The position numbers and the translations under genes are program-made. The notes under the pieces are model-generated. The model worked only from the letters and a program-made list of their open reading frames with translations, was not told the origin of the DNA and made no database searches. A DNA stretch of 64,000 nucleotides from Sphingomonas sp. M1-B02 (GTDB lineage: Bacteria > Pseudomonadota > Alphaproteobacteria > Sphingomonadales > Sphingomonadaceae). Below are positions 1 to 64,000 of the stretch, piece by piece. The stretch spans positions 2,591,501 through 2,655,500 of the forward strand of contig NZ_CP110679.1 in the NCBI RefSeq assembly GCF_026167525.1. Direction: 5' to 3'. The stretch's first letter is position 1; each line of letters begins with the position of its first letter.

Positions 1-1334
1 TTGTCGAAGCGCAGTTCGCGACCAAGAATGCGGCGCTCACCGCCAAGAGCGAAAAGCTGACGGCACAGATCAGCAAGGCCGGCGAGCTCAAAAGCACGAT
101 TTCCGATTTCTCCGCAGCCCTCGCCGCGCTCACCAACGCCGGCACGCTGTCGACTCAGCCGGCAAGCTCGAACAGCAGCATCCTGACGCTGACCCGGCTC
201 GCCGGCGCGGACCTGACCGGGCTCAGCGCCTCGATGGAGGTTCGCCAGCTCGCCCAGGGCCAGGTCGCCAGCACCAATCCTTTCACCGGCGGGCCAACGA
301 CGAACGTGGGCACCGGAACGCTGACGCTGACCTTCGGGACGGCGACCGTATCGGGCGGCGCGATGACCGGCTTCACTGCGGGGGCCGCGGCGCCGATCTC
401 GATCACCATCGATTCGGACCATTCGACGCTCGAAGGTACCGCCGAGGCGATCAATGCCGCCAACGCCGGCGTCACTGCCTCAATCATGACCGACAGCACC
501 GGATCGCGGCTGGTGGTGAAGAGCGCCACGGGGGCCTCGCAGGCGTTCCAGCTGAAAGGCAGCGGCCAGCTCACCGAGCTCGACATCGGCCGCAACGAGA
601 CAGGTTCCACGATCAACGCGACCGCGCAGGATGCGATCGTCGCGATGGACGGAGTCCAGGCCAAATATCCGACGAACAGTATCTACGGCCTGATCGAGGG
701 CGTGAAGGTCGATCTGGTCTCGGCCTCGGTCGGCACGCGGGTCTCGATCAACGCCAAGGTCCCGACTGCCGAAATCACGCAGTCTGTTACCAATTTCGTT
801 GAGACCTATAACGAAGTCTACAAGATGGCGCGGGCCGCAATCGACGCGTTCGATGGTCCGCTGCGTGGCGATCCCGCCGCCAAGGATTTGGTCCGCCAGT
901 TGAAGGCGCTGACCATGTCCCTATTGGTCCCCGATGCGCCGGCGGGCTCGCCGTCGCGGCTGGCGGATATCGGCGTGGCAACGGGCCGCGACGGTACGCT
1001 CACGGTCGATCCCGCGCGGCTCTCGACGGCGATGGCGTCGTTCCCACAGCAGATGGAGGCGATCTTTGCGCAGGGGGAGGGGATCACCAAGGCGCTATCG
1101 GCAATTGCCACCAAGGCGGTCGACAAGAATACCGGCCTCGGCGCCAGCGAGACGAATTACGGCAAGGCGCAGACCGCAGTCGCCGAGGACAAGGACGATA
1201 TCCTCGCCGCCACCGAAAAGCTGCGCGCGCGCATGACCCAGCAGTTCGCGGCGATGGATTCGAAGGTGGCCGTGTACAAGTCGACCCAGAGCTTCCTCGA
1301 GCAGCAGATCAAGGCCTGGAATTCGGGCGATTGA
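1..1334 (+). CDS. fliD: Flagellar filament-capping protein FliD (5' end cut by window)
   Basis: The reading frame is open from base 3 with no start, so the N-terminus lies outside the window; about 443 residues are visible. FliD (HAP2) forms the pentameric cap at the filament tip and promotes flagellin polymerisation outside the cell. The visible N-terminal part is a helical segment (ATKNAALTAKSEKLTAQISK) followed by the 'SSILTLTRLAGADL...MEVRQLAQGQV' region typical of the FliD N-terminal domain. The middle is rich in Thr, Gly and Val, and the C-terminus is a coiled coil (ATEKLRARMTQQFAAMDSKV) typical of FliD_C. The internal ATG at 234 is not the start because homologous sequence continues upstream. 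fliS follows 4 bases later, the usual fliD-fliS operon order. Confidence 0.92.
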   Translation, partial: VEAQFATKNAALTAKSEKLTAQISKAGELKSTISDFSAALAALTNAGTLSTQPASSNSSILTLTRLAGADLTGLSASMEVRQLAQGQVASTNPFTGGPTTNVGTGTLTLTFGTATVSGGAMTGFTAGAAAPISITIDSDHSTLEGTAEAINAANAGVTASIMTDSTGSRLVVKSATGASQAFQLKGSGQLTELDIGRNETGSTINATAQDAIVAMDGVQAKYPTNSIYGLIEGVKVDLVSASVGTRVSINAKVPTAEITQSVTNFVETYNEVYKMARAAIDAFDGPLRGDPAAKDLVRQLKALTMSLLVPDAPAGSPSRLADIGVATGRDGTLTVDPARLSTAMASFPQQMEAIFAQGEGITKALSAIATKAVDKNTGLGASETNYGKAQTAVAEDKDDILAATEKLRARMTQQFAAMDSKVAVYKSTQSFLEQQIKAWNSGD

Positions 1335-1338
1335 TGCA

Positions 1339-1737
1339 GTGACACGCTATTCGACTGCTCTCGCCGCAAATCCTGCGGCCACCTATCGTCAGGTCGAGCT
1401 GGCGGGCCGCACCAGCGGTGCGGATCCGCATGCGCTGATCGGACTGCTGTACGAAGAAGGCGTCTCGGCGTTGCGCGCTGCGGCCTGGGCGGCGGAGAAC
1501 CGGCAGCTTGCCGTCAAGAGCGAGCGCATCGGCCGCGCCACTGCGATCCTGTTCGCGCTCGAGGCGGGGCTGGATTTCGAGAAAGGCGGCGAGGTCGCGC
1601 GGACGTTGGCGACCTTCTACCACGGCCTGCGACAGGCGGTGGTCCATGCCAGCCTCGGCAGTGATTCGGCACCCTTTCGCGAAGCCGCCGACAGTCTCGA
1701 GGAAATCGGCGGCGCCTGGGCGAGCGTTCGCTCCTAG
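1339..1737 (+). CDS. fliS: Flagellin export chaperone FliS
   Basis: FliS is a cytosolic helical-bundle chaperone that binds the flagellin C-terminus before export. The 132-residue product has the family length and the pattern 'YRQVELAGRTSGADPHALIGLLYEEGVSALRAA', which matches the FliS N-terminal region (Y..v......p..Li.mLyeg.l..l..A). It is followed by amphipathic helices with '...ERIGRATAILFALEAGLDFEKGGEVARTL' (family: ka..Ii.eL...Ld...gg.ia..L). The start is a GTG at 1339, 4 bases after the fliD stop, which indicates translational coupling. Its stop codon overlaps the stop of the convergent GST-fold gene. Confidence 0.88.
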   Translation: MTRYSTALAANPAATYRQVELAGRTSGADPHALIGLLYEEGVSALRAAAWAAENRQLAVKSERIGRATAILFALEAGLDFEKGGEVARTLATFYHGLRQAVVHASLGSDSAPFREAADSLEEIGGAWASVRS

Positions 1738-2405
1738 AGGTCGAGCTTCTCGTAGTCGGCGGGCGGTGCGATGCCCTCCATCCGCTCGGCGAGCAGTGGC
1801 CGGAAGCTCGGGCGGCTCTTCATGCGAAGATACCAGCCCTTGGCTTCTTCATGTCCCTTCCAGTCGATCCCGCCCAGATAGTCGGCGATCGAGATTTGCG
1901 ATGCGGCGGCGAGATCGGCGAGGCTCATCGTCGAGCCGGCCAACCAGGTGCGGTGATCGAGCAGATAGTCTATATAATCGAGGTGCGAGACCGCGGCCTT
2001 CATCGCCTCGCGCAGCGCCTTGGCATCGGGCGCAACCCGGTGGACGATCCGCTTCACCATCCGCTCGTGAAGCAGCGGCGCGGTTATATCGCCGTAGAAA
2101 TGCGATTCGAACCAGATCACCAGCCGGCGGATTTCGGCCCGATCGACAGCATTGCCGTTGAGCATCGCATTCTTCTCGACCGTCTCCTCGAAAAATTCGC
2201 AGATCACCGTCGAGTCGATCAACGTCACCCCACGCTCGGTATCGACCATCACCGGCACCTGGCCGGTTGGATTGAGATCTAGAAACTCGTCGCGCCGCGC
2301 CCAGGGCGATTCGCGCACGGGCTCATAGCCGACGCCCTTCTCGCCCAGCAGAAGCCGTACCTTGCGCGAAAAGGGGCATAAGGGGAATTGATAGAGCTGC
2401 CACAT
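1734..2405 (-). CDS. GST-fold protein, possible FzlA (FtsZ-binding) orthologue
   Basis: The 223-residue protein has a thioredoxin-like N-terminal domain (YQFPLCPFSRKVRLLLGEKG, then 'NPTGQVPVMVD' with the conserved cis-Pro, then 'LIDSTVICEFFEE') and an all-helical C-terminal GST domain with 'LADLAAASQI'. Alphaproteobacterial FzlA is a GST-like protein that binds FtsZ and controls filament curvature and constriction. It carries a functionally important Trp near residue 38 and an acidic C-terminal tail. Here Trp35 sits in 'ESPWARRDEF' and the protein ends 'YEKLDL', which fits, but assigning FzlA rather than an ordinary glutathione transferase is inference. It is convergent with fliS with overlapping stop codons and appears to be a single-gene unit. 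Confidence 0.8.
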   Translation of the reverse strand: MWQLYQFPLCPFSRKVRLLLGEKGVGYEPVRESPWARRDEFLDLNPTGQVPVMVDTERGVTLIDSTVICEFFEETVEKNAMLNGNAVDRAEIRRLVIWFESHFYGDITAPLLHERMVKRIVHRVAPDAKALREAMKAAVSHLDYIDYLLDHRTWLAGSTMSLADLAAASQISIADYLGGIDWKGHEEAKGWYLRMKSRPSFRPLLAERMEGIAPPADYEKLDL

Positions 2406-2450
2406 GCCCGCCGTATCTACTGCCGACGCCGGGCACGTCCAGCAAATGCG

Positions 2451-2870
2451 TCAATAATCGTCGTCGGCGACCTGCGCCTTGATCGCTGCGGCCAGCGGCC
2501 CCAGCAGCGCCTGCAAGCGATCGGCGCCGCGCTTGAGCTCGCTCGTCATCGCCACCGCATCGCCGGCGACGATACCCGCGGTCGCCACCGCGCGGCGAGT
2601 CCGGTCGCGCAGCTCCGCCTCGAAATGCGGATTGGTGCGACGCTGCAGGTCGCGCAGCGTGTCGGTCGGTGGCATCCCGTCGATATGGCGCGTTAGCGGG
2701 GCGATCCGCGTGTCGAGGACGATATCGGCCACCGCACCGACCATCGCGGCAACGCCCTCCTGCACGATCGGCTGGTTGAGGCTCTGCACCATGTCGAGCT
2801 GGCTGCGCGACTGCGCAGCCGCGGGGGCCGCGATTGCGCAGGAAGCAGCGGCGATCAGGAAAACACGCAT
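2451..2870 (-). CDS. Hypothetical secreted protein (139 aa)
   Basis: The start is the ATG at 2870 because it is preceded by a good ribosome-binding site (GGAG, 6-base spacer) and begins a clear signal peptide, 'MRVFLIAAASCAIAAPAAAQ'; the open frame extends upstream but lacks such signals. The mature part is helical and charged, including 'MVQSLNQPIVQEGVAAMVGAVADIVLDTRIAP' and a C-terminal 'LLGPLAAAIKAQVADDDY'. No catalytic motif is visible and I do not recognise the family. It lies directly downstream of gltB on the same strand with a gap of about 60 bases. Confidence 0.65.
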   Translation of the reverse strand: MRVFLIAAASCAIAAPAAAQSRSQLDMVQSLNQPIVQEGVAAMVGAVADIVLDTRIAPLTRHIDGMPPTDTLRDLQRRTNPHFEAELRDRTRRAVATAGIVAGDAVAMTSELKRGADRLQALLGPLAAAIKAQVADDDY

Positions 2871-2933
2871 GCGATACTCCACGAGTCGGAGCGCCGCATA
2901 TACATGATTTACAGCCACTTAGCCTAGGGCAAC

Positions 2934-5900
2934 TTACTCCGCGGCCACCGCCTCGACCGTGTCGTCGAGCGGATAGGGCAGGCGCGTCAGCATCTCCTTG
3001 GGCACGACCTGCCAGAAGCTGCCGACCGCGCGGTCCCATTCTTCCAGGATCCCGCGCGACCATTTGCTGTCGGTCGTCGCGGCATGCTGCTCGATCAAAC
3101 CGCGCAACTTGGACTCCCAATGCGCTGAAGACAGCCGCTGCCAGACAATGCTCTCTGGGTTTGCTCGCCGCTCGAAGCTGCCGTCATGGTCGTAGATGAA
3201 GGCCATCCCCCCGGTCATGCCCGCGCCGAAATTGGCGCCGACTGCACCCAGCACTACCGCCGTCCCGTTGGTCATATATTCGCAGCCGTTCGCGCCGCAG
3301 CCCTCGACCACCACTTCGGCACCCGAATTGCGCACCGCGAAGCGCTCGCCGGCCTGGCCTGCCGCGAACAATTTGCCCGAGGTTGCGCCGTAGAGGACGG
3401 TGTTGCCGATGATCGTGTTCTTCCAGCTCTCGATCGGTGAGCTGACCATCGGCCGCACGACGATCGTGCCGCCGGAAAGCCCCTTGCCGACATAATCGTT
3501 CGAATCGCCGAACACCTCGAGGGTGATGCCCTTGCACAGGAAGGCGCCGAGCGACTGCCCTGCGGAGCCGCGCAGTCGGACATGGACATGGTCGTCGTTT
3601 AGCGTCGACATGCCGAAGGTCCGCGTCACTTCGCTCGACAGCCGCGTGCCGACCGCCCGATGCGTGTTGCGCACCGAATAGGTCAGCTGCATCTTCTCGC
3701 CGCGCGAGAAGACCGCGGCGGCATCCTTGATCATCTGCGCATCGAGGCTGTCGGGCAGCTCGTTGCGGAAGGTGCTCAGGGAGAAGCGGCGGTTGGCGTC
3801 GTCGGCATCGACCTTCGCCAGCACCGGATTCAAGTCGAGATCGTCGAGATGTTCGGCGCCGCGGCTGACCTGGCGGAGCAATTCGGTGCGGCCGACGATC
3901 TCGTCGAGGCTGGTGACGCCCAGCTTCGCGAGGATCTCGCGCACTTCCTCGGCGATGAAGGTCATCAGGTTGATGACCTTCTCGGGCGTGCCGACGAACT
4001 TCTGGCGGAGCTTCTCGTCCTGCGTGCAGACGCCGACCGGACAGGTGTTCGAATGGCACTGGCGCACCATGATGCAGCCCATCGCCACCAGGCTGAGCGT
4101 GCCGATGCCATATTCCTCGGCCCCGAGGATCGCGGCGATAACGATATCACGCCCGGTCTTGAGCCCGCCGTCGGTGCGCAGCCGCACGCGCCCGCGCAGT
4201 CCGTTGAGGGTCAGCGTCTGGTTGACCTCGGAAAGCCCCATTTCCCAGGGCGTGCCGGCATATTTGACCGACGTCTGCGGGCTCGCGCCGGTGCCGCCGA
4301 CATGGCCGGCGATCAGGATCACGTCGGCATGCGCCTTGGCGACCCCCGCCGCGACCGTGCCGATGCCCGCCGACGAGACCAGCTTCACGCAGACCCGCGC
4401 GCGCGGATTGATCATCTTCAAATCGTAGATGAGCTGCGCGAGGTCCTCGATCGAATAGATGTCGTGATGCGGCGGCGGGCTGATCAGCGTCACGCCTGGC
4501 GTCGCATGGCGCAGCTTGGCGATGAACTCGGTGACCTTGAAGCCGGGCAGCTGCCCGCCCTCGCCGGGCTTGGCGCCCTGGGCGACCTTGATCTCGATCT
4601 CGTCGCAAGCGTTGAGATATTCCGCCGTCACGCCGAAGCGGCCGCTGGCGATCTGCTTGATCACCGAATTGGCATTGTCGCCATTCTCATAGGGCTTGTA
4701 GCGCGCCTTATCCTCGCCGCCCTCACCCGATACGGCCTTGGCGCCGATCCGGTTCATCGCGATCGATAGCGTCTCATGCGCTTCGGGCGAAAGCGCGCCG
4801 AGCGACATGCCCGGAGTGACGAAGCGCTTGCGGATCTCGGTTATCGCCTCGACCTGGTCGATCGATACGCCCTCGGTCGGGTAGTTGAACTCCAGCAGGT
4901 CGCGCAGATAGACCGGCGGCATGTCGCGCACTCCGCGGGAGAAAGCGAGATAGCTGGAATAACTGTCGGTGCCCACCGCGGTCTGGAGCAAATGCATCAG
5001 CTGCGCCGAATAAGCATGGGTCTCGCCGCCATGGCGCTGGCGATAGAAGCCGCCGATCGGTAGGGAGGCGACCGCGCGATCGAACGCCGCCTCGTGCCGC
5101 ATCATCGCGCTGAGGTGGAGCGAGGCATAGCCTTCGCCCGAAATCTTGGCGGGCATGCCGGGAAACAGGTCGTTGACCAGCGCGCGGCTGAGCCCGACCG
5201 CTTCGAAATTGTAGCCGCCGCGATAGGAGGAAATGACGGCGATGCCCATCTTCGAGAGGATCTTGAGCAGTCCTTCATCGATCGCCTTGCGGTGGCGCTT
5301 GAGGCATTCCTCCAGGCTGAGATCGCCGAACAGCCCGCGCGACTGGCGATCGGCGATCGAGGCTTCGGCGAGATAGGCGTTCACCGTGGTCGCGCCGACG
5401 CCGATCAGCACGGCATAATAATGGGTGTCGAGGCATTCGGCGCTGCGCACATTGACGCTGGCGTAGGACCGCAGGCCCCGGCGGACGAGATGGGTGTGGA
5501 CCGCGGCGACGGCGAGGACGCCGGCAATCGCGACCTTGTCGGGCCCGATATGCTCGTCGGTCAGGAAGATTTCGGTGCATCCCGCGCGCACCGCCTGCTC
5601 GGCCTCGTAGCGGATTCGCGCGATCGCCGCGCGCAGGGCATCGGGGCCTTCGCCCGCCGCGAAGGTGCAGTCGATCTCGGCGCACTGACCGCCGAAATGC
5701 GCGCGCAGCCGCCCCCAGTCGGCATTGGTCAGCACCGGGCTTTCGAGCACGAGCACCCGGCTCTTGCCGCCCTCGACGTCGAGGATGTTGGCGAGATTGC
5801 CGAAGCGGGTGCGCAGGGTCATCACCTGGCGTTCGCGCAGGGAATCGATCGGCGGATTGGTGACCTGGCTGAAATTCTGGCGGAAGAACTGGCTGATCAG

Positions 5901-7445
5901 CCGCGGCTTGTCCGAAATGACCGCTAGCGGCGTGTCGTCGCCCATCGATCCGATCGCTTCCTTGGCGATCTCGACCATCGGCGCGAGGATCAATTCCATA
6001 TCCTCGAGCGTCTGCCCGGCCGCGACCTGGCGGCGCGTGAGGTCGGCGCGGCCATAATAGTCCGGCTGATCGGGGGCCGGGGGCAGATCGTCGACGCCGA
6101 TGAACTCGCCGATCATCGCGGCATAATCCGCCTCGGCGGCGATCCGGTCCTTGATCTCGCCGTCGTGGAACAGCACGCCCTTGTCGAGATCGACCGCGAT
6201 CATCTCGCCCGGGCCCATCCGGCCCTTGGCGACGACGCTGGTCTCGGGGATCTGGACCATGCCGGTCTCGGAGCCGACGATGAGCAGTCCGTCCAATGTC
6301 TGGGTGTAGCGCAAGGGGCGCAGCGCGTTGCGATCGACGCCGGCGACCGCCCAGCGGCCATCGGTCATCGCCAGCGCGGCGGGGCCGTCCCACGGCTCCA
6401 TCACGCTCGCCAGATATTTGTACATCGCCAGATGATCGGCCGGGGTCTCTGTGTCGGACCAGGCCTCGGGCACCAGCATCAGTTTCGCGGTCGGAGCGTC
6501 GCGGCCCGAGCGGCAGATCGCCTCGAACACCGCGTCGAGCGCGGCGGTATCGGAAGCGCCCGCGGGGATCACCGGCTTGATGTCCTCCGAATGCTCGCCG
6601 AACGCCAGGCTCGCCATCTTGATCTCGTGGCTGAGCATCCAGTTCTTGTTGCCCCGAATCGTGTTGATCTCGCCATTGTGCGCGAGGCAGCGGAACGGCT
6701 GCGCGAGCCACCATTGCGGGAAGGTGTTGGTCGAATAGCGCTGGTGGAAGATCGCAACGCGGCTGGTGAAGCGCTCGTCGTTGAGGTCGGGATAGAAATC
6801 CGACAGCGATTCGGCGAGGAACAGACCCTTGTAGATGATCGAGCGGCAGCTGAGCGAGCAGATGTAGAAGCCCTGCACCTGCGCCGCGATCACGCGCTTC
6901 TCGATCCGCCTGCGCACCAGATAGAGATTCTTCTCGAACTCAGCGGCGTCCACTGCGTCGGGGAGGGGCCCGGCGATCATGATCTGCTCGATCTCGGGGC
7001 GAGTCGCTTGTGCCTTCATCCCGATCACCGAGACGTCGACCGGCACCTGGCGCCAGCCATAGATGGTGTAGCCTGCCTCGATGATCTCGCTCTCGACGAT
7101 CGTCCGGCACGCTTCCTGCGCGCCCAGATCGGTGCGCGGCAGGAAGATCATGCCCACGCCAAGCCGGTTCGGTCGCACGCGGTGCCCGCCTGCGGAAATG
7201 GCATCGTCGAAGAAGCGTACCGGCAAGTCGATATGGATGCCGGCGCCGTCGCCGGTCTTGCCATCGGCATCGACCGCGCCGCGATGCCAGACGGCCTTCA
7301 GCGCATCGATCGCCGACTGGACCACGCGCCGCGACGGCTGGCCATCGGTGGCGGCGACCAGGCCGACCCCGCAGGCATCCCCCTCATAGTCGGGACGATA
7401 CATGCCTTCGCGCGCCATGCGCTCACGTTCGGTCTCAGGAATCAC
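2934..7445 (-). CDS. gltB: Glutamate synthase (NADPH) large subunit
   Basis: GltB makes glutamate from glutamine and 2-oxoglutarate with electrons from GltD. The 1503-residue length matches the family. Domains in order: an N-terminal class II glutamine amidotransferase whose nucleophile is Cys25 in 'YEGDACGVGLVA', exposed after removal of a 24-residue propeptide; the central domain; the FMN-binding synthase barrel ('ISPPPHHDIYSIEDLAQLIYDLK', 'HVGGTGASP'); and the C-terminal beta-helix with Gly-rich 'GGTIVVRP', 'GERFAVRNSGAEVVVEG' and 'GMTGGMAFIYD'. Cys1124, Cys1130 and Cys1135 in 'GCIMVRQCHSNTCP' are placed to bind the 3Fe-4S cluster. gltD lies upstream on the same strand with a DUF2059 gene between them. 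Confidence 0.98.
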   Translation of the reverse strand: MIPETERERMAREGMYRPDYEGDACGVGLVAATDGQPSRRVVQSAIDALKAVWHRGAVDADGKTGDGAGIHIDLPVRFFDDAISAGGHRVRPNRLGVGMIFLPRTDLGAQEACRTIVESEIIEAGYTIYGWRQVPVDVSVIGMKAQATRPEIEQIMIAGPLPDAVDAAEFEKNLYLVRRRIEKRVIAAQVQGFYICSLSCRSIIYKGLFLAESLSDFYPDLNDERFTSRVAIFHQRYSTNTFPQWWLAQPFRCLAHNGEINTIRGNKNWMLSHEIKMASLAFGEHSEDIKPVIPAGASDTAALDAVFEAICRSGRDAPTAKLMLVPEAWSDTETPADHLAMYKYLASVMEPWDGPAALAMTDGRWAVAGVDRNALRPLRYTQTLDGLLIVGSETGMVQIPETSVVAKGRMGPGEMIAVDLDKGVLFHDGEIKDRIAAEADYAAMIGEFIGVDDLPPAPDQPDYYGRADLTRRQVAAGQTLEDMELILAPMVEIAKEAIGSMGDDTPLAVISDKPRLISQFFRQNFSQVTNPPIDSLRERQVMTLRTRFGNLANILDVEGGKSRVLVLESPVLTNADWGRLRAHFGGQCAEIDCTFAAGEGPDALRAAIARIRYEAEQAVRAGCTEIFLTDEHIGPDKVAIAGVLAVAAVHTHLVRRGLRSYASVNVRSAECLDTHYYAVLIGVGATTVNAYLAEASIADRQSRGLFGDLSLEECLKRHRKAIDEGLLKILSKMGIAVISSYRGGYNFEAVGLSRALVNDLFPGMPAKISGEGYASLHLSAMMRHEAAFDRAVASLPIGGFYRQRHGGETHAYSAQLMHLLQTAVGTDSYSSYLAFSRGVRDMPPVYLRDLLEFNYPTEGVSIDQVEAITEIRKRFVTPGMSLGALSPEAHETLSIAMNRIGAKAVSGEGGEDKARYKPYENGDNANSVIKQIASGRFGVTAEYLNACDEIEIKVAQGAKPGEGGQLPGFKVTEFIAKLRHATPGVTLISPPPHHDIYSIEDLAQLIYDLKMINPRARVCVKLVSSAGIGTVAAGVAKAHADVILIAGHVGGTGASPQTSVKYAGTPWEMGLSEVNQTLTLNGLRGRVRLRTDGGLKTGRDIVIAAILGAEEYGIGTLSLVAMGCIMVRQCHSNTCPVGVCTQDEKLRQKFVGTPEKVINLMTFIAEEVREILAKLGVTSLDEIVGRTELLRQVSRGAEHLDDLDLNPVLAKVDADDANRRFSLSTFRNELPDSLDAQMIKDAAAVFSRGEKMQLTYSVRNTHRAVGTRLSSEVTRTFGMSTLNDDHVHVRLRGSAGQSLGAFLCKGITLEVFGDSNDYVGKGLSGGTIVVRPMVSSPIESWKNTIIGNTVLYGATSGKLFAAGQAGERFAVRNSGAEVVVEGCGANGCEYMTNGTAVVLGAVGANFGAGMTGGMAFIYDHDGSFERRANPESIVWQRLSSAHWESKLRGLIEQHAATTDSKWSRGILEEWDRAVGSFWQVVPKEMLTRLPYPLDDTVEAVAAE

Positions 7446-7505
7446 CGGGCTTTTCCTTCATTAACGGCGTAGGCGCGGCTCCGCACAGGTTTCTCACGCG
7501 CACGA

Positions 7506-8186
7506 TCAACCCGTCCGGCGTTTCAGATAGGCGGCGGCCGCCTCGGCGGCGAGCGCGCGCATCCGGGCGTCGCTGTCGGCCACGAGCTTCTTCGCCCAGG
7601 CTTCGCTGGTGGCCGCGATCTTCGGGTTCACGGCCTGCATCTTCTGCGCGGCGCTGCTCGCGCCAAACGCCATCAGCGCAGGATAATCCTCCGCCGTCAG
7701 ATTGGACATCACCGCGGTCATCGCCGCCTGTCTCGCTTCGTCCGGGCTCTGGCCGGGCTTGTCGGACATCGACGCATAGACCTGCTCCTTGAGCTTCTGG
7801 CCGACGGGGCTCTGGAAGAAGGTCAGCGTGTCGGCGATCTCGACTGCACTCATCTCGGTCCGCACGACCTGGCTCAGCTGGCTGCGTAGCGCGGGGAGCT
7901 GGCGCTGCATGATCTTCAGGAACTCGCCGCGTAGCTGGGCAACGACATGCGCCTTCAATCCCGGATTGGCGGCATAGGTCGCCTTGATCGCAGGGTCGGC
8001 GGCGATCTCTTGCTCGACGCCATGATCGAAGGCCCGCGCGCCCAGTCGCGCCATCGCGCTGTCGCTGGCGAGCTGCGCCACCAGCGCGTCGGCGTCAGTC
8101 CTGGCGTCGACGATTGCCGGCACGCGCGCCTGCGCCGGGGCGTGGAGGGCGGTGCCCACAGCAAGGGCGATCAGCAGATGCTTCAT
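7506..8186 (-). CDS. DUF2059 domain secreted protein
   Basis: The 226-residue product begins with a signal peptide (MKHLLIALAVGTALHAPAQA) and has the DUF2059 signature 'MSAVEIADTLTFFQSPVGQKLKEQ' (family: s.eEl..l..FY.tp.Gqk) in the middle. DUF2059 proteins are periplasmic helical proteins of unknown function. It lies between gltD (12 bases upstream) and gltB (60 bases downstream) in one direction, so it is probably co-transcribed with them. I see no motif linking it to glutamate metabolism. Confidence 0.85.
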   Translation of the reverse strand: MKHLLIALAVGTALHAPAQARVPAIVDARTDADALVAQLASDSAMARLGARAFDHGVEQEIAADPAIKATYAANPGLKAHVVAQLRGEFLKIMQRQLPALRSQLSQVVRTEMSAVEIADTLTFFQSPVGQKLKEQVYASMSDKPGQSPDEARQAAMTAVMSNLTAEDYPALMAFGASSAAQKMQAVNPKIAATSEAWAKKLVADSDARMRALAAEAAAAYLKRRTG

Positions 8187-8198
8187 GGCGAGCGGCTC

Positions 8199-9656
8199 CT
8201 AAGCGGCCTGCGCTGCGGAAAGCCCGCGACTGCGCATCCACGCGTGCATATGCGCCGCCACGTCGCGACCGTCGCGGATCGCCCAGACCACCAGGCTTGC
8301 GCCGCGGACGATATCGCCCGCCGCGAACACGCCGTCGAGGCTCGTCATCATGCTCTTGCCGTCGGTGCGCAGCGTGCCCCAGCGCGTGACGCCCAGCGCC
8401 TCCGCGCCGAACATCTTCGGCAGGTCCTCGGCCTCGAAGCCCAACGCCTTGATCACCAGATCGGCCTCGAGCTGGAAGGCGCCGCCTGGATCGAGCTCGG
8501 GGGTGCGGCGGCCGCTGGCATCGGGCGCGCCGAGCCGCATGCGGGTGGCGCGCACGCCGCTGACCTTGTCGCTGCCCCCATGATGTTTGGCGTCAAATGC
8601 CTCGGGGGCGGAGAGCCAGACGAACTCGACGCCTTCCTCCTCGGCATTCGCCACCTCGCGCTGCGAGCCCGGCATGTTGGCGCGATCGCGGCGATACAGG
8701 CATTTGACCGAGGCCGCGCCCTGGCGGACCGCGGTGCGCACGCAATCCATCGCCGTATCGCCGCCGCCGATCACCACGACATGCTTGCCCGTCGCGTCGA
8801 GCGTGCCGTCGTCGAAGGCGGGGACGGCGTCGCCGAAGCCCTTGCGGTTGGACGCGGTCAGATAGTCGAGCGCCTCGACCACGCCCGCGGCGCCCACGCC
8901 CGGCGCCTTGATCCCGCGCGCCTTGTAGACGCCCGTCGCGATCAGCAGCGTGTCGTGGCGCGCACGCAATTCGTCGAGCGTCGCGTCGCGGCCGACTTCG
9001 AATTCCATGTGGAAGACGATGCCCGCCGCCTCGAGCCGCTCGACACGGCGCATCACGACATATTTCTCGAGCTTGAATCCCGGAATGCCATAGGTCAGCA
9101 GCCCGCCGGCGCGATCGTGGCGGTCATAGACATGGACGTCATAGCCCATCTCGCGGAGATATTCGGCCGCCGAGAGCCCCGCCGGCCCCGCGCCGATCAC
9201 CCCGACCGACTGGCCGCGCGCAGGCCCCACCTGCACCGGCTCGACCCAGCCTTCGTCCCACGCCTTGTCGGTGATGAACTTCTCGACCGAGCCGATCGTG
9301 ACCGCGCCATGGCCCGAGAATTCGATGACGCAATTGCCTTCGCACAAGCGGTCCTGCGGGCAGATGCGGCCGCAAATCTCGGGCATGGTCGAGGTCGCGT
9401 TGGACAGTTCGTAGGCTTCGCGCAGCCGCCCCTCGGCGGTCAGCCGCAACCAATCGGGGATATGGTTGTGGAGCGGGCAATGCACCGAACAATAAGGCAC
9501 GCCGCATTGCGAGCAGCGCCCGGCCTGATGCTCGGCTTCGGGCACGGCATAGCGGTCCGCGATCTCGCGGAAATCCTCCGCGCGCATTTCGGCGGGTCGC
9601 TTGCCGGGATAGGATTGTCCAAGCTCGACGAACTTTAGCATCGCATTCTCTGCCAT
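8199..9656 (-). CDS. gltD: Glutamate synthase small subunit (NADPH-dependent)
   Basis: GltD passes electrons from NADPH through FAD and 4Fe-4S clusters to GltB. The N-terminal Cys clusters are visible in 'CSQCGVPYCSVHCPLHNHIP' and 'CGRICPQDRLCEGNC'. They are followed by an FAD-binding GxGPAG motif ('VIGAGPAGLSAAEYLREMG'), an NAD(P)-binding 'VVIGGGDTAMDCVRTAVRQGA', and the terminal 'GVFAAGDIVRGASLVVWAIRDGRDVA'. I place the start at the ATG at 9656 (about 485 residues) because homologues begin just before 'FVELGQSYPGKRP'. A GTG at 9692 and an ATG at 9668 are in frame and possible. This is the first gene of gltD-DUF2059-gltB. Confidence 0.96.
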   Translation of the reverse strand: MAENAMLKFVELGQSYPGKRPAEMRAEDFREIADRYAVPEAEHQAGRCSQCGVPYCSVHCPLHNHIPDWLRLTAEGRLREAYELSNATSTMPEICGRICPQDRLCEGNCVIEFSGHGAVTIGSVEKFITDKAWDEGWVEPVQVGPARGQSVGVIGAGPAGLSAAEYLREMGYDVHVYDRHDRAGGLLTYGIPGFKLEKYVVMRRVERLEAAGIVFHMEFEVGRDATLDELRARHDTLLIATGVYKARGIKAPGVGAAGVVEALDYLTASNRKGFGDAVPAFDDGTLDATGKHVVVIGGGDTAMDCVRTAVRQGAASVKCLYRRDRANMPGSQREVANAEEEGVEFVWLSAPEAFDAKHHGGSDKVSGVRATRMRLGAPDASGRRTPELDPGGAFQLEADLVIKALGFEAEDLPKMFGAEALGVTRWGTLRTDGKSMMTSLDGVFAAGDIVRGASLVVWAIRDGRDVAAHMHAWMRSRGLSAAQAA

Positions 9657-9798
9657 GCCGGATCGCATAGACTCGAAGGCAGGCGGAGTCACGCAAAAAT
9701 CGATCGTTAGGTCACTGATGCTGACCTATAACGTTTCTTAGTTAGCGAACCGGCGGGCTGATCCGGGTTTCTTCCAAATCATTATGACCGATCCGGGC

Positions 9799-10599
9799 CT
9801 AACGAAGATATAGCCAGAATAGCGCCGCGGTGCCGGCAATGATTCGATACCAGGCGAAGGGCGCGAAGCCGTGGCGCGTGACGACGGCGAGGAAGGCCTT
9901 CACCACCGCCAGCGCCACCACGAAGGCGACAACGAAGCCGATCGCGATCAGCCCCATGCTGTCGGCCGTCACCGCGTCGCGATTCTTGTAAAGCTGGAGC
10001 GCGGTCGCGCCCGTCAGGGTCGGCAACGCCAGGAAGAAGCTGAAATCGGCGGCGGTGCGCCGATCGACCCCCAATGCCATCGCGCCCATGATCGTTGCGC
10101 CCGAGCGGCTGACCCCGGGCACCATCGCCAGGCACTGCACGAGCCCGATCTTGACCGACTGGCTGAACGACACGCCGGCGATTCCCAGCACATTCTCGGT
10201 TTTCGCCAGCCGCTCGACGATCAGGATGGCAACCCCGCCCACGATCAGCGCCCAGGCAACGACGATCGCATTTTCCAGCAGCGCGTCGATCTGGTCGCCG
10301 AGCAGCAGCCCGAGGATGACCGCGGGAAAGAAAGCGATCAGCAGGTTGCGCACGAAGGCGATCGCCTGCGGCTCGCGCCGCAGCAATCCGCGCCATACCG
10401 CAACGAAGGTCCGCCAATAGAGCACGACGATCGCCAGGATCGCGCCGGGCTGGATGGCGATGTTGAATACCGCCCATTGCGCGGCATCATATCCCAACAG
10501 CTCGCTGGCCAGGATCAGATGCCCGGTCGACGAGACCGGCAGGAATTCGGTGATCCCTTCGACGATGCCGAGCAGGATCGCGACAAAGATTTCGCTCAT
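9799..10599 (-). CDS. uppP: Undecaprenyl-diphosphate phosphatase UppP (BacA)
   Basis: This integral membrane enzyme dephosphorylates undecaprenyl diphosphate to recycle the lipid carrier for peptidoglycan and other surface polymers; overproduction is known to give bacitracin resistance. The 266-residue product carries the two signature regions 'GIVEGITEFLPVSSTGHLIL' (active-site Glu/Ser) near the N-terminus and 'MVPGVSRSGATIMGAM' in the middle, with about eight hydrophobic segments. It lies 27 bases downstream of the NDUFA9-like gene on the same strand. Confidence 0.97.
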   Translation of the reverse strand: MSEIFVAILLGIVEGITEFLPVSSTGHLILASELLGYDAAQWAVFNIAIQPGAILAIVVLYWRTFVAVWRGLLRREPQAIAFVRNLLIAFFPAVILGLLLGDQIDALLENAIVVAWALIVGGVAILIVERLAKTENVLGIAGVSFSQSVKIGLVQCLAMVPGVSRSGATIMGAMALGVDRRTAADFSFFLALPTLTGATALQLYKNRDAVTADSMGLIAIGFVVAFVVALAVVKAFLAVVTRHGFAPFAWYRIIAGTAALFWLYLR

Positions 10600-10626
10600 T
10601 TCGAATCCATGCCCCGGTCCGCGCTG

Positions 10627-11565
10627 CTACGCCGCATTGCCGGGCCGCCCGAAGCGACCCTGGCGACGGAATCGTATCAGCCATGCCGGCGCCACGCTGG
10701 CAAGCGGGGTGGGCACGATCCCCAATGCAGCAAAGCCCTCCGCGCCCGCGCTGACGACATTGTCCTTCTGGAGCATGCGCCACTGGTCCTGGGTGATCGG
10801 CGCGCCAGGAAGGGCGCCGAGCGAGGCGATCATCGCGCCGACTGCGTCCGGGATCTCCAGGAAACGCGCCTCGCGGCCGATCGTCCTGGCGATCCAGCGG
10901 AACAGTTCGGCCATGCTGACGATATCCGGCCCGCCCAGTTCGTAAACATGCCCGCCATGCCGATCCGGCTCGGCCAACGCCGCCACCACCGCCGCGGCGA
11001 CATCGGCGACATAAGCCGGCTGGAACCGCGCCTCGCCGCGCAGCACCGGCACCAGCGGCGCCGCCGCGATCAGCCCGGCAAAGCGATTGACGAACATGTC
11101 CTCGCGCCCGAACAGCGTCGAAGGACGGAGCACCGTAGCGTTCGGGTAGGCCTGGAGCAGCGCAGTTTCGCCCTCGCCTTTGGTCCGCCCATAGGTGGAA
11201 GGCGACGCAGGATCGGCGCCGAGCGCAGAGATATGGACCAGCGCCTCGACTCCCGCCGTACGCGCCGCGGTCGCGACGTTGCGCGCGCCCTCTACATGCA
11301 CCGCGCGCATGGTCGGGCCGAACGTGCCGGTCAGGTTCACCGCCATGTCGGCGCCGGCAAGGGCACGGACCAGTGTTTCGGGCATCCTGACGTCGGCCGC
11401 AACGAATTGGGATTGGCCGAGGCCGCCCTGGGTTTTGAGGAACCAGGCGTCGCGCGGCCGCGGCTGCGCGATTCGGACCCGCGCGCCCGCAGCGAACAGC
11501 TCCTGCGCGACATAACGGCCCAGAAAACCGCCGCCGCCGATCAGCGTTACCAATTTGTCCTTCAT
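10627..11565 (-). CDS. NAD(P)-binding protein, complex I NDUFA9-like atypical SDR
   Basis: The 312-residue product starts with a Rossmann nucleotide-binding motif, 'KLVTLIGGGGFLGRYVAQEL'. It continues with 'VNLTGTFG', 'GARNVATAARTAGVEALVHISALGAD' and 'YGRTKGEGETALLQAYPNATVLRPSTLFG', the pattern of atypical extended SDRs related to NDUFA9, an accessory protein of respiratory complex I. The ATG at 11565 is chosen because it immediately precedes the Rossmann fold and has GGAGAGG about 11 bases upstream; an open frame extends to 11661 without support. It is followed by uppP. The respiratory role is inferred from the family. Confidence 0.85.
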   Translation of the reverse strand: MKDKLVTLIGGGGFLGRYVAQELFAAGARVRIAQPRPRDAWFLKTQGGLGQSQFVAADVRMPETLVRALAGADMAVNLTGTFGPTMRAVHVEGARNVATAARTAGVEALVHISALGADPASPSTYGRTKGEGETALLQAYPNATVLRPSTLFGREDMFVNRFAGLIAAAPLVPVLRGEARFQPAYVADVAAAVVAALAEPDRHGGHVYELGGPDIVSMAELFRWIARTIGREARFLEIPDAVGAMIASLGALPGAPITQDQWRMLQKDNVVSAGAEGFAALGIVPTPLASVAPAWLIRFRRQGRFGRPGNAA

Positions 11566-11696
11566 CGCCGTCTCAACCTCTCCGAACGCGCCGCTCCCCA
11601 TGCCGCGCACGCGCGCAAACGGCAAGCGCGGCCAGCCACCGACAAGTCCGTTGACAAGCAAGCCACCCCTCCCCTAGAGCCGCCCGCCTACCCCGT

Positions 11697-11783
11697 GCCC
11701 GGATGGCGGAATTGGTAGACGCACCAGCTTCAGGTGCTGGCGCTCGCAAGGGCGTGGAGGTTCGAGTCCTCTTCCGGGCACCA
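11697..11783 (+). tRNA. tRNA-Leu (anticodon CAG)
   Basis: The acceptor stem 'gcccgga' (11697) pairs with 'tccgggc' (11773-11779), followed by discriminator A and an encoded CCA. The D-arm contains 'tggtagac'. The anticodon arm 'ccagc-ttcaggt-gctgg' gives anticodon CAG. There is a long variable arm ('gcgctcgcaagggcg') as expected for class II tRNAs, and the T-arm contains 'ggttcgagtcc'. The total is 87 nt. The last 18 bases plus two following bases are repeated at 13858, consistent with an integration site. Confidence 0.96.
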
Positions 11784-11785
11784 TT
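11766..11785 (+). repeat. attL-like direct repeat: 3' end of tRNA-Leu
   Basis: The 20 bases gtcctcttccgggcaccatt cover the 3' half of the T-stem, the acceptor strand and the CCA of tRNA-Leu. An identical 20-mer lies at 13858-13877 in the same orientation. Tyrosine-recombinase elements typically duplicate exactly this part of a tRNA gene. Confidence 0.7.
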
Positions 11786-12189
11786 CTCAGGAGCGCATAG
11801 AAAAGCGTGTTTTCCTGCGACATCATAGCGGACTCTCTGAGACCGGAGCCGATCGATCGGTAGCTTGGCGCCAATCGCGGTCGCGCTGTTGGATCGTCTG
11901 TGGAAAGTGCGTAGTTCACGTTGAGCCGCTGGGTCACCGGCGTTTGCTGGCGTGGCTGGTAGCCATTGGTGTGGCGCTCGGAAATTATCGCCAGCCATAG
12001 AGAGAAGTGTCCAACTTCAGTTGCGTGACAGAAATTGTCATCGATTTGAGTGCCCATCGCCGTCCCCGGTGGGTCCCGATCTTCAGGTAGCAGTGTTGCC
12101 AGGCGCTCTTGCGGACCCGCTTGGTAAGCTATGCTGGAAGCAATTATACTTGACTTGTAGGGAAATGTTCCTCAAATGTTCTCACCGCA

Positions 12190-13390
12190 ATGAAGATGCG
12201 GGGCCAATCAATGGACATTCATGGGGAGCAGCGACGGCGGGCTTTTTCCGTTTGGCTGCGCACGGGCCGACGACCGAGGCCTGGCGATGGTCGCAAACTC
12301 GAATTGAAGTTCAATCCGTGGCACGATCCGGACGACGGACGATTCACGTTTAGGGGGGCGGGTCGATATTACGGTGCTGGCGGAGCGAGCAGGGCCGATG
12401 GCCGGGGACAACGCACTCCGAAGATCAGCTATGCCGCAGACCCTCGTCTGCCTCCTATCTCGACGAGGGAGCAGGTGGAGGCCTGGAGGACGGAGGAGTT
12501 AGCCAGAAATGGGCATAGACCGGGGTTCCGGGAAGCCATTGAGGAGCAGTACCGGCGCTATCTCCAGGAACTTGATCTACAGACCCGCCCCCGGCCGGGT
12601 GCTTTCGGCATTCCCGAACGCTCCGATCGTCCGGCCGACCCGGTTGCCGGACAAAGCAATAGCTCGTTGGGTCAAGATGGCGTCGGCGTCGGCGGCGGCG
12701 GCGGTGGGGGGAGTTTTGGCGGTGGCGGTGCAAGTGGTAGCTGGGAGGCGCCCGAGCAGCAAACCGGGTACACGGGGCGGGTTCAGCGGGGGCGGGGGCA
12801 GTTCCCGCGGTGGAGGTGCGAGCGGTTCCTGGGACGGACCGGCGCATCCTGACTATTCTGCGGCCACGCCTTCAGCCGGGCCGGAGCTTCAAGGCCATGC
12901 AGGCGGATCGGCGAAAGCCCCCGATGGGCGAGTTGCCCGTAGCGCGAGCGAACCGCGTCACATCATCGTGCGCAACGGCTACACCTATGAAATTGATGCG
13001 CGCGGTAGGACGAGACGCGTGTCGGGCCTGCTGTCGGATACCGATACGCCAGCCCGTTCATCTACGACCCAGGCGAAAGCAGGCGGTGAAGACCGGCGGA
13101 TCAGCGACGATGGCGGGCACTATATCGCAGCGCGCTTCGACGGCCCTACGGATGCCTTCAATCACTTCGCCCAGGATGCCAATTTCAACCGCGGCCGCTA
13201 TCGTGTGCTCGAGGATGAGTGGGCGAAAGCCAAGCGAGCGGGCAAGGAGGTGACTGCGACGATCGTGCCGCATTGCCGTGAAGGGGCATTAAGGCCGTTT
13301 GAGATCGACGTCAGCTTCACGGTCAACGGTCAGAAGAGGAGCATCAAAATGCCCAATGAGCGAACGGAGAAACGCCGTGGCAAACGATGA
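12190..13390 (+). pseudogene. DNA/RNA non-specific endonuclease toxin, frameshifted
   Basis: The N-terminal half reads in one frame (12190 or ATG 12211 onward: RRRAFSVWLRTGRRP, then 'KLELKFNPWHDPDDGRFTF', then a charged helix 'EEQYRRYLQELDLQTRP', then Gly-rich 'GGGASGSWEAPEQQ'). The C-terminal half reads in the next frame (Gly-rich 'GGFSGGGGSSRGGGASGSWDGP', then 'GGHYIAARFDGPTDAFNHFAQD' and 'ANFNRGRYRVLEDEWAKAKR'). The latter matches the Endonuclease_NS_2-type nuclease domain of bacterial polymorphic toxins. The frame change falls near 12750-12775. Joined, it would be about 400 residues. It may be a true pseudogene, a sequence error, or recoded. The immunity gene follows directly, overlapping its last codons. 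Confidence 0.7.
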
Positions 13391-13796
13391 AACCGAGCAA
13401 CTGCTCGCTAAGATCAGTCACTTGCTGGCAAGAGATTCAGAGTATCCGCTCGACGGGACACTGCTCTATGCAGAAATCGACCAGAACTTTGTTGCGCCCG
13501 CGATATTCAAGAATCTTGCGGACCAGATCCTGTATCGCGACCCGGACCTCAGGGAGCTGGGTGATACCCTGCTCGACCTCTGGGAAGCGCAGGACACCGA
13601 TGATCGGTGGGAAGAGATCGAATATGTCGTGCGCGATGGAAAATTCGATGTCGCTTTCACCTATCCTGACGAAATCGACCGCGAGGAAGATCGGTTTGAG
13701 CGGCGCGACCGGGTGGTTCAGCGCCATTTCGGTATCAAGCCAATTGTATATCCTTCCCTATCCGATGAAAGTGAAGTGCCTCGGTATGAATTGTAG
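13377..13796 (+). CDS. Probable immunity protein, YezG/DUF600-like
   Basis: The 139-residue acidic protein starts at a GTG at 13377 with GGAG 7 bases upstream; this start lies inside the end of the toxin gene. It contains 'WEEIEYVVRDGKFDVAFTYPDEID', which resembles the W..lel.v..dGkF.i.F.Yd region of YezG/DUF600 immunity proteins that neutralise secreted nucleases. Strong acidity (DETEQ, AEIDQ, EAQDTDDRWEE) fits an inhibitor of a basic nuclease. Its position directly after the toxin supports the pairing. An in-frame ATG at 13356 is an alternative start. Confidence 0.72.
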   Translation: MANDETEQLLAKISHLLARDSEYPLDGTLLYAEIDQNFVAPAIFKNLADQILYRDPDLRELGDTLLDLWEAQDTDDRWEEIEYVVRDGKFDVAFTYPDEIDREEDRFERRDRVVQRHFGIKPIVYPSLSDESEVPRYEL

Positions 13797-13857
13797 CGCG
13801 AAATCATCGCCTATGACGCAAGATTAAAATACTCCAATGATCGGAGTGCCCATCTTT

Positions 13858-13877
13858 GTCCTCTTCCGGGCACCATT
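13858..13877 (+). repeat. attR-like direct repeat of tRNA-Leu 3' end
   Basis: This 20-mer is identical to 11766-11785. It lies 61 bases after the immunity gene stop, just downstream of a small hairpin (ACTCC...GGAGT, 13831-13847). The remaining bases up to the MFS gene start at 14202 contain no gene I can support. Confidence 0.7.
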
Positions 13878-14201
13878 TGTTCTTTTCAGGACATCCCAAA
13901 ACCATCGACAAAACCGCCGGAACCGGCGCTGAAGTCATTCTGGCGCGCATGGAGCAAGCGCGAAACTTGGGGTGGCTGGCGGTCACCGAGCCCTTCGAAC
14001 CCGCGCAATCTGCGTCAGGCAGTTCGGACACCGCTCCAGACGAGTCACGCCGCAACGGGGCACGCTAGCACGTAAAAGGCGGACGGACTGCCCGAGGGCG
14101 GATCTCCGCGCTGGGCATGGCTGTGCATGCATCGTCACTCCCGCGCATCCGAACTGGTTTCGCGGAGTTAACCCCTTCGACGGTATGCTGCGGAGCACGA
14201 A

Positions 14202-15716
14202 ATGGCGCTCGATCCCCAAGGGGTGATCACTGACGAAGAGCGCGAGAGGGGCCTGCGCCGGCTGGTCATCGAAGCCGCCTATTCGAGCGGCGCGGTGGCG
14301 CTCACCAGCGGGGTGATCCTCACTGCATTCGCGCTCCATCTAGGCGCGTCGAACTTGATGATCGGCATTCTCGCCAGCGCGCCTTTCCTCACGCAGCTGC
14401 TGCAAGTCCCGGCGATCCTGATCGTCGAGCGCACGCGTGCGCGCAAGCGCATCGCCGTCCTCACCAGCATTTTCGGGCGCCTGATGCTGCTGGTGATGGC
14501 GGCGACTGCCTTCGCGACGGGGACCGTGCCGTTGCTCGTCTTCCTGGCCGCGCAATATGTTTTGTGCGGCCTAAGCGCGGTGGGAGGCTGCGCGTGGAAT
14601 GCCTGGATTCGTGATCTTGCGCCCGAGGACCGGTTGGGGCGCGTATTCGCGCGGCGCACGGCCTGGACTGCGGGCGTAGGCCTCGTCGGGGGTCTCGCGG
14701 CAGCGCTGATCCTCGATCAGACCGCCGACGGGTCAACAGCGCGCAGCTTTGCTTTTGCCGGCATGTTCGTGGTCGGTTGCGTCACCGGGCTGATCAGCGC
14801 CCGCATCGTGAGCCTGATGCCCGAACCGCAGATGCCGCCAGCGGGCGAACGCGTCGATCTCGCCGGCCTGCTGCGCGCGCCTTTCGCGGATCGCAACTTC
14901 GCGCGGCTGATGGGGTTCGTTGCGAGCTGGCAGTTCGCGGTCAACCTTGCCACCCCGTTCTTCACGGTCTTCATCGTCGAGCAGTTGCGGTTCGACGTCA
15001 GCGTGGTGATGGTGCTGAGCGCGGTCAGCCAGCTTGCCAACCTTCTCGCGCTGCGCACCTGGGGGCAACTGAGCGACCGCTTCTCGAACAAGTCGGTGAT
15101 GCTGGTCTGCGCGCCGGCCTATATTCTGTGCATCGTCGCGATGATCGGCGCTTCGCAGTTCGAGGAGCGCGCGCTTGTTCTCACCTGGTTGGTCGTGCTC
15201 CATGCCTTGATGGGCGCATCGGTGGCGGGCGTGACGCTGAGTTCGACCAACATCGCACTCAAGCTCTCGCCGCGGGGCTCGGCTACGGCCTATGTCGCGG
15301 CCAACGCGCTGGCGACCGCGCTCGCGGCCGGCATCGCCCCGATTCTCGGCGGGCTTCTCGCGGACTTCTTCAGCAACCGGCATCTCGAATTGCTGATCCG
15401 CTGGACCAGCCCCAACGGCATCTGGTCCTTCCCCTTGCAGCTGACGCACTGGGACTTCTACTTCCTGATGGCGGGCATCCTCGGCCTCTATGCCATCCAC
15501 CGCCTGTCGCTGGTGCGCGAAGAGGGCGAGATCGACCGTGCCGAGATGGTCGGCGAAGTGCTGGCGCTGACCAGGCGCGCGATCCGCAACGTGTCGAGCG
15601 TTGCCGGCCTGCGCGCGGCGACCGACTTGCCGGTCTCGTTGCTGCGCGATGCGCGGGTCCGGTTCAGGCACGCCCGGGCGCAGGGTCGCGAGGCGAAGCG
15701 CAGCGGCGAACCTTGA
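14202..15716 (+). CDS. MFS transporter
   Basis: The 504-residue protein has about 11-12 hydrophobic segments, for example 'GAVALTSGVILTAFALHLG', 'LMLLVMAATAFATGTVPLLV' and 'ASVAGVTLSSTNIALKLSP'. The inter-helix motif 'VERTRARKRIAVLTSIFGR' resembles the MFS loop 2-3 pattern, and 'WGQLSDRFSNKSVMLVCAP' is a second copy after the central loop. The C-terminus is a long basic cytoplasmic tail. The substrate cannot be read from the sequence. It is convergent with the sugar-oxidation operon, so a link to that pathway is possible but unproven. Confidence 0.9.
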   Translation: MALDPQGVITDEERERGLRRLVIEAAYSSGAVALTSGVILTAFALHLGASNLMIGILASAPFLTQLLQVPAILIVERTRARKRIAVLTSIFGRLMLLVMAATAFATGTVPLLVFLAAQYVLCGLSAVGGCAWNAWIRDLAPEDRLGRVFARRTAWTAGVGLVGGLAAALILDQTADGSTARSFAFAGMFVVGCVTGLISARIVSLMPEPQMPPAGERVDLAGLLRAPFADRNFARLMGFVASWQFAVNLATPFFTVFIVEQLRFDVSVVMVLSAVSQLANLLALRTWGQLSDRFSNKSVMLVCAPAYILCIVAMIGASQFEERALVLTWLVVLHALMGASVAGVTLSSTNIALKLSPRGSATAYVAANALATALAAGIAPILGGLLADFFSNRHLELLIRWTSPNGIWSFPLQLTHWDFYFLMAGILGLYAIHRLSLVREEGEIDRAEMVGEVLALTRRAIRNVSSVAGLRAATDLPVSLLRDARVRFRHARAQGREAKRSGEP

Positions 15717-15746
15717 ACCTGTGCCTCGCGGGTGCGTTTGCCCTGC

Positions 15747-16343
15747 ATGGCCAAAGATGATCCAAAGACCGCGACCGCACCCCCTCGCGATCAGCCCGGC
15801 GGCAAGACAGCGCTGCTGATCATCGATATGATCAACACCTTCGACTTTCCGGAAGGCGAACAACTCATGAATGGCGCGTCGCGCGCCGCCGAAGCGATTC
15901 TCGAGCTGCGCCGCCAGGCCGCGCAAGCGGGTTTGCCGGTGATCTACGTCAACGACAATTTCGGCGTATGGCACTCGGAGAAATCGCTGCTCGTGGAGCG
16001 CGCGCGGGAGCGGCTGGTTCGGCCGGAGCTGGCGCCGACCGACGAGGATTATTTCGTCATCAAGCCGCAATTCTCGGGCTTCTATTCGACCAATCTGCCG
16101 GTACTGCTGCCCAAGCTGGGAGTGAACCGACTGGTGCTGACCGGCGTAGCCACGGATATCTGCATATTGTTCACAGCAGCGGACGCGCACATGCGCGACT
16201 ATGCCTTGTGGATCCCCGAAGACGCCGTTGCCGCCGAGACTGCAGAGGGCAGCGCATCGGCGTTGGCGATCATGCGATCCTCGATGGGCGCCGAGACGGC
16301 GCCGGTCGGCGAGCTCAGCCTGGCGACCTGGAGCAACGGCTAG
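15747..16343 (+). CDS. Isochorismatase-family cysteine hydrolase
   Basis: The 198-residue protein shows the three catalytic positions of the isochorismatase/nicotinamidase fold: Asp in 'TALLIIDMINTFDF', Lys in 'DYFVIKPQFSGFYSTNL', and Cys in 'VATDICILFTAADAHMRDY'. Such enzymes hydrolyse amides, carbamoyl groups or vinyl ethers; the substrate here is unknown. The ATG at 15747 is preferred; a GTG at 15732 is in frame. It lies 30 bases after the MFS gene and its stop overlaps that of the convergent SDR gene. Confidence 0.88.
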   Translation: MAKDDPKTATAPPRDQPGGKTALLIIDMINTFDFPEGEQLMNGASRAAEAILELRRQAAQAGLPVIYVNDNFGVWHSEKSLLVERARERLVRPELAPTDEDYFVIKPQFSGFYSTNLPVLLPKLGVNRLVLTGVATDICILFTAADAHMRDYALWIPEDAVAAETAEGSASALAIMRSSMGAETAPVGELSLATWSNG

Positions 16344-17074
16344 ACGATCTTCTGGACCAGCGGCTCGATCCGCAGCGTCACCACGTCGACTCCCGGCCCG
16401 CGCGTCGCGGCGAACAGGATCGCCTCGGCGACTTCGGCGGGCGGGAGCATCCTATACGCCTGCACCTCCCGCGCGCGCTCGTCGGCCGAATAGGGCTGCA
16501 TCGCCGATCCGATCGCCCCGGGCTCGATCAAAGTGAGGCGGATGCTCTCGGGGATCAGTTCCTTGCGCAGCGTCTCGGCGAAGGAGGCGACGCCGCCCTT
16601 CGCGGCATTGTAGACGCTCTCGCCGACTGCCTTGATATGGACGCTGATCGAGCCGACCAGGATGATCATCCCGTCCTTGGTCTCTTGGGCCTTGATGCGA
16701 TCGATCGCACCCTTGGTGCAGGCGACGTAGCTCACGAGATTGCTCTCGATCACATAGCGCCAGTCGGCATCGTCCATCTCCATCAGCGGCCCCGAGCCGA
16801 CACCGGCACTGGCGACGAGGATGTCGAGCCCGCCCAGCCAGCTATCGACGCGCTCGAACATCCGCTCGATTCCTGCCGAGCCGGAGAGGTCGGCCACGAC
16901 CGATTCGATGTCGCCGCCGGTCGCCAGCCCCTCCACCACGTCGCGCAGTTCGAGCTCGCCGCGATCGGCGATGAGCACGCGCGCGCCGGCTGCCAACATC
17001 CGTTCGGCCACCGCCCGGCCGACGCCGCCGGCACCGCCGGTGATCAATACGCGCTTTCCGGCGAGGTTCGACAT
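16340..17074 (-). CDS. SDR family oxidoreductase (last gene of the 741-aa-protein operon)
   Basis: This is a classical short-chain dehydrogenase of 244 residues. The cofactor motif is 'VLITGGAGGVGRAVAERM' (TGxxxGxG), the structural motif is 'LVASAGVG' (NAG-like), and the catalytic Ser and YxxxK lie in 'ILVGSISVHIKAVGESVYNAAKGG'. The substrate is probably a polyol or sugar derivative, judging from neighbouring zinc dehydrogenase and lactonase genes. It shares clear similarity with the other SDR in the operon at 19171-19899, including 'GSIS..IKA.GESVY.A.K' and C-terminal 'LRIEP.(L/R)QK', so the two are probably paralogues. It lies 11 bases after the lactonase gene. Confidence 0.93.
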   Translation of the reverse strand: MSNLAGKRVLITGGAGGVGRAVAERMLAAGARVLIADRGELELRDVVEGLATGGDIESVVADLSGSAGIERMFERVDSWLGGLDILVASAGVGSGPLMEMDDADWRYVIESNLVSYVACTKGAIDRIKAQETKDGMIILVGSISVHIKAVGESVYNAAKGGVASFAETLRKELIPESIRLTLIEPGAIGSAMQPYSADERAREVQAYRMLPPAEVAEAILFAATRGPGVDVVTLRIEPLVQKIV

Positions 17075-17085
17075 GGGCGAGTCCT

Positions 17086-18105
17086 TTATCGTTGCGCGAA
17101 CAGGAATACCGGCGCGGGGACCGCGACCTCGGCGCTTTTTGCCAGCGTCCCGTCGGGCTCGATTTCGAAGACGGTGACGCTGTTTCCTTCCTCGTTGGCG
17201 ACCAGCATCCGGCGCCGTTCGTCGAGCAACAGGAAGAAGCGCGGCGACGCCCCTTCCGAAGGGATATGCTCGAGCAGCGAAACGCGCCCGGCGGCGTCCA
17301 GCGCGAAGGTCGCGATGCTGTCATGGCCGCGATTGGTGACATAGATTCGGTCACCCGCGGCGTTGATGCCGATGTGGCCGCCGAGGCTCTTTCCGCCAAA
17401 TCCCGAGGGCAAGGTCGATACCGACTGACGCGCCGAAAGCGCGCCCTCGCCGACATCGAACATCGTCAGCGTGCTCGCCAATTCACTGACCAGGAAAGCA
17501 ATCGGCCGATGCGGGTGGAAGACCAGGTGGCGCGGCCCCGAGCCCGCGGCCGCAGCGAATGCGACGCGCGGCGCGTCCGCCAGTCCGTGCGCGCCGTCGA
17601 ATGCAAAGGCGAGCACCTGATCGGTGCCAAGATCGGTCTGGTACAGCCATCGCCCGTCGGGACTGAAGATCACACAATGCGCGTGCGGGCCCTCCTGTCG
17701 ATCGGCAACCGGTCCATGCCCCTGGTTGGTGCGCAGGGCTACGGGATCGCCCGGCAGGCCACTCTCGGAGTCCAATCGGAACAGCGCCATGCTCCCGGAG
17801 CCGTAATTGGCGACGGCCAGCCATGCCTCGTCCGCGCTCAATGCAACGTAGCACGGTAGCGCTCCCTGCGTGGGCAAGCGCGCGAGGGGCTGCCACTCGA
17901 TTCCCACGCGGCGAAGCACGCGAAGCACCCCTTCGTCGCGCTCATCAACCAGATAATTTAGATCGTAGCGCCGCGAATAGGCGCCGAACGAGGCGTTGGG
18001 CGCAAAGCCATATGCCTCGCCGAGCGACCAACTCCCGTTGCCGTATGGCAACCGGTACAAGCCCGCGCCGCCGGCATCGGTGTAGGTGCCGACATGCAGC
18101 TCCAT
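17086..18105 (-). CDS. Lactonase family protein (6-phosphogluconolactonase-type beta-propeller)
   Basis: The 339-residue protein begins 'MELHVGTYTDAGGAGLYRL' and shows repeated propeller blades: 'PCYVALSADEAWLAVANYGSGSMALFRLD', 'GPHAHCVIFSPDGRWLYQTDLGTDQVLAFAFD', 'GPRHLVFHPHRPIAFLVSELASTLTMFD', 'GGHIGINAAGDRIYVTNRGHDSIATFALD'. These match the Pfam lactonase family (PF10282), whose members hydrolyse sugar lactones. Its ATG overlaps the stop of the zinc dehydrogenase gene (TGATG), so the two are translationally coupled. A dehydrogenase followed by a lactonase suggests sugar to lactone to sugar acid. Confidence 0.9.
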   Translation of the reverse strand: MELHVGTYTDAGGAGLYRLPYGNGSWSLGEAYGFAPNASFGAYSRRYDLNYLVDERDEGVLRVLRRVGIEWQPLARLPTQGALPCYVALSADEAWLAVANYGSGSMALFRLDSESGLPGDPVALRTNQGHGPVADRQEGPHAHCVIFSPDGRWLYQTDLGTDQVLAFAFDGAHGLADAPRVAFAAAAGSGPRHLVFHPHRPIAFLVSELASTLTMFDVGEGALSARQSVSTLPSGFGGKSLGGHIGINAAGDRIYVTNRGHDSIATFALDAAGRVSLLEHIPSEGASPRFFLLLDERRRMLVANEEGNSVTVFEIEPDGTLAKSAEVAVPAPVFLFAQR

Positions 18106-19166
18106 CAGATCGTAATCGCCACGAAGGTCGTGGCCGTCTCCTTCTTCTTCGCCGCCGTCTCGAATGCCTCGTTGATCTGATCGATGCCGAAGCTATGCGT
18201 GATCAGCTTCTTTGCATTGAGCGTCCCCTTCGAGAGCAGTTCGAGCGCCATGCCCTGCTCCGCGTCGAGCCCGTGGAAGGCGAAGCTCGCGCTCGGGATC
18301 AGCGTGATTTCAGACATCTGGATGCGCTGCCATTCGAGCGCCATGTTGAGCACGCCCTTATCGAAACCCCCGACGATCACGACCTTGCCGCCGCGGCGCG
18401 CCATGCCGGTGGCCTGGGGCAGGGTGGTCGCCATCTGCTCGCCGCCGCAACACTCGAAGGCGATATCGACGCCGCGCCCGCCGGTGAACGCTTTTGCCGC
18501 CGCGATCGGGTCCTCGCGGCCGCTGTTGAGCACTACGTCGGCGCCGAGCTCCTTGGCGAGCGCCAGCGCGCTATCGACGACATCGGTGATCAGCACGTCT
18601 GCGCCGCTGGCCTTGGCGAGCATCAATTGCCCGAGCCCGATCGGGCCTGCGCCGATGATCGCGACCTTGTCGTTGATCGACAGCGCCGATCGGTGCTGGG
18701 CGTGGAGGCACACCGAGAAGGTGTCGATCAGCGCCGCTTCCTCGAAGCTGACATGATCGGGCAGTTTGTAGAATTTCTGCGCCGGCCCGATGACGAACTC
18801 GCCATAGGCGCGCGATACGCATCTGGTGCGCACTTCGTAGAGATTGGGGCAGAGATTATATTGCTGGACCCGACACCATTCGCATTCGCCGTCCCCCATC
18901 ACGCTCTCGATGACGACGCGGTCGCCCGGGGCGACATTGGTGACCGCCGCGCCGACCTCGACGACTTCGCCGGCCAGTTCGTGCCCGGTGATATGATGCT
19001 CGAGTTCGGGCTCGTGCTTGCCCCAGTGGCGCAGGTCGGTGCCGCAAATACCGGCAACTCGGACCCGTGCCAGGACCCAATCTGGGTGCGGTATCTCGGG
19101 CCGCGGGACTTCGCGGATCTCGAAGCGGCCATCGGCGGTTTTGAGTGCGGCTTTCATGGTCGTCAC
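18105..19166 (-). CDS. Zinc-dependent alcohol dehydrogenase (sorbitol/threonine dehydrogenase-like)
   Basis: This is a medium-chain dehydrogenase of 353 residues. It has the catalytic-zinc region 'GICGTDLRHWGKHEPELEHHITGHELAGEV' (Cys, His, Glu) and the Rossmann motif 'VAIIGAGPIGLGQLMLAKASGADV'. The structural-zinc region keeps only some of the usual four cysteines ('GECEWCRVQQYNLCPNL'). The best relatives act on polyols or sugars. It is the third gene of a five-gene minus-strand run, 4 bases after the upstream SDR gene. Confidence 0.92.
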   Translation of the reverse strand: MTTMKAALKTADGRFEIREVPRPEIPHPDWVLARVRVAGICGTDLRHWGKHEPELEHHITGHELAGEVVEVGAAVTNVAPGDRVVIESVMGDGECEWCRVQQYNLCPNLYEVRTRCVSRAYGEFVIGPAQKFYKLPDHVSFEEAALIDTFSVCLHAQHRSALSINDKVAIIGAGPIGLGQLMLAKASGADVLITDVVDSALALAKELGADVVLNSGREDPIAAAKAFTGGRGVDIAFECCGGEQMATTLPQATGMARRGGKVVIVGGFDKGVLNMALEWQRIQMSEITLIPSASFAFHGLDAEQGMALELLSKGTLNAKKLITHSFGIDQINEAFETAAKKKETATTFVAITI

Positions 19167-19170
19167 GCGC

Positions 19171-19899
19171 CTAGCTCGTCTTCTGGAGCCGCGGCTCGAT
19201 CCGCAGGTTCACCACATCGGCGCGCTCGGAGCGCGTCAGAACGAAAAGGATCGCGTCGGCGATATCCTCGGCATGGAGCATCTTGTCGGCAGCGATCGCC
19301 TCGCGTTTCTCGTCGGGGGTGCATTCCTGCATGTCGGTATCGACCGATCCGGGCTGGACCACGCTGACCTTGATATTCTTGTCCGCGACTTCCTTGCGAA
19401 GCGTTTCGGCAAAGGCCTGAACCCCCGCCTTGGTTGCCGAATAGACGCTTTCGCCCTCGGCCTTGATGTCGGTACTGATCGATCCGACGAACAACAGATG
19501 CCCGCCGCCCTGCTGCTCCATCCGCTTGATCGCGGCGCGCGCGCAGGCGAGATAGCCAACCAGATTGGTCTCGATCACATCGCGCCAGGCGTCCTCTTCC
19601 ATCTGGTGGATCGGCTGCGCGCCCAGCGCGGCATTGGCCACCAATATATCGATGCCCCCGAGTTTATCATCGACCTCGGCAAACACCCGCTCGATCCCCT
19701 CGCGGGTCGCTGCATCCGCCGTCAGCCCGATCGCGCCCTCAGCATAAGCCAGCGCATCCGCGAGCGCGTCGGCGTCGCGTCCGAAGGTGAGGACCCGGGC
19801 GCCCTCCTTGGCCAACAGCGCGATCGTCTCGCGCCCGATCCCCGTCGTGCCGCCGCTGACGAGGATGCGCTTGCCGCGCAGGTCTGTCTGGTTGCGCAT
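19171..19899 (-). CDS. SDR family oxidoreductase (second gene of the operon)
   Basis: This is a 242-residue classical SDR with 'ILVSGGTTGIGRETIALLAKEG' (TGxxxGIG), 'ILVANAAL' (NAA in place of NAG), catalytic Ser and YxxxK in 'LFVGSISTDIKAEGESVYSATKAG', and 'VQPGSVDTDM' after the active site. It is paralogous to the SDR at 16340-17074. It lies 3 bases after the 741-residue protein gene. The substrate is unknown; together with the zinc dehydrogenase and lactonase it could carry out successive oxidation steps on one sugar. Confidence 0.93.
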   Translation of the reverse strand: MRNQTDLRGKRILVSGGTTGIGRETIALLAKEGARVLTFGRDADALADALAYAEGAIGLTADAATREGIERVFAEVDDKLGGIDILVANAALGAQPIHQMEEDAWRDVIETNLVGYLACARAAIKRMEQQGGGHLLFVGSISTDIKAEGESVYSATKAGVQAFAETLRKEVADKNIKVSVVQPGSVDTDMQECTPDEKREAIAADKMLHAEDIADAILFVLTRSERADVVNLRIEPRLQKTS

Positions 19900-19902
19900 G
19901 AT

Positions 19903-22128
19903 CTATTCCCAGCTGAGCACGACGCGGCCGTTTGCGGGCACGCGAAAATCGATCCGGTCGTCGGTAGTGGCATGGGGCCGCAGCACGTCGCCGCCGATGG
20001 TGGTGAGCCGTGGCTTGGTCAACTTGCGGCGCTTCAGCCGGACCAGGCTAAGCCCGGCGGTACACGTCTCCCCGCCGTCGAGGGTGACCGTCACGGCGCG
20101 GTCGCCGGTGCGCTCCAGCGATCGGAGAAAATGGTCGCAGTGCAGCCGGAACGGCGCGCCTTCGATGGGGTGGAAGGTCCGGGTGGCGAAGATGAACGCC
20201 GCGCCGGCGCCATAGACTTCCTGCCCGACCTGGCCGGCTAGCTGGCCGTCGGGATAGAGATCCTCCAGCGGGAAAGAGAGCTTGCGATCGATATGGCCGT
20301 TAGTCTCGCGCTGCTCGGGCGAGATCGCTTCGGGCGGCAGCGCGTCGGGATAATAATACCAGGCGCGGTCGAGAGCATATTTGCAAAATTCGGCGATCAG
20401 CATTCGTGCCGCGGGTTCGAGATCGGGTCCACTATCGTCGAGATAGCGTTCGAACGCGGCGTAAGAATCGAAGCATTCGTAGATCGCCATATAAGGCGCA
20501 TCCTGGAGGCAGGTGACACCCAGGAAGTTCTTGTAATGCACCGCCAACTCGAGCTCGCTCTCCCATATCTCGCAATTGTGGAAGAAGCTGCCGAGATAGA
20601 CGTAGCTCTGTTCGAGATAGACCGCCTGGTTGGTGATCCGCCACAGCCTCATGCAGGCAGCCGCGCCCCAGGCAGTCAGATTGGCCTGGTAATTCATGTT
20701 GAAGCGCAGCCCCATCGCGGCATCGATCGCCGCGCGCGCCTCGTCCAGGAAACGCTTGTCGTCGGTGAGCTCGAACGCCTGGAGCATCACCCAGGCATAG
20801 ATTCCGCCGACGTCGGTCTGCCCCCGCCCGTCTGCACCGGCGACCTCGACGATCACCGAGAAGTCGGTGACCTTATACTGGACCGGCCATTTATATTTGA
20901 AATGGTGCGCAGCCTTGATACCGAAATCGATCGATTTCAGCAGCAGTGCGCGGGCGTCTTCGTCGCCGTCGAGCGCGAGCAGCCCCAAGTTGAGCATCGG
21001 GTGGTAGAGATACCAGCTGTCGACGGCGTCGGCGTCCTTATCGTCGCCGACATTGGGCAAATAGCGGCGCAGCGACTTGAGCTTGGGATCGTAGAATTTC
21101 CCGAGTCCGGCCTTGAACTCGGCCTCCAGCGGGTGCGGTTCGCCGCGCCATTTGCCCCAATCGTGGATCGCCGCGACCAGCGACATCTGGACCATGATGT
21201 CGGGATATTCGGCGTTGGTGTAGGGGTGGATATAGCGATGGCCGTAATGCTCGATCGTCGCCTCGGGCGCCTGGTCGAGATCGTGCAGGGTCGATTCCGC
21301 ACGCTGCACCCAGTCGCGATATTGGGTGTGTGGCAATTCGATCAGCTTATAGGCCTCACCGAGCATCTGAAGGAACTGGCGCGCCGATTCGCGCTCGTGC
21401 GGCGGCGCTTCGTGGCGGAAGACCAGGATCGCGTCGGACAGCGTCACTTCGACGCCGGCCTCGAGCGGATTGGTCTCGGGGCTGCCGCACTGCTTGGGGG
21501 TGGGCAACAGATAGCCGAGTTCGGGCCATGCCCCGCCGACTGCCTCTTCGGGCTTGGTCTTGGTCGCGCGATAATAGTCGTTCATCGCCGTCAGATTCTG
21601 GAAATAGAGAACGTTGCCGAAGCACGGGTCGTCGAAGCGGAAATAGACGATCCCTGAATTGAGCCCGCGCTGGGTCGCCTCGACCACCCCCGTCGCGCCG
21701 AGCGGGTCGTCCTGCGCGTCCAGCGGGTAGAGGTCGCGCGGCATGAACGGGACGAGCATCGGCGCGATCGGCGTGAATTGCACCGTCATCCGCAAATGTT
21801 CGAGCGCCTCGCCGCCGGTCCTGAAGACGATGCGATGTTCGCCGAGCGCGCTCGATACGCGAAAGCGAGCCGCCTCGCCGGCCTGGGGCTTGGACGGCGT
21901 GCATTCATAGTCGCCGGCAAGATAGGCCGCGCGCAAGGCGAGGCCACCTTTGCCTTCGCGCCGGACCAGCGCCCAGACCGAATCGATCCCGGCGCGTATC
22001 TCGATCGTCAACTCGCCGCTTGCGAAACGGGCTACCCGCTTGCCGCTTCCATGTGCCAGCGCATGGCGAAGCGTCAGGACATGATTGCTGACGCCTTCAA
22101 CCGGGGCATGTAATGTCAGAGTTTCCAT
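19903..22128 (-). CDS. Unknown 741-residue protein, carbohydrate-active (alpha/alpha)-barrel-like architecture
   Basis: I do not recognise the family. The start is the ATG at 22128 ('METLTLHAPVEGV'); the frame runs on upstream without support. There is no signal peptide, so it is cytosolic. Residues 1-190 look beta-rich; residues about 230-640 are helical with many aromatic and acidic residues ('HRYIHPYTNAEYPDIMVQMSLVAAIHDWGKW', 'DSWYLYHPMLNLGLLALDGDEDARALLLKSI', 'GGIYAWVMLQAFELTDDKRFLDEARAAID', 'HNCEIWESELELAVHYKNFLG'); the last 90 residues are beta-rich. This order resembles glycoside hydrolases, phosphorylases and lyases with an (alpha/alpha) toroid, but no catalytic residue can be named. 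It is the first gene of an operon with SDR, zinc dehydrogenase and lactonase. Confidence 0.75.
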   Translation of the reverse strand: METLTLHAPVEGVSNHVLTLRHALAHGSGKRVARFASGELTIEIRAGIDSVWALVRREGKGGLALRAAYLAGDYECTPSKPQAGEAARFRVSSALGEHRIVFRTGGEALEHLRMTVQFTPIAPMLVPFMPRDLYPLDAQDDPLGATGVVEATQRGLNSGIVYFRFDDPCFGNVLYFQNLTAMNDYYRATKTKPEEAVGGAWPELGYLLPTPKQCGSPETNPLEAGVEVTLSDAILVFRHEAPPHERESARQFLQMLGEAYKLIELPHTQYRDWVQRAESTLHDLDQAPEATIEHYGHRYIHPYTNAEYPDIMVQMSLVAAIHDWGKWRGEPHPLEAEFKAGLGKFYDPKLKSLRRYLPNVGDDKDADAVDSWYLYHPMLNLGLLALDGDEDARALLLKSIDFGIKAAHHFKYKWPVQYKVTDFSVIVEVAGADGRGQTDVGGIYAWVMLQAFELTDDKRFLDEARAAIDAAMGLRFNMNYQANLTAWGAAACMRLWRITNQAVYLEQSYVYLGSFFHNCEIWESELELAVHYKNFLGVTCLQDAPYMAIYECFDSYAAFERYLDDSGPDLEPAARMLIAEFCKYALDRAWYYYPDALPPEAISPEQRETNGHIDRKLSFPLEDLYPDGQLAGQVGQEVYGAGAAFIFATRTFHPIEGAPFRLHCDHFLRSLERTGDRAVTVTLDGGETCTAGLSLVRLKRRKLTKPRLTTIGGDVLRPHATTDDRIDFRVPANGRVVLSWE

Positions 22129-22657
22129 TACGTTTCTCGCTACCGCATCCTGGGGCAACTGGCCGTCCAGTCGGATGTTCCGGCGGCTAGGCTCAATATG
22201 ACCTGGGTTAAGCTGAATTCCGCGCCCTGATCGAAAGCGCGTCCCAGCTTGCGATTCCACCTGAGTTCACCCTGCCCGCGGCGTGACGATTTCGTCGAGC
22301 CGCGCGCGTGCGCCCACGATGGGTTCGAGGTGCGGGAGCGGTGGCCATGCACCGTTCCTTGCTTCGTGTCAGTCGCTCGCAGGGAGGCGATCGGTCGCGG
22401 GAGCGTGACGGACCAGCACGCCGACCGCGACCGCGGCGGGCAGCCCGCTCACGGCGATTTTCTTGGCAAAGCCGTTCTTGATGCAGGCAAGCTAGCCCAA
22501 CGACCGTAGCTCGGTCCTGCGTCGCAAGCGGGCCGGTCGCCCACGGCAGTCGGACCTTCGCGACGGCTATTGGGCCTTCCACACCGGGCTATTCAAAACG
22601 CCCGTTCCGTTGCGCGAACGGGTCCGGCGTTCATCTCGGCCTCACAGGACCATCTCC
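22129..22657. other. Intergenic region without a supported gene
   Basis: This 529-base stretch must hold the promoter of the 741-residue protein gene (minus strand) and the end of the lipoprotein transcript. A short minus-strand frame around 22370-22490 reads 'KNGFAKKIAVSGLPAAVAVGVLVRH' but has a stop just upstream and no start, so it is at most a gene remnant. Confidence 0.5.
22596..22622 (-). terminator. Rho-independent terminator-like hairpin after the lipoprotein gene
   Basis: Read on the minus strand, the stem cccgttc/gaacggg (7 bp, 8-base loop) is followed by 'cgtttt'. It begins 36 bases after the stop of the lipoprotein gene at 22658. The T-run is short, so efficiency is uncertain. 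Confidence 0.45.
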
Positions 22658-24292
22658 CTACCCGCAATTCGCGTTGTGGACCGGAGATAGTTCATACTGC
22701 TCGTCGCCCGCGCCGCGGACCATTCCGGCTGACGTCCCCACGCTTCCCGGCCCCGTCGCAACGACGCCGGTGGCGACCTCGCCATCATACTGCACCGTGT
22801 AGGTTCCCGTGCCGGATAACCTGAAGCCGCTGATCGAGCCGCTATAGCGGTAGCTACCGCCCTGCGCCGAGCTTGGCGTGAACGTCACCTTCACCCCGCT
22901 GCCCTCGACAGTGAAGGGTTTGGCGAGATCGCAGATCGTGCCCGAGCCTTCGAAGTCGCCCGCGCCGCCGGTAATGCTATACGCACCCTCGCTGATGTTG
23001 AGCCGCAGCGTCTCGGTCGCCTTGCCCCGCCGCGATACCGCGTCGAGTCGGATCGACATCTCCGCCTTCTTGGCATCTGGCGCGGTGTGGACGATCGTGC
23101 CGGGCGACTTGGCGATCACCGTGGGGTCGATCGACGCGCCGCCGCTCAGCGTCGCCGTCACCTTGGCCGGAACCTCGCCCGTACCATCTGTCGCCACGAC
23201 CATAACGGGGATGCTAGATTGCGCCTTGGGATCGACGCGCCCTGGCGACCTGGCCTTGATGCGGACGCAGTGGCCATTCTGCCAATGCCGCTCGGCACCA
23301 ACCGCGGCACCCGCGGCGAGCGCGAGCGCCGCAGCGGCAGCGCTCGTCTCCATCGCCTCGGCGCTGCCTCCGTTGCGCTCACCGGGCCGATGCGCGTCGA
23401 GCATGAACTTGCCGCCGTCGCTGCGCCAGTCGGCTTCGCCGGCGATTGCTGTCCCGCCCTTGCTCCCGGCCGCCTTGCGCGAATAGCGGGTGTGGATTTG
23501 CTGATCGGCGAGTTCGGCATTGTCGTTCACGCTCAGCACGACCTCTGCCTGGATCGACGAATCATAGGATGCAGCGCCGCTCGTCCCGGCCTTGCCGGCC
23601 TGGTTGAGCCGGATCGTGAACTCGACCCGTCCCGATGCATCAGGGCACAAGCTCTTGGTGATGAACGTCGTCTTTGCATCCGCCTGAAGGCCCAAGACTG
23701 GAATATCGACATTGCTCGATACCGATGCGCTGACCGTTCCGTCCGACTCGCTCACCACGCTGATCAAAGCACGCTCGCCGCCCTTGCCCTCGATCACCGA
23801 TTCATAGCTGCCCGATCCGCTCACGCTGTCGGCAATGCCGCCGAGCAGCGATGCGCCGGCAACCCCGGAGATGGCCGAGTTCACCCCGGAGACGTCCAAT
23901 CCCTGCGCTTGCGCGGGCGGGATAAGCCACTCGCGCGGATCTAATGCCAAACCCCGACGCTGCGCCAGCGCAAGCCCGGACGACACGCGGTGGCCCGGCC
24001 ATCCCGCCGCCTCCGGCCCGCCCTGCCCCGCCGCGCGATTGGCCAGCTCCACGGCCGCCTGCGCGAGTAGCGCCTTGTCCGCCGCCTCGAGCGCGGCGCG
24101 ATGCTTTGTCAACGTCGGCACCGCGCGGCTCAATATGTCGACCGTCTCGGCGTTGAGGGACGGGAACGCCGAATGCTCGGGCACCTTCATGTCCGCGAGC
24201 GCCGCTTGCACCTCCCGCTCAAGCTTGGGATTGGGAGAGGTGTTGCAGGCGGCGAGCGCGAGCAAGCCGGCGAGACAGGCAATGCGACGCAT
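22658..24292 (-). CDS. Lipoprotein of unknown function (544 aa)
   Basis: The N-terminus 'MRRIACLAGLLALAACNTSPNP' is a lipoprotein signal with lipobox LAAC, so the mature protein would be anchored by Cys16 in the envelope. The rest is Gly/Ser/Ala-rich, with a region 'GVNSAISGVAGASLLGGIADSVSGSGSY' and beta-rich repeats such as 'GSYRYSGSISGFRLSGTGTYTVQYDGEV'. A second hydrophobic Ala-rich stretch, 'SAAAAALALAAGAAVGAERHW', lies mid-protein. I do not recognise the family. It lies 4 bases after the secreted 324-residue protein gene on the same strand, so the two probably act together. Confidence 0.75.
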   Translation of the reverse strand: MRRIACLAGLLALAACNTSPNPKLEREVQAALADMKVPEHSAFPSLNAETVDILSRAVPTLTKHRAALEAADKALLAQAAVELANRAAGQGGPEAAGWPGHRVSSGLALAQRRGLALDPREWLIPPAQAQGLDVSGVNSAISGVAGASLLGGIADSVSGSGSYESVIEGKGGERALISVVSESDGTVSASVSSNVDIPVLGLQADAKTTFITKSLCPDASGRVEFTIRLNQAGKAGTSGAASYDSSIQAEVVLSVNDNAELADQQIHTRYSRKAAGSKGGTAIAGEADWRSDGGKFMLDAHRPGERNGGSAEAMETSAAAAALALAAGAAVGAERHWQNGHCVRIKARSPGRVDPKAQSSIPVMVVATDGTGEVPAKVTATLSGGASIDPTVIAKSPGTIVHTAPDAKKAEMSIRLDAVSRRGKATETLRLNISEGAYSITGGAGDFEGSGTICDLAKPFTVEGSGVKVTFTPSSAQGGSYRYSGSISGFRLSGTGTYTVQYDGEVATGVVATGPGSVGTSAGMVRGAGDEQYELSPVHNANCG

Positions 24293-24296
24293 CGCC

Positions 24297-25271
24297 TCAG
24301 GCCGCCGTAAAGCGCCAGCGAATGGTGAGCCTGCCCTTCTCCTGCCACCGGCCCTTGGTGAAGTTGATCACATACTGCCCGGACTGGTTGCGCCAGTCCT
24401 TGCTCGTGATCGGCACGATCAGATATTTTTCATCCCCCGGCGCCTTGACGGGGAAGTCGAGCATCAGCGACTTGGTTCCTGCACTCGGGACCGCTCCGGA
24501 TTTATCGGTGGAGCCGCTGACGGTCTCGATCCCCGGCGTCAGGCCCGGAACCGGCAATTGCAGCGCCAGCGTGTTGCCGGCGCCGTCGAACTCGACTCCG
24601 GTCAGATTGCCCTTGCCGCTCGTTGGGATCCTGACCCCTTTCACCGCTGCGGGCAGCGCACCGCCGCCTTGCCGCACGATGGTGGTGGTGACCGGCGTGC
24701 GCGCACCGGGATCGAGCACGGTGATCTGGACATTCTCATCGATCGCGTAGCTGCCGGTGCCGAAGTTTCCGCCCCAATATTGGTAGCGACTGCCGGGCCC
24801 CGCGAGCTTGGCCATGTCGCTGGCCGCGCTGCGGACTTCGCCGATCTGGCCCTTCGCCTGCATCTGCTGGGCCAGCTTCATGCCCTCGCGCTCGAAACAG
24901 GCCTCGTCATCGCCGCAGCGCTCGCCGATCGCCTTGGCAGCAGCCATCGGATCGGCAACCCGGTCGGTAATCGCCTTCGCTCGATCGACCTTGCGCTGCG
25001 CTTGCGCGAGCGCGGCGGCCTGGTCGTGCAGCACGGGAATGTCGTTGGCGGGCAGCGCGTAGACGTCGGCGGTAATCGTCGCGTTGCGTTTGGCGCGCCA
25101 GCTTGTCGATCCGATGCTGCCACGCTCACGATCGGTGCCGGAGGATTCGTAGATATACTCGACGGTCAGCGTTCCCTTTGCGTTGGCGCGCGCCTGTTGG
25201 GCCACGGCCGGCGTCGAAACGGCAAGGGAAGCGACAATGCTAGCGCAGAACGCCAGATGCGAAAGGAACAA
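24297..25271 (-). CDS. Secreted protein of unknown function (324 aa)
   Basis: It begins with a signal peptide ending 'STPAVAQQARA'. The N-terminal third contains a helical segment with two Cys ('AIGERCGDDEACFEREGMKLAQQM') that could form a disulfide; the C-terminal part is beta-rich ('GSRYQYWGGNFGTGSYAIDENVQITVLDP', 'NQSGQYVINFTKGRWQEKGRLTIRWRF'). No enzyme motif is visible. It is upstream of the lipoprotein gene with a 4-base gap and downstream of the AraC-type regulator gene (72-base gap). Confidence 0.75.
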   Translation of the reverse strand: MFLSHLAFCASIVASLAVSTPAVAQQARANAKGTLTVEYIYESSGTDRERGSIGSTSWRAKRNATITADVYALPANDIPVLHDQAAALAQAQRKVDRAKAITDRVADPMAAAKAIGERCGDDEACFEREGMKLAQQMQAKGQIGEVRSAASDMAKLAGPGSRYQYWGGNFGTGSYAIDENVQITVLDPGARTPVTTTIVRQGGGALPAAVKGVRIPTSGKGNLTGVEFDGAGNTLALQLPVPGLTPGIETVSGSTDKSGAVPSAGTKSLMLDFPVKAPGDEKYLIVPITSKDWRNQSGQYVINFTKGRWQEKGRLTIRWRFTAA

Positions 25272-25343
25272 GGCACACTCCCAAATCCGATCCTGAACCG
25301 CATGAATCTAGGCGCGGTCTCGCGAGCCGTCTTGGGCCAGGCG

Positions 25344-26318
25344 CTAGGGGTTTGCGCTACTCGGGCCATTCATCTGGCCGTGGCGGGTACGCCGCGCCTG
25401 GCGCACTTCGGAAGGCGTAGTGCCGAATCGCCGCCGGAACGCCTGGTTGAACCAGGAAATATCCCCGAAGCCGGCCATCAGCGCGAGGCTCGCGATATTG
25501 TGGTGCGAAAGATAGGGCGAGACGAGCAGTGCATGGACATGGTTCAGCCGCTCAGCCAGCACATAGTCCGTGAAGCTCGTTCCCTCGTCGGCGAAGAGCG
25601 CGCGGACATAGGCGCCGCTGACCGTCTGCCGTCGTGCGATCCAGTCCAGCGTCAGCTCGGGCATCCCGAGGTTAGCGGCGATATCCGCCTTGATGGCCCG
25701 CCGCCGCGCAGCGCGCACGCCGCCCTTGCCGGCCAGTTCGGCGTCCTCACTTCTCGCCCCGAGCGCCATCACCGCGAGATCAGCGATATGCCCCGCGAAC
25801 ACCGCTTGGTCCGATGCAGAAAATTCTGCTCCTTCCGCGATGAGCGTCGCTGCATAGTAGTGCAGCAAGTGCGCCGCCGGTCGGGAGTGCAATATGGGCC
25901 TACGCAGATTGTCCTCACTCGCCAGCCGCGGCACAATCTGGGTGCGCGGGATCGCGATGCTCAGTATATCACTGCGTTCGGAGACTATGGTGGTGCAGCG
26001 GCGGTCGCGCTGCATGACGTTGAAGTCGCCCGCGCGCACCGTGCGGCTGTGACCGCTTGCATCGATTTGGCCGCCGCCCGCAGCGGTAATGCTGAAATAG
26101 ACCACCCCGTCCTCGGCCGACGGCGTCACCAGCCGGATGGGAGACGAATCAATACGCGCCAGATGTACGCCGGCCAGGGTCTGCAACTCCAAGGTGACCC
26201 GCGGTGGCGTTCCATCTAGGAAGTCGACCATCCCCTGCACGTGCATGCCCAACGCCGCATCAATTGCGTCTCTGTGGACCGGAAGTGGCAGCGTTTCGCT
26301 CGAAAAGCGTAAGTGCAA
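25344..26318 (-). CDS. AraC-family transcriptional regulator
   Basis: The 324-residue protein has an N-terminal sensing domain (about 1-200, AraC-binding-like) and a C-terminal double helix-turn-helix: first HTH around 'LTLDWIARRQTVSGAYVRALFADEGTSFTDYVLAERLNHVHALL', second around 'HHNIASLALMAGFGDISWFNQAFRRRFGTTPSEVRQARR'. The last part is the AraC signature region. It may control the two secreted-protein genes downstream or the ester-utilisation genes upstream. A 20-base palindrome lies about 50 bases before its start. Confidence 0.92.
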   Translation of the reverse strand: MHLRFSSETLPLPVHRDAIDAALGMHVQGMVDFLDGTPPRVTLELQTLAGVHLARIDSSPIRLVTPSAEDGVVYFSITAAGGGQIDASGHSRTVRAGDFNVMQRDRRCTTIVSERSDILSIAIPRTQIVPRLASEDNLRRPILHSRPAAHLLHYYAATLIAEGAEFSASDQAVFAGHIADLAVMALGARSEDAELAGKGGVRAARRRAIKADIAANLGMPELTLDWIARRQTVSGAYVRALFADEGTSFTDYVLAERLNHVHALLVSPYLSHHNIASLALMAGFGDISWFNQAFRRRFGTTPSEVRQARRTRHGQMNGPSSANP

Positions 26319-26681
26319 TGGACACCTCCACGATCAAGTCTTCCGGTCGTACGGGCAGCTTATCAGAGTTCACGGATATGTGAACTTCCGGCCGCTATGA
26401 CCGGCGAGCGGCGGCACGTCCGCCTCGATCAATAGTCGGTCGGCTGTGAGACGTCGCTTTTACGCATAGGCCCTGCGCGCCCCGCGCGAGCTGGGATGCA
26501 GTGGTCTCATCAGCGGATCACCGCGCAGTTTTCTAGGTGCCCCTTATGGCGCATAATGCGCCCGTACTCGGTCACGATGATCCACGCGCCTGGTTTCAGG
26601 ATGGCGGAGGAGCAGTATCGATCCGGCTGCACGGAACTTGTTTTTTACGTCGCGATCGGATTCCGACGAATTCGTACCGGC
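26319..26681. other. Intergenic region between AraC and MarR regulator genes
   Basis: I see no gene in these 363 bases. The only notable element is the palindrome at 26367-26386. Confidence 0.5.
26367..26386. promoter_or_regulatory. 20-bp palindrome upstream of the AraC-type gene
   Basis: AGTTCAC-ggatat-GTGAACT is a perfect inverted repeat with 7-base arms and a 6-base centre. It lies 49-68 bases upstream of the AraC-family start codon, where an operator would be expected. Binding by this regulator or another is inference. Confidence 0.4.
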
Positions 26682-27161
26682 TCAGCGGTGAAAGACCGTG
26701 TACATCCGGTCCAGGGCTGCATCGAACAAGGGGCGCTCCTCGGGGCTGAGCTGGGCCAACACCTCCGATTCGACATCGACCATGATCGCAAACAGCTCGT
26801 CGAGGGTCTTCTTTCCCTTAGGCTGGACCGTGAGCGAATGGCGGCGGCGATCCACCGTCGAACGCCCGCGCTTCGCCCAGCCGCGTTTTTCGAGCTCATC
26901 GACGATCTGAACCGTAATCGACTTGTCCAGCCCGACGGTGCTCGACAGCTCCTGCTGCGAGATGCCGGGATTGGCTTCGATCAGCGCCAATGACGAAAAC
27001 AAGCCGGCGCGGATGCCATAATGGGCAGTTGCTGCCGCGAAATCCGCCGACAGCTGATTCTGGACTCGGCGCATGCGAAAGCCGACATAATCTCCCAACC
27101 GACCGAGCTGGAGACGCCGCTGGGCCTCGCCCTCGGCCATCTTACGTTCTGATGTCGGCAC
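26682..27161 (-). CDS. MarR-family transcriptional regulator
   Basis: The 159-residue protein has the winged-helix core: 'RAGLFSSLALIEANPGISQQELSSTVGLDKSITVQIVDELEKRGWAKRGRSTVDRRRHSLTVQPKGKKTLDEL', with the DRR wing motif 'VDRRRHSL'. The GTG at 27161 is chosen because GGGGAG lies 8 bases upstream; an ATG at 27140 is the alternative. MarR proteins usually repress adjacent catabolic genes and respond to aromatic carboxylates, which would fit the esterase cluster beginning 167 bases upstream. Confidence 0.92.
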   Translation of the reverse strand: MPTSERKMAEGEAQRRLQLGRLGDYVGFRMRRVQNQLSADFAAATAHYGIRAGLFSSLALIEANPGISQQELSSTVGLDKSITVQIVDELEKRGWAKRGRSTVDRRRHSLTVQPKGKKTLDELFAIMVDVESEVLAQLSPEERPLFDAALDRMYTVFHR

Positions 27162-27238
27162 TCACGACGCTCCCCCTGACCAGCATGGACGCTGCTGACA
27201 GATCGTTGATTGGTCTACGGGTTCGCCCGCGAGCGCGT

Positions 27239-27278
27239 AATAGAAAGTCCCGGTGATGGGCTGTCAATCACTCGATTG
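27239..27278 (-). promoter_or_regulatory. Promoter of the MarR gene with an overlapping palindromic operator
   Basis: On the minus strand a consensus TTGACA (27262-27267) is followed after 17 bases by TCTATT (27239-27244). The palindrome CAATC-gagt-GATTG (27265-27278) overlaps the -35 box. MarR-family repressors often bind ATTG/CAAT-type dyads in their own promoter, so autoregulation is likely but inferred. Confidence 0.5.
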
Positions 27279-27327
27279 GCATGGTTCTGACGCCACGCCG
27301 CTCGTTGAGCACGCTCATACGCCTCGT

Positions 27328-28290
27328 TCAGGAGCCGCCGCGATGTTCGATCGTCCAGCCCGGCGTGCACTCCGGGCAGCTACCGTCGAACCAGCGTCCG
27401 GCAGCGCGATCGCCTTTCAGCCTGAAGTCGAGCCATTTCACGACCAGCGCGGCACCCTGGCCGCCATGGGGCGTGCCGAAGGTGCCGCCATGCCCGACGG
27501 GCAGGTTTGCGACCACGACCGGGATGTGCGTGATGCGACGAAAGTCGTCCATGCCGTTGGGATAAGCGATGTCGGTGGGGCCGCCGAGCACGTAGAGCGC
27601 AGAGCCCTTGAGATCGAGCAGCCGTTCCTTGCCGATCTTGACCGAACTGCGACCCTCGCGCCCCGGATTGTAGACGCCGCTGTTCATCACGATCGTGGTG
27701 GTGACGCGCGGATCGCGCGAGGCGTCGATCGCCTGGAGGCCACCGCAGCTATGCCCGGAGACCGCGATCTTGCCGAGGTCCAGCCGATTGCGAAGCGGGC
27801 TGCCGCTGCGGCCATTCTCGGCCACGGCCCAGTCGATCGCGTCGATCATCTGCTGGGTTGTGGTCTGGTCGAGATTGGCTCCGGGCGGGCCGCCCCGCGC
27901 GACACCGGGCCCCGATTTGATTGTGCCGAGGGCAACGGCAAGATAGCCGTGCGACGCGATCTCGAGCAGGTGCAGCCGCGCGCTGGCGCCGTCGGACGAG
28001 CATCCGCCGTTGCCGAACACATAGACCGGCATCCGCCGCCCTTTCAGCGCCGCGAGGTTGCGAGGCTGGTAGACGACATGGTTGGGTAGCGAGGCGACCT
28101 CCTGCTTGAAGGCGGGGTAGGGGCCGGTGCCCGGCATGTCGGGTAGCGGCGGTCCGGGCGGCGGGCCCGGCGGAAGCGGGGCGGGCCGGGCTGGCGGAGC
28201 CGACTGCGGAGCGACATCCTGTCCCGCGGCGATCGAAGGCGCGGTAATCGAAGTCAGAGCGGCGATGGTTGCGACGAGCAGCTTGGACAT
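27328..28290 (-). CDS. Secreted alpha/beta hydrolase, paralogue A
   Basis: The start at 28290 is supported by GGGAGGA 7 bases upstream and by the signal peptide 'MSKLLVATIAALTSITAPSIAAGQ'. The 320-residue protein has a Pro-rich linker (about 35-55), then an alpha/beta hydrolase domain with the nucleophile elbow 'VSGHSCGGLQAID', a GNGGC motif before it ('VFGNGGCSSDGAS'), and 'GHGGTFGTPHGGQG', likely to hold the catalytic His. It ends with a CxxC-like 'SCPECTPGW'. It is clearly paralogous to the gene at 32737-33681. It is the last gene of an operon with an esterase and a TonB receptor, so it probably hydrolyses an imported or periplasmic ester. Confidence 0.88.
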   Translation of the reverse strand: MSKLLVATIAALTSITAPSIAAGQDVAPQSAPPARPAPLPPGPPPGPPLPDMPGTGPYPAFKQEVASLPNHVVYQPRNLAALKGRRMPVYVFGNGGCSSDGASARLHLLEIASHGYLAVALGTIKSGPGVARGGPPGANLDQTTTQQMIDAIDWAVAENGRSGSPLRNRLDLGKIAVSGHSCGGLQAIDASRDPRVTTTIVMNSGVYNPGREGRSSVKIGKERLLDLKGSALYVLGGPTDIAYPNGMDDFRRITHIPVVVANLPVGHGGTFGTPHGGQGAALVVKWLDFRLKGDRAAGRWFDGSCPECTPGWTIEHRGGS

Positions 28291-28313
28291 GATGCGATCC
28301 TCCCTTGTTCTGG

Positions 28314-29942
28314 TTATTTGAGCGGCAGCTTGATCGTCGGATTGCCCCGTAGCCGCTGCCGTTCGAAAAATTCGAAGATCGACGGCAGGCTGGCGCCGAA
28401 GGTCTGGCCATGGTTGACCGACGGCGTTTCGAGATAGGTGACGCCGATGCCGCGGATCAGAAGGTCCGCCGCCAATTTGCGGTCCGCCGCCAGCGAGGGC
28501 GGATCGCCTTCGCCCTGGACGATCATCACGCCCATGCCGCGCAGCCGCTCCAGATCGTAGCCATCGACGAAGAAGGGGCCCGCCGATGCCGCGGCGCCGG
28601 CCCACAGCGCGCGATGCTTGTGCGCGAGATACCAGGTGCCGCCACCGCCCATCGAATGGCCGGTCACGAACATGCGCTTGCGATCAGCGCCATATTCGGT
28701 CGCGATCCGATCGAGCGCGGTCAGCGCGTCCTTCTCGCTCAGCTCCAGCATGCGCGCGCGTTCGGGCCCGCCGACCGCTCGGCCCTCCTTGGTTGTCGAT
28801 CCATATACGGAGGGCAAGGTGATCGGGCTGCCCCAGGCGCCGACCGGACGGTAGCCGAAGGGCGAGACGACGATATAGCCGTAGCGCTCGGCCAGCTTGC
28901 CGAACTTGCCGCCATCGACTTCGAGCATTTCATTTTCGTCGCCGCCGCCGCCGTGGAGCGCGAGGACGATCGGCAGTGCGGTGCCGGGCTTCCACGTCGT
29001 CGGCACATAGATGCGCAGCGGCATCAGTTCGTCTGCGCCCGAAAGCCGATATGCACGGCGCTGGTCGCCGACTCCGTGACGGATCGGGTCAAGTCCTGCC
29101 TCGAGCGCGGTCAGCACATCGTCGGACCGCGTCAGCCGGTCGGCCAGTGGCGGTCGTTCCAGTTCGCGCTGTCCCGATGCCACCGATTTCGCGAGCGCAT
29201 AGGGATAGCGCACCGTCGCGGCCGCATCCTCGCTTGCCTTGACCGCGGCGAGGCGCCGCTCGGCACGGGCTTCTGCCGATGCCAGATCGCGGACCACATC
29301 GACCTGCGCGCTGCTGCGGGCAAGCGATGCGCCGTCGACGACGATTTCGGAGATGAAGGCGTAGCGCCCCGTCGCCATGGCCGCGGGAATTGCAACGGTG
29401 ACGGTTTCGGTGCGGCGCGCGACCAGGGGTTTCTCGCCGAGCGAGATCGCCGGTCCGCCGCGGCGCTCCAGCGAAAGGCGCAGGCGGGCGCCGGGCGGGG
29501 TTACGGCTTCGTAGCTCGCGCCTATCTTCATCGCGACCGGTCGCGCCGCATCGAGAATCGGGGTGCGCGGTGCCACGTCGAGCGAAGAGGCAAAGGCTTG
29601 AGCCGGGGTCCAGGGAGTCCCGGCCAACGCCGCGCGCGCCTCAGCCAGCCCGCGCTGCGCCGCCGCAGTGCGCCCCGCCGCGGCATCTTTCTCCGCTGCA
29701 TCGAGAATGGCGGCAACGCGGCTTTTCTCTGCCTCCGCCATCGGCTGCGCCGCTAGAAGTTGGCGCAGGGTGCGGACCGACGCGGGGGGTGCGCCGCGCC
29801 GCGCCGCCATCATCCGCAGGAATTCGATCGGGAAATCCTGTGCCAGCGCGGCCGGCGGGGCGCAGAACCCTGCCAGCAGCGCGATCGCGATCCCGCGCGT
29901 CAGGGCGGATCGCAGCCTGGGCCGCGCCGGCATCGCGCTCAC
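28314..29942 (-). CDS. Secreted esterase, alpha/beta hydrolase (PHB-depolymerase/feruloyl esterase type)
   Basis: The 542-residue protein has a signal peptide ('GIAIALLAGFCAPPAALAQ'), a helical and beta N-terminal region to about residue 270, and a C-terminal hydrolase domain. That domain has the oxyanion motif 'LALHGGGGDENEML', nucleophile elbow 'FVTGHSMGGGGTWYLAHKH' and catalytic His in 'SVNHGQTFG'. The GTG at 29942 overlaps the receptor stop codon (GTGA); an ATG at 29933 is also possible. The family includes esterases acting on feruloyl, acetyl-xylan or polyester substrates. It lies between the TonB receptor gene and a hydrolase gene in one operon. Confidence 0.85.
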   Translation of the reverse strand: MSAMPARPRLRSALTRGIAIALLAGFCAPPAALAQDFPIEFLRMMAARRGAPPASVRTLRQLLAAQPMAEAEKSRVAAILDAAEKDAAAGRTAAAQRGLAEARAALAGTPWTPAQAFASSLDVAPRTPILDAARPVAMKIGASYEAVTPPGARLRLSLERRGGPAISLGEKPLVARRTETVTVAIPAAMATGRYAFISEIVVDGASLARSSAQVDVVRDLASAEARAERRLAAVKASEDAAATVRYPYALAKSVASGQRELERPPLADRLTRSDDVLTALEAGLDPIRHGVGDQRRAYRLSGADELMPLRIYVPTTWKPGTALPIVLALHGGGGDENEMLEVDGGKFGKLAERYGYIVVSPFGYRPVGAWGSPITLPSVYGSTTKEGRAVGGPERARMLELSEKDALTALDRIATEYGADRKRMFVTGHSMGGGGTWYLAHKHRALWAGAAASAGPFFVDGYDLERLRGMGVMIVQGEGDPPSLAADRKLAADLLIRGIGVTYLETPSVNHGQTFGASLPSIFEFFERQRLRGNPTIKLPLK

Positions 29943-32680
29943 CAGCGCTTCGTGAGGGTGAGCGACAGCTGGCGACCGATCGCGCTGGCGGTCGTGCCGT
30001 CGAAGCCGCTCGTGCCATTGATGACGACGGGGGGGGCTTCATCGAGCAGGTTCTGGACCGCGACGCTGACACGGACGCCGTCCAGGGCGCCGCGCGCACC
30101 CTTGAGGGTGAAGCCCGCGCTGACGTCGATCGTCTCCAGCGGCCGGGCCAGCACGTTCGGCGTGATCGCGGTGTTCACATAATCGCCGCCATAATTGTAG
30201 AAGAAGTTGAGCGACGTCCCCTCGTCCAGCCAGGTCAGGCTGGCGCGGCCCCGCGACCGCAGCGAATTCTCGAACGTGTCCACCAGCTCGCGCACCGGGG
30301 TGCCCGGGAAGGTCTGTTGCTTGACGCTGAAGACTTCGCTGTGGGTGACCCGCGCGACGAAGGTGCCGACGCTGGTCGGCAGCGAATATCGGATATCGAC
30401 ATCCAGACCGTCCTGATCGACCGAGCCGACATTGTTGCGCCGCTGATCGATGAAGACGCCGACGGTGCTCGGATCGATCGGTGCCGAAACCAGGAAGCCT
30501 GTGTTGAACAGATCCTGGATGAAAGCAGCGCTCGGATTGCGGACGATGAAGTTGCTGAACACATCCTCGTTCTGCAGGCTGGCGCCGATGCCCAGGATCC
30601 GGTCGCGATACTTTACGCGATAATAATTGGCCGAAACGTTGAAGCCGTCGAAGAAGGAGGGCGAGAAGTCGAAGCCGACCGAAAGCGTCTTGGCCTTTTC
30701 CGGTTTCAGGTTCGGATTGCTGCCCGTGTACGTTACCTGATTGATCAGCGCATTGTTGTTGCGCGGATCGGGGACCGCGCCGACGAACAGGAAGTTCAAA
30801 TTGCCGGTGTCCACGAGCGATGGCGCGCGGAACGACGTGCCGTAAGTGCCGCGCAGCGAGAAGCCCTGCACGGGTTCCCACACGACCGCGACCTTCGGAT
30901 TGGTGGTCGAGCCGAAGTCCGAATATTTGTCATAGCGTACCGCGCCGGACAGGGTCAGGCGGCGGATCAGCGGGATATTGTTTTCGGTCCCGACCAACGG
31001 CACGAACAATTCGCCATAGGTCGACGTGATGCTGCGATGGTTGGTCTCGTCGTTGGTGACCGAGGGCGTGTTGGTCCGCGAGAGAACGCTCTGATATTCC
31101 TGATAGCGGAACGAGCCGTCGTCATAGCTCGCGCCGAGCGCCGCGCGGACCGACCCGCCGGGAAGATCGAACAAGGGGCCGTCGATCTTGGCTTCGAAAT
31201 GCTTGTTCTTGGTCCAGGTCCGCTGCTGGCGGAAGCCGATGATCCGCGAATAGATTTCGTCGCTGATCGGGCCGCCGAATACGTTGAGCGCCGTCGTCGG
31301 GTTCGAATCGGCGAGCGCCGCGGCGAGCGCGAAATTGTTGAGCTGCTCGCTGTTGAGGCCGCTGACGCCGGTGTCCCAGGCATAAGAAGTATAGGCGTCG
31401 AGCTGCCAATCGCCGAACATATCCCACAGCAGGCCGGTCGCCACTTGGCCCGAAGTCACCTTGGAGACGCTCTGTGCCGCGGCGCGGGGCAGGCGATATT
31501 CCACCGTCTCGTTCGCGCCGGGGGCGACGCCGGCCACGCCGCGGATGTAGAAGGGATTGGTCGCGGGCACCGAGAAGCTGCCCCCCAGCGGCGCGCCGTC
31601 GGTCTTGACCGTGCGCTTGGAGCCGAAGCCTTCGGCCCAGACTTCGATGTCGGGGCTGATATCATAGCGGCCACTGACGAACAGATTATAGCGCTGCTGC
31701 TCGGGCAGGAAATCGCCGACCAACCCGGCATCGTAGCGGTTGGCCTCGCCGGTGAGTGACGGCAGCGGACGGCGGACGCCGCCGACCACCAGATTCGGCA
31801 CAAGCGCCTGCGTCGAGCGCTGGTCCGTGCCGCCGCGGCTGCGCAGATCGTTGCTCAGGAACGGCCGGTCTGCGCGATCCAGGTCGCTGCGGAAATTATA
31901 CTCGAATGCCGCGAAGAGCTCGCCATTGGTCCATTTCTTGCCGACATTCTGGGTAAAGACATATTCGCTCAGGCCCTCGGCATAGCCGACGCGCGCCGAT
32001 GTCTCGGCACCGGTGAAGCCGCGGCGGGTGATGATGTTGACGACCCCCGCCACCGCGTCGGCGCCGTAGATTGCGGAATTGCCGTCGAGGACGACTTCGA
32101 GTCGCTCGGTCGCGCTGGTCGGAATCACCGAGGGATCGGCGAGCGCGCGCAGAATGCCGCCGGGGGCGAGACGGCGTCCGTTGAGCAGCAGCAAGGTCGC
32201 CTCTGGGCCAAGGCCGCGCAGATTGATCGCCGAGATGCGCGACGAGTTCGCCGCGGCATCCTGGCCACCGCCGGTGCGCGATTCGTCGGGGCCGATGTTC
32301 AGCACCACGGGCAGGGTGCGCGCCGCTTGGGCGAGGGTGGAGGCGCCGCTCGCCTCGATCGCGGCGCGGTCGACCTGGACCGCAGGCGAGCCGACTGCCG
32401 CGACTCCGCGGATGCTGGTTCCGGTCACGACGATGTCTTCCGCGGTGCCTTCGTCCTGGGCTACGGGGTCGACCTGCGCCGTTGCTTCGGGCACGCTTTG
32501 CGTCATCGAGACGGGGCCGGCCGGTGCGTTCGCGGAGGCAGGCGCGCTGCGCCCAGGATCCTGGTTGGTGCCCGTGCCGCTTTGTGCGAGTGCCGGTGCC
32601 GCAGCCAGCAGCAAAGCAGCGCTGCTGAGCGCGGTCGAAGTCTTCAGCGCGCGCGACGTCCTACGATAGTCGATCATCAT
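29939..32680 (-). CDS. TonB-dependent outer-membrane receptor (ester locus)
   Basis: The 913-residue product starts at the ATG at 32680, with GGAG 7 bases upstream and a signal peptide ending 'LLLAAAPALAQ'. A TonB-box-like 'EDIVVTG' precedes the plug domain ('QVDRAAIEASGASTLAQAARTLPVVLN', 'AINLRGLGPEATLLLLNGRRLAP', 'IYGADAVAGVVNIITRRGF'). The barrel follows and ends with aromatic 'LSLTLTKRW'. It resembles the large sphingomonad receptors without a secretin-like N-terminal extension. Its neighbours are three secreted hydrolases and a tannase, so it probably imports a plant phenolic ester or its product. Confidence 0.96.
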   Translation of the reverse strand: MMIDYRRTSRALKTSTALSSAALLLAAAPALAQSGTGTNQDPGRSAPASANAPAGPVSMTQSVPEATAQVDPVAQDEGTAEDIVVTGTSIRGVAAVGSPAVQVDRAAIEASGASTLAQAARTLPVVLNIGPDESRTGGGQDAAANSSRISAINLRGLGPEATLLLLNGRRLAPGGILRALADPSVIPTSATERLEVVLDGNSAIYGADAVAGVVNIITRRGFTGAETSARVGYAEGLSEYVFTQNVGKKWTNGELFAAFEYNFRSDLDRADRPFLSNDLRSRGGTDQRSTQALVPNLVVGGVRRPLPSLTGEANRYDAGLVGDFLPEQQRYNLFVSGRYDISPDIEVWAEGFGSKRTVKTDGAPLGGSFSVPATNPFYIRGVAGVAPGANETVEYRLPRAAAQSVSKVTSGQVATGLLWDMFGDWQLDAYTSYAWDTGVSGLNSEQLNNFALAAALADSNPTTALNVFGGPISDEIYSRIIGFRQQRTWTKNKHFEAKIDGPLFDLPGGSVRAALGASYDDGSFRYQEYQSVLSRTNTPSVTNDETNHRSITSTYGELFVPLVGTENNIPLIRRLTLSGAVRYDKYSDFGSTTNPKVAVVWEPVQGFSLRGTYGTSFRAPSLVDTGNLNFLFVGAVPDPRNNNALINQVTYTGSNPNLKPEKAKTLSVGFDFSPSFFDGFNVSANYYRVKYRDRILGIGASLQNEDVFSNFIVRNPSAAFIQDLFNTGFLVSAPIDPSTVGVFIDQRRNNVGSVDQDGLDVDIRYSLPTSVGTFVARVTHSEVFSVKQQTFPGTPVRELVDTFENSLRSRGRASLTWLDEGTSLNFFYNYGGDYVNTAITPNVLARPLETIDVSAGFTLKGARGALDGVRVSVAVQNLLDEAPPVVINGTSGFDGTTASAIGRQLSLTLTKRW

Positions 32681-32736
32681 TATCCTACTCCATAATAGCT
32701 TGTTTTTATTGTTGAAACCTGGAAATCGGCGGTTGC

Positions 32737-33681
32737 CTACAGCGCCTTGCTGCGGATCACCCAGCGCGGATTCGCGCAAAGGCCGCAGTCCGGCCCGCGG
32801 AACAGTCCGGCCGCCTTCGTCGAGCCCTTGAGGTGCCAGTCGAGCCAGGCGACGACGACGCCGGCATATTCCCCGCCATTGGGCAGGCGGAAGGTGCCGC
32901 CATGGCCAACGCCGCGCAGCCAGGCGAGCATGACCGGCACGTGGGCGATCTTCTCGAAATCGTCGGTGGCGTTGGGAAATGCGATGTCGGTGGCGTCGCC
33001 GGGCAGATAGGCAATCGGACCATGGACTTTGAGCAGATCGGCCTTGGTCAGGGCGCGGCCGCCGGCCATGTCGGTGCCCTTGGGCGGCATCCCGCTGTTC
33101 ATCACCAGCGTGGTGGCGACGCGCTTGTCGGCCGACGCTTCGATCGCCTGTATCCCGCCGCACGAATGGCCGGCCACCGCGATCCGCGCGGGATCAATAT
33201 GCCCCGCCAGCGGACTGCCGGCGCGCTTCGATTCGGCGACGGCCCAGTCGATCGCCTTGATCAGATGCGGCGTCTGAGTCGCGGGCGGCGGCAGGACCCG
33301 GGGCACGCCTCCGCGCGGTCCCTCCGGCGCGGCACCGGGGACGGGCGGCAAGGTCGTGAAGCTCTGCTTGGGGTCCACGACGCCGGCGGCAATCACCAGA
33401 TATCCGTAGGACGCGATTTCGGTCAGGAAGGGACGCGCGGAGTTGCCGGCATTGGCGCAGCCGCCATTGCCCCAGATCAGGACGGGCAGCATGGCGCCCG
33501 CCGCCGCCAGGTCGCTCGGGCGATAGATCGTATGTTCGGGGAGGGTCGCATCCTCCACCATGACCGCCTTGTACGGCCCGGATCCGAGCGCGAGGCTGCC
33601 CGGCGGCTGGACGGCGACTTGCGCTGCCACGGGCGTCGCAAACAAAGCGATCGCAGCAACTAACCCGATGATCCGGACCAT
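32737..33681 (-). CDS. Secreted alpha/beta hydrolase, paralogue B
   Basis: The start at 33681 is supported by GGAGGGG 5 bases upstream and by the signal peptide 'MVRIIGLVAAIALFATPVAAQ'. The 314-residue protein shares with paralogue A the motifs 'WGNGGCANAGNSARPFLTEIASYGYLVIA', 'VAGHSCGGIQAIEAS' (nucleophile Ser), 'VGHGGTFRLPNGG' and a C-terminal 'CGLCANPRW'. It is the first gene of the minus-strand operon, followed by the TonB receptor, and is divergent from the tannase gene. Two related enzymes in one locus suggest substrates that differ slightly, for example in the acyl or aromatic group. Confidence 0.88.
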   Translation of the reverse strand: MVRIIGLVAAIALFATPVAAQVAVQPPGSLALGSGPYKAVMVEDATLPEHTIYRPSDLAAAGAMLPVLIWGNGGCANAGNSARPFLTEIASYGYLVIAAGVVDPKQSFTTLPPVPGAAPEGPRGGVPRVLPPPATQTPHLIKAIDWAVAESKRAGSPLAGHIDPARIAVAGHSCGGIQAIEASADKRVATTLVMNSGMPPKGTDMAGGRALTKADLLKVHGPIAYLPGDATDIAFPNATDDFEKIAHVPVMLAWLRGVGHGGTFRLPNGGEYAGVVVAWLDWHLKGSTKAAGLFRGPDCGLCANPRWVIRSKAL

Positions 33682-33851
33682 GCTGTCCCCTCCTGAGTTG
33701 GAACGACATTGGTGCCGATCCTCATTTTCGGTCAGCCTAATCAAATGCGGTGGAATCACAACAGTTGTTTTTTAGAGTTAATAGTGGAATGTCCTGCCAC
33801 TGAAATCCGGGCCTACCCGCATGCACCGGCTAAAAAGGGATGGGAGAGATC
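33682..33851. promoter_or_regulatory. Divergent promoter region between hydrolase B and tannase
   Basis: The 170 bases must contain both promoters. An 11-base palindrome, ACAACAGTTGT (33758-33768), lies near the middle beside a T-run, and AGTGG/CCACT arms occur at 33783-33801. These are candidate regulator sites. I cannot assign exact -35/-10 boxes with confidence. Confidence 0.35.
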
Positions 33852-35411
33852 ATGCTGAAACAGGCGATTGTGCTGGCCTTTGCGGCGACTTCCTTGTCGG
33901 CGCCCCTTCCGGCGGAGCAGGCCGGGATAGATCCGGCGCTGCAGGCCGAATGCGCGGCTATCGGTCGCTTGAAGATCGCCGATGTGGCGATCGAATCGAG
34001 CAGCCCGCAGGGCCCCGGAGTCGGCTGGGCAGCAGGGATGCCGGCGGGCGGGCGGATGCAGCCGGCGGCGGTGTCGCGCGGATTCTGCCGCGTGCAGGGC
34101 AAGATCGAGGGCAGCATCGCGTTCGAGCTGTGGCTGCCAGCGCGCGCCGAGTGGAACGGCAAGTTCCTCGGCGCAGGCGTAGGCGGCGCGGCGGGCACGT
34201 TCAACTATAGCGATTTGCCGCGCGGGGTGAGCCGAGGCTATGCGGCAGCGACGACCGACACGGGTCACAAGATCAGCGATCCGGCCTGGATGCTTGATGC
34301 GGCCGCGCGCGACAATTACACCCACCGCGCCAATCACCTGCTGGCGGTGAAATCCAAGGCGATCGTGCAGGCGGCCTATGGAGCGGCGCCGAAGCATTCC
34401 TATTTCATCGGCTGTTCGGGCGGCGGCCGGCAGGGCCTGAAGGAACTCCAGCGTTACCCGGCCGACTATGACGGCATTCTGACCGGCGCCAATGGCCCGC
34501 GGACGCCGGAGATGACCACGCGGCGGATGTGGGAGATCCTGCAGCGCGACGCCAATCCAAACCTGATGAAGGCGGGCGATTGGCAGTTGATCGCCGATGC
34601 CGGACGCCAATCCTGCGATGCCGCCGATGGCGTGGCCGACGGGCTGGTCGAAGATCCGCGTCAGTGCAATTTCCGTATCGCATCGCTGACCTGCAGGCCC
34701 GGTCAGACGGGATCCTGCCTTTCGAGCGAGCAGGTTCGCTTCGCCGAACGAATCTATGCCCCGCTGCGTGACGAAAAGGGACGCGCCATCGACGGGGGAC
34801 TTTTGACCGGTGTGCTGGTCGATAGCGGCCGATCGCAGCTGGCGCTGGGCACCTTCGGGCAGGCGATCCGCGGCACGCGCGACTGGAAAGGGGAGGGCTT
34901 CTCGGTCGCGCGTGATCTCGCGGCGATCGATCGTGTGATGCCGGAGCTGCGGGCCGATAGCACCGATCTCTCGGCGTTTCGTCGGCGCGGCGGCAAGCTG
35001 ATCCAATATACCGGCTGGCTGGACGGTGCGGTCGCCGCCCGCATGGTGGTCGATTATCATACCGCCCTGACCCGCGCGGCAGGGGGCGCCAAATCGGCTG
35101 CCAATTTCTCCCGGCTATACATGCTGCCGGACGTGCATCATTGCGCGGGTGGCCCGGGGCCGGACCAGATCGGCGGCTCCGGCCGCGACGCGCCGGTGGT
35201 GGATTCGCGGCACGATCTGCTTACCGCGCTCGAACAATGGGTCGAACAGGGCCGCGCGCCAGGCGAGATGGTCGCTTCGAAGGTCGAGGGTGGCGCGGTA
35301 TCCCGCACGCATCTGATCTGCCCTTTTCCTAAGCGTGCAGTGTATCGTGGCGGTCCGGTGGGCCGCGCCGAATCCTTTCGTTGCGAAGCGCCGAAGGTGA
35401 GGGCCAGCTAG
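33852..35411 (+). CDS. Tannase/feruloyl esterase family protein
   Basis: The 519-residue secreted protein starts at the ATG at 33852 (GGGAGAG upstream; signal peptide 'MLKQAIVLAFAATSLSAPLPA'). Tannase-family enzymes hydrolyse galloyl, feruloyl and related phenolic esters. The family's CS-D-HC active site is visible: nucleophile Ser189 beside Cys188 in 'YFIGCSGGGRQGLKELQ', Asp probably in 'TGWLDGAVA', and His430 beside Cys431 in 'LPDVHHCAGGPGPD'. In this family the two Cys form a disulfide that holds Ser and His together. It is divergent from the hydrolase/receptor operon and probably part of the same regulon. Confidence 0.94.
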   Translation: MLKQAIVLAFAATSLSAPLPAEQAGIDPALQAECAAIGRLKIADVAIESSSPQGPGVGWAAGMPAGGRMQPAAVSRGFCRVQGKIEGSIAFELWLPARAEWNGKFLGAGVGGAAGTFNYSDLPRGVSRGYAAATTDTGHKISDPAWMLDAAARDNYTHRANHLLAVKSKAIVQAAYGAAPKHSYFIGCSGGGRQGLKELQRYPADYDGILTGANGPRTPEMTTRRMWEILQRDANPNLMKAGDWQLIADAGRQSCDAADGVADGLVEDPRQCNFRIASLTCRPGQTGSCLSSEQVRFAERIYAPLRDEKGRAIDGGLLTGVLVDSGRSQLALGTFGQAIRGTRDWKGEGFSVARDLAAIDRVMPELRADSTDLSAFRRRGGKLIQYTGWLDGAVAARMVVDYHTALTRAAGGAKSAANFSRLYMLPDVHHCAGGPGPDQIGGSGRDAPVVDSRHDLLTALEQWVEQGRAPGEMVASKVEGGAVSRTHLICPFPKRAVYRGGPVGRAESFRCEAPKVRAS

Positions 35412-35847
35412 CGCCACTAGGTGCGAACCAGCAGTCCGTGCGGAACCAACTCATTCCGGCGACTGGACAAGCGCCGCATTGCCTCCCTATCCGAACCTCA
35501 TGGGAATCATCGCTACGATCATGGACAGTACCACGGGCCAGCCCATCCAGCGGATGAGCTTTGGTCGCATGCCCAAGCCCTGGGCGTCGTTCACGCTCGA
35601 AACCGGAGAACTCGTGAAAGCGGATCGGGTCGACGTCGGAAAGCCGGCGCCCGGTAAGGTCGTCGTTCCTGTATCCGTCTGGGTGACGCCCCGGAAGTCG
35701 CGCGCCGACTGAATCGCCTCGATTCCGATTCTCCGCTATTTCTCTTGGCCTACGGCGCTAGGCCGCCGAAGGTCGCGGCGGCCGAGCGGGCTGCCCGCGA
35801 TAGACCGCATCGTTAAGCCGGGCTCCTCCGACGGGTGCAATCCCGCG
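35412..35847. other. Region between tannase and Lrp-type genes
   Basis: Apart from the doubtful 70-codon ORF listed separately, I see no gene here. The remainder (35713-35847) is GC-rich without clear hairpin terminators. Confidence 0.4.
35500..35712 (+). CDS. Small hypothetical protein (70 aa), doubtful
   Basis: The frame from the ATG at 35500 encodes 'MGIIATIMDSTTGQPIQRMS...PGKVVVPVSVWVTPRKSRAD'. Its third codon positions are GC-rich as in real genes here, but no ribosome-binding site is visible and I recognise no family. A TTG at 35479 would add 7 residues. Confidence 0.3.
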   Translation: MGIIATIMDSTTGQPIQRMSFGRMPKPWASFTLETGELVKADRVDVGKPAPGKVVVPVSVWVTPRKSRAD

Positions 35848-36318
35848 CTAGGCGTCGGCGATTGGCAATTCCTGCGTCGATTTTATCTCCGAGAGCGCGA
35901 CGGTGGAGTTGATTTCCTGGATGCCGGGCAGCTTGCTGAGCTTCTCGAAGAAGAATTTTTCATAGGCGTCGATGTCGGTCGCGACGATTCGGAGCATGAA
36001 GTCGGTCTGGCCCATGAGAACATAGGCATCGAGCACTTCGGGGAAGGAGCGGATCGCTGCGCTGAACTCGTCGAGATTGGTGCGGCCGTGCGCGTTCAGC
36101 CGAACCTGGGCGAAGATATGGGCGTTGAGCCCTATCTTGCGCCGATCGATCACGGCGACGCGCGCGCGGATCACGCCCTCGCGCTCGAGCCGATCGATCC
36201 GGCGCCAGCACGGTGAGGCGGAGAGCCCCACCTTGGCGGCGATCTCCGCCGTCGTCTGGCTGGCGTCTCGCTGCACTTCGCGGATGATCCTGCGCTCGTA
36301 TCGGTCCAACTCGATCAT
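35848..36318 (-). CDS. Lrp/AsnC-family transcriptional regulator
   Basis: The 156-residue protein has an N-terminal HTH ('LDRYERRIIREVQRDASQTTAEIAAKVGLSASPCWRRIDRLEREGVIRARVAVIDRRKIGL') and a C-terminal RAM/AsnC effector domain ('FPEVLDAYVLMGQTDFMLRIVATDIDAYEKFFFEKLSKLPGI'). The ATG at 36318 is preferred over an in-frame TTG at 36336. It is divergent from the leucine-dehydrogenase-family gene across 126 bases and probably controls it in response to an amino acid. Confidence 0.94.
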   Translation of the reverse strand: MIELDRYERRIIREVQRDASQTTAEIAAKVGLSASPCWRRIDRLEREGVIRARVAVIDRRKIGLNAHIFAQVRLNAHGRTNLDEFSAAIRSFPEVLDAYVLMGQTDFMLRIVATDIDAYEKFFFEKLSKLPGIQEINSTVALSEIKSTQELPIADA

Positions 36319-36444
36319 TTCATTCCCAAACTCCAAGGTTGCAGGTGATTCCTACCTCAAATAGCTCGCATCCCGCCAGCCTTAGGTGACATTGTTCGGT
36401 CCAGCCGGGCCATAAGACGCCGACCGCAAGCAGAGGTAGGCACA

Positions 36445-37506
36445 ATGGCATTTCAGATGGATCGGGCTTCGTTTCCGGCCGACGTTCGACTCGTGCGCGA
36501 CCAAGCGAGCGGGCTCGAAGCGGCGATCGTCCTGCATTCAACGACGCTCGGGCCGGCTGCGGGCGGCTGCCGCATGTGGACATATGGCGACCATGAGGCG
36601 ATGGTCACCGATGCCTGCCGGCTCGCGGAGGGGATGAGTTACAAGAATGCGCTGGCCGAGCTGCCGCTGGGCGGCGGCAAGGCAGTCATCCGCCGGCCCG
36701 AGGGCAAGTTCGACCGGACCGCACTTTTCCGGGCGTTCGGGCGCGCGGTCGAAGCGCTCAAGGGCAACTATATCACTGCCGAGGATGTCGGCACGCGGGT
36801 CGACGATATGTCGGTGGTCCGCGACGAGACGCGGCACGTTGCCGGCCTCCCGCTACGCGCGGATCGATCGGGTGGCGATCCTTCGCCATGGACCGCGCGC
36901 GGCGTCTTCCTGGCGATGGAATGGGCAGCCGAGCGCAGGCTAGAGCGGCCCTTGTCCGATTGCACCGTCGCGCTCCAGGGAGTCGGCCACGTTGGCGCGG
37001 CGCTGGCCGGGATGCTGCACGCCGCGGGCGTGCGGCTGATCGTATCCGATGTCGACGGCAAGAGCGCCGCGCGCGTGGCGGTGGCCACCGGGGCGACGGT
37101 CGCGAGTGTCGGCAGCATCGTCTCGGCGCAGGCGGATATCTTCGCGCCCTGCGCCCTCGGCGGCGTGCTGAACCATGAAACGGTGGGAAAGCTCAAGGCG
37201 ACGGTGGTTTGCGGCGCCGCCAACAACCAGCTGGCAGAGCCCGCAGACGGCGATCGGCTGGCCGATCGCAACATTCTCTATGCGCCCGATTATGTCGTGA
37301 ATGCCGGCGGGATCATCAACGTGGCGGCGGAGTATCTGGGCTGGCCGCAGACCGAGGCGGCGGCACGCGTCGAAGAAACCGCGGCTCGGCTGGCGCGCGT
37401 TTTCGACCATGCCGCCCGATCGGGGCTCGCCCCGCACGCCGCAGCCGATCGGCTGGCGCGGGAGACGATCGCCGCGGGTCGCACCGCCCGGCGCGCCGCG
37501 GCGTGA
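36445..37506 (+). CDS. Leu/Glu/Phe/Val dehydrogenase family enzyme (leucine dehydrogenase-like)
   Basis: The enzyme deaminates a branched-chain or aromatic amino acid to the 2-oxo acid with NAD. The 353-residue length fits leucine and phenylalanine dehydrogenases. Lys67 in 'EGMSYKNALAELPLGGGKAVI' and Lys79 in the same stretch match the substrate-binding and catalytic lysines of leucine dehydrogenase (68 and 80 in the Bacillus enzyme). The Rossmann motif is 'TVALQGVGHVGAALAGMLHAAG'. It is divergent from an Lrp-type regulator and followed after 7 bases by a small ACT-like protein gene. Confidence 0.93.
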   Translation: MAFQMDRASFPADVRLVRDQASGLEAAIVLHSTTLGPAAGGCRMWTYGDHEAMVTDACRLAEGMSYKNALAELPLGGGKAVIRRPEGKFDRTALFRAFGRAVEALKGNYITAEDVGTRVDDMSVVRDETRHVAGLPLRADRSGGDPSPWTARGVFLAMEWAAERRLERPLSDCTVALQGVGHVGAALAGMLHAAGVRLIVSDVDGKSAARVAVATGATVASVGSIVSAQADIFAPCALGGVLNHETVGKLKATVVCGAANNQLAEPADGDRLADRNILYAPDYVVNAGGIINVAAEYLGWPQTEAAARVEETAARLARVFDHAARSGLAPHAAADRLARETIAAGRTARRAAA

Positions 37507-37513
37507 TCGCGCG

Positions 37514-37741
37514 ATGCGTCTTGCCATCAAGGGCGCGGCCTCGCCTGAATTCGCGCTTCGCGTGCTCAACCTCTTGGCGCAGCAGGACGTGACCGTCGAG
37601 CGAGCGCTGATCGAACTGGTCGGCGATCGCTATCGGCTATCGCTGGATACGGCGGCAGCCGCCCGCGACGACCTGATCGTCGAGAAGATCGGCGCGATGA
37701 TCCTCGTCCACCATGTCGAGCGGCTGGACGTCGTCGCCTGA
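37514..37741 (+). CDS. Small ACT-like protein (75 aa)
   Basis: The ATG at 37514 begins 'MRLAIKGAASPEFALRVLNLLAQQDVTVERALIEL', with the beta-alpha-beta pattern of an ACT or RAM-type amino-acid-binding domain ('SPEFALRVLNLLAQQ' resembling the first ACT helix). A separate 'DLIVEKIGAMILVHHVERLDVVA' follows. The function is unknown; as the second gene after an amino-acid dehydrogenase it could sense an amino acid or regulate the enzyme. It ends 6 bases before the end of the convergent XRE-cupin gene. Confidence 0.7.
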   Translation: MRLAIKGAASPEFALRVLNLLAQQDVTVERALIELVGDRYRLSLDTAAAARDDLIVEKIGAMILVHHVERLDVVA

Positions 37742-37747
37742 ACGCCG

Positions 37748-38386
37748 TCAGGCGGCGGCGTCGCCGTGCAGGCTCATCAGCGAATCCATCAGGCCCTCGT
37801 CGGCGCTCGAGCATACGCCGAGCACCAGCGCCTCTTCGCAGCCATCGGCGACGACATAGGCATGGCCCATCGACGAATCGAGATAGATGGTCTCGCCGGG
37901 GCCGAGCACCACCGGATCGTAGAATTCGGTGTGCACTTCGATCCGGCCTTCGATGACGTAGATGAATTCCTCGCCCTGGTGACGGACGAGGTCGCCGAAC
38001 TCGCGGGCGCTGTGTGCGCGAATGCGCGTGATCAGCGGGATCATTCGTTTGCGGCGCAAATCGGTGCAGAGATAGTTGTAGTCGTAGTTCGGCGTGGTGA
38101 CCCGCACCGCCTGGTCCATCGTGCCCACGCTGCGCCGCCCGGTGACGCGCACGACATTGTCGTCGGTCCCCTCGGCGAAAAGGTCCGACATGCGGATGTT
38201 CAACCGCTGGCTGAGCTGCTGGAGCTTGTCATAGGTCAGCGTCAGCCGATCATGCTCGACCTTTGACAAGGTCGATACCGGGATGCCGGATTTCTCGCTC
38301 ATCTGCTTGAGCGTCCAGCCATGGCGAGCACGGATGCCACGCAGCACTGCGCCCAGTGTCGGAGGGGAAGAGCCTTTCGCGATCAA
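37748..38386 (-). CDS. XRE-family regulator with C-terminal cupin domain
   Basis: The 212-residue protein has an HTH_XRE domain at about 10-68 ('LGAVLRGIRARHGWTLKQMSEKSGIPVSTLSKVEHDRLTLTYDKLQQLSQRLNI') and a cupin_2 sensing domain at about 115-200 ('REFGDLVRHQGEEFIYVIEGRIEVHTEFYDPVVLGPGETIYLDSSMGHAYV'). Regulators of this class usually repress nearby catabolic genes and sense amino acids or related small molecules. It is divergent from the serine hydrolase gene at 38519 across a promoter region whose core sequence is repeated before the TonB receptor gene at 41697. It is therefore the likely regulator of the D-amino-acid peptide locus. Confidence 0.93.
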   Translation of the reverse strand: MIAKGSSPPTLGAVLRGIRARHGWTLKQMSEKSGIPVSTLSKVEHDRLTLTYDKLQQLSQRLNIRMSDLFAEGTDDNVVRVTGRRSVGTMDQAVRVTTPNYDYNYLCTDLRRKRMIPLITRIRAHSAREFGDLVRHQGEEFIYVIEGRIEVHTEFYDPVVLGPGETIYLDSSMGHAYVVADGCEEALVLGVCSSADEGLMDSLMSLHGDAAA

Positions 38387-38402
38387 AGCAGCCGTTCCCT
38401 AT

Positions 38403-38430
38403 TTGACAATTTTCCAATCAGGATCATTAT
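38403..38430 (+). promoter_or_regulatory. Promoter/operator copy 1 of the D-amino-acid peptide locus
   Basis: TTGACA at 38403-38408 is followed after 16 bases by CATTAT (38425-38430). The spacer contains TCCAATCAGGA. Over 21 bases from TTGACA it matches copy 2 at 41534 except at two positions. The conserved block sits between -35 and -10, the usual place of a repressor operator, and lies next to the XRE-cupin gene. A perfect 12-base palindrome, CAATGACCATTG, lies downstream at 38449-38460. Confidence 0.6.
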
Positions 38431-38518
38431 GTCCCTATCGGGTTAAACCAATGACCATTGATAGGGATTCGCGCGACGGGCTGCAACCGTCTGCGCTGAT
38501 GTAGAAAAGGGGCAAGCG

Positions 38519-40516
38519 ATGCGTTCGATCCGCAAGCTGATGATTGGGCTGACGGCACTGCTGGCGCTGCCGTTGTCGGTGCAGCTCCTCGCGCAGGGAC
38601 CTGCCCCGCAGCTTCCCTCGGGCGAGGCCGTCCGTGGCGCCGCCGCACCGCCCGTCGGGCAGGCGACGGGCGCGACGCCGCCGCTCGACGCCAAGGATGT
38701 CGAAGCCTGGCTTGACGGGTTCATGCCCTATTCGCTGGAGCGCGGCCGGATCGCCGGCGCGATCGTGGTCGTGGTGCGCGGCAACGGCACCGTGTTGCAG
38801 AAGGGCTATGGCTATGCCGATCTCGCCTCGCGCAAGCCGGTGTCTCCAGACGCCACGCTGTTCCGCCCTGGATCGATCTCCAAGTTGTTCACCTGGACCG
38901 CCGTCATGCAGCAGGTCGAGGCCGGCAAGATCGGGCTCGACCAAGACGTCAACGCCTATCTCGATTTCAAGATTCCGCCGTTCGATGGCAAGCCGATCAC
39001 GATGCGCCATATCATGACGCACACAGCCGGATTCGAGGAATCGGTCCGCCACCTGATCAGCGCCGATCCCAAGCGCGCGCTGCCGCTCAAGCAGTTGATG
39101 CCGTTGGCGCTTCCCCAGCGCGTGTTCGCGCCGGGGACGACGCCCGCTTATTCCAATTATGCGACGGCTTTGGCGGGCTATATCGTCGAGCGGGTGAGCG
39201 GCGTGCCGTTTGACGACTATATCGAAAGGCGCGTCTTCGCCCCGATCGGTATGGCGCGGTCGAGTTTTCGCCAGCCTCTCCCCGATGCGCTCAAGCCGCT
39301 AATGTCGACCGGCTATGCCGACGTGACCCAGAAGGGCAAGCCGTTCGAGATCGTCATTCCGGCGCCCGCCGGCAGCCTGTCCTCGACAGGCGCGGACATG
39401 GGCAAGTTCATGATGGCGCATCTCAACAACGATGGCACGCTGCTCAAGCCCGAGACGATGCGGGCAATGCACGACTATCGCGCACCCGGCGTGGGTCCGC
39501 TCAATACGATGGCGCTCGGCTTCTACGAGCAATGGGTCAACGGCCAGCGCGCGATCTCGCACGGTGGCGATACCGAGTGGTTTCACAGCGATCTGTGGCT
39601 GTTCCCCGAATCGGATATCGGCCTCTACATCTCGATGAACAGCGCGGGCGTCGACGGTGCGGCGCATGCGATCCGCAGCGCGCTGTTCCACAAGTTCGCC
39701 GATCGCTACCTGCCGCGCGAGGAAAAGTTCGGTCGCGTCGATGACGCGACCGCGCGGGAACATGCCGCGCTCATGGCCGGCAACTATGTCAGCAGCCGCG
39801 GCTCGTTCACCAACTTCCTGAGCGTGCTCAACCTGCTCGGCCAGGCGTCCGTCACGGTCGACGAGGACGGGAAGATCGCCTTTCCGGCGCTCGACGGCCT
39901 GAGCGCAGCGGCGCGAGACTGGGTGGAGATCGCGCCGTTCGTGTGGCGCGACACCAATACCGGTGAGCGGCTTGCGGCGGAGGTCAAGGACGGCAAGGTC
40001 GTGCGCTTCAGCATCGACATCGGATCGCCTTTCATGGTGTTCGAGCCGGCGCCGTTCGGGCTGAACACCGTTTGGCTGATGCCGGCTTTGCTCGCGGCAC
40101 TTGGTCTCGTGCTGCTGGCGGCGCTCGCCTGGCCGGTCCGCGCGCTCGTGCGGCGCAGCTATGGGCAGAAGCTGGCGCTGGAGGGACGGTCGCGACTTGC
40201 CTATCGGCTGTCGCGCGGCTTTGCCTGGGCGGTGCTTGCGGCCGTAGCCGGCTGGATGGGGCTGATTTCGGCCTTCTCGGCGGATATCGGTGCGATCGGC
40301 GGACCGCTCGACTGGCTGATCCAATTGCTGCGGGTGCTGACTCCGGTCGCCACGATCGGGCTGGTCGCGTCGAGCGGATGGCTGCTCTGGCTCACCTTCA
40401 AGGACCGGCGCCGCTGGACGGCCAAGCTGGGCGCGACGCTCCTGCTACTCGCCGGGCTGCTCTTGCTCTGGGTCGTTCTGGCTACGCATCTCTATGGCTT
40501 CGGCATGGTCTATTGA
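38519..40516 (+). CDS. Serine hydrolase (class C beta-lactamase/DD-peptidase fold) with C-terminal membrane segments
   Basis: The 665-residue protein has a signal sequence, a beta-lactamase-fold domain at about 60-430, a linker domain, and about four C-terminal membrane helices (from 'TVWLMPALLAALGLVLLAALAWPV' to the end). The catalytic S119xxK122 is in 'RPGSISKLFTW', and Y211-S-N213 in 'TPAYSNYATALAGYIVERVSG' gives the YxN motif. Such enzymes include D-aminopeptidases, DD-peptidases and esterases. AGGGG lies 6 bases before the ATG. It is followed after 2 bases by the dgcA-like gene, suggesting that it releases D-amino-acid-containing pieces from peptides. Confidence 0.9.
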   Translation: MRSIRKLMIGLTALLALPLSVQLLAQGPAPQLPSGEAVRGAAAPPVGQATGATPPLDAKDVEAWLDGFMPYSLERGRIAGAIVVVVRGNGTVLQKGYGYADLASRKPVSPDATLFRPGSISKLFTWTAVMQQVEAGKIGLDQDVNAYLDFKIPPFDGKPITMRHIMTHTAGFEESVRHLISADPKRALPLKQLMPLALPQRVFAPGTTPAYSNYATALAGYIVERVSGVPFDDYIERRVFAPIGMARSSFRQPLPDALKPLMSTGYADVTQKGKPFEIVIPAPAGSLSSTGADMGKFMMAHLNNDGTLLKPETMRAMHDYRAPGVGPLNTMALGFYEQWVNGQRAISHGGDTEWFHSDLWLFPESDIGLYISMNSAGVDGAAHAIRSALFHKFADRYLPREEKFGRVDDATAREHAALMAGNYVSSRGSFTNFLSVLNLLGQASVTVDEDGKIAFPALDGLSAAARDWVEIAPFVWRDTNTGERLAAEVKDGKVVRFSIDIGSPFMVFEPAPFGLNTVWLMPALLAALGLVLLAALAWPVRALVRRSYGQKLALEGRSRLAYRLSRGFAWAVLAAVAGWMGLISAFSADIGAIGGPLDWLIQLLRVLTPVATIGLVASSGWLLWLTFKDRRRWTAKLGATLLLLAGLLLLWVVLATHLYGFGMVY

Positions 40517-40518
40517 CG

Positions 40519-41520
40519 ATGCGGGGTGCGAAGCGGCTGACGCTCAGCCTGACGATCGAGCGCTTTCCTTATCACAAGCCGTTTCGCATCTCGGGCCACG
40601 TCTTCGCCGAGACCGCGGTGCTCGTCGCCGAAATCTCCGACGGCGAGCATCGCGGCCGCGGCGAGGGTGCCGGGGTCTATTATCTCGGCGACGATGCCGC
40701 CCACATGCTAGCCGAGGCCGAGCGAGTGCGCGGGCCGATCGAAGCCGGGGCAACGCGCGCGGAGCTGCAGGCGCTGCTGCCCCCCGGCGGCGCGCGCAAC
40801 GCGCTCGACTGTGCATATTGGGAGCTGGAGGCGCAGCAGACGGGCAAGCCGGTATGGCAGCTCGCCGGGCTCGATCGGGCCCGCCCGCTGCGCTCAACGC
40901 TCACGCTCGGGGCGGACACGCCCGAGGCAATGGCCGCCGGCGCGCTGGCGATTGACCCCGAGGCGCCGCTCAAGCTGAAACTCACCGGTGAGCTTGGCGA
41001 GGACAGCGCCCGGCTCGCGGCGGTGCGCATGGCGCGGCCCGACGCGTGGATCGGTGTCGATGCGAACCAGGGCTATGCAATCGAAACGTTGCGGTTGCTG
41101 CTTCCAGTGCTGGTCGCCAATGGGATCGCCTTGCTCGAACAGCCTCTCGCGCGCGGACGAGAAAGCGATCTCGACGGGCTCAAACGTCCGATGCCTTTCG
41201 CTGCCGATGAAAGCGCGGTCTCGCTCGCCGACACGACGGGGCTCGTCGGCCGGTTCGACGTGGTGAACATCAAGCTCGACAAATGTGGCGGGCTTACCGA
41301 AGGGCTTGCGATTGCCGGGCGAGCGCGCCAGCTCGGGCTCGAGGTGATGGTCGGCAATATGATGGGAAGCAGCCTGTCGATGGCGCCTGCTTACCTGCTC
41401 GGCCAATTATGCGACGTCGTCGATCTCGATGGGCCGACTTTTCTGGCACAAGATCGCACCCCCGGCGTGGTCTATCGCCACGGCCAGATCCTCTGTCCCG
41501 ACGGCGTCTGGGGCGATTAG
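40519..41520 (+). CDS. dgcA: Enolase-superfamily racemase/epimerase, DgcA or dipeptide epimerase
   Basis: The 333-residue protein is of the muconate-lactonising subgroup. Residues visible: KxK at Lys152/Lys154 ('LKLKLTGE'), metal ligands Asp181 ('GVDANQGY'), Glu207 ('LLEQPL') and Asp230 ('AADES'), and Lys252/Lys255 ('NIKLDKCGG'). Members epimerise L-Ala-D/L-Glu from murein peptides. A closely related enzyme, DgcA, racemises N-acetyl-D-glutamate in the D-glutamate pathway with DgcN. Because a DgcN-type gene is in this locus, I favour DgcA, but dipeptide epimerase remains possible. Only 2 bases separate it from the upstream hydrolase gene; the real start is the ATG at 40519. Confidence 0.85.
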   Translation: MRGAKRLTLSLTIERFPYHKPFRISGHVFAETAVLVAEISDGEHRGRGEGAGVYYLGDDAAHMLAEAERVRGPIEAGATRAELQALLPPGGARNALDCAYWELEAQQTGKPVWQLAGLDRARPLRSTLTLGADTPEAMAAGALAIDPEAPLKLKLTGELGEDSARLAAVRMARPDAWIGVDANQGYAIETLRLLLPVLVANGIALLEQPLARGRESDLDGLKRPMPFAADESAVSLADTTGLVGRFDVVNIKLDKCGGLTEGLAIAGRARQLGLEVMVGNMMGSSLSMAPAYLLGQLCDVVDLDGPTFLAQDRTPGVVYRHGQILCPDGVWGD

Positions 41521-41533
41521 TTCTCCGATGGGG

Positions 41534-41561
41534 TTGACAGTTCTCCAATCAGGACAAATAG
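41534..41561 (+). promoter_or_regulatory. Promoter/operator copy 2 of the D-amino-acid peptide locus
   Basis: TTGACA at 41534-41539 is followed by a spacer containing TCCAATCAGGA (41544-41554) and an A/T-rich -10 region (acaaatag). It matches copy 1 at 38403 in 19 of the first 21 bases. It lies about 140-160 bases before the TonB receptor start, inside a 176-base gap between dgcA and the receptor gene, so it probably starts a second transcript under the same control. Confidence 0.6.
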
Positions 41562-41696
41562 TCTCGTAATCGAAAATGTAACAATGCGGGTATGGAGCGA
41601 GTCGCTCCGATCGACGCGTCACGCGGCAAACGCGGGCGTGGCGGACCCACAAATCTGTCAGCCGCTGGCGTGCCGGCATATCCTGGGGAAGATGGA

Positions 41697-43895
41697 ATGA
41701 AGCAGGCACTCTGGATCGCATGCAGCACCCTTGCCCTCGCCGCGCCGCCCGCTTTCGCCCAGGATGCATCTGCGGGGCAAGACGAGAGCCAGATCGTCGT
41801 CACCGCGCAGAAGCGCGAACAGGTGCTGATCGACGTCCCCCAGTCGGTGTCGGTGGTGAGCGGAGCGACCCTGGAGCGGCAGCAGGCGGTCACGTTCCAG
41901 GACTATGCGAAACTGATCCCGGGGCTCCAGCTTGAGCAGAGCAATCCTGGCGAAGCGCGCATCGTATTGCGCGGGATCAACACCGGCGGCGTGGCCTCGA
42001 CCGTGTCGACCTATATCGACGAAACCCCGTTCGGATCCTCGAGCGGGCAGAATAACGGCGCGATCCTGGCCGGAGAGTTCGACACGTTCGACGTTGCCCG
42101 GATCGAAGTGCTGCGGGGCCCCCAGGGCACGCTCTATGGCGCGAGCTCGCTGGGCGGGGTGGTCAAGTTCGTGACCAATGCCCCACAGACCGAGAGCATC
42201 GAGGCGCGCGCGCGCGGCACGGTGGAGACCACCGAGGGCGGCGAGCTCTCCTATATGGGCCAGGCGATGGTGAACCTGCCGGTCTCCGACAAGATCGCGA
42301 TCCGGGGATCGGGCTTCTATCGCTCCTATGGCGGCTACATCGACTCGATCGGCACCGCCGGTTCGGACGTGGCGGAGAATATCAACGGCTCAAAAAGCTA
42401 TGGCGGCCGCCTCTCGGCTCTGCTCACGCCGAGCGAGGCGCTGACCGTCAGGCTGAGCGCCGTACTGCAGGATTTCGACAGCGACGCCGCCAGCGTGGTG
42501 GATGTCGATGCCGCGACGCTCGCGCCGCTGTATGGCGGCCTCACCCAATCGCAATATGTGCCCGAATTCACGAAGGTCAAATATCGGCTCTACAACGGCA
42601 CCATCAATCTCGATCTGGGCGCGGCCGAGCTGCTCTCCTCGACCAGCTATGCGATCCAGGACGTGACGCTGCGCGACGATCTGACCACGGCCTACGGCGC
42701 TGCGCTGGGTGTACCGAGCGATATCGGCATGGCGCAGATGACCAACCTGACCAAATGGACGCAGGAGCTGCGGCTGCAGTCCCCGACCAGCGACAGCTTC
42801 GAATGGCTGCTCGGCGGCTATTACACGCACGAGAAGGGTGGCATCTTCCAGCGTATCGACTTGTTCACGCCCGGCACGCTGACGATCGATCCGGCAATGC
42901 CGCAGGTCGCCGATATCTTCACGACTTCGACCTATGAGGAATATGCGGCCTTCGCCAACGCAACGCTGCACTTCGGGCCGCGCTTCGATATAACGGTCGG
43001 CGGCCGGTACAGTCACAATTCGCAATATGCCGATCAGGGCGGGACCGGGCTGCTCGCCCCGCCGGCGCTCGAATCCGAATCGTCCGAAGACGTGTTCACC
43101 TGGTCCGGTGCCGCCAAGTATAAGCTTTCGCAGAATGCCGCTTTGTATGCGCGCGTTGCCAAGGGCTTCCGCCCGGGCGGGCCGAACCTGCTGCCGCCCG
43201 GCGTGCCGGCGGGCACCCCCTTGTCCTACAAGTCCGATTCGCTGATCAGCTACGAAGTCGGCGTGAAGGCCGAGACCGCCGACAACAGCTTCTCGATCGA
43301 TGCCGCAGCCTTCCGCATCAATTGGACCGACATCCAGCTGTTCACTGTCATCAACGGCTTCGGACTCAACGCGAACGGCGGCAAGGCCAAGAGCGAGGGG
43401 TTCGAATTCACCGCGACGGCGCGGCCGACTCGCGGTTTCGTCGTGTCGCTCAACGGCGCCTACACCCGGGCACGGCTCACCAACGATACCGATCCGAACG
43501 TGGGTGGACTGGCGGGCGATACGCTGCCCTTCACGCCGGAGTTCAACTGGAACGCGAATGCCGATTACAGCTGGAACGTCGGCGGCGAGACCGAGGCGTT
43601 CGTCGGCGCATCGCTCCGCTCGCTTTCGAAGCAGCGCGCCAATTTCGATGCGGGCTTCGGCGCGGCCTATGGGCTCGACCGGCCGACCGTGCCGGCCTAC
43701 GAAGTCATCGATCTGCGCGCGGGGCTCGATTTTGGCCGCTTCACGGTCGATATCTTCGCCAAGAACCTGGCCAATGCCCGCGGCGTGACCGATGTCTCAA
43801 CGGGCGGCGGCCTTCCGGTGGCTCCCAATGGCGCGATCACCACCGGTATCGTGCGGCCCCGCACCTTCGGCATCACGCTCGGCGCGGGCCTCTGA
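41697..43895 (+). CDS. TonB-dependent outer-membrane receptor (D-amino-acid peptide locus)
   Basis: The 732-residue protein starts at the ATG at 41697, chosen because the signal peptide 'MKQALWIACSTLALAAPPAFAQ' follows. A TonB-box-like 'SQIVVTAQKREQ' precedes the plug ('VPQSVSVVSGATLERQQAVTFQDYAKLIPGLQLEQ', 'VLRGINTGG', 'EVLRGPQGTLYGASSLGGVVKFVTNAP'). The barrel ends 'RPRTFGITLGAGL' with fewer terminal aromatics than usual. The 'RGPQGTLYGA' pattern is typical of the FyuA/Fiu-like sphingomonad group. It is likely to import peptides or muropeptides for the downstream enzymes. dgcN starts 5 bases after its stop. Confidence 0.95.
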   Translation: MKQALWIACSTLALAAPPAFAQDASAGQDESQIVVTAQKREQVLIDVPQSVSVVSGATLERQQAVTFQDYAKLIPGLQLEQSNPGEARIVLRGINTGGVASTVSTYIDETPFGSSSGQNNGAILAGEFDTFDVARIEVLRGPQGTLYGASSLGGVVKFVTNAPQTESIEARARGTVETTEGGELSYMGQAMVNLPVSDKIAIRGSGFYRSYGGYIDSIGTAGSDVAENINGSKSYGGRLSALLTPSEALTVRLSAVLQDFDSDAASVVDVDAATLAPLYGGLTQSQYVPEFTKVKYRLYNGTINLDLGAAELLSSTSYAIQDVTLRDDLTTAYGAALGVPSDIGMAQMTNLTKWTQELRLQSPTSDSFEWLLGGYYTHEKGGIFQRIDLFTPGTLTIDPAMPQVADIFTTSTYEEYAAFANATLHFGPRFDITVGGRYSHNSQYADQGGTGLLAPPALESESSEDVFTWSGAAKYKLSQNAALYARVAKGFRPGGPNLLPPGVPAGTPLSYKSDSLISYEVGVKAETADNSFSIDAAAFRINWTDIQLFTVINGFGLNANGGKAKSEGFEFTATARPTRGFVVSLNGAYTRARLTNDTDPNVGGLAGDTLPFTPEFNWNANADYSWNVGGETEAFVGASLRSLSKQRANFDAGFGAAYGLDRPTVPAYEVIDLRAGLDFGRFTVDIFAKNLANARGVTDVSTGGGLPVAPNGAITTGIVRPRTFGITLGAGL

Positions 43896-43900
43896 TCGGC

Positions 43901-44959
43901 ATGGCATCTTCGAGTGTGACCGCGGCTCCTCACGCGAGTGAGGGTATGCCGACCATTCTGCCGCAGCCCTATCTCTTGTTCCTCGGCGACACCACCGAAG
44001 CGGGCTTCGCCAAGACCGCGCTCGGCCTGGTCGATTGGGCGGGTGACCGCTGCGTGGGGGAGCTGGCGGTGGCGGGCTGCACCGTCACCACCGGCCTGCC
44101 GCGCATGTCGCCCGCGCAGGCCAGGGCGGCGGGGGCGCAATCGCTGGTGATCGGCGTCGCCAATCAGGGCGGGGTGATCGGCGATAGCTGGATCGCAGCG
44201 CTGGTCGAGGCGATGGAAGCGGGCCTCGACCTGATCAGCGGACTGCACATGCGGCTGGCCGCGGTTTCGGCGCTGGCCGAAGCGGCTCAGCGCACCGGGC
44301 GCCGGCTGATCGACATCCGCACCCCGCCTCCCTCGATCCCGGTCGCGACGGGCCGCAAGCGGAGCGGCAACCGCCTGCTGACCGTGGGCACCGATTGCGC
44401 GCTCGGCAAGAAATATACCGCGCTGGCGCTGCACCGCGCCTTCGTGGCCCGCGGCGTGGATGCCGATTTCCGCGCCACCGGTCAGACTGGGATCATGATC
44501 GCCGGCGGCGGCATCCCGATGGACGCGGTGGTCTCCGATTTCGAGGCAGGCGCCGCGGAGATGCTCAGCCCGGATGCCGAGCCCCGGCATTGGGACGTGA
44601 TCGAGGGACAGGGATCGATCTATCACCCCGCTTATGCCGCGGTTTCGCTGGGGCTGCTCCACGGCAGCCAGCCCGACGTGTTCGTCGTCTGCCACGATCC
44701 GGCGCGCACCCATGTGCTCGGGCTCGACGGCTTTGCCTTGCCATCGATCGAGGAGGTCATCGATCTCACCGTCCACCTCGGCAGCCGCACCAATCGGGCG
44801 ATCCGCTGTGGCGGGGTCAGCTTCAACACCGGTCGCTATGGCGAGGAGACCGCCGAGGCGTTGATGTCCGCGGAAAGCGACCGGCTCGGCCTGCCCGTCG
44901 CCGATCCGATTCGCGGCGGCGCCGCGTTCGACGCGCTGGTCGCGAACTGCCTCGCATGA
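43901..44959 (+). CDS. dgcN: DUF1611 protein, D-glutamate N-acetyltransferase DgcN
   Basis: The protein has an N-terminal DUF1611_N domain ('PQPYLLFLGDTTEAGFAKTALGLVDWAGDRCVGELA') and a P-loop C-terminal domain with 'TVGTDCALGKKYTALALHRAF' (GxxxxGKK) and 'DVIEGQGSIYHPAYAAVSLGLLHGSQPDVFVVCHDP'. DUF1611 proteins named DgcN acetylate D-glutamate using acetyl-CoA; DgcA then racemises N-acetyl-D-glutamate. I list the ATG at 43901 (352 residues); the ATG at 43946 (337 residues) directly before the domain is equally plausible. Its stop overlaps the permease start (ATGA). Confidence 0.85.
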   Translation: MASSSVTAAPHASEGMPTILPQPYLLFLGDTTEAGFAKTALGLVDWAGDRCVGELAVAGCTVTTGLPRMSPAQARAAGAQSLVIGVANQGGVIGDSWIAALVEAMEAGLDLISGLHMRLAAVSALAEAAQRTGRRLIDIRTPPPSIPVATGRKRSGNRLLTVGTDCALGKKYTALALHRAFVARGVDADFRATGQTGIMIAGGGIPMDAVVSDFEAGAAEMLSPDAEPRHWDVIEGQGSIYHPAYAAVSLGLLHGSQPDVFVVCHDPARTHVLGLDGFALPSIEEVIDLTVHLGSRTNRAIRCGGVSFNTGRYGEETAEALMSAESDRLGLPVADPIRGGAAFDALVANCLA

Positions 44960-46089
44960 TCGCCGGCGAACCGGGCAGGGCAAGCTGGTTCCAGCGCTTC
45001 CTGTTGCCCGGCTTCGCGCTGAAGGCCGTGATCATCGGCGGCGGTTACGCCACCGGACGCGAGCTTGCCGAATATTTCGTCCCCGCCGGCCCGTGGGGCG
45101 GGCTGGCGGCGATGCTGCTGGCGATGGCGATCTGGAGCCTCGTAGCGGCGCTGACCTTCGCGCTCGCCCGGGCGATGCATGCTTATGATTATCGCAGCTT
45201 CTTCGAAGGCTTGCTCGGTCCCGGCTGGATCGCCTTCGAGATCGCCTATCTGATCTTCGTGATCCTCATCCTCGCCGTGTTCGGCGCCGCGGCGGGGGCG
45301 ATCGGCGCGGCCACCTTCGGCTGGCCAGAGGCGGTCGGGTCGATCCTGCTCGCCGCAGGGATCATCGTCACCACCGCGCTCGGCACCAGTGCCGTCGAGC
45401 AATTGTTCAAATATGTCTCGATCCTGCTTTACGCCGTCTACGCCCTGTTCCTGGTGCTGGCGCTGGTCAGCTTCGGCGGGCTGATCGGGCGGGGTTTCGC
45501 CGCCGCGCCGCCGCCCTCGGGCGACTGGATCGCGGGCGGGCTGACCTATGCCAGCTACAATATCGTCGGCGCGGTGGTGATCCTGCCGATGCTGCGCCAC
45601 CTCACCAGCCGCCGCGATGCCGTGGTCGCCGGATTGATCGCCGGCCCGCTGGCAATGCTCCCGGCGATCCTCTTCTTCGTCGCGATGATGGCCTTTTATC
45701 CGGCGATCGGCAGCGAGGTCCTGCCCTCCGATTTCCTGCTGCGGGCGATGAACATTCCCGCCTTCCACTTGCTCTTCCAGCTGATGATCTTCGGCGCCCT
45801 GCTCGAAAGCGGCGTCGGCGCGGTCCATGCCGTCAACGAGCGCATTTCGGGCGCAGTCGAGGCCCGCGGACGCCCGCCGCTCGGCACCCGGGCGCGCGGG
45901 GCGATCGGCGCGCTGATCCTCGCCGGCTGCATGTTCGTGGCGGCGCGGATCGGGCTGATCGACCTCATCGCCAGCGGCTATCGCTTCCTCGCCTGGATGT
46001 TCTTGATCGTCTATCTCGCGCCGCTGCTGACGCTTGGCGTCTGGCGGCTGCTGCGCACCCCCGAACCACCGCTGGAGCCGTTGCCATGA
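44956..46089 (+). CDS. YkvI-family membrane protein, probable permease
   Basis: The 377-residue protein has about ten membrane segments. The unwound first helix 'LLPGFALKAVIIGGGYATGRELAEYF' carries the GGGYATGRE motif characteristic of YkvI-type APC-superfamily proteins; 'LTYASYNIVGAVVILPMLRHLTSRRDAVVAG' is a second conserved region. The substrate is unknown; given the operon, an amino acid or dipeptide taken across the inner membrane is likely. The start overlaps the dgcN stop (ATGA), and its stop overlaps the start of the next gene in the same way. Confidence 0.88.
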   Translation: MIAGEPGRASWFQRFLLPGFALKAVIIGGGYATGRELAEYFVPAGPWGGLAAMLLAMAIWSLVAALTFALARAMHAYDYRSFFEGLLGPGWIAFEIAYLIFVILILAVFGAAAGAIGAATFGWPEAVGSILLAAGIIVTTALGTSAVEQLFKYVSILLYAVYALFLVLALVSFGGLIGRGFAAAPPPSGDWIAGGLTYASYNIVGAVVILPMLRHLTSRRDAVVAGLIAGPLAMLPAILFFVAMMAFYPAIGSEVLPSDFLLRAMNIPAFHLLFQLMIFGALLESGVGAVHAVNERISGAVEARGRPPLGTRARGAIGALILAGCMFVAARIGLIDLIASGYRFLAWMFLIVYLAPLLTLGVWRLLRTPEPPLEPLP

Positions 46090-47663
46090 AGCCGATCCGC
46101 ATGCTCGCTCTGGGGCTGATGCTCGCCGTCGCGACGCCCGCCGCCGCCGATCCCCCGTCCGATCTAGCTGCCCGCGTCGAGGCGCTGCGCAAGCAGATCG
46201 GTGCCACCGGTGTCTCGATCGCGATCGTCGAGAACGGCAAGACCACGCTGGCGCGGGGCTGGGGCGAGCGCAAGCTTGGCGACAAGGCCAAGGTCGACGA
46301 ACGGACGATCTTCCAGACCGGCTCGACCGGCAAGGCGATGACCGCCGCCGCGCTCGCGATCCTCGTCGACGAAGGCAAGATCGCCTGGGACGATCCGGTG
46401 ATCAAGCACATCCCCTGGTTCCGCATGTACGATGCCTGGGTGACGCGCGAGATGACGGTGCGCGACCTGCTCGTCCACCGCAGCGGCCTCGGCCTCGGCC
46501 AGGGCGATCTTATGTTCGTGCCGCGCACCCATCTCACCCGCAAGCAGACCGTCGAGCGCATCGCCTTCCTCAAGCCCAGGACCAGCTTTCGGTCCTCCTA
46601 CGCCTATGACAATGTCCTCTACGCCGTCGCCGGCCAGCTGATTGAGGAAGTCACCGGCAAGAGCTGGGAAGTCTTCATCCGCGAACGGCTGCTGCGCCCC
46701 GGCGGCATGACCGACGCCACCAGCGACAGCGAAGACCGTTTCCGCATCGCCAACCGCTCGCATCCGCATGCCCGCCTCTCGGGCGCGCTGCGCGGCCTCG
46801 GCCCGCAGCAAGTGCTCGACGAGCGCGACGAGCTCGGCCGCAACGGCGCCCCCGCCGGCGGCCTCGCGCTCAGCGCCAACGACATGGCGGCGTGGCTCAA
46901 GATCCAGCTCGCGTATGGCGCGCTCCCCGACGGCAAACGCCTGTTCAGCAAGAAGCAGGCGCTCGAGATGTGGAACCCGGTGGTGACAATGCCGATCACT
47001 CCGCTGCCCCCGTCGCTCTTGCCCGCCATGCCCACTTACCAGGCCTATGCGCTCGGCTGGCAGGTCCAGGATTATCGCGGCCACCGCATCGTCGCGCATA
47101 GCGGCGGCGTGTTCGGATCGATCACCCGCGTCGTGATCGTCCCCGACAAAAACATCGCCTTCGCGATCATGATGAATTCCGAGGACAGCGGCATGCTGCT
47201 CGGCCTCTATTACATGCTGCTAGATCACTATCTCGGCGTGTCCGACCGCGACTGGACCAAGAACTGGCAGGATTGGTACGAACAGCGCCTCGAAGGCGGC
47301 CGCGCCTTCCTCGCTCAGGCCAAGGCCGCGCCCGCCAAAATCGGCCCCTCGCTCGATCTCGCGCGCTACGCCGGCCGCTATCGCGATCCCTGGTATGGCG
47401 ACGTCGTCGTCGCCTCGACTCCGCAGGGCCTGACCATCGACTTTACTTCGACTCCGCGGATGCAGGGCCGGCTCAAGCACTGGCAATATGACAGCTTCGT
47501 CATGGACTTTGACGACAAGGCGATCGAACCCGCTTACGTCACCTTCGCGCTCGACGCCGACGGCAAGATCGCCGGCGTGACCATGAAAGCAACGAGCCCC
47601 ATTGCCGATTTCAGCTGGGATTATCACGATCTCGACCTCAAGCCGGTGGTAGACGCAAAGTGA
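46086..47663 (+). CDS. Secreted serine hydrolase (class C beta-lactamase/D-aminopeptidase-like)
   Basis: The 525-residue protein has a signal peptide ('MLALGLMLAVATPAAA'), catalytic S80xxK83 in 'TGSTGKAMTAAALAILVDEGKI', Y174-D-N176 in 'SSYAYDNVLYAVAGQLIEEVTGKSW', and an H-S-G triad motif in 'IVAHSGGVFGS'. A C-terminal lipocalin-like domain (about 400-525) follows, as in many beta-lactamase-fold D-aminopeptidases and esterases. It overlaps its neighbours by 4 bases on each side, so it is translationally coupled within the operon. It probably cleaves peptides with D-residues in the periplasm. Confidence 0.92.
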   Translation: MKPIRMLALGLMLAVATPAAADPPSDLAARVEALRKQIGATGVSIAIVENGKTTLARGWGERKLGDKAKVDERTIFQTGSTGKAMTAAALAILVDEGKIAWDDPVIKHIPWFRMYDAWVTREMTVRDLLVHRSGLGLGQGDLMFVPRTHLTRKQTVERIAFLKPRTSFRSSYAYDNVLYAVAGQLIEEVTGKSWEVFIRERLLRPGGMTDATSDSEDRFRIANRSHPHARLSGALRGLGPQQVLDERDELGRNGAPAGGLALSANDMAAWLKIQLAYGALPDGKRLFSKKQALEMWNPVVTMPITPLPPSLLPAMPTYQAYALGWQVQDYRGHRIVAHSGGVFGSITRVVIVPDKNIAFAIMMNSEDSGMLLGLYYMLLDHYLGVSDRDWTKNWQDWYEQRLEGGRAFLAQAKAAPAKIGPSLDLARYAGRYRDPWYGDVVVASTPQGLTIDFTSTPRMQGRLKHWQYDSFVMDFDDKAIEPAYVTFALDADGKIAGVTMKATSPIADFSWDYHDLDLKPVVDAK

Positions 47664-48832
47664 AGCCGCTCGCCATCGCCCTCGCAGCGCTGACGCTGTC
47701 CGGCGGCGTCACCACCGGCGCCGCCGAGGATCCCGCCGCGCTCCACAAGCGCCTCCTTACCCTGGACACCCATCTCGACACTCCGCTCCACTTCGGCCGC
47801 GAGGGCTGGCGCTTCGACGCCCGCCATAGCCCCGCCGACGATATCTCGCAGGTCGATCTCGGCCGGATGCGGGAAGGCGCGCTCGATGGCGGCTTCTTCG
47901 TCATCTATACCGATCAGGGCCCGCTCAGCGCCCAGGGCTATGCCGACGCGCTCGCCTTCGCCCGCACGCGCTCGGACCTGATCGACCGCACGATCGCCGC
48001 CTATCCCAAGCAGATCGCCCCGGCGCTGACGGCGGCAGACGCGCGGCGGCTGGACGGCGAGGGCAAGCTGTTCGCCTTCAAGTCGATCGAGAACAGCTAC
48101 CCCCTCGGTGAAGACCTGTCTCTGCTCGCCGAATTCTACGCAAAGGGCGTCCGCCTCGCCGGCCCCGTCCACGGCAAGAACAACCAGTTCGCCGATTCCG
48201 CCACCGACGCCCCGCGCTGGAACGGCCTCAGCCCGCTCGGCCGTTTATGGGTCGCCGAGATGAACCGCCTCGGCATGGTCATCGACGCGAGCCATGCCTC
48301 CGACGCCGCGTTCGATCAAATGCTCGAACTCTCGAAATACCCGATCCTCCTCTCGCATTCGAGCCTGCGCTCGGCCTATGACCATCCCCGGAATCTCGAC
48401 GAGGACCGGCTGCGCAAGCTTGCCGTCAAAGGCGGGGCGATGTGCATCTCGACCATCTATCTGTCCGAGATGAACCTCACCGCCGAGCGCGCCGAGCTGT
48501 TCGGCAGATACGAGCAGATCGGCACCCTCTCTCCGGCCGATCAGGCCGACCTCACGCGCCGCTGGAACGCGCTCAACACCCGCGAAAAGATGTGGAACGC
48601 CGATTTCGAAAAAGTCATGGCGATGCTGCTGCGGGCGATCGAGGTGGCGGGCATCGACCATGTCTGCGTCGGCGCCGATTGGGACGGCGGCGGCGGCGTC
48701 GATGGGATCGAGGACATCACCGCACTCCCCAAGATCACCGCCCGCCTCAAGGCGGCGGGCTATGGCGACGCCGAAATCGAGAAGATCTGGAGCGGCAACG
48801 TGCTCCGTATCCTCGGCCGACAAAAGGGATAA
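47660..48832 (+). CDS. Membrane dipeptidase, M19 family
   Basis: The 390-residue protein starts at a GTG overlapping the upstream stop (GTGA) and has a short signal peptide ('MKPLAIALAALTLSGGVTTGAA'). M19 zinc-site residues are visible: His38 and Asp40 in 'LDTHLDTPLHF', Glu in 'FKSIENSYPLG', His in 'VIDASHASDAAFDQ' and His in 'PILLSHSSLRS', with Asp in 'VGADWDGGGG'. M19 dipeptidases are known for cleaving dipeptides with a C-terminal D-amino acid. It is the last gene of the run TonB receptor-dgcN-permease-hydrolase-dipeptidase. A GC-rich hairpin (48837-48853) follows the stop. Confidence 0.95.
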   Translation: MKPLAIALAALTLSGGVTTGAAEDPAALHKRLLTLDTHLDTPLHFGREGWRFDARHSPADDISQVDLGRMREGALDGGFFVIYTDQGPLSAQGYADALAFARTRSDLIDRTIAAYPKQIAPALTAADARRLDGEGKLFAFKSIENSYPLGEDLSLLAEFYAKGVRLAGPVHGKNNQFADSATDAPRWNGLSPLGRLWVAEMNRLGMVIDASHASDAAFDQMLELSKYPILLSHSSLRSAYDHPRNLDEDRLRKLAVKGGAMCISTIYLSEMNLTAERAELFGRYEQIGTLSPADQADLTRRWNALNTREKMWNADFEKVMAMLLRAIEVAGIDHVCVGADWDGGGGVDGIEDITALPKITARLKAAGYGDAEIEKIWSGNVLRILGRQKG

Positions 48833-48879
48833 CCTTCGCGAGCTGCGCTCGCGCCGGACATCAGTCGCAACCGTCGGGG

Positions 48880-49476
48880 TCAGACGACTTGACGAACCTC
48901 GAAGCTTCCGGCGGGCGCCGGCTGCAGCAGCCGTTCGGGGCTCGCCTGAGGATCGAGCCATTCGGCCCAGTCGGCACGCTCGAGGACAACGATCTGGCGA
49001 TCATGATAGGGTAATATGTCGGGGCCGGGCGAGGTGGTAAGCATTGTATAGGCCTCGCCCACCTGCGGATCGGCACGCCATAGCCCGGCGATGCAAAACC
49101 AGGGTTCGGTACGCTTGGTGAACAGCCATTTCTGCTTGCGCTTGGGCTTCTTGCCTTCGGCATCGAGCGGGGCTTCGGTAAATTCGTAGAAGCCGTCGGC
49201 AACTATCAGGCAGCGCCCGGTCTTGAAGCGGCGCCCTTCGGAGCGGAAATTATAGACCGGTTTGCCGTGCGCACCTGGCCAGCTCCAGCGGCGCATCACC
49301 AGCTCCGCGCCACCCCCGGGCGCCGCCCGGACGATGGCGTTGCGATCGGTGATGCGGATGCTGTCGAGCGGCTCAAAATTGGGCATCCCTTCCGGGAAGT
49401 GAATGGGAATGCGCAGATCGTTGAAATCGTTGCGCAACAGCCCGAGCGCGATGCGGCGCGCTTGTTCGTTGCACAT
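48880..49476 (-). CDS. SRAP-family protein (YedK/HMCES-like), divergent motifs
   Basis: SRAP proteins use Cys2 to form a DNA-protein crosslink at abasic sites in single-stranded DNA. The 198-residue protein begins 'MCNEQARR', so Cys2 is present after Met removal. The other key residues appear in altered settings: Asn in 'VYNFRSEGRRF' (usual NARSE), Glu in 'ADGFYEFTEA' (usual GFYEW) and His in 'LPYHDRQIVVL' (usual HxRMP). It is therefore probably active but belongs to a divergent subgroup. It is a single gene, 12 bases before the end of the FAH-family gene on the same strand. Confidence 0.88.
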   Translation of the reverse strand: MCNEQARRIALGLLRNDFNDLRIPIHFPEGMPNFEPLDSIRITDRNAIVRAAPGGGAELVMRRWSWPGAHGKPVYNFRSEGRRFKTGRCLIVADGFYEFTEAPLDAEGKKPKRKQKWLFTKRTEPWFCIAGLWRADPQVGEAYTMLTTSPGPDILPYHDRQIVVLERADWAEWLDPQASPERLLQPAPAGSFEVRQVV

Positions 49477-49488
49477 CGCCCGCTTCCC

Positions 49489-50496
49489 TCAGCCCGCAAC
49501 GACGGTTTGTTCGATCACGCCGAAGATCGGATGGTGGCGCTCGTCCTCGGCCCAAATTCGAACGGTGTCGCCCGCCTTCAGGAAGGGAGTCTCGGCCTTG
49601 CCGCCGCGGATCGTCTCGATCGTGCGGACCTCGGCGATGCAGCTGTAGCCGACCCCACCGTCTGCGACAGGCTTACCCGGGCCGCCATCGGCGTCGCGAT
49701 TGGAAACCGTGCCAGAGCCGATGATCGTGCCTGCGCCCAGCTTGCGCGTCTTGGCGGCATGCGCGATCAGCGTGCCGAAATCGAAAGTCATGTCCTCGCC
49801 TGCCTCGGCGCGGCCGAAAGGCTGGCCGTTCAAGTCGACCATCAGCTTGCGATGGAGCTTGCCGTCCTGCCACCAATCGCCGAGCGCATCGGGGGTGACG
49901 AAGACCGGCGAAAAGGCGCTGGCGGGCTTCGACTGGAAGAAGCCGAAACCCTTGGCGAGCTCGCCAGGGATCAGGTTGCGCAGGCTTACATCGTTGGTGA
50001 GACCAACCAGGCGCACTGCCGCGAGCGCTTCCTCGCGGCTGGCGCCGAGCGGCACGTCGCCCGTCACCACCACGACCTCGGCTTCGAGATCGCAGCCCCA
50101 GCTTTCGTCGGCGAGCGGGATTTCGTCCCGGGGGCCCAGGAAGCCGTCCGATCCGCCCTGATACATCAGCGGATCGTGCCAGAAGCTGTCGGGCATTTCG
50201 GCGTTGCGCGCCTGCCGAACGAGCGCGACATGGTTCACATAAGCGGATCCGTCGGCCCACTGGAATGCGCGCGGCAGCGGCGCGGCGGCAAGGCGCTCGT
50301 GGAAGCGCTCGCGCGGGATCGTCTCATGTTCGAGATCGGTGGCGAGATTTCGAAGATCGGGGAGGACGCGATCCCAATCGTCCAGCGCGGCCTGCAGCGT
50401 CGGCGCGATCATGGCGGCGCTCGCATACCAGGCAAGGTCGTTCGAGACGACCACGAGTTTTCCGTCACGTCCATATTTCAGGCTGGCCAATTTCAT
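49489..50496 (-). CDS. Fumarylacetoacetate hydrolase family protein
   Basis: The ATG at 50496 is preceded by GGAG with a 6-base spacer; the open frame runs further upstream without support. The 335-residue protein has the FAH-fold metal site 'GCDLEAEVVVVTGDVP' (Glu-x-Glu) and Asp in 'VGLTNDVSLRNLIPGE', with 'FFQSKPASAFSPVFVTPD' and 'AGTIIGSGTVSNRDADGG' as in fumarylacetoacetases. The last step of tyrosine breakdown is one possible role, but no other genes of that pathway are here, so the substrate is open. Confidence 0.9.
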   Translation of the reverse strand: MKLASLKYGRDGKLVVVSNDLAWYASAAMIAPTLQAALDDWDRVLPDLRNLATDLEHETIPRERFHERLAAAPLPRAFQWADGSAYVNHVALVRQARNAEMPDSFWHDPLMYQGGSDGFLGPRDEIPLADESWGCDLEAEVVVVTGDVPLGASREEALAAVRLVGLTNDVSLRNLIPGELAKGFGFFQSKPASAFSPVFVTPDALGDWWQDGKLHRKLMVDLNGQPFGRAEAGEDMTFDFGTLIAHAAKTRKLGAGTIIGSGTVSNRDADGGPGKPVADGGVGYSCIAEVRTIETIRGGKAETPFLKAGDTVRIWAEDERHHPIFGVIEQTVVAG

Positions 50497-50583
50497 TCGT
50501 ATCTCCTCTTCTCCCCAGCATAGCCGGCTGCGGGGCCAAGTCGAGCAGTTGACTCCGAGGCCCGGGATCAGCATCGCAACGAC

Positions 50584-53500
50584 ATGCTGTCGGGCCTTCG
50601 CTTCTTGGACCATGGCGGCGAGATGGCCGCACGCATCCGGGAAGCGGACTGGGAGGGATCACCGCTAGGGCGGCCCGAAGAGTGGCCGCCAGCGCTTAAG
50701 TTCGCGCTCGACATGGCGCTCGCGGCGACCTTCCCGACCGCAATCTATTGGGGCCCGGATTTCCGCTTGCTCTACAACGATGCGTGGGCGCCGATTCCCG
50801 CCGAACGCCACCCCTGGGCGCTGGGTCGTCCGGGTGGCGAAGTATGGGCGGATATCTGGGACGTCGTCGGGCCCCAGATCGCGCAGGTCGTCGCCAGTGG
50901 CGAAGGGTTTGCGATTTTCGACCAGTATCTTCCGATGGAGCGCGACGGCCGGCCGCACGACACTTGGTGGAACTACAGCTTCACACCCATCCGGGACGAG
51001 GATGGGGAGGTCGTGGGCGTCCTCAACCAGGGTAATGAGACGACGCGCTCGGTGTTGGCCGAACAGGCGCGTCTGGCGGAGGTGGGGCGGCTGCGCGAGC
51101 TGATGCAGCAGGCGCCGGGCGCCGTCGCGTTGCTCCATGGGCCGGAGCACCGTTTCGATATCGCCAACGCCGCTTATGTCGAGCTGGTGGGAGGGCGCGA
51201 CGTGCTCGGGCAGCCGCTCGCCGAGGCGCTGCCAGAAGTTGTCGGCCAGGGTTTCATCGATCTGCTCGACAGCGTTTTTGCAAGCGGCGAGCCCTATCGC
51301 GCCACGGGGATGCAGATCGCGCTCCAACGCGAGGCGGGCGCCGCGCCCGAGATGCGGCTGCTCGACTTCGTCTATCAGCCGATCAAGGACGCCAACGGGA
51401 ATACCACCGACATCTTCGTCGAGGCCAATGACGTCACCGAGCGCGAACAGGCGCAGGAGGCGCTGCGGGTCAGCGAAGAGCGGCTGCAGCTGGCGCTCGA
51501 TTCGTCGATCGGGGTGGGCACCTGGTTCTGGGACGTCAAGGCGAACCAGGTCAGCGCCGATGCGCGCTTCCTGCAGCTCTACGGTGTCCGGGAGATCGGC
51601 GCCGGCCAAAGCGCGCCGATCGAATCCTTTTTTCGCAATATCCATCCTGACGATCTGCCGCGCGTGCAGGCCGGTATCGCCAGGGCACTGACGCATGGCG
51701 GCAGTTTCCACGACGAATATCGCCTCGTTCAGCCCGACGGCGCGATAAGCTGGGTCAGCGCGCAGGGGCGCTGTACGCTCGACGAGGACGGAGAGGCGGT
51801 CCGATTCCCCGGCGTCAGCTTCGATATCACCGAGCGCAAGCACGCCGAGGATGCCGCACGTGCCGCTGCGGAAGAGTTGCGCAAGGCCAACGAATCGCAG
51901 GCGTTCCTGTTCGCCCTCGCCGAGCGGCTGCGCGGCATCGCCTCTCCCGAAGCCGTCATCGAACATAGCGTCGAAACCCTGATCGACTGGATCGGCGCGG
52001 ATCGCGCCGGTTTCTATCGCGTCGACGGGGACGCGCTCGACTTCGGCGCATCGGTCGCGCGTGGTGCGTTGGCGCCCTTGAGCGGCAATATACCGCTGTC
52101 CAGCGCGGGTGCGAGCGCGCTCGCTTCCTATCGCGCCGGGCGTACCGTGATCCTCTCCGATACGGCCGCGGGTACCGATCTGGCTGACAGCGACATCCCG
52201 TCGCGCGCGGCGTCGGCAATCGGCGTGCCGCTGCTGCGCGGCGGCGAGTGGGTGGCGACCTTGTACGTCAACCAGGCCATGCCGAGGGCGTGGAGCGGAG
52301 AGGAAGTCGCCATCGTCGAAGCGGTGGCGGAACTGACCTGGGACGCGGTCGAACGCGCCAACGCCGTCGTCAGGCTGCGCGAAAGCGAGGAGAAGTTCCG
52401 CGCGATCGCCAATTCGATCGATCCGATGGTCTGGTCGACGCTTCCCGACGGCTACCATGACTATTATAATGATCGCTGGTACGAATATACCGGCGTCCCG
52501 CCCGGCACGACCGATGGCGAGGGCTGGGCCGAACTATTCCATCCCGACGATCAGGCCCGTGCATGGAAACTCTGGGGCCACTCGCTGGCGACGGGCGAAC
52601 CCTATTATATCGAGTATCGCCTGCGGCATCGCACGGGCACCTATCGCTGGGTACTCGGCCGTGCGCAGCCGGTGCGCGACGCCGACGGCCGGATCACCCG
52701 CTGGTTCGGCACCTGCACCGATATCCAGGAGATCGTCGACGCCCGCGAAGTTCTGGCTCGCTCGCGCGAGCAGCTGGAGGCGGAAATCCGCGTGCGTACC
52801 CAGCGGCTGATGCAGGCTGAGGAACAACTCCGCCAGGCGCAGAAGATGGAAGCGGTGGGCCAGCTGACCGGCGGCATCGCACACGACTTCAACAACATGC
52901 TGGCAGTGGTGATCGGCGCGCTCGACTTGCTCGAGCGGCGGCTGGCCAAGGGCGAGATCGACGTCGAGCGCTATGTGATAGCCGCGAAGGACGGGGCCGG
53001 CCGCGCCGCCGCACTGACCCAGCGGCTGCTCGCTTTTTCGCGCCAGCAACCGCTTGCGCCGGTCCCGGTCGATGTGAACGAGATGATCGACGGCATGATC
53101 GAGCTTCTGGTCCGCACATTGAGCGAGGACATCACGGTCGAGACGCAGCTGCGCCAGGGAGTGGGCAGGGCGCTTGCCGATCCGAACCAGCTTGAGAATG
53201 CGATTCTCAACCTTGCGGTCAACGCGCGCGATGCAATGCCGGGGGGCGGCACGCTGGTGATCGCGACTGCCGCTGTCACGCTTGCGGACGAGGCTGCGGG
53301 GCTGGGGCTCGAGCCTGGCGACTATGTCGAGATTTCGGTGGCGGACGGCGGGGTGGGGATGCCGCCCGACGTGGTCGCGCGCGCCTTCGATCCGTTCTTC
53401 ACGACCAAGGGGGTGGGCAAGGGTACCGGACTGGGACTGAGCCAGGTCTTCGGCTTCGTGCGCCAATCGGGCGGGACGGTGCGGATTGACACCAGCGAGG

Positions 53501-53943
53501 GGACGGGCACCGACGTCCGCCTTTATCTGCCTGGTTATCAAGGTCCGGCGCCGGAGACGGTCGAGGCGAACGCCGCCGGAATGATGAATGCGCGGCCGGG
53601 CGAAGTGGTGATGGTGGTCGAGGATGAGGAGCGCGTGCGCACCTTTTCGGTCGAGGCGCTTCGCGAACTGGGATATCAGGTGGTCGACGCGCGCGACGCG
53701 CGCGAGGCGCTGCGCCTGATCGAGCGCGGGCAGCAAGTCTCCCTGCTCTTCACCGACGTGGTGATGCCCGAGATCAACGGGCGCGAGCTGGCGAAGCGGG
53801 CGCAGGCGATGCTCCCCGAGCTCAAGGTCTTGCTGACCAGCGGCTATACGCCCGAAGTGGCGGGAGACGATCAATCGATCCTCACCAAGCCGTTCGACCT
53901 GCGCCAGCTGGCGGCCCGGGTGCGCGCCGCGCTGGACGGCTGA
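50584..53943 (+). CDS. Hybrid sensor histidine kinase with PAS/GAF sensors and receiver domain
   Basis: The 1119-residue cytosolic protein has, in order: an N-terminal PAS-like domain (about 10-155), PAS (about 165-285), PAS (about 295-425, followed by the helix '[23 protein letters not shown]'), GAF (about 438-590), PAS (about 598-725), a coiled coil, HisKA with His767 in '[13 protein letters not shown]', HATPase with '[15 protein letters not shown]', '[12 protein letters not shown]' and '[11 protein letters not shown]', and a receiver with Asp1058 in '[13 protein letters not shown]'. There are no membrane helices, so it senses an internal signal. No response regulator is adjacent. Its signal is unknown. 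Confidence 0.95.
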
Positions 53944-53982
53944 GCCGGAGCGCTTTAGGGCGCCCCCGAAAGGAACTCGACT

Positions 53983-55272
53983 TTGGCGAATGTCGCAGTG
54001 ATCGGCGCCCAATGGGGCGATGAAGGCAAGGGCAAGATCGTCGACTGGCTGGCGGAGCGCGCCGACCTGGTCGTGCGCTTCCAGGGCGGGCACAATGCCG
54101 GGCATACGCTCGTCGTCGGCGACAAGGTCTACAAGCTGTCGCTGCTGCCCTCGGGGCTGGTGCGCGGGACGCTGTCGCTGATCGGCAATGGCGTCGTCTT
54201 CGATCCCTGGCATTTCCGCGACGAGGTCGAGAAATTGCGCGGCCAGGGCGTCGCGATCACCCCCGACAATCTCCAGGTCGCCGAGACTGCGCCCTTGATC
54301 CTGCCCTTCCACCGCGATCTCGACGCGTTGCGCGAGGATGCCAGCGGCGCCGGCAAGATCGGCACCACCCGCCGCGGCATCGGCCCGGCTTATGAAGACA
54401 AGGTCGGCCGCCGCGCGATCCGGGTGTGCGATCTGGCGCATCTCGACGATCTCGACGCCCAGCTCGATCGCCTGTGCGCGCACCACGATGCGCTGCGCGC
54501 CGGTTTCGGCGAGCCGCCGATCGACCGCGCGGCGCTGATCGAAGAGCTGCGCGAGATCGCCGGGGTGGTGCTGCCCTTCGCGGCGCCCGTCTGGCTGACG
54601 CTCAAGCAGGCCAAGGAACGCGGGCGGCGGATCCTGTTCGAGGGCGCGCAGGGCGTGCTGCTCGACGTCGATCACGGCACCTATCCGTTCGTGACCTCGT
54701 CCAACACGGTGAGCGGCACCGCCTCTTCCGGCTCGGGGCTCGGGCCGGGATCGGTCGGCTTCGTGCTCGGCATCGTCAAGGCCTATACCACCCGCGTCGG
54801 CTCCGGGCCGTTCCCCACCGAGCAAGACAATGAAATCGGCGAATTGCTCGGCACCAAGGGCAAGGAATTCGGCGTCGTCACCGGGCGCAAGCGGCGCTGC
54901 GGCTGGTTCGACGCGGTGCTGGTGCGCCAGGCGGCGGCAGTCAGCGGCATTACCGGCATCGCGCTGACCAAGCTCGACATCCTCGACGGGATGGACACGA
55001 TCCGGATCTGCACCGGCTACAAGGTCGGCGACAAGCACTATGATTATCTGCCGCCGAGCCCGCAGGACCAGGCCCGCGTCGAGCCGATCTACGAAGATAT
55101 CGAGGGCTGGCAGGATTCGACCGCGGGGGCGCGCAGCTGGGCGCAGCTGCCGGCGGCGGCGATCAAATATATCCGGCGGATCGAGGAATTGATCCAGTGC
55201 CCGGTGGCGTTGGTCTCGACCAGCCCGGACCGCGACGACACGATTTTGGTGCGGGACCCCTTCTCGGACTGA
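53983..55272 (+). CDS. purA: Adenylosuccinate synthetase
   Basis: PurA joins IMP and aspartate using GTP in AMP synthesis. The 429-residue length is typical. Signatures: N-terminal '[20 protein letters not shown]', '[14 protein letters not shown]', '[22 protein letters not shown]', '[24 protein letters not shown]' and '[15 protein letters not shown]'. The start is a TTG at 53983 with AAGGA 8 bases upstream; the next in-frame ATG would remove the conserved N-terminal loop. It lies 39 bases after the histidine kinase gene. Confidence 0.98.
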
Positions 55273-55437
55273 TTCGGGGATTGGGCTCCGCTTAGCTTCC
55301 CACTTTTCGCGTGTTTTGTGAAACTTCGTTGCTCGAAAGCGCAAGATTAAACTGCAAAGCCGGGAAGCGGTGCAGGCGAGCGATCGGAACATAAAGGGAA
55401 CGTAGCAGGTTTCGCTCCTGTAGGAAAGTTCTGCGGA

Positions 55438-56505
55438 TCAGCCGACCTGCGCGCGGTGGAGCAACTTCTGGTCGGCCAGCACCAGGGCCACCATCGCCTC
55501 GACCACCGGCGTGCCGCGGATGCCGACGCAGGGGTCGTGGCGGCCCTTGGTCATGATCTCGGTCGCTTCACCCTCGCGGGTGATCGTCTCGACCGGCGTG
55601 AGGATCGAGCTGGTCGGCTTGAATGCGGCGCGGACGCGCAGCGGCTGGCCGGTCGAGATGCCGCCGGCGATGCCGCCGGCATGGTTGGCGAGAAATTCGG
55701 GATGGTTGGTGCCCGGGCGCATCGCATCGGCATTTTCCTCGCCCGATAAGGCCGCCGCGGCGAAGCCGTCGCCGATCTCGACGCCCTTGACGGCGTTGAT
55801 CGACATGACCGCCGCCGCCAGTTCGCTGTCGAGCTTGGCATAGATGGGCGCGCCCCAGCCGGGGGGCACGCCGGTCGCCTCGCAGGCGATCACCGCGCCC
55901 AGCGACGAGCCGGCCTTGCGCGCGGCATCGACGAGGCCTTCCCAGCGCATCGCCGCGGCGGGATCGGGGCAGAAGAAGGGATTGCGGGCGATCTCGTGCG
56001 CGTCGAAATTGCCATAGTCGATCGCGTCGCCGCCGATCGCCTCGACCCAGGCGGTGATCGTCACTTCGGGGATCACCGCCCGCGCCACCGCCCCCGCCGC
56101 GACCCGCGCCGCGGTCTCGCGCGCCGAGGAGCGGCCGCCGCCGCGATAGTCACGGAAGCCATATTTCGCGTCATAGGCATAATCGGCATGGCCGGGGCGA
56201 TAGGCCTTGGCGACTTCGGAATAATCCTTCGACCGCTGGTCGACATTGTCGATGTGCAGCGCGATCGGGGTGCCGGTGGTCTTGCCCTCGAACACGCCCG
56301 ACAGGATGCGGACCTGGTCGGGCTCCTGGCGCTGGGTGGTGAAGCGCGACGTGCCCGGGCGACGCTTGTCGAGGAAGGGCTGAATATCGGCTTCTGAAAG
56401 CGCCAGCCCCGGCGGGCAGCCGTCGACGACCGCGCCGAGCGCGGGCCCGTGCGATTCGCCCCAGGTGGTGAAGCGGAAGACGCGACCGAAGGTGTTGAAG
56501 CTCAA
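55438..56505 (-). CDS. aroC: Chorismate synthase
   Basis: AroC makes chorismate from EPSP with reduced FMN. The 355-residue protein has '[25 protein letters not shown]' at the N-terminus, '[25 protein letters not shown]' (signature) and '[15 protein letters not shown]'. The start is a TTG at 56505 that overlaps the stop of the DUF559 gene (TTGA). The ribosome-binding site GGAG, 7 bases upstream, lies inside a palindromic repeat. Confidence 0.97.
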
Positions 56506-56915
56506 GACCCCTCTCCCCTCTGGGGGAGAGGGAGGGGCCCGCTCGGCGTAGCCGAGTGGGAGGGTGAGGGCCTCAACGCAACGCCGATCGCTGCGGCCAC
56601 GCCCTCGAGGTTCCGCATCACATCATCGTTGGAAAAGCGGATCACCCTGAACCCTTCATTCTCAAGCCACGCGCTGCGTTGCGTGTCATATTCCTGCTGA
56701 TGCGCATGCGTATCGCCGTCAACCTCCACCGCGAGCTTCGCCTCGGCGCAATAGAAATCGACTAGGTAGGGACCGAGCCACGTCTGTTTGCGAAATTTGG
56801 CGCCGGCGACCTGGCGATTGCGCAGCGCGCTCCACAAGCGCTTCTCAGGCTCGGTGGGGTTGTGGCGCGCTTCGAGCTGGAACCTCTGCGCGGCGTATCC
56901 TGGTGGTCGCTTCAT
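56502..56915 (-). CDS. DUF559 domain protein (endonuclease-like fold)
   Basis: The 137-residue protein contains the DUF559 pattern: '[76 protein letters not shown]', similar to Vsr/PD-(D/E)XK nucleases, with the likely catalytic Asp in 'VDFYC' and ExDG in 'VEVDGDTH'. Its last 20 or so residues ('[19 protein letters not shown]') are encoded by a palindromic repeat, so the tail was probably acquired by insertion. A copy of the same repeat lies just before its start. Its cellular role is unknown. Confidence 0.85.
56508..56571. repeat. Palindromic repeat copy A (two hairpins)
   Basis: The hairpins are CCCTCTCCCC/GGGGAGAGGG (56509-56532) and CTCGGC/GCCGAG (56542-56556), followed by gggagggtgaggg. 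It forms the 3' end of the DUF559 coding sequence and supplies the GGAG before aroC. Its reverse complement matches copy B at 56917-56978. Confidence 0.75.
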
Positions 56916-56916
56916 G

Positions 56917-56978
56917 CCCTCACCCTTCCCACCGCCTTCGGCGGCGGGCCCCTTCCCTCTCCCCCGAAGGGGAGAGGG
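56917..56978. repeat. Palindromic repeat copy B (two hairpins)
   Basis: The hairpins are CCGCC/GGCGG (56932-56944) and CCCTCTCCCC/GGGGAGAGGG (56955-56978). It lies between the fabI stop and the DUF559 start, in inverted orientation relative to copy A. It may act as an RNA hairpin between the two genes and provides the AAGG upstream of the DUF559 start codon. Confidence 0.75.
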
Positions 56979-56981
56979 AGT

Positions 56982-57785
56982 TTACGCCAACGCGATATCC
57001 GGCGCGTCCTCGGCCTTCATGCCGATGACATTGTAGCCCGCATCGACATGGTGGGTCTCGCCGGTCACGCCCGAGGCGAGATCGGAGAGCAGATACAGCC
57101 CCGCCCCGCCGACATCCTCGATCGTGACGTTGCGCTTCAAGGGCGCGTTGAGTTCGTTCCACTTCAAAATAAGCCGAAAATCGCCGATCCCCGAGGCGGC
57201 GAGCGTCTTGATCGGCCCGGCCGAGATCGCGTTGACGCGGATATTGTCGCGGCCGAGATCGACGGCGAGATACTGGACGCTGGTCTCGAGCGCGGCCTTG
57301 GCGACGCCCATGACGTTGTAATGCGGGATGACCTTCTCGGCGCCGTAATAGCTCAGCGTCAGCAGGCTGCCGCCGTTGGGCATCATCCTCGCCGCGCGCT
57401 GGCAGACAGCGACGAACGAATAGACCGAGATGTTCATCGTCATCAGGAAATTGTCGAGGCTGGTATCGACATAGCCGCCGCGCAACTCGTTCTTGTCCGA
57501 AAAACCGATGGCGTGGACGACGAAGTCGATCGTCGGCCAGCGCGCGGCGAGCGTCTCGAAACTCTTGTCGAGCTCGGCCATGTCGGACACGTCGCAATCG
57601 ATCAGGAAATCGCTGCCGACCTGGGCTGCGAGCGGCCGCACGCGCTTCTCAAGCGCTTCGCCCTGATAGCTGAAGGCAAGCTCGGCACCATGTTCGGCAA
57701 GCTTCTGGGCAATGCCCCACGCCAGCGAGCGATCGTTCGCCAGCCCCATGATCAGCCCGCGCTTGCCCTGCATCAATCCCGTCAC
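56982..57785 (-). CDS. fabI: Enoyl-[acyl-carrier-protein] reductase (NADH), FabI
   Basis: FabI reduces the enoyl-ACP double bond in fatty-acid elongation. The 267-residue protein has 'KRGLIMGLANDRSLAWGIAQKLAEHGAELAFSYQGE' (FabI nucleotide motif), 'VVHAIGFSD', the catalytic Tyr-x6-Lys in 'YYGAEKVIPHYNVMGVAKAALE', and 'VRVNAISAGPIKTLAASGI' (as NIRVNAISAGPIKT). The GTG at 57785 overlaps the upstream stop (GTGA); an ATG at 57773 is an alternative. It is the target of triclosan in many bacteria. Confidence 0.98.
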   Translation of the reverse strand: MTGLMQGKRGLIMGLANDRSLAWGIAQKLAEHGAELAFSYQGEALEKRVRPLAAQVGSDFLIDCDVSDMAELDKSFETLAARWPTIDFVVHAIGFSDKNELRGGYVDTSLDNFLMTMNISVYSFVAVCQRAARMMPNGGSLLTLSYYGAEKVIPHYNVMGVAKAALETSVQYLAVDLGRDNIRVNAISAGPIKTLAASGIGDFRLILKWNELNAPLKRNVTIEDVGGAGLYLLSDLASGVTGETHHVDAGYNVIGMKAEDAPDIALA

Positions 57786-58765
57786 GTGCTACCGCCTTCC
57801 TGTTCGCGCGCCTCCTCTACCCCGTCGTGCGGCACTTCCGCCAGCGCTGCGTTGAGTTCGGCGCCGATAACCACGCCGAGCCCGATAATGTAGAAGAAAA
57901 TCAGCGAGATCATGACGCCGGCAAGGCTGCCATAGGTCAGATCATAGCCGCCGAGCGAGGAGAGGACGAGCGGCAGCAGCGAGGTGGTGGCCATCCACCA
58001 GGCCGTGACGAACAGCGGCCCTGGCCATTTGGGGCAACCGCTCTTGCGATAGCGGCGCGGGGTCAGCGAGTAGAACAGCATGTAGAGCGCCCCGAACAAG
58101 GCAAGCGCCGGGGCAAAGCGGCCGACCGAGACCAGGGTCTGCACCTGCGTCGACAAAGGCAGCACCCGATAGACGAACTGCTCGACCGCCGTGAGGATGA
58201 TCTGGAAGCTGAACGCCGCCATCGCCAGGATCACCGCGCCGACGATCAGCCCGATCGAGCCGAGCCGATAGCGCCAGAAGGGGGTGCTCGACTGGGTGCC
58301 GTAGGCATCGCGCAATATGCCGCGCAGCGTCTCGATGAAGCCCGCGGTGGTCCACAGCCCGACCAGCCCGCCCAGCCATAAAAGGGCACCGGTGCGCGCC
58401 TGGAGCACATCGGACACCGGCTTGCGCAACACGTCGGCGACGTCGGGCGGCACGGTCTGGAGAAATGCCTCGAGCGTGCGGATGCCTTCGCTGCTGCGCC
58501 CGAACAGTTGCGCGAGTGCGGCGGCGACGATGAAGAAGGGGAAGAGCGTGACCAGCGAGAGATAGGCAAGGTTGCCGGCATAGGTGAAGCCATCGGTATA
58601 GGTGCCGACGACGACCCGCTTGAACACCACGAAGAAGCGCTCGGGGAGGCCGAGGTCGGTCATCCGGCCGTGAAAGCCGCTGCCGCCGCCGTGCCGCCGC
58701 GCCTCGGGCGATTCGGGCGAGATCGCCGCTGTGGTTTCCCCCTGTTCGGTCGCGCCCTCGTTCAC
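57782..58765 (-). CDS. YihY/BrkB family membrane protein
   Basis: The 327-residue protein has about six membrane segments: 'AYLSLVTLFPFFIVAAALAQLFG', 'ALLWLGGLVGLWTTAGFIETLRGILRDAYG', 'IGLIVGAVILAMAAFSFQIIL', 'GRFAPALALFGALYMLFYSLTP', 'LPLVLSSLGGYDLTYGSLAGVMISLIFFYIIGLGVVIGAELNA'. The 'GSLAGVMISLIFFYI..L..V.GAELNA' end is the YihY signature. The function is poorly known; it is not the RNase BN it was once called. It is translationally coupled to fabI. Confidence 0.93.
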   Translation of the reverse strand: MNEGATEQGETTAAISPESPEARRHGGGSGFHGRMTDLGLPERFFVVFKRVVVGTYTDGFTYAGNLAYLSLVTLFPFFIVAAALAQLFGRSSEGIRTLEAFLQTVPPDVADVLRKPVSDVLQARTGALLWLGGLVGLWTTAGFIETLRGILRDAYGTQSSTPFWRYRLGSIGLIVGAVILAMAAFSFQIILTAVEQFVYRVLPLSTQVQTLVSVGRFAPALALFGALYMLFYSLTPRRYRKSGCPKWPGPLFVTAWWMATTSLLPLVLSSLGGYDLTYGSLAGVMISLIFFYIIGLGVVIGAELNAALAEVPHDGVEEAREQEGGST

Positions 58766-58770
58766 GCTGA

Positions 58771-59691
58771 TCAGACGCCCATCCGGCCCCGTGGGTTCCG
58801 CTTGTCCTGCCAGCCTTGCGCAAACTCGATCAGCGCATCGTCGTCGACCGGCAGATCGACCACCAGATTCGCCAGCTGGTCGCCGCGGCCGCCGCTTTTC
58901 TTGTGGAAGCCGCGGCCCTTGAGGCGAAGCACCTTGCCCGAGGTCGATCCCTTGGGGACGCTGAGCATCACCGCGCCGTCGGGCGTCGGCACGCGGACCT
59001 GCGCCCCGAGCACGGCTTCGTCGAGGCTGATCGGCAAGTCGATGCGGATATCGTCGCCGTCGCGCGTGTAGAAGCGGTGCGGCTGGACCTCGATCGTGAC
59101 GATCGCGTCGCCAAAGCCGCCGGGGCCTTCCTCACCCTTCCCGCCGAGCCGCATCTGGGTGCCGGTCTCGACGCCTGCGGGCAGCTTCAGGTCGATCGTC
59201 TTGCCGTCGCGCAGCGTGATCCGCTGCGGCGCCAGGCGCGCGGCATCCTCGAACGGCACGGTGAGGCGATAGGCGACGTTGGCGCCCTTGGCCGGTGGGC
59301 GTCTTCCGAACCCGCCGAAACCGCCGGTGAAGCCGCCGCCGCGGCGCCCGCCCGCACCGCCGAACAGCCCCTCGAAAATGTCGCCGATATCGCCCTGGTC
59401 GCCGCCATAATCTGCGCGGAAGCCGCCCTGCGGTCCGCCGCCGCCGCCGAAGCCGAACGGAGAGGTCGGATTGCCGTCCCCGTCGATCTCGCCCCGGTCG
59501 AAACGTGCGCGCTTGTCCTTGTCGGTCAGCAGGTCATAGGCCTGGGTCACCTGGCTGAAGCGCTCGGTGGCCTTGGGATTGTCCTTGTTCTTGTCGGGAT
59601 GCAGCTCCTTGGCGAGCTTGCGATAGGCCTTCTTGATATCGGCTTCGCTGGCGCCGCGTGCCACCCCCAGCGTTACATATGGATCGGCCAT
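58771..59691 (-). CDS. DnaJ-family co-chaperone without zinc finger (CbpA-like)
   Basis: The 306-residue protein has an N-terminal J-domain with the HPD motif ('AYRKLAKELHPDKNKDNPKATERFSQVTQAYDLLTDKDKRARFDRGE'), a Gly/Phe-rich linker with 'FGFGGGGGPQGGFRADYGGDQGDIGDIFEGLFGG', and DnaJ_C beta domains ('GKTIDLKLPAGVETGTQMRLGGKGEEGPGGFGDAIVTIEVQPH'). There is no CxxCxGxG zinc-finger region, so it is a class B DnaJ. It stimulates DnaK ATPase in the cytosol. It lies 6 bases before the YihY-type gene. Confidence 0.95.
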   Translation of the reverse strand: MADPYVTLGVARGASEADIKKAYRKLAKELHPDKNKDNPKATERFSQVTQAYDLLTDKDKRARFDRGEIDGDGNPTSPFGFGGGGGPQGGFRADYGGDQGDIGDIFEGLFGGAGGRRGGGFTGGFGGFGRRPPAKGANVAYRLTVPFEDAARLAPQRITLRDGKTIDLKLPAGVETGTQMRLGGKGEEGPGGFGDAIVTIEVQPHRFYTRDGDDIRIDLPISLDEAVLGAQVRVPTPDGAVMLSVPKGSTSGKVLRLKGRGFHKKSGGRGDQLANLVVDLPVDDDALIEFAQGWQDKRNPRGRMGV

Positions 59692-59756
59692 GTCGTCCCC
59701 TGTTCTACCGGGGGTATTTCGGCGCGGGGCCGGCTTCGCGCAAGTGGCAAAGCCGG

Positions 59757-60638
59757 TCAGTCGCCCAGCGGCTCGACATCGACCGAGACCTGCATGTTCT
59801 GCGCGCCCGATCCGAGCACGATTCCGTCGATCGGCGCGACATCGGCATAATCGCGCCCGATCGCGACGACGATATGATCGCCGGCCATCCAGATGCCGTT
59901 GGTCGGATCGACCCCGACCCAGCCGAGATCGGGGCCGGCCCAGACCAAAACCCAGGCATGGGTGGCGTCGGCGCCCACCAGCCGCGGCCTGCCCGGCGGC
60001 GGCAGCGTGCGGATATAGCCCGAGACATAGGCCGCGGGCAGACCGGCGGCGCGCAAGGCGGAGAGCATGATCTGCGCGAAATCCTGGCAGACCCCGCCGC
60101 GCTTGGCGAAGGCTTCGCTGGGGGTGGTGTCGACCAGCGTCGCGTCGGTATCGAAGGCGAATTCGCGCTGGATGCGCAGCGCGAGACCGATCGCCGCTTC
60201 GAGTACGCCGCGCCCGGAATCGAGATCGGCGGCGCTCCAGGCGGCGATGTCGCGGTCGAGCGGAATCAGCGGCGAGGGGAAGAGATAGGCGGCGGGGCTT
60301 GCCGGAGAGGCGTCGCGGCTGAGGCGCGCGGCGGCGCCGACTTCGGCGATCGTCGGATCGGACGGCCGAGGCATCGGCACCGGGCGATCGACGCGCACCC
60401 GCGCGCTGCTGGTGATGATCAGTGAGCGGGCGGGCTTGTCGACGACCAGCCGCATGACGTTGGCGAGCCCGGCCTCGGCGCGGGCGGGGGCGGTGCGGCC
60501 GTGGGGCTCGATGGCGAGGGCATAGTCCTCGACCTTCTGGCCCGACCAGTCGATCGGCTGGAGCCGCAGGTTGTTGCGCGCAAAGGCGACGGGCCGCGCA
60601 TATTCGAAACGGGTGATGTGGCGGATCTGATAGAGCAT
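59757..60638 (-). CDS. Transglutaminase-like family protein
   Basis: The 293-residue protein has the N-terminal beta region 'MLYQIRHITRFEYARPVAFARNNLRLQP' typical of bacterial transglutaminase-like proteins and the triad Cys in 'KRGGVCQDFAQIM', His in 'DATHAWVLVW' and Asp in 'WVGVDPTNG'. There is no signal peptide, so it is probably cytosolic. Together with the upstream ATP-grasp/alpha-E gene (2-base gap) it forms a known conserved pair predicted to make and break an isopeptide or peptide linkage; the substrate is unknown. The start ATG is 60638. Confidence 0.92.
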   Translation of the reverse strand: MLYQIRHITRFEYARPVAFARNNLRLQPIDWSGQKVEDYALAIEPHGRTAPARAEAGLANVMRLVVDKPARSLIITSSARVRVDRPVPMPRPSDPTIAEVGAAARLSRDASPASPAAYLFPSPLIPLDRDIAAWSAADLDSGRGVLEAAIGLALRIQREFAFDTDATLVDTTPSEAFAKRGGVCQDFAQIMLSALRAAGLPAAYVSGYIRTLPPPGRPRLVGADATHAWVLVWAGPDLGWVGVDPTNGIWMAGDHIVVAIGRDYADVAPIDGIVLGSGAQNMQVSVDVEPLGD

Positions 60639-60640
60639 CG

Positions 60641-63115
60641 TCAGGCCAGGATCATGCCGGCGGCACGCAGCGGCTCGGCGCCCTGCAGGAAATAGCGCCG
60701 CGCGACGGCGTTGGAGAGTTCGAACAAGCGGGTCTCGAGCCCCCACAGGAAGCTGTCGTCGATCCCGGTGGCCTTCGCGGTGACTAGGGCTGCGGCGAGC
60801 TCGCGGGCATGCTCCTGCTGCCGTTCGGCGAGACCGTCGTCGGACAGGACCGGAAGCTTGTTGAGATGCGCCGAGATCGCCGCTGCCTGGAAGGCGATCG
60901 CGCGCGGATTGCCGGGATCGAGCGTCACCAGATCGAGCACGGGCACGCGGGCGATCCCGGTGAGGTAGCGCTGGCGATAGCTGATCTGGCTGTCCATGAG
61001 ATCGAGCAGGGTCGAGAGATCGTCGGCGGTCGCGTCCGGGCCACCGAAAGCGCGGACGAAGCGGATCGCGGCCAGCGCGCGCTCGATCCGGCGGCCGAGA
61101 TCGTGGAAGCGCCAGGCGTCGGTGCGCGCCATATGCTCGGCGGCGAGCCCGGCGATCGCCGAATAGCGGCGCTGGAGCGTGCCGGCCTTGTCGAGCAGCA
61201 CGCCGTGGGTCGGGAAGGGCGCGTCGAGCAACTGGACCATGTCGGCTGAGAGCCGCTCGCGCGAGACTTCGCCGATCAGCCGCGCCTGGGCGTTGATCGC
61301 GCGGACGCTGTAGCTCGATGCATCTTCGAGCGCGGTGCGGGCTAGAGCGGTCAGGTCGGCGCGCTTGAGCGTTTTGGGCTCGGGCGCAGAGCCGCCGGCG
61401 ACGACAAGGCCGGCGAGCCGCGCGACCGTGGCGCCCGCCAGCGCCGCGCCGGTATCGGCGCTGATCGAATGGCCGAGCAGCACGCGCAGGACGCCCAGCA
61501 ATGCCTCGCCGCGCTCGAGGTAGCGGCCGAGCCAGAAGAGATTGTCGGCCACCCGGCTGGGCAGCGTGCCGGGATTGCGGCGCAGCTGGGTGGTGTCGCC
61601 CGAGGGGAGCAGCGAGACGCTGGGCACCGGATCGGGACCGTGGATGCAGACGTCGGCCGACCAGATTCCCTCGCCCATCACTGCGGCGCGCGGATCGGCA
61701 TGCTCGCCGATGCGGGCGAAGCCCCCGGGGAGCACGGTCCATTGCCCGTCCGCGCCGCGCGCGGCGAACACCCGCAGCGTGAAGGGGCGCGCGCTCAGCG
61801 CATCCTCGGCGACGACCGGCATGGTGGAGAGGCGGACGACTTCCTGCCCGACATAATCCTGCGGGCGGCGGGCCATATCGTCGAGCAGCGCCGCGCGTGC
61901 TGCCGAATCGAGCGTGGCGCCCAGCACCGCGCCGCCGGGCAGGCCGAGCGGAGTCGCGCCGAAGGCGGGCGCGATCAGCAGCGAATCGAGATTATCGGTG
62001 ACATAAGCGCGCTCGGTCTCCTGTCCGCACCACCAGGTCGCGATCGTCGGCAACCTTAGCGGCCCGCCGTTGATCGCGCGGGCGAGGCGGGGCAAGAAGG
62101 CTTCGAAGGCGGGGGATTCGAGCAGGCCGACCCCGGGGGCATTGGCGATGACGACATTGCCCGCGGCCATCGCGTCGATCAGCCCCGGCACCCCGATCGA
62201 CGAGGTCGCGTCGAGCGCGAGCGGATCGAGCAGCCGCGGATCGAGCCGATGCCACAGCGCGTCGATGCGCTTGAGCCCGGCGATCGTGCGGACATAAAGC
62301 TGGTCGTCGAGCACCGCGAGATCGGGGCCCTCGACCAGCAGGAAGCCGAGATAGCGGGCGAGATGCGCCTGCTCGGCATAGCTGGGATTGAAGCGGCCCG
62401 GGGTGAGCAAGGCCATGCGCGGCTCGGCGCGCCGGCAGCGCTCGGCCAGCCCCTCGCGAAAGGCGGCGAAGAAAGGGGCGTGGCGCTCTATATTGAGCCG
62501 GGTCTGCAGCCCGCCGAGCGTGCGCGCCATCGCCAGCCGGTTTTCGAGCGCATAGCCCGCGCCGGCGGGCGCGCGGAGATGGTCGGCGAGTACGCGCCAC
62601 TCGCCCGCGGGCCCGCGGCCCAGATCGAAGGCAATGAACTGGAGGTGGCAGCCGCCGGGCGGCTCCAAATGGGTGAGCGGGCGCAGGAAGAAAGGCGAGC
62701 CGGTGACGAGTGCTGCGGGGACATGGCCATCGGCGACCAGCCAGGCGGGGCCGTAGAGGTCCTGCAGCACCGCTTCGAGCAATTCGGCGCGTTCGGCCAC
62801 GCCTGCGGCGATCCCGTCCCATTCGGCCTTTTCGAGCAGCAGCGGAACCGGGGAGAGCGGCCAGGGGCGCTCCTCGCCCTCGCCGGCGATGCGGAAGCCG
62901 GTGCCGATATCCTCGGCATGGCGCTGGGCGCGCTCGCGGGCGACGTCGAGCCCCTCACCCGAGACGCCGGCCAGTTCCTCGAGCAGCGCGGACCAGGCCG
63001 CGTCCTGCCGGCCGCGCGCGCAGAGCACGTCGCTGCGGGGCACATGGGCGCAATAATCGGCGATCCACCGATCGGCGATGGTGCCCGCATCGAACAAGGT
63101 TGCGGCGCTTGCCAC
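60641..63115 (-). CDS. Circularly permuted ATP-grasp protein fused to an alpha-E domain
   Basis: The 824-residue protein has an N-terminal circularly permuted type 2 ATP-grasp region (about 1-480: 'HLEPPGGCHLQFIAFDLGRGPAGEWRVLADH', 'NPSYAEQAHLARYLGFLLVEGPDLAVLDDQLYVRTIAGLKRIDALWHRLD', 'GNVVIANAPGVGLLESPAFEAFLPRLA', 'TIATWWCGQE'). A C-terminal alpha-E domain follows (about 500-824: 'RVADNLFWLGRYLERGE', 'AWRFHDLGRRIERALAAIRF', 'LLDLMDSQISYRQRY'). In many bacteria these are two genes. The GTG start at 63115 has AGGGAAGAG upstream. It is predicted to ligate peptides; the pathway is unknown. Confidence 0.93.
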   Translation of the reverse strand: MASAATLFDAGTIADRWIADYCAHVPRSDVLCARGRQDAAWSALLEELAGVSGEGLDVARERAQRHAEDIGTGFRIAGEGEERPWPLSPVPLLLEKAEWDGIAAGVAERAELLEAVLQDLYGPAWLVADGHVPAALVTGSPFFLRPLTHLEPPGGCHLQFIAFDLGRGPAGEWRVLADHLRAPAGAGYALENRLAMARTLGGLQTRLNIERHAPFFAAFREGLAERCRRAEPRMALLTPGRFNPSYAEQAHLARYLGFLLVEGPDLAVLDDQLYVRTIAGLKRIDALWHRLDPRLLDPLALDATSSIGVPGLIDAMAAGNVVIANAPGVGLLESPAFEAFLPRLARAINGGPLRLPTIATWWCGQETERAYVTDNLDSLLIAPAFGATPLGLPGGAVLGATLDSAARAALLDDMARRPQDYVGQEVVRLSTMPVVAEDALSARPFTLRVFAARGADGQWTVLPGGFARIGEHADPRAAVMGEGIWSADVCIHGPDPVPSVSLLPSGDTTQLRRNPGTLPSRVADNLFWLGRYLERGEALLGVLRVLLGHSISADTGAALAGATVARLAGLVVAGGSAPEPKTLKRADLTALARTALEDASSYSVRAINAQARLIGEVSRERLSADMVQLLDAPFPTHGVLLDKAGTLQRRYSAIAGLAAEHMARTDAWRFHDLGRRIERALAAIRFVRAFGGPDATADDLSTLLDLMDSQISYRQRYLTGIARVPVLDLVTLDPGNPRAIAFQAAAISAHLNKLPVLSDDGLAERQQEHARELAAALVTAKATGIDDSFLWGLETRLFELSNAVARRYFLQGAEPLRAAGMILA

Positions 63116-63189
63116 GTCTCTTCCCTAACCCTTTGTTCCACGATGGGGGAAAGGGTGCTGCCTTGCAACAAGCGACGGCATATTCCTTC

Positions 63190-63270
63190 GTCATCCCCGC
63201 GAAGGCGGGGATCCAGGGTGGCGGAGCGGCGTCCTGTGTGATTCTGGATCCCCGCCTTCGCGGGGATGAC
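63190..63270. repeat. 81-bp palindromic repeat, copy 1
   Basis: Two perfect 27-base inverted arms (gtcatccccgcgaaggcg... at 63190-63216 and its complement at 63244-63270) flank a 27-base centre. It is the well-known type of 'ccccgcgaaggcgggg' intergenic palindrome of Proteobacteria. It lies between the ATP-grasp gene and the 3' end of the GIY-YIG gene. Confidence 0.85.
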
Positions 63271-63297
63271 GGGGGAGGGGGTGGCGATGCTCGTGGC

Positions 63298-63609
63298 TCA
63301 AGCATCTTTGAGCGGGTCGAATCCGAAATCTTCCGCCAGGTCGCGCCACGTCGGGTTCTCCTCCTCGATCAGGCGGATTTTCCAGGCGCGGTTCCATTTC
63401 TTGATGCGCTTCTCGCGAAGGATCGCGGATTCCATTTGAACGTGCACCTCGAACCAGATGAGGCGGTTGCAATCATGGTCGGCGGTGAAGCCCGGTACGG
63501 CCTTGGTGCGGTGCTGGTGGATGCGGCCGAGAAGTGCGGATGTGACGCCGGTGTAGATCGTGCCGTTTCGGCCGCTGGCGACGATGTAAACGGTGGGGAT
63601 CCGTTCCAT
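63298..63609 (-). CDS. GIY-YIG nuclease superfamily protein
   Basis: The 103-residue protein matches the small stand-alone GIY-YIG family: 'MERIPTVYIVASGRNGTIYTGVTSALLGRIHQHRTK' (VYI...IYTGVT as the GIY-YIG element, with catalytic Arg in the following helix), 'GFTADHDCNRLIWFEVH', and 'AILREKRIKKWNRAWKIRLIEEENPTWRDLAEDFG' with the catalytic Glu. The ATG at 63609 is the likely start, about 20 bases from repeat copy 2. The function of this common short family is not established. Confidence 0.9.
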   Translation of the reverse strand: MERIPTVYIVASGRNGTIYTGVTSALLGRIHQHRTKAVPGFTADHDCNRLIWFEVHVQMESAILREKRIKKWNRAWKIRLIEEENPTWRDLAEDFGFDPLKDA

Positions 63610-63629
63610 GGGTCTGCATACCACCCTCC

Positions 63630-63710
63630 GTCATTCCCGCGAAGGCGGGAATCCAGGGTGGCGGAGTGGGGTCCTTTGTGACTCTGGATCCCCGCCTTCG
63701 CGGGGATGAC
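63630..63710. repeat. 81-bp palindromic repeat, copy 2
   Basis: It has the same structure as copy 1, with 27-base arms at 63630-63656 and 63684-63710 that differ from perfect complementarity at two positions (gtcattcccgcg in the left arm). The flanking 'taccaccctcc' on the left is shared with copy 3. It lies between the GIY-YIG and antitoxin-like genes. Confidence 0.85.
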
Positions 63711-63758
63711 GGTGGAGGGGTGACGCGAGAAGAACGTGTGGGGCGGACGAACTCTGCG

Positions 63759-63938
63759 TCACTCTATCGCCTTGGCGGCTGCCGCCCGCACCGCTTGGAA
63801 TGCCTCGCCGGACGAAAGGGTCGGGCGTGGGTCCGCCAGGGCTTCGGCGACCCGAGCTCGAAGCAATGTTTCCAACTCCAGCTTTTCGTGATGAAGCGGG
63901 TCGGTTGCGACGGAAGGGGTAGGGCTCATGTAAGCCAT
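63759..63938 (-). CDS. Orphan antitoxin-like protein (RelB/stability-determinant type)
   Basis: The 59-residue protein 'MAYMSPTPSVATDPLHHEKLELETLLRARVAEALADPRPTLSSGEAFQAVRAAAAKAIE' resembles the C-terminal part of PaaA/stability-determinant antitoxins, where a 'R.KV..AL.DPRP.i...ev...(m/v)R' pattern recurs. No ParE/RelE-type toxin gene follows; copy 2 of the repeat is immediately downstream. Starts at 63938 or 63929 are possible. The family call is from pattern memory and uncertain. Confidence 0.5.
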   Translation of the reverse strand: MAYMSPTPSVATDPLHHEKLELETLLRARVAEALADPRPTLSSGEAFQAVRAAAAKAIE

Positions 63939-63951
63939 TCTACCACCCTCC

Positions 63952-64000
63952 GTCATTCCCGCGAAGGCGGGAATCCAGGGTGGCGGAGCGGCGTCCTTTG
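63952..64000. repeat. 81-bp palindromic repeat, copy 3 (cut by window end)
   Basis: The left arm 63952-63978 is identical to the left arm of copy 2, and the central segment begins 'ggtggcggagcggcgtcctt', as in the other copies. The right arm lies beyond the window. Confidence 0.8.

Follow-up and report, generated by a model that had tools for sequence, protein, structure and literature searches.

The locus at 37748..48832 of the window, the 64,000-nucleotide stretch of Sphingomonas sp. M1-B02 DNA that was analysed, raises the question of which D-amino acid is handled at the end of its gene set. The original prediction placed eight genes there and described a path from the outer membrane to the cytosol ending in D-glutamate catabolism by DgcA and DgcN. 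All eight genes are present, as a divergent XRE-cupin regulator and seven further genes. An Lrp regulator and a leucine-dehydrogenase-like gene immediately upstream (35848-37506) probably also belong to the locus; no Pfam match was obtained for a small ORF located between this dehydrogenase and the XRE-cupin regulator. The features are the following.

35848..36336, minus strand: Lrp/AsnC-type regulator, divergent from the dehydrogenase and likely accessory (Pfam AsnC_trans_reg and HTH_24)
36445..37506, plus strand: leucine-dehydrogenase-like (ELFV) gene, best PDB match a leucine dehydrogenase
37748..38386, minus strand: XRE-cupin regulator with a TTG start (HTH_3 and Cupin_2), matched in 75/79 relatives
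38403..38423, plus strand: promoter/operator-like site 1, TTGACAATTTTCCAATCAGGA, one of two genome matches
38519..40516, plus strand: serine hydrolase 1 (PF00144), SISK at 119 and YSN at 211
40519..41520, plus strand: enolase-superfamily epimerase/racemase of the Gly26 branch, below the DgcA cut-off
40594..40596, plus strand: codon of G26, a position held by Arg in canonical DgcA and YcjG
40681..40683, plus strand: codon of Y55, a position held by the Arg of PYxRYGE in canonical DgcA and YcjG
41534..41554, plus strand: promoter/operator-like site 2, TTGACAGTTCTCCAATCAGGA, the other of the two genome matches
41697..43895, plus strand: TonB-dependent receptor with Plug and beta-barrel domains, ORF open from 41592
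43901..44959, plus strand: DUF1611 protein, DgcN-like, below the DgcN cut-off
44717..44719, plus strand: codon of L273 (7xrj chain index 255), Arg in canonical DgcN
44956..46089, plus strand: YkvI-type permease with a predicted APC/LeuT-like fold
46086..47663, plus strand: serine hydrolase 2 (PF00144 and DUF3471), STGK at 80 and YDN at 174
47660..48832, plus strand: M19 dipeptidase (PF01244, 293 bits; gathering cut-off 26)

With regard to the layout, the predicted ATGA/GTGA overlaps were confirmed between the DUF1611 gene, the permease, the second hydrolase and the M19 dipeptidase (44956-44959, 46086-46089 and 47660-47663), and the ATG of the enolase (40519) begins 2 bases after the stop of the first hydrolase. 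Because the enolase and the TonB receptor (ATG at about 41697) are separated by approximately 176 bases that hold a second promoter-like site, the seven genes probably form two transcription units rather than one. Both units start with the operator-like promoter TTGACAnTTYTCCAATCAGGA, which, with up to 3 mismatches allowed, has only two matches in the 3.6 Mb genome, namely the two sites of the locus. In the relatives, an 11-base core of site 1 (at most 1 mismatch) is found in 46 of 60 gaps between the XRE and first hydrolase genes; a similar core of site 2 is found in 14 of the 62 gaps that follow the enolase and was not found in the other 48. The reversed control gave 0 in both cases. The XRE-cupin protein is probably the repressor of both promoters.

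The association of these genes is not due to chance. Eighty related loci were fetched and one (L022) was removed as a duplicate, leaving 79 named loci, and a gene was counted as present when a panel match of at least 60 bits fell within the fetched stretch. The regulator, first hydrolase, enolase, DUF1611 gene and permease occur all together in 69 of the 79 relatives. Taken singly, the XRE gene is present in 75, the first hydrolase and the DUF1611 gene in 76 each, and the permease in 73; the TonB receptor and the M19 dipeptidase (M19a) are each present in 59 and the second hydrolase in 56. The receptor exhibits a median identity of 38% across L011-L059 (43 matches), whereas the seven other genes range from 71 to 81%. 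The relatives belong to many genera, including Erythrobacter, Novosphingobium, Niveispirillum and Stenotrophomonas. A second genome copy (L008) was set aside as a functional locus, as no enolase was found there and the permease is cut short. The analysis supports the proposed outer-membrane-to-cytosol set as conserved and co-regulated, with genes of a kind fit for D-residue peptides. In the open-licence literature on combined loci and on M19 specificity, we recognised no description of this locus, and we found no paper containing both 'D-glutamate' and 'DUF1611'.

The TonB receptor would bring peptides into the periplasm, where the two serine hydrolases and the M19 dipeptidase, probably exported, would cleave them to free amino acids. 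By eye, all three hydrolytic enzymes exhibit a signal-like N-terminus, with a hydrophobic C-terminal part in the first hydrolase. The M19 enzyme has an HLD motif at 38, and its closest PDB entry is the dipeptidase 2rag (411 bits). Neither Pfam nor NCBIfam yielded a match for the permease, whose name YkvI was given in the original prediction and comes from no library. Its AlphaFold model (pLDDT 89) is closest to amino-acid transporters in Foldseek (AdiC, E 4.4e-06, TMq 0.64; BasC, E 5.0e-06, TMq 0.71; 13% identity), which points to an APC/LeuT-like protein that could import the D-amino acid.

The best NCBIfam matches of the enolase and the DUF1611 protein are indeed DgcA and DgcN, respectively, with scores below the curated cut-offs: 354 bits against 400 for the enolase (NF042940) and 442 bits against 480 for the DUF1611 protein (NF041892). 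The enolase also falls below the cut-off of the L-Ala-D/L-Glu epimerase model NF011708 (229 bits against 343). It retains Lys154 and Lys252, as well as D181, E207 and D230, which we take from the superfamily to be the catalytic pair and the metal ligands, respectively. In a quick tree of 105 of the 186 sequences, the enolase lies on a side of 70 rows (support 82) with an inner core of 56 rows (support 100); E. coli YcjG, presumably the protein of 1jpd, and the NCBI-defined DgcA loci lie on the opposite side, a separation that is modestly supported (82 and 86). This position speaks in part against the predicted DgcA identity.

The two sides differ in the residue corresponding to G26, which is Gly in 69 of 70 rows and Ser in one on the side of the window; on the other side it is Arg in 32 of 34, with one Phe and one His. 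At the residue corresponding to Y55, 98% of the Gly group have Tyr; the canonical group is partly defined by the RY motif itself, and seven enolases with Arg24 fall in a third class without this motif. The Gly branch has gained arginine residues, R173 and R212 in the window, so that, judging from the sequence, a carboxylate could be held in a different way. Chain index 24 of 1jpd is PDB residue 21 (range -2..321) and is not equated here with a glutamate-binding Arg24; the arginine argument is one of conservation.

A comparable replacement is observed in the DUF1611 protein, which comprises the two domains of DgcN (PF17396 and PF07755) and is closest to 7xrj in the PDB (352 bits). The Arg at index 255, our own DgcN criterion rather than a curated one, is present in 23 of 23 canonical sequences and in none of 89 sequences drawn from 88 loci whose enolase is of the Gly type. 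Of these 89, 80 have L, I, M or V at this position and 5 have Glu or Asp. Only about two changes per tree account for the residue switches, and the paired loss of Arg in the two partners therefore does not amount to many independent observations.

The adjoining dehydrogenase resembles leucine dehydrogenase (6acf, 315 bits) far more than the best glutamate dehydrogenase in the PDB (82 bits). It is found in the stretch of 19 of the 79 relatives, in 18 of them at most 700 bp from a cluster gene, and was not seen in the fetched stretch of the other 60. An Lrp/AsnC-type homologue occurs in the stretch of 20 relatives, 18 of which also have the dehydrogenase. Among whole genomes, 15 of the 30 that encode this enolase also have the dehydrogenase class, compared with 3 of the 26 that lack a close match (Fisher p = 0.0035, uncorrected for kinship). 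In the loci that carry it, this enzyme is likely the last step.

Based on these observations, the pair is most likely a diverged relative of DgcN and DgcA whose main substrate is a neutral, probably aliphatic, D-amino acid and not glutamate. We give an even chance to the locus being a regulated scavenging operon for D-residue peptides in which the pair has been retuned to such a substrate. Against this reading stand the retained DxD motif of the enolase and the name 'L-Ala-D/L-Glu epimerase / N-acetyl-D-glutamate racemase', which one source (P0003) applies to a close relative. The DUF1611 protein would N-acetylate the imported D-amino acid, the enolase-fold enzyme would racemise the N-acetyl-D form, an unlinked deacetylase would release the L form, and the leucine-dehydrogenase-like enzyme, where present, would deaminate it. 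A candidate for this deacetylase is one M20-type amidohydrolase, encoded elsewhere in the genome, that scores above its cut-off. Gene content and order, the shared operator-like site, the branch position and the residue changes are direct observations, from which we infer each biochemical step, the binding of the regulator and the substrate. More tentatively, and with somewhat less than an even chance, the acetylation-racemisation route for D-glutamate may be a general platform, in which replacement of one matched Arg in each enzyme allows free neutral D-amino acids, branched-chain or otherwise aliphatic, to be converted to their L forms without an oxidase, the leucine dehydrogenase finishing the route. 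Position 255 of the DUF1611 protein would then be a charge selector, with Arg for acidic, aliphatic residues for neutral, and Glu or Asp for basic side chains.

It is unlikely that the pair is a true DgcN/DgcA pair and that D-glutamate from murein peptides is what the locus consumes. In favour of this reading are the best family matches of both proteins. D-glutamate is known to come from murein, whose peptides would suit the serine hydrolases and the M19 peptidase, and PF07969 amidohydrolases, presumably of the D-aminoacylase type, are found in the stretch of 40 of the 79 relatives. However, both proteins fall below their cut-offs and have lost the Arg, the eight genes include no SDF-type transporter, and a second enolase/DUF1611 pair elsewhere in the genome is above both the DgcA and DgcN cut-offs and adjoins an SDF-family (dicarboxylate/glutamate-type) transporter. 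The D-glutamate end of the original prediction is thus doubtful on sequence grounds, and what stands of it is a conserved, co-regulated D-peptide gene set.

It is rather improbable that the enolase is instead a dipeptide epimerase for L-Xaa-D-Yaa dipeptides, with the DUF1611 protein handling free D-amino acids in parallel. The enolase does retain the DxD motif, which we take to be the dipeptide-ammonium site, and among solved folds it comes closest to 4gfi and the epimerase 1jpd. Many entries in the list of named relatives carry the name 'dipeptide epimerase', and POT oligopeptide symporters occur in 6 of the 79 relatives. Nevertheless, the constancy of the DUF1611 partner (76/79) is expected if its product feeds the enolase, and the permease fold is that of an amino-acid transporter. 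Specificity for cyanobacterial peptides such as microcystins, as in the mlr cluster, is highly improbable. Sphingopyxis microcysteis and Sphingosinicella microcystinivorans are indeed among the species with relatives, and mlr clusters (mlrCADBEF), as described in the accessible text of PMC10467064 and PMC6256522, likewise contain a penicillin-recognising-type serine hydrolase, a dipeptidase and a D-aminoacylase that act on a D-residue peptide. However, the relatives of the locus are spread over many genera, whereas, according to the accessible text of PMC6563193, microcystin degraders are likely the only carriers of the mlr island. The available portions of the mlr sources mention neither a DUF1611 protein nor an epimerase, and the two systems are set apart here by their described gene content.

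The preferred reading, a pair acting on neutral D-amino acids, shares with the DgcN-DgcA pathway for D-glutamate (EC 2.3.1.312 and 5.1.1.25, as given in the accessible text of PMC11747546) two paired protein families and probably N-acetylation followed by racemisation. It differs in that the pair falls below the NCBI cut-offs, lacks the canonical Arg residues, has an enolase that lies opposite DgcA in the tree, and is coupled to a TonB receptor, hydrolases, an M19 dipeptidase and a YkvI-type permease. Compared with the E. coli L-Ala-D/L-Glu epimerase YcjG (1jpd), the enolase has two changed loops, and its identity to the dipeptide epimerases 3jva, 3q45 and 3rit is 25-30%.

These results suggest a separate specificity class comprising a large set of proteins that now go under the names 'dipeptide epimerase' or DgcA-like, which could be probed at defined positions in the two partner enzymes. 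The locus would also name a sphingomonad route for the recycling of D-residue peptides, which are a poorly understood fraction of recalcitrant organic matter.

The seven-gene cluster with one regulator, as set out in the original prediction, was found complete in the window, where all eight genes could be located:

XRE-cupin regulator: divergent, on the strand opposite to the seven genes
Seven genes: serine hydrolase SH1, enolase-superfamily enzyme, TonB receptor, DUF1611 protein, permease, serine hydrolase SH2, M19 dipeptidase

The enolase ATG starts 2 bases after the end of SH1, and the overlaps noted from dgcN to the dipeptidase are present as four-base overlaps joining the DUF1611 gene, the permease, SH2, and the dipeptidase. 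The permease keeps the earlier label YkvI-type, which matches no library name. Both serine hydrolases exhibit SxxK and YxN motifs, and signal-like N-termini, judged by eye, are observed in SH1, SH2, the receptor, and the dipeptidase.

One scan yielded 175 stretches with relatives, of which the best 80 were kept, leaving 79 after removal of a duplicate (L022). A gene was counted as present when its best panel match within the fetched stretch reached at least 60 bits. Counts are lowered where contigs stop inside the cluster and may be raised by paralogues elsewhere in the stretch. Among these 79, XRE was present in 75, SH1 and DUF1611 in 76 each, YkvI in 73, the TonB receptor and the M19 dipeptidase in 59 each, SH2 in 56, a second M19 type in 40, and a POT symporter in six. 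The core of XRE, SH1, enolase, DUF1611, and YkvI was kept together in 69 of the 79. Across the order, enolase matches (E 1e-40 or better), canonical and window-type mixed, occur in 165 of 296 sampled genomes. The TonB receptor is the exchanged part, with a median identity among loci L011-L059 of 38% versus 71-81% for the other seven genes; varied front ends may serve one catabolic core. A variant cluster (L063, L064, L069, L071-L073, L075, L076, L078, L079, L083, and L088) encodes an alpha/beta hydrolase together with amidohydrolases of PF07969 and of an Xaa-Pro-dipeptidase-like type, the latter below its family cut-off; some of these loci add another enolase and a POT symporter.

The sequence TTGACAnTTYTCCAATCAGGA is found upstream of both SH1 and the TonB receptor, and genome-wide, at up to 3 mismatches, this 21-base site occurs only at these two places (reversed control, 0). 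The exact 11-base core was found twice in the genome versus 0.69 expected from base composition. In relatives, the core (at most 1 mismatch) recurs in 46 of 60 regulator-SH1 gaps, whereas downstream of the enolase just 14 of 62 gaps have it; reversed controls gave 0 in both cases. This shared operator-like site and its recurrence support co-regulation of the two units, and the XRE-cupin regulator probably binds at these putative operators.

The original prediction ended the pathway in D-glutamate catabolism through DgcA/DgcN, which the data do not favour. The enolase reached 354 of the 400 bits required by the NCBIfam DgcA model and 229 of 343 for the L-Ala-D/L-Glu epimerase model, and the DUF1611 protein 442 of 480 for DgcN, all below cut-off. 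In a quick tree built from 105 of the 186 enolase sequences (hand-thinned, rooted on 3iji), the window enolase belongs to a 70-row side (support 82) with a 56-row core (support 100), opposite a 34-row side (support 86) that takes in 4gfi, YcjG (1jpd), and the DgcA loci defined by NCBI. The residue at 1jpd chain index 24 (PDB residue 21) is Gly in 69 rows of the window's side and Ser in its remaining row, L076; on the other side 32 rows have Arg, L168 has Phe, and L169 has His. Around this position, I[SA]RG and PYxRYGE are typical of most canonical enzymes; the window's closest relatives show I[SAT]G[HY] and a VYYLGD-like loop. The residue-defined groups also diverge at indexes 50, 51, 53, 54, and 278, the difference at 53 being partly circular, as the RY motif helped to define the canonical group; this motif is also missing in seven Arg-type sphingomonad enolases. 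A third sphingomonad class (L165, L185-L189), mostly with Arg and with an IYYxGE-like loop, gave no match to DUF1611 within the stretches fetched.

DUF1611 sequences were grouped by the enolase of their own locus, independently of DUF1611 residues. At 7xrj chain index 255, 7xrj itself and all 23 canonical sequences (counted without duplicates) have Arg. Of the 89 sequences that come from 88 loci encoding a window-type enolase, none does; their residues are 72 Leu, 4 Ile, 3 Met, 1 Val, 3 Ser, 1 Ala, 4 Glu, and 1 Asp. In the 85-row DUF1611 tree, the 60 non-Arg rows other than L168 form one set (support 100). L168, with a Phe-type enolase, Gly at 255, and an adjoining TonB receptor, may be a separate case, but sits on a long branch. 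The Glu found instead of Leu or Arg at this putative selector position in L152, L157, L163, and L120 perhaps points to a basic substrate. Judged from these residues, Arg loss in both partners argues against an acidic side chain, but has to be weighed against the Arg gained in the window-type enolase branch (R173 and R212 in the window).

The genome carries three DUF1611 genes, including those of two other loci:

L007, C1:3266500-3284000, 5738-14106: DUF1611 and enolase pair above both DgcN/DgcA cut-offs
L008, C1:2741500-2760500, 2066-10866: second, incomplete copy of the window-type locus

Genes for a PF07969 amidohydrolase and for a transporter of the SDF family adjoin the L007 pair, which presumably shares its locus with a PBP4-like gene as well. 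L008 comprises DUF1611, M19 dipeptidase, and serine hydrolase genes and a permease reduced to its first residues; no enolase was found there. An IS240-type transposase domain (PF13610) lies nearby.

Upstream of the cluster, the window exhibits a leucine-dehydrogenase-like gene and an Lrp regulator. The best PDB matches of the dehydrogenase are leucine (315 bits), tryptophan (260), and phenylalanine (198) dehydrogenases, with glutamate dehydrogenases reaching only 82. It occurs, on either strand, in the fetched stretch of 19 of the 79 relatives (best 80 of 175). In 18 of these a cluster gene is no more than 700 bp away, and in one the distance is 4.7 kb; Lrp accompanies it in 18. At a threshold of at least 348 bits, set post hoc where the ranked scores break off above a general class near 220-323 bits, the dehydrogenase class is present in 15 of 30 order-wide sampled genomes with an enolase match of at least 309 bits. 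Six of these 15 have it no further than 10 kb from the enolase, and contig ends may conceal more. Among 26 hand-chosen genomes lacking an enolase match of that strength, of which 22 belong to the same genus and six have a weaker match, 3 carry it (Fisher, p = 0.0035; within the genus, 5/7 versus 3/22, p = 0.008; neither corrected for kinship). A possible 75-residue gene between dehydrogenase and regulator (37514-37741), as well as a small ORF beside the dehydrogenase in L020, gave no Pfam match.

DgcN-DgcA serves as a D-Glu route in PMC10845958, and the EC numbers (2.3.1.312 and 5.1.1.25) are those of PMC11747546; for the mlr microcystin-degradation cluster the sources are PMC10467064, PMC6563193, and PMC6256522. 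No description of the locus was found in the open-licence literature searched. The locus is real, conserved, and apparently co-regulated, and fits what would be expected of one that handles D-residue peptides. Based on residue loss and neighbouring genes, we consider, with moderate confidence, that a neutral D-amino acid would be a likelier substrate than D-glutamate; confidence is slightly reduced by the rarity of the second operator site in relatives and by the modest branch support. More tentatively, and with the same slight reduction, the acetylate-racemise route may be a general platform, here retuned for neutral aliphatic D-amino acids.
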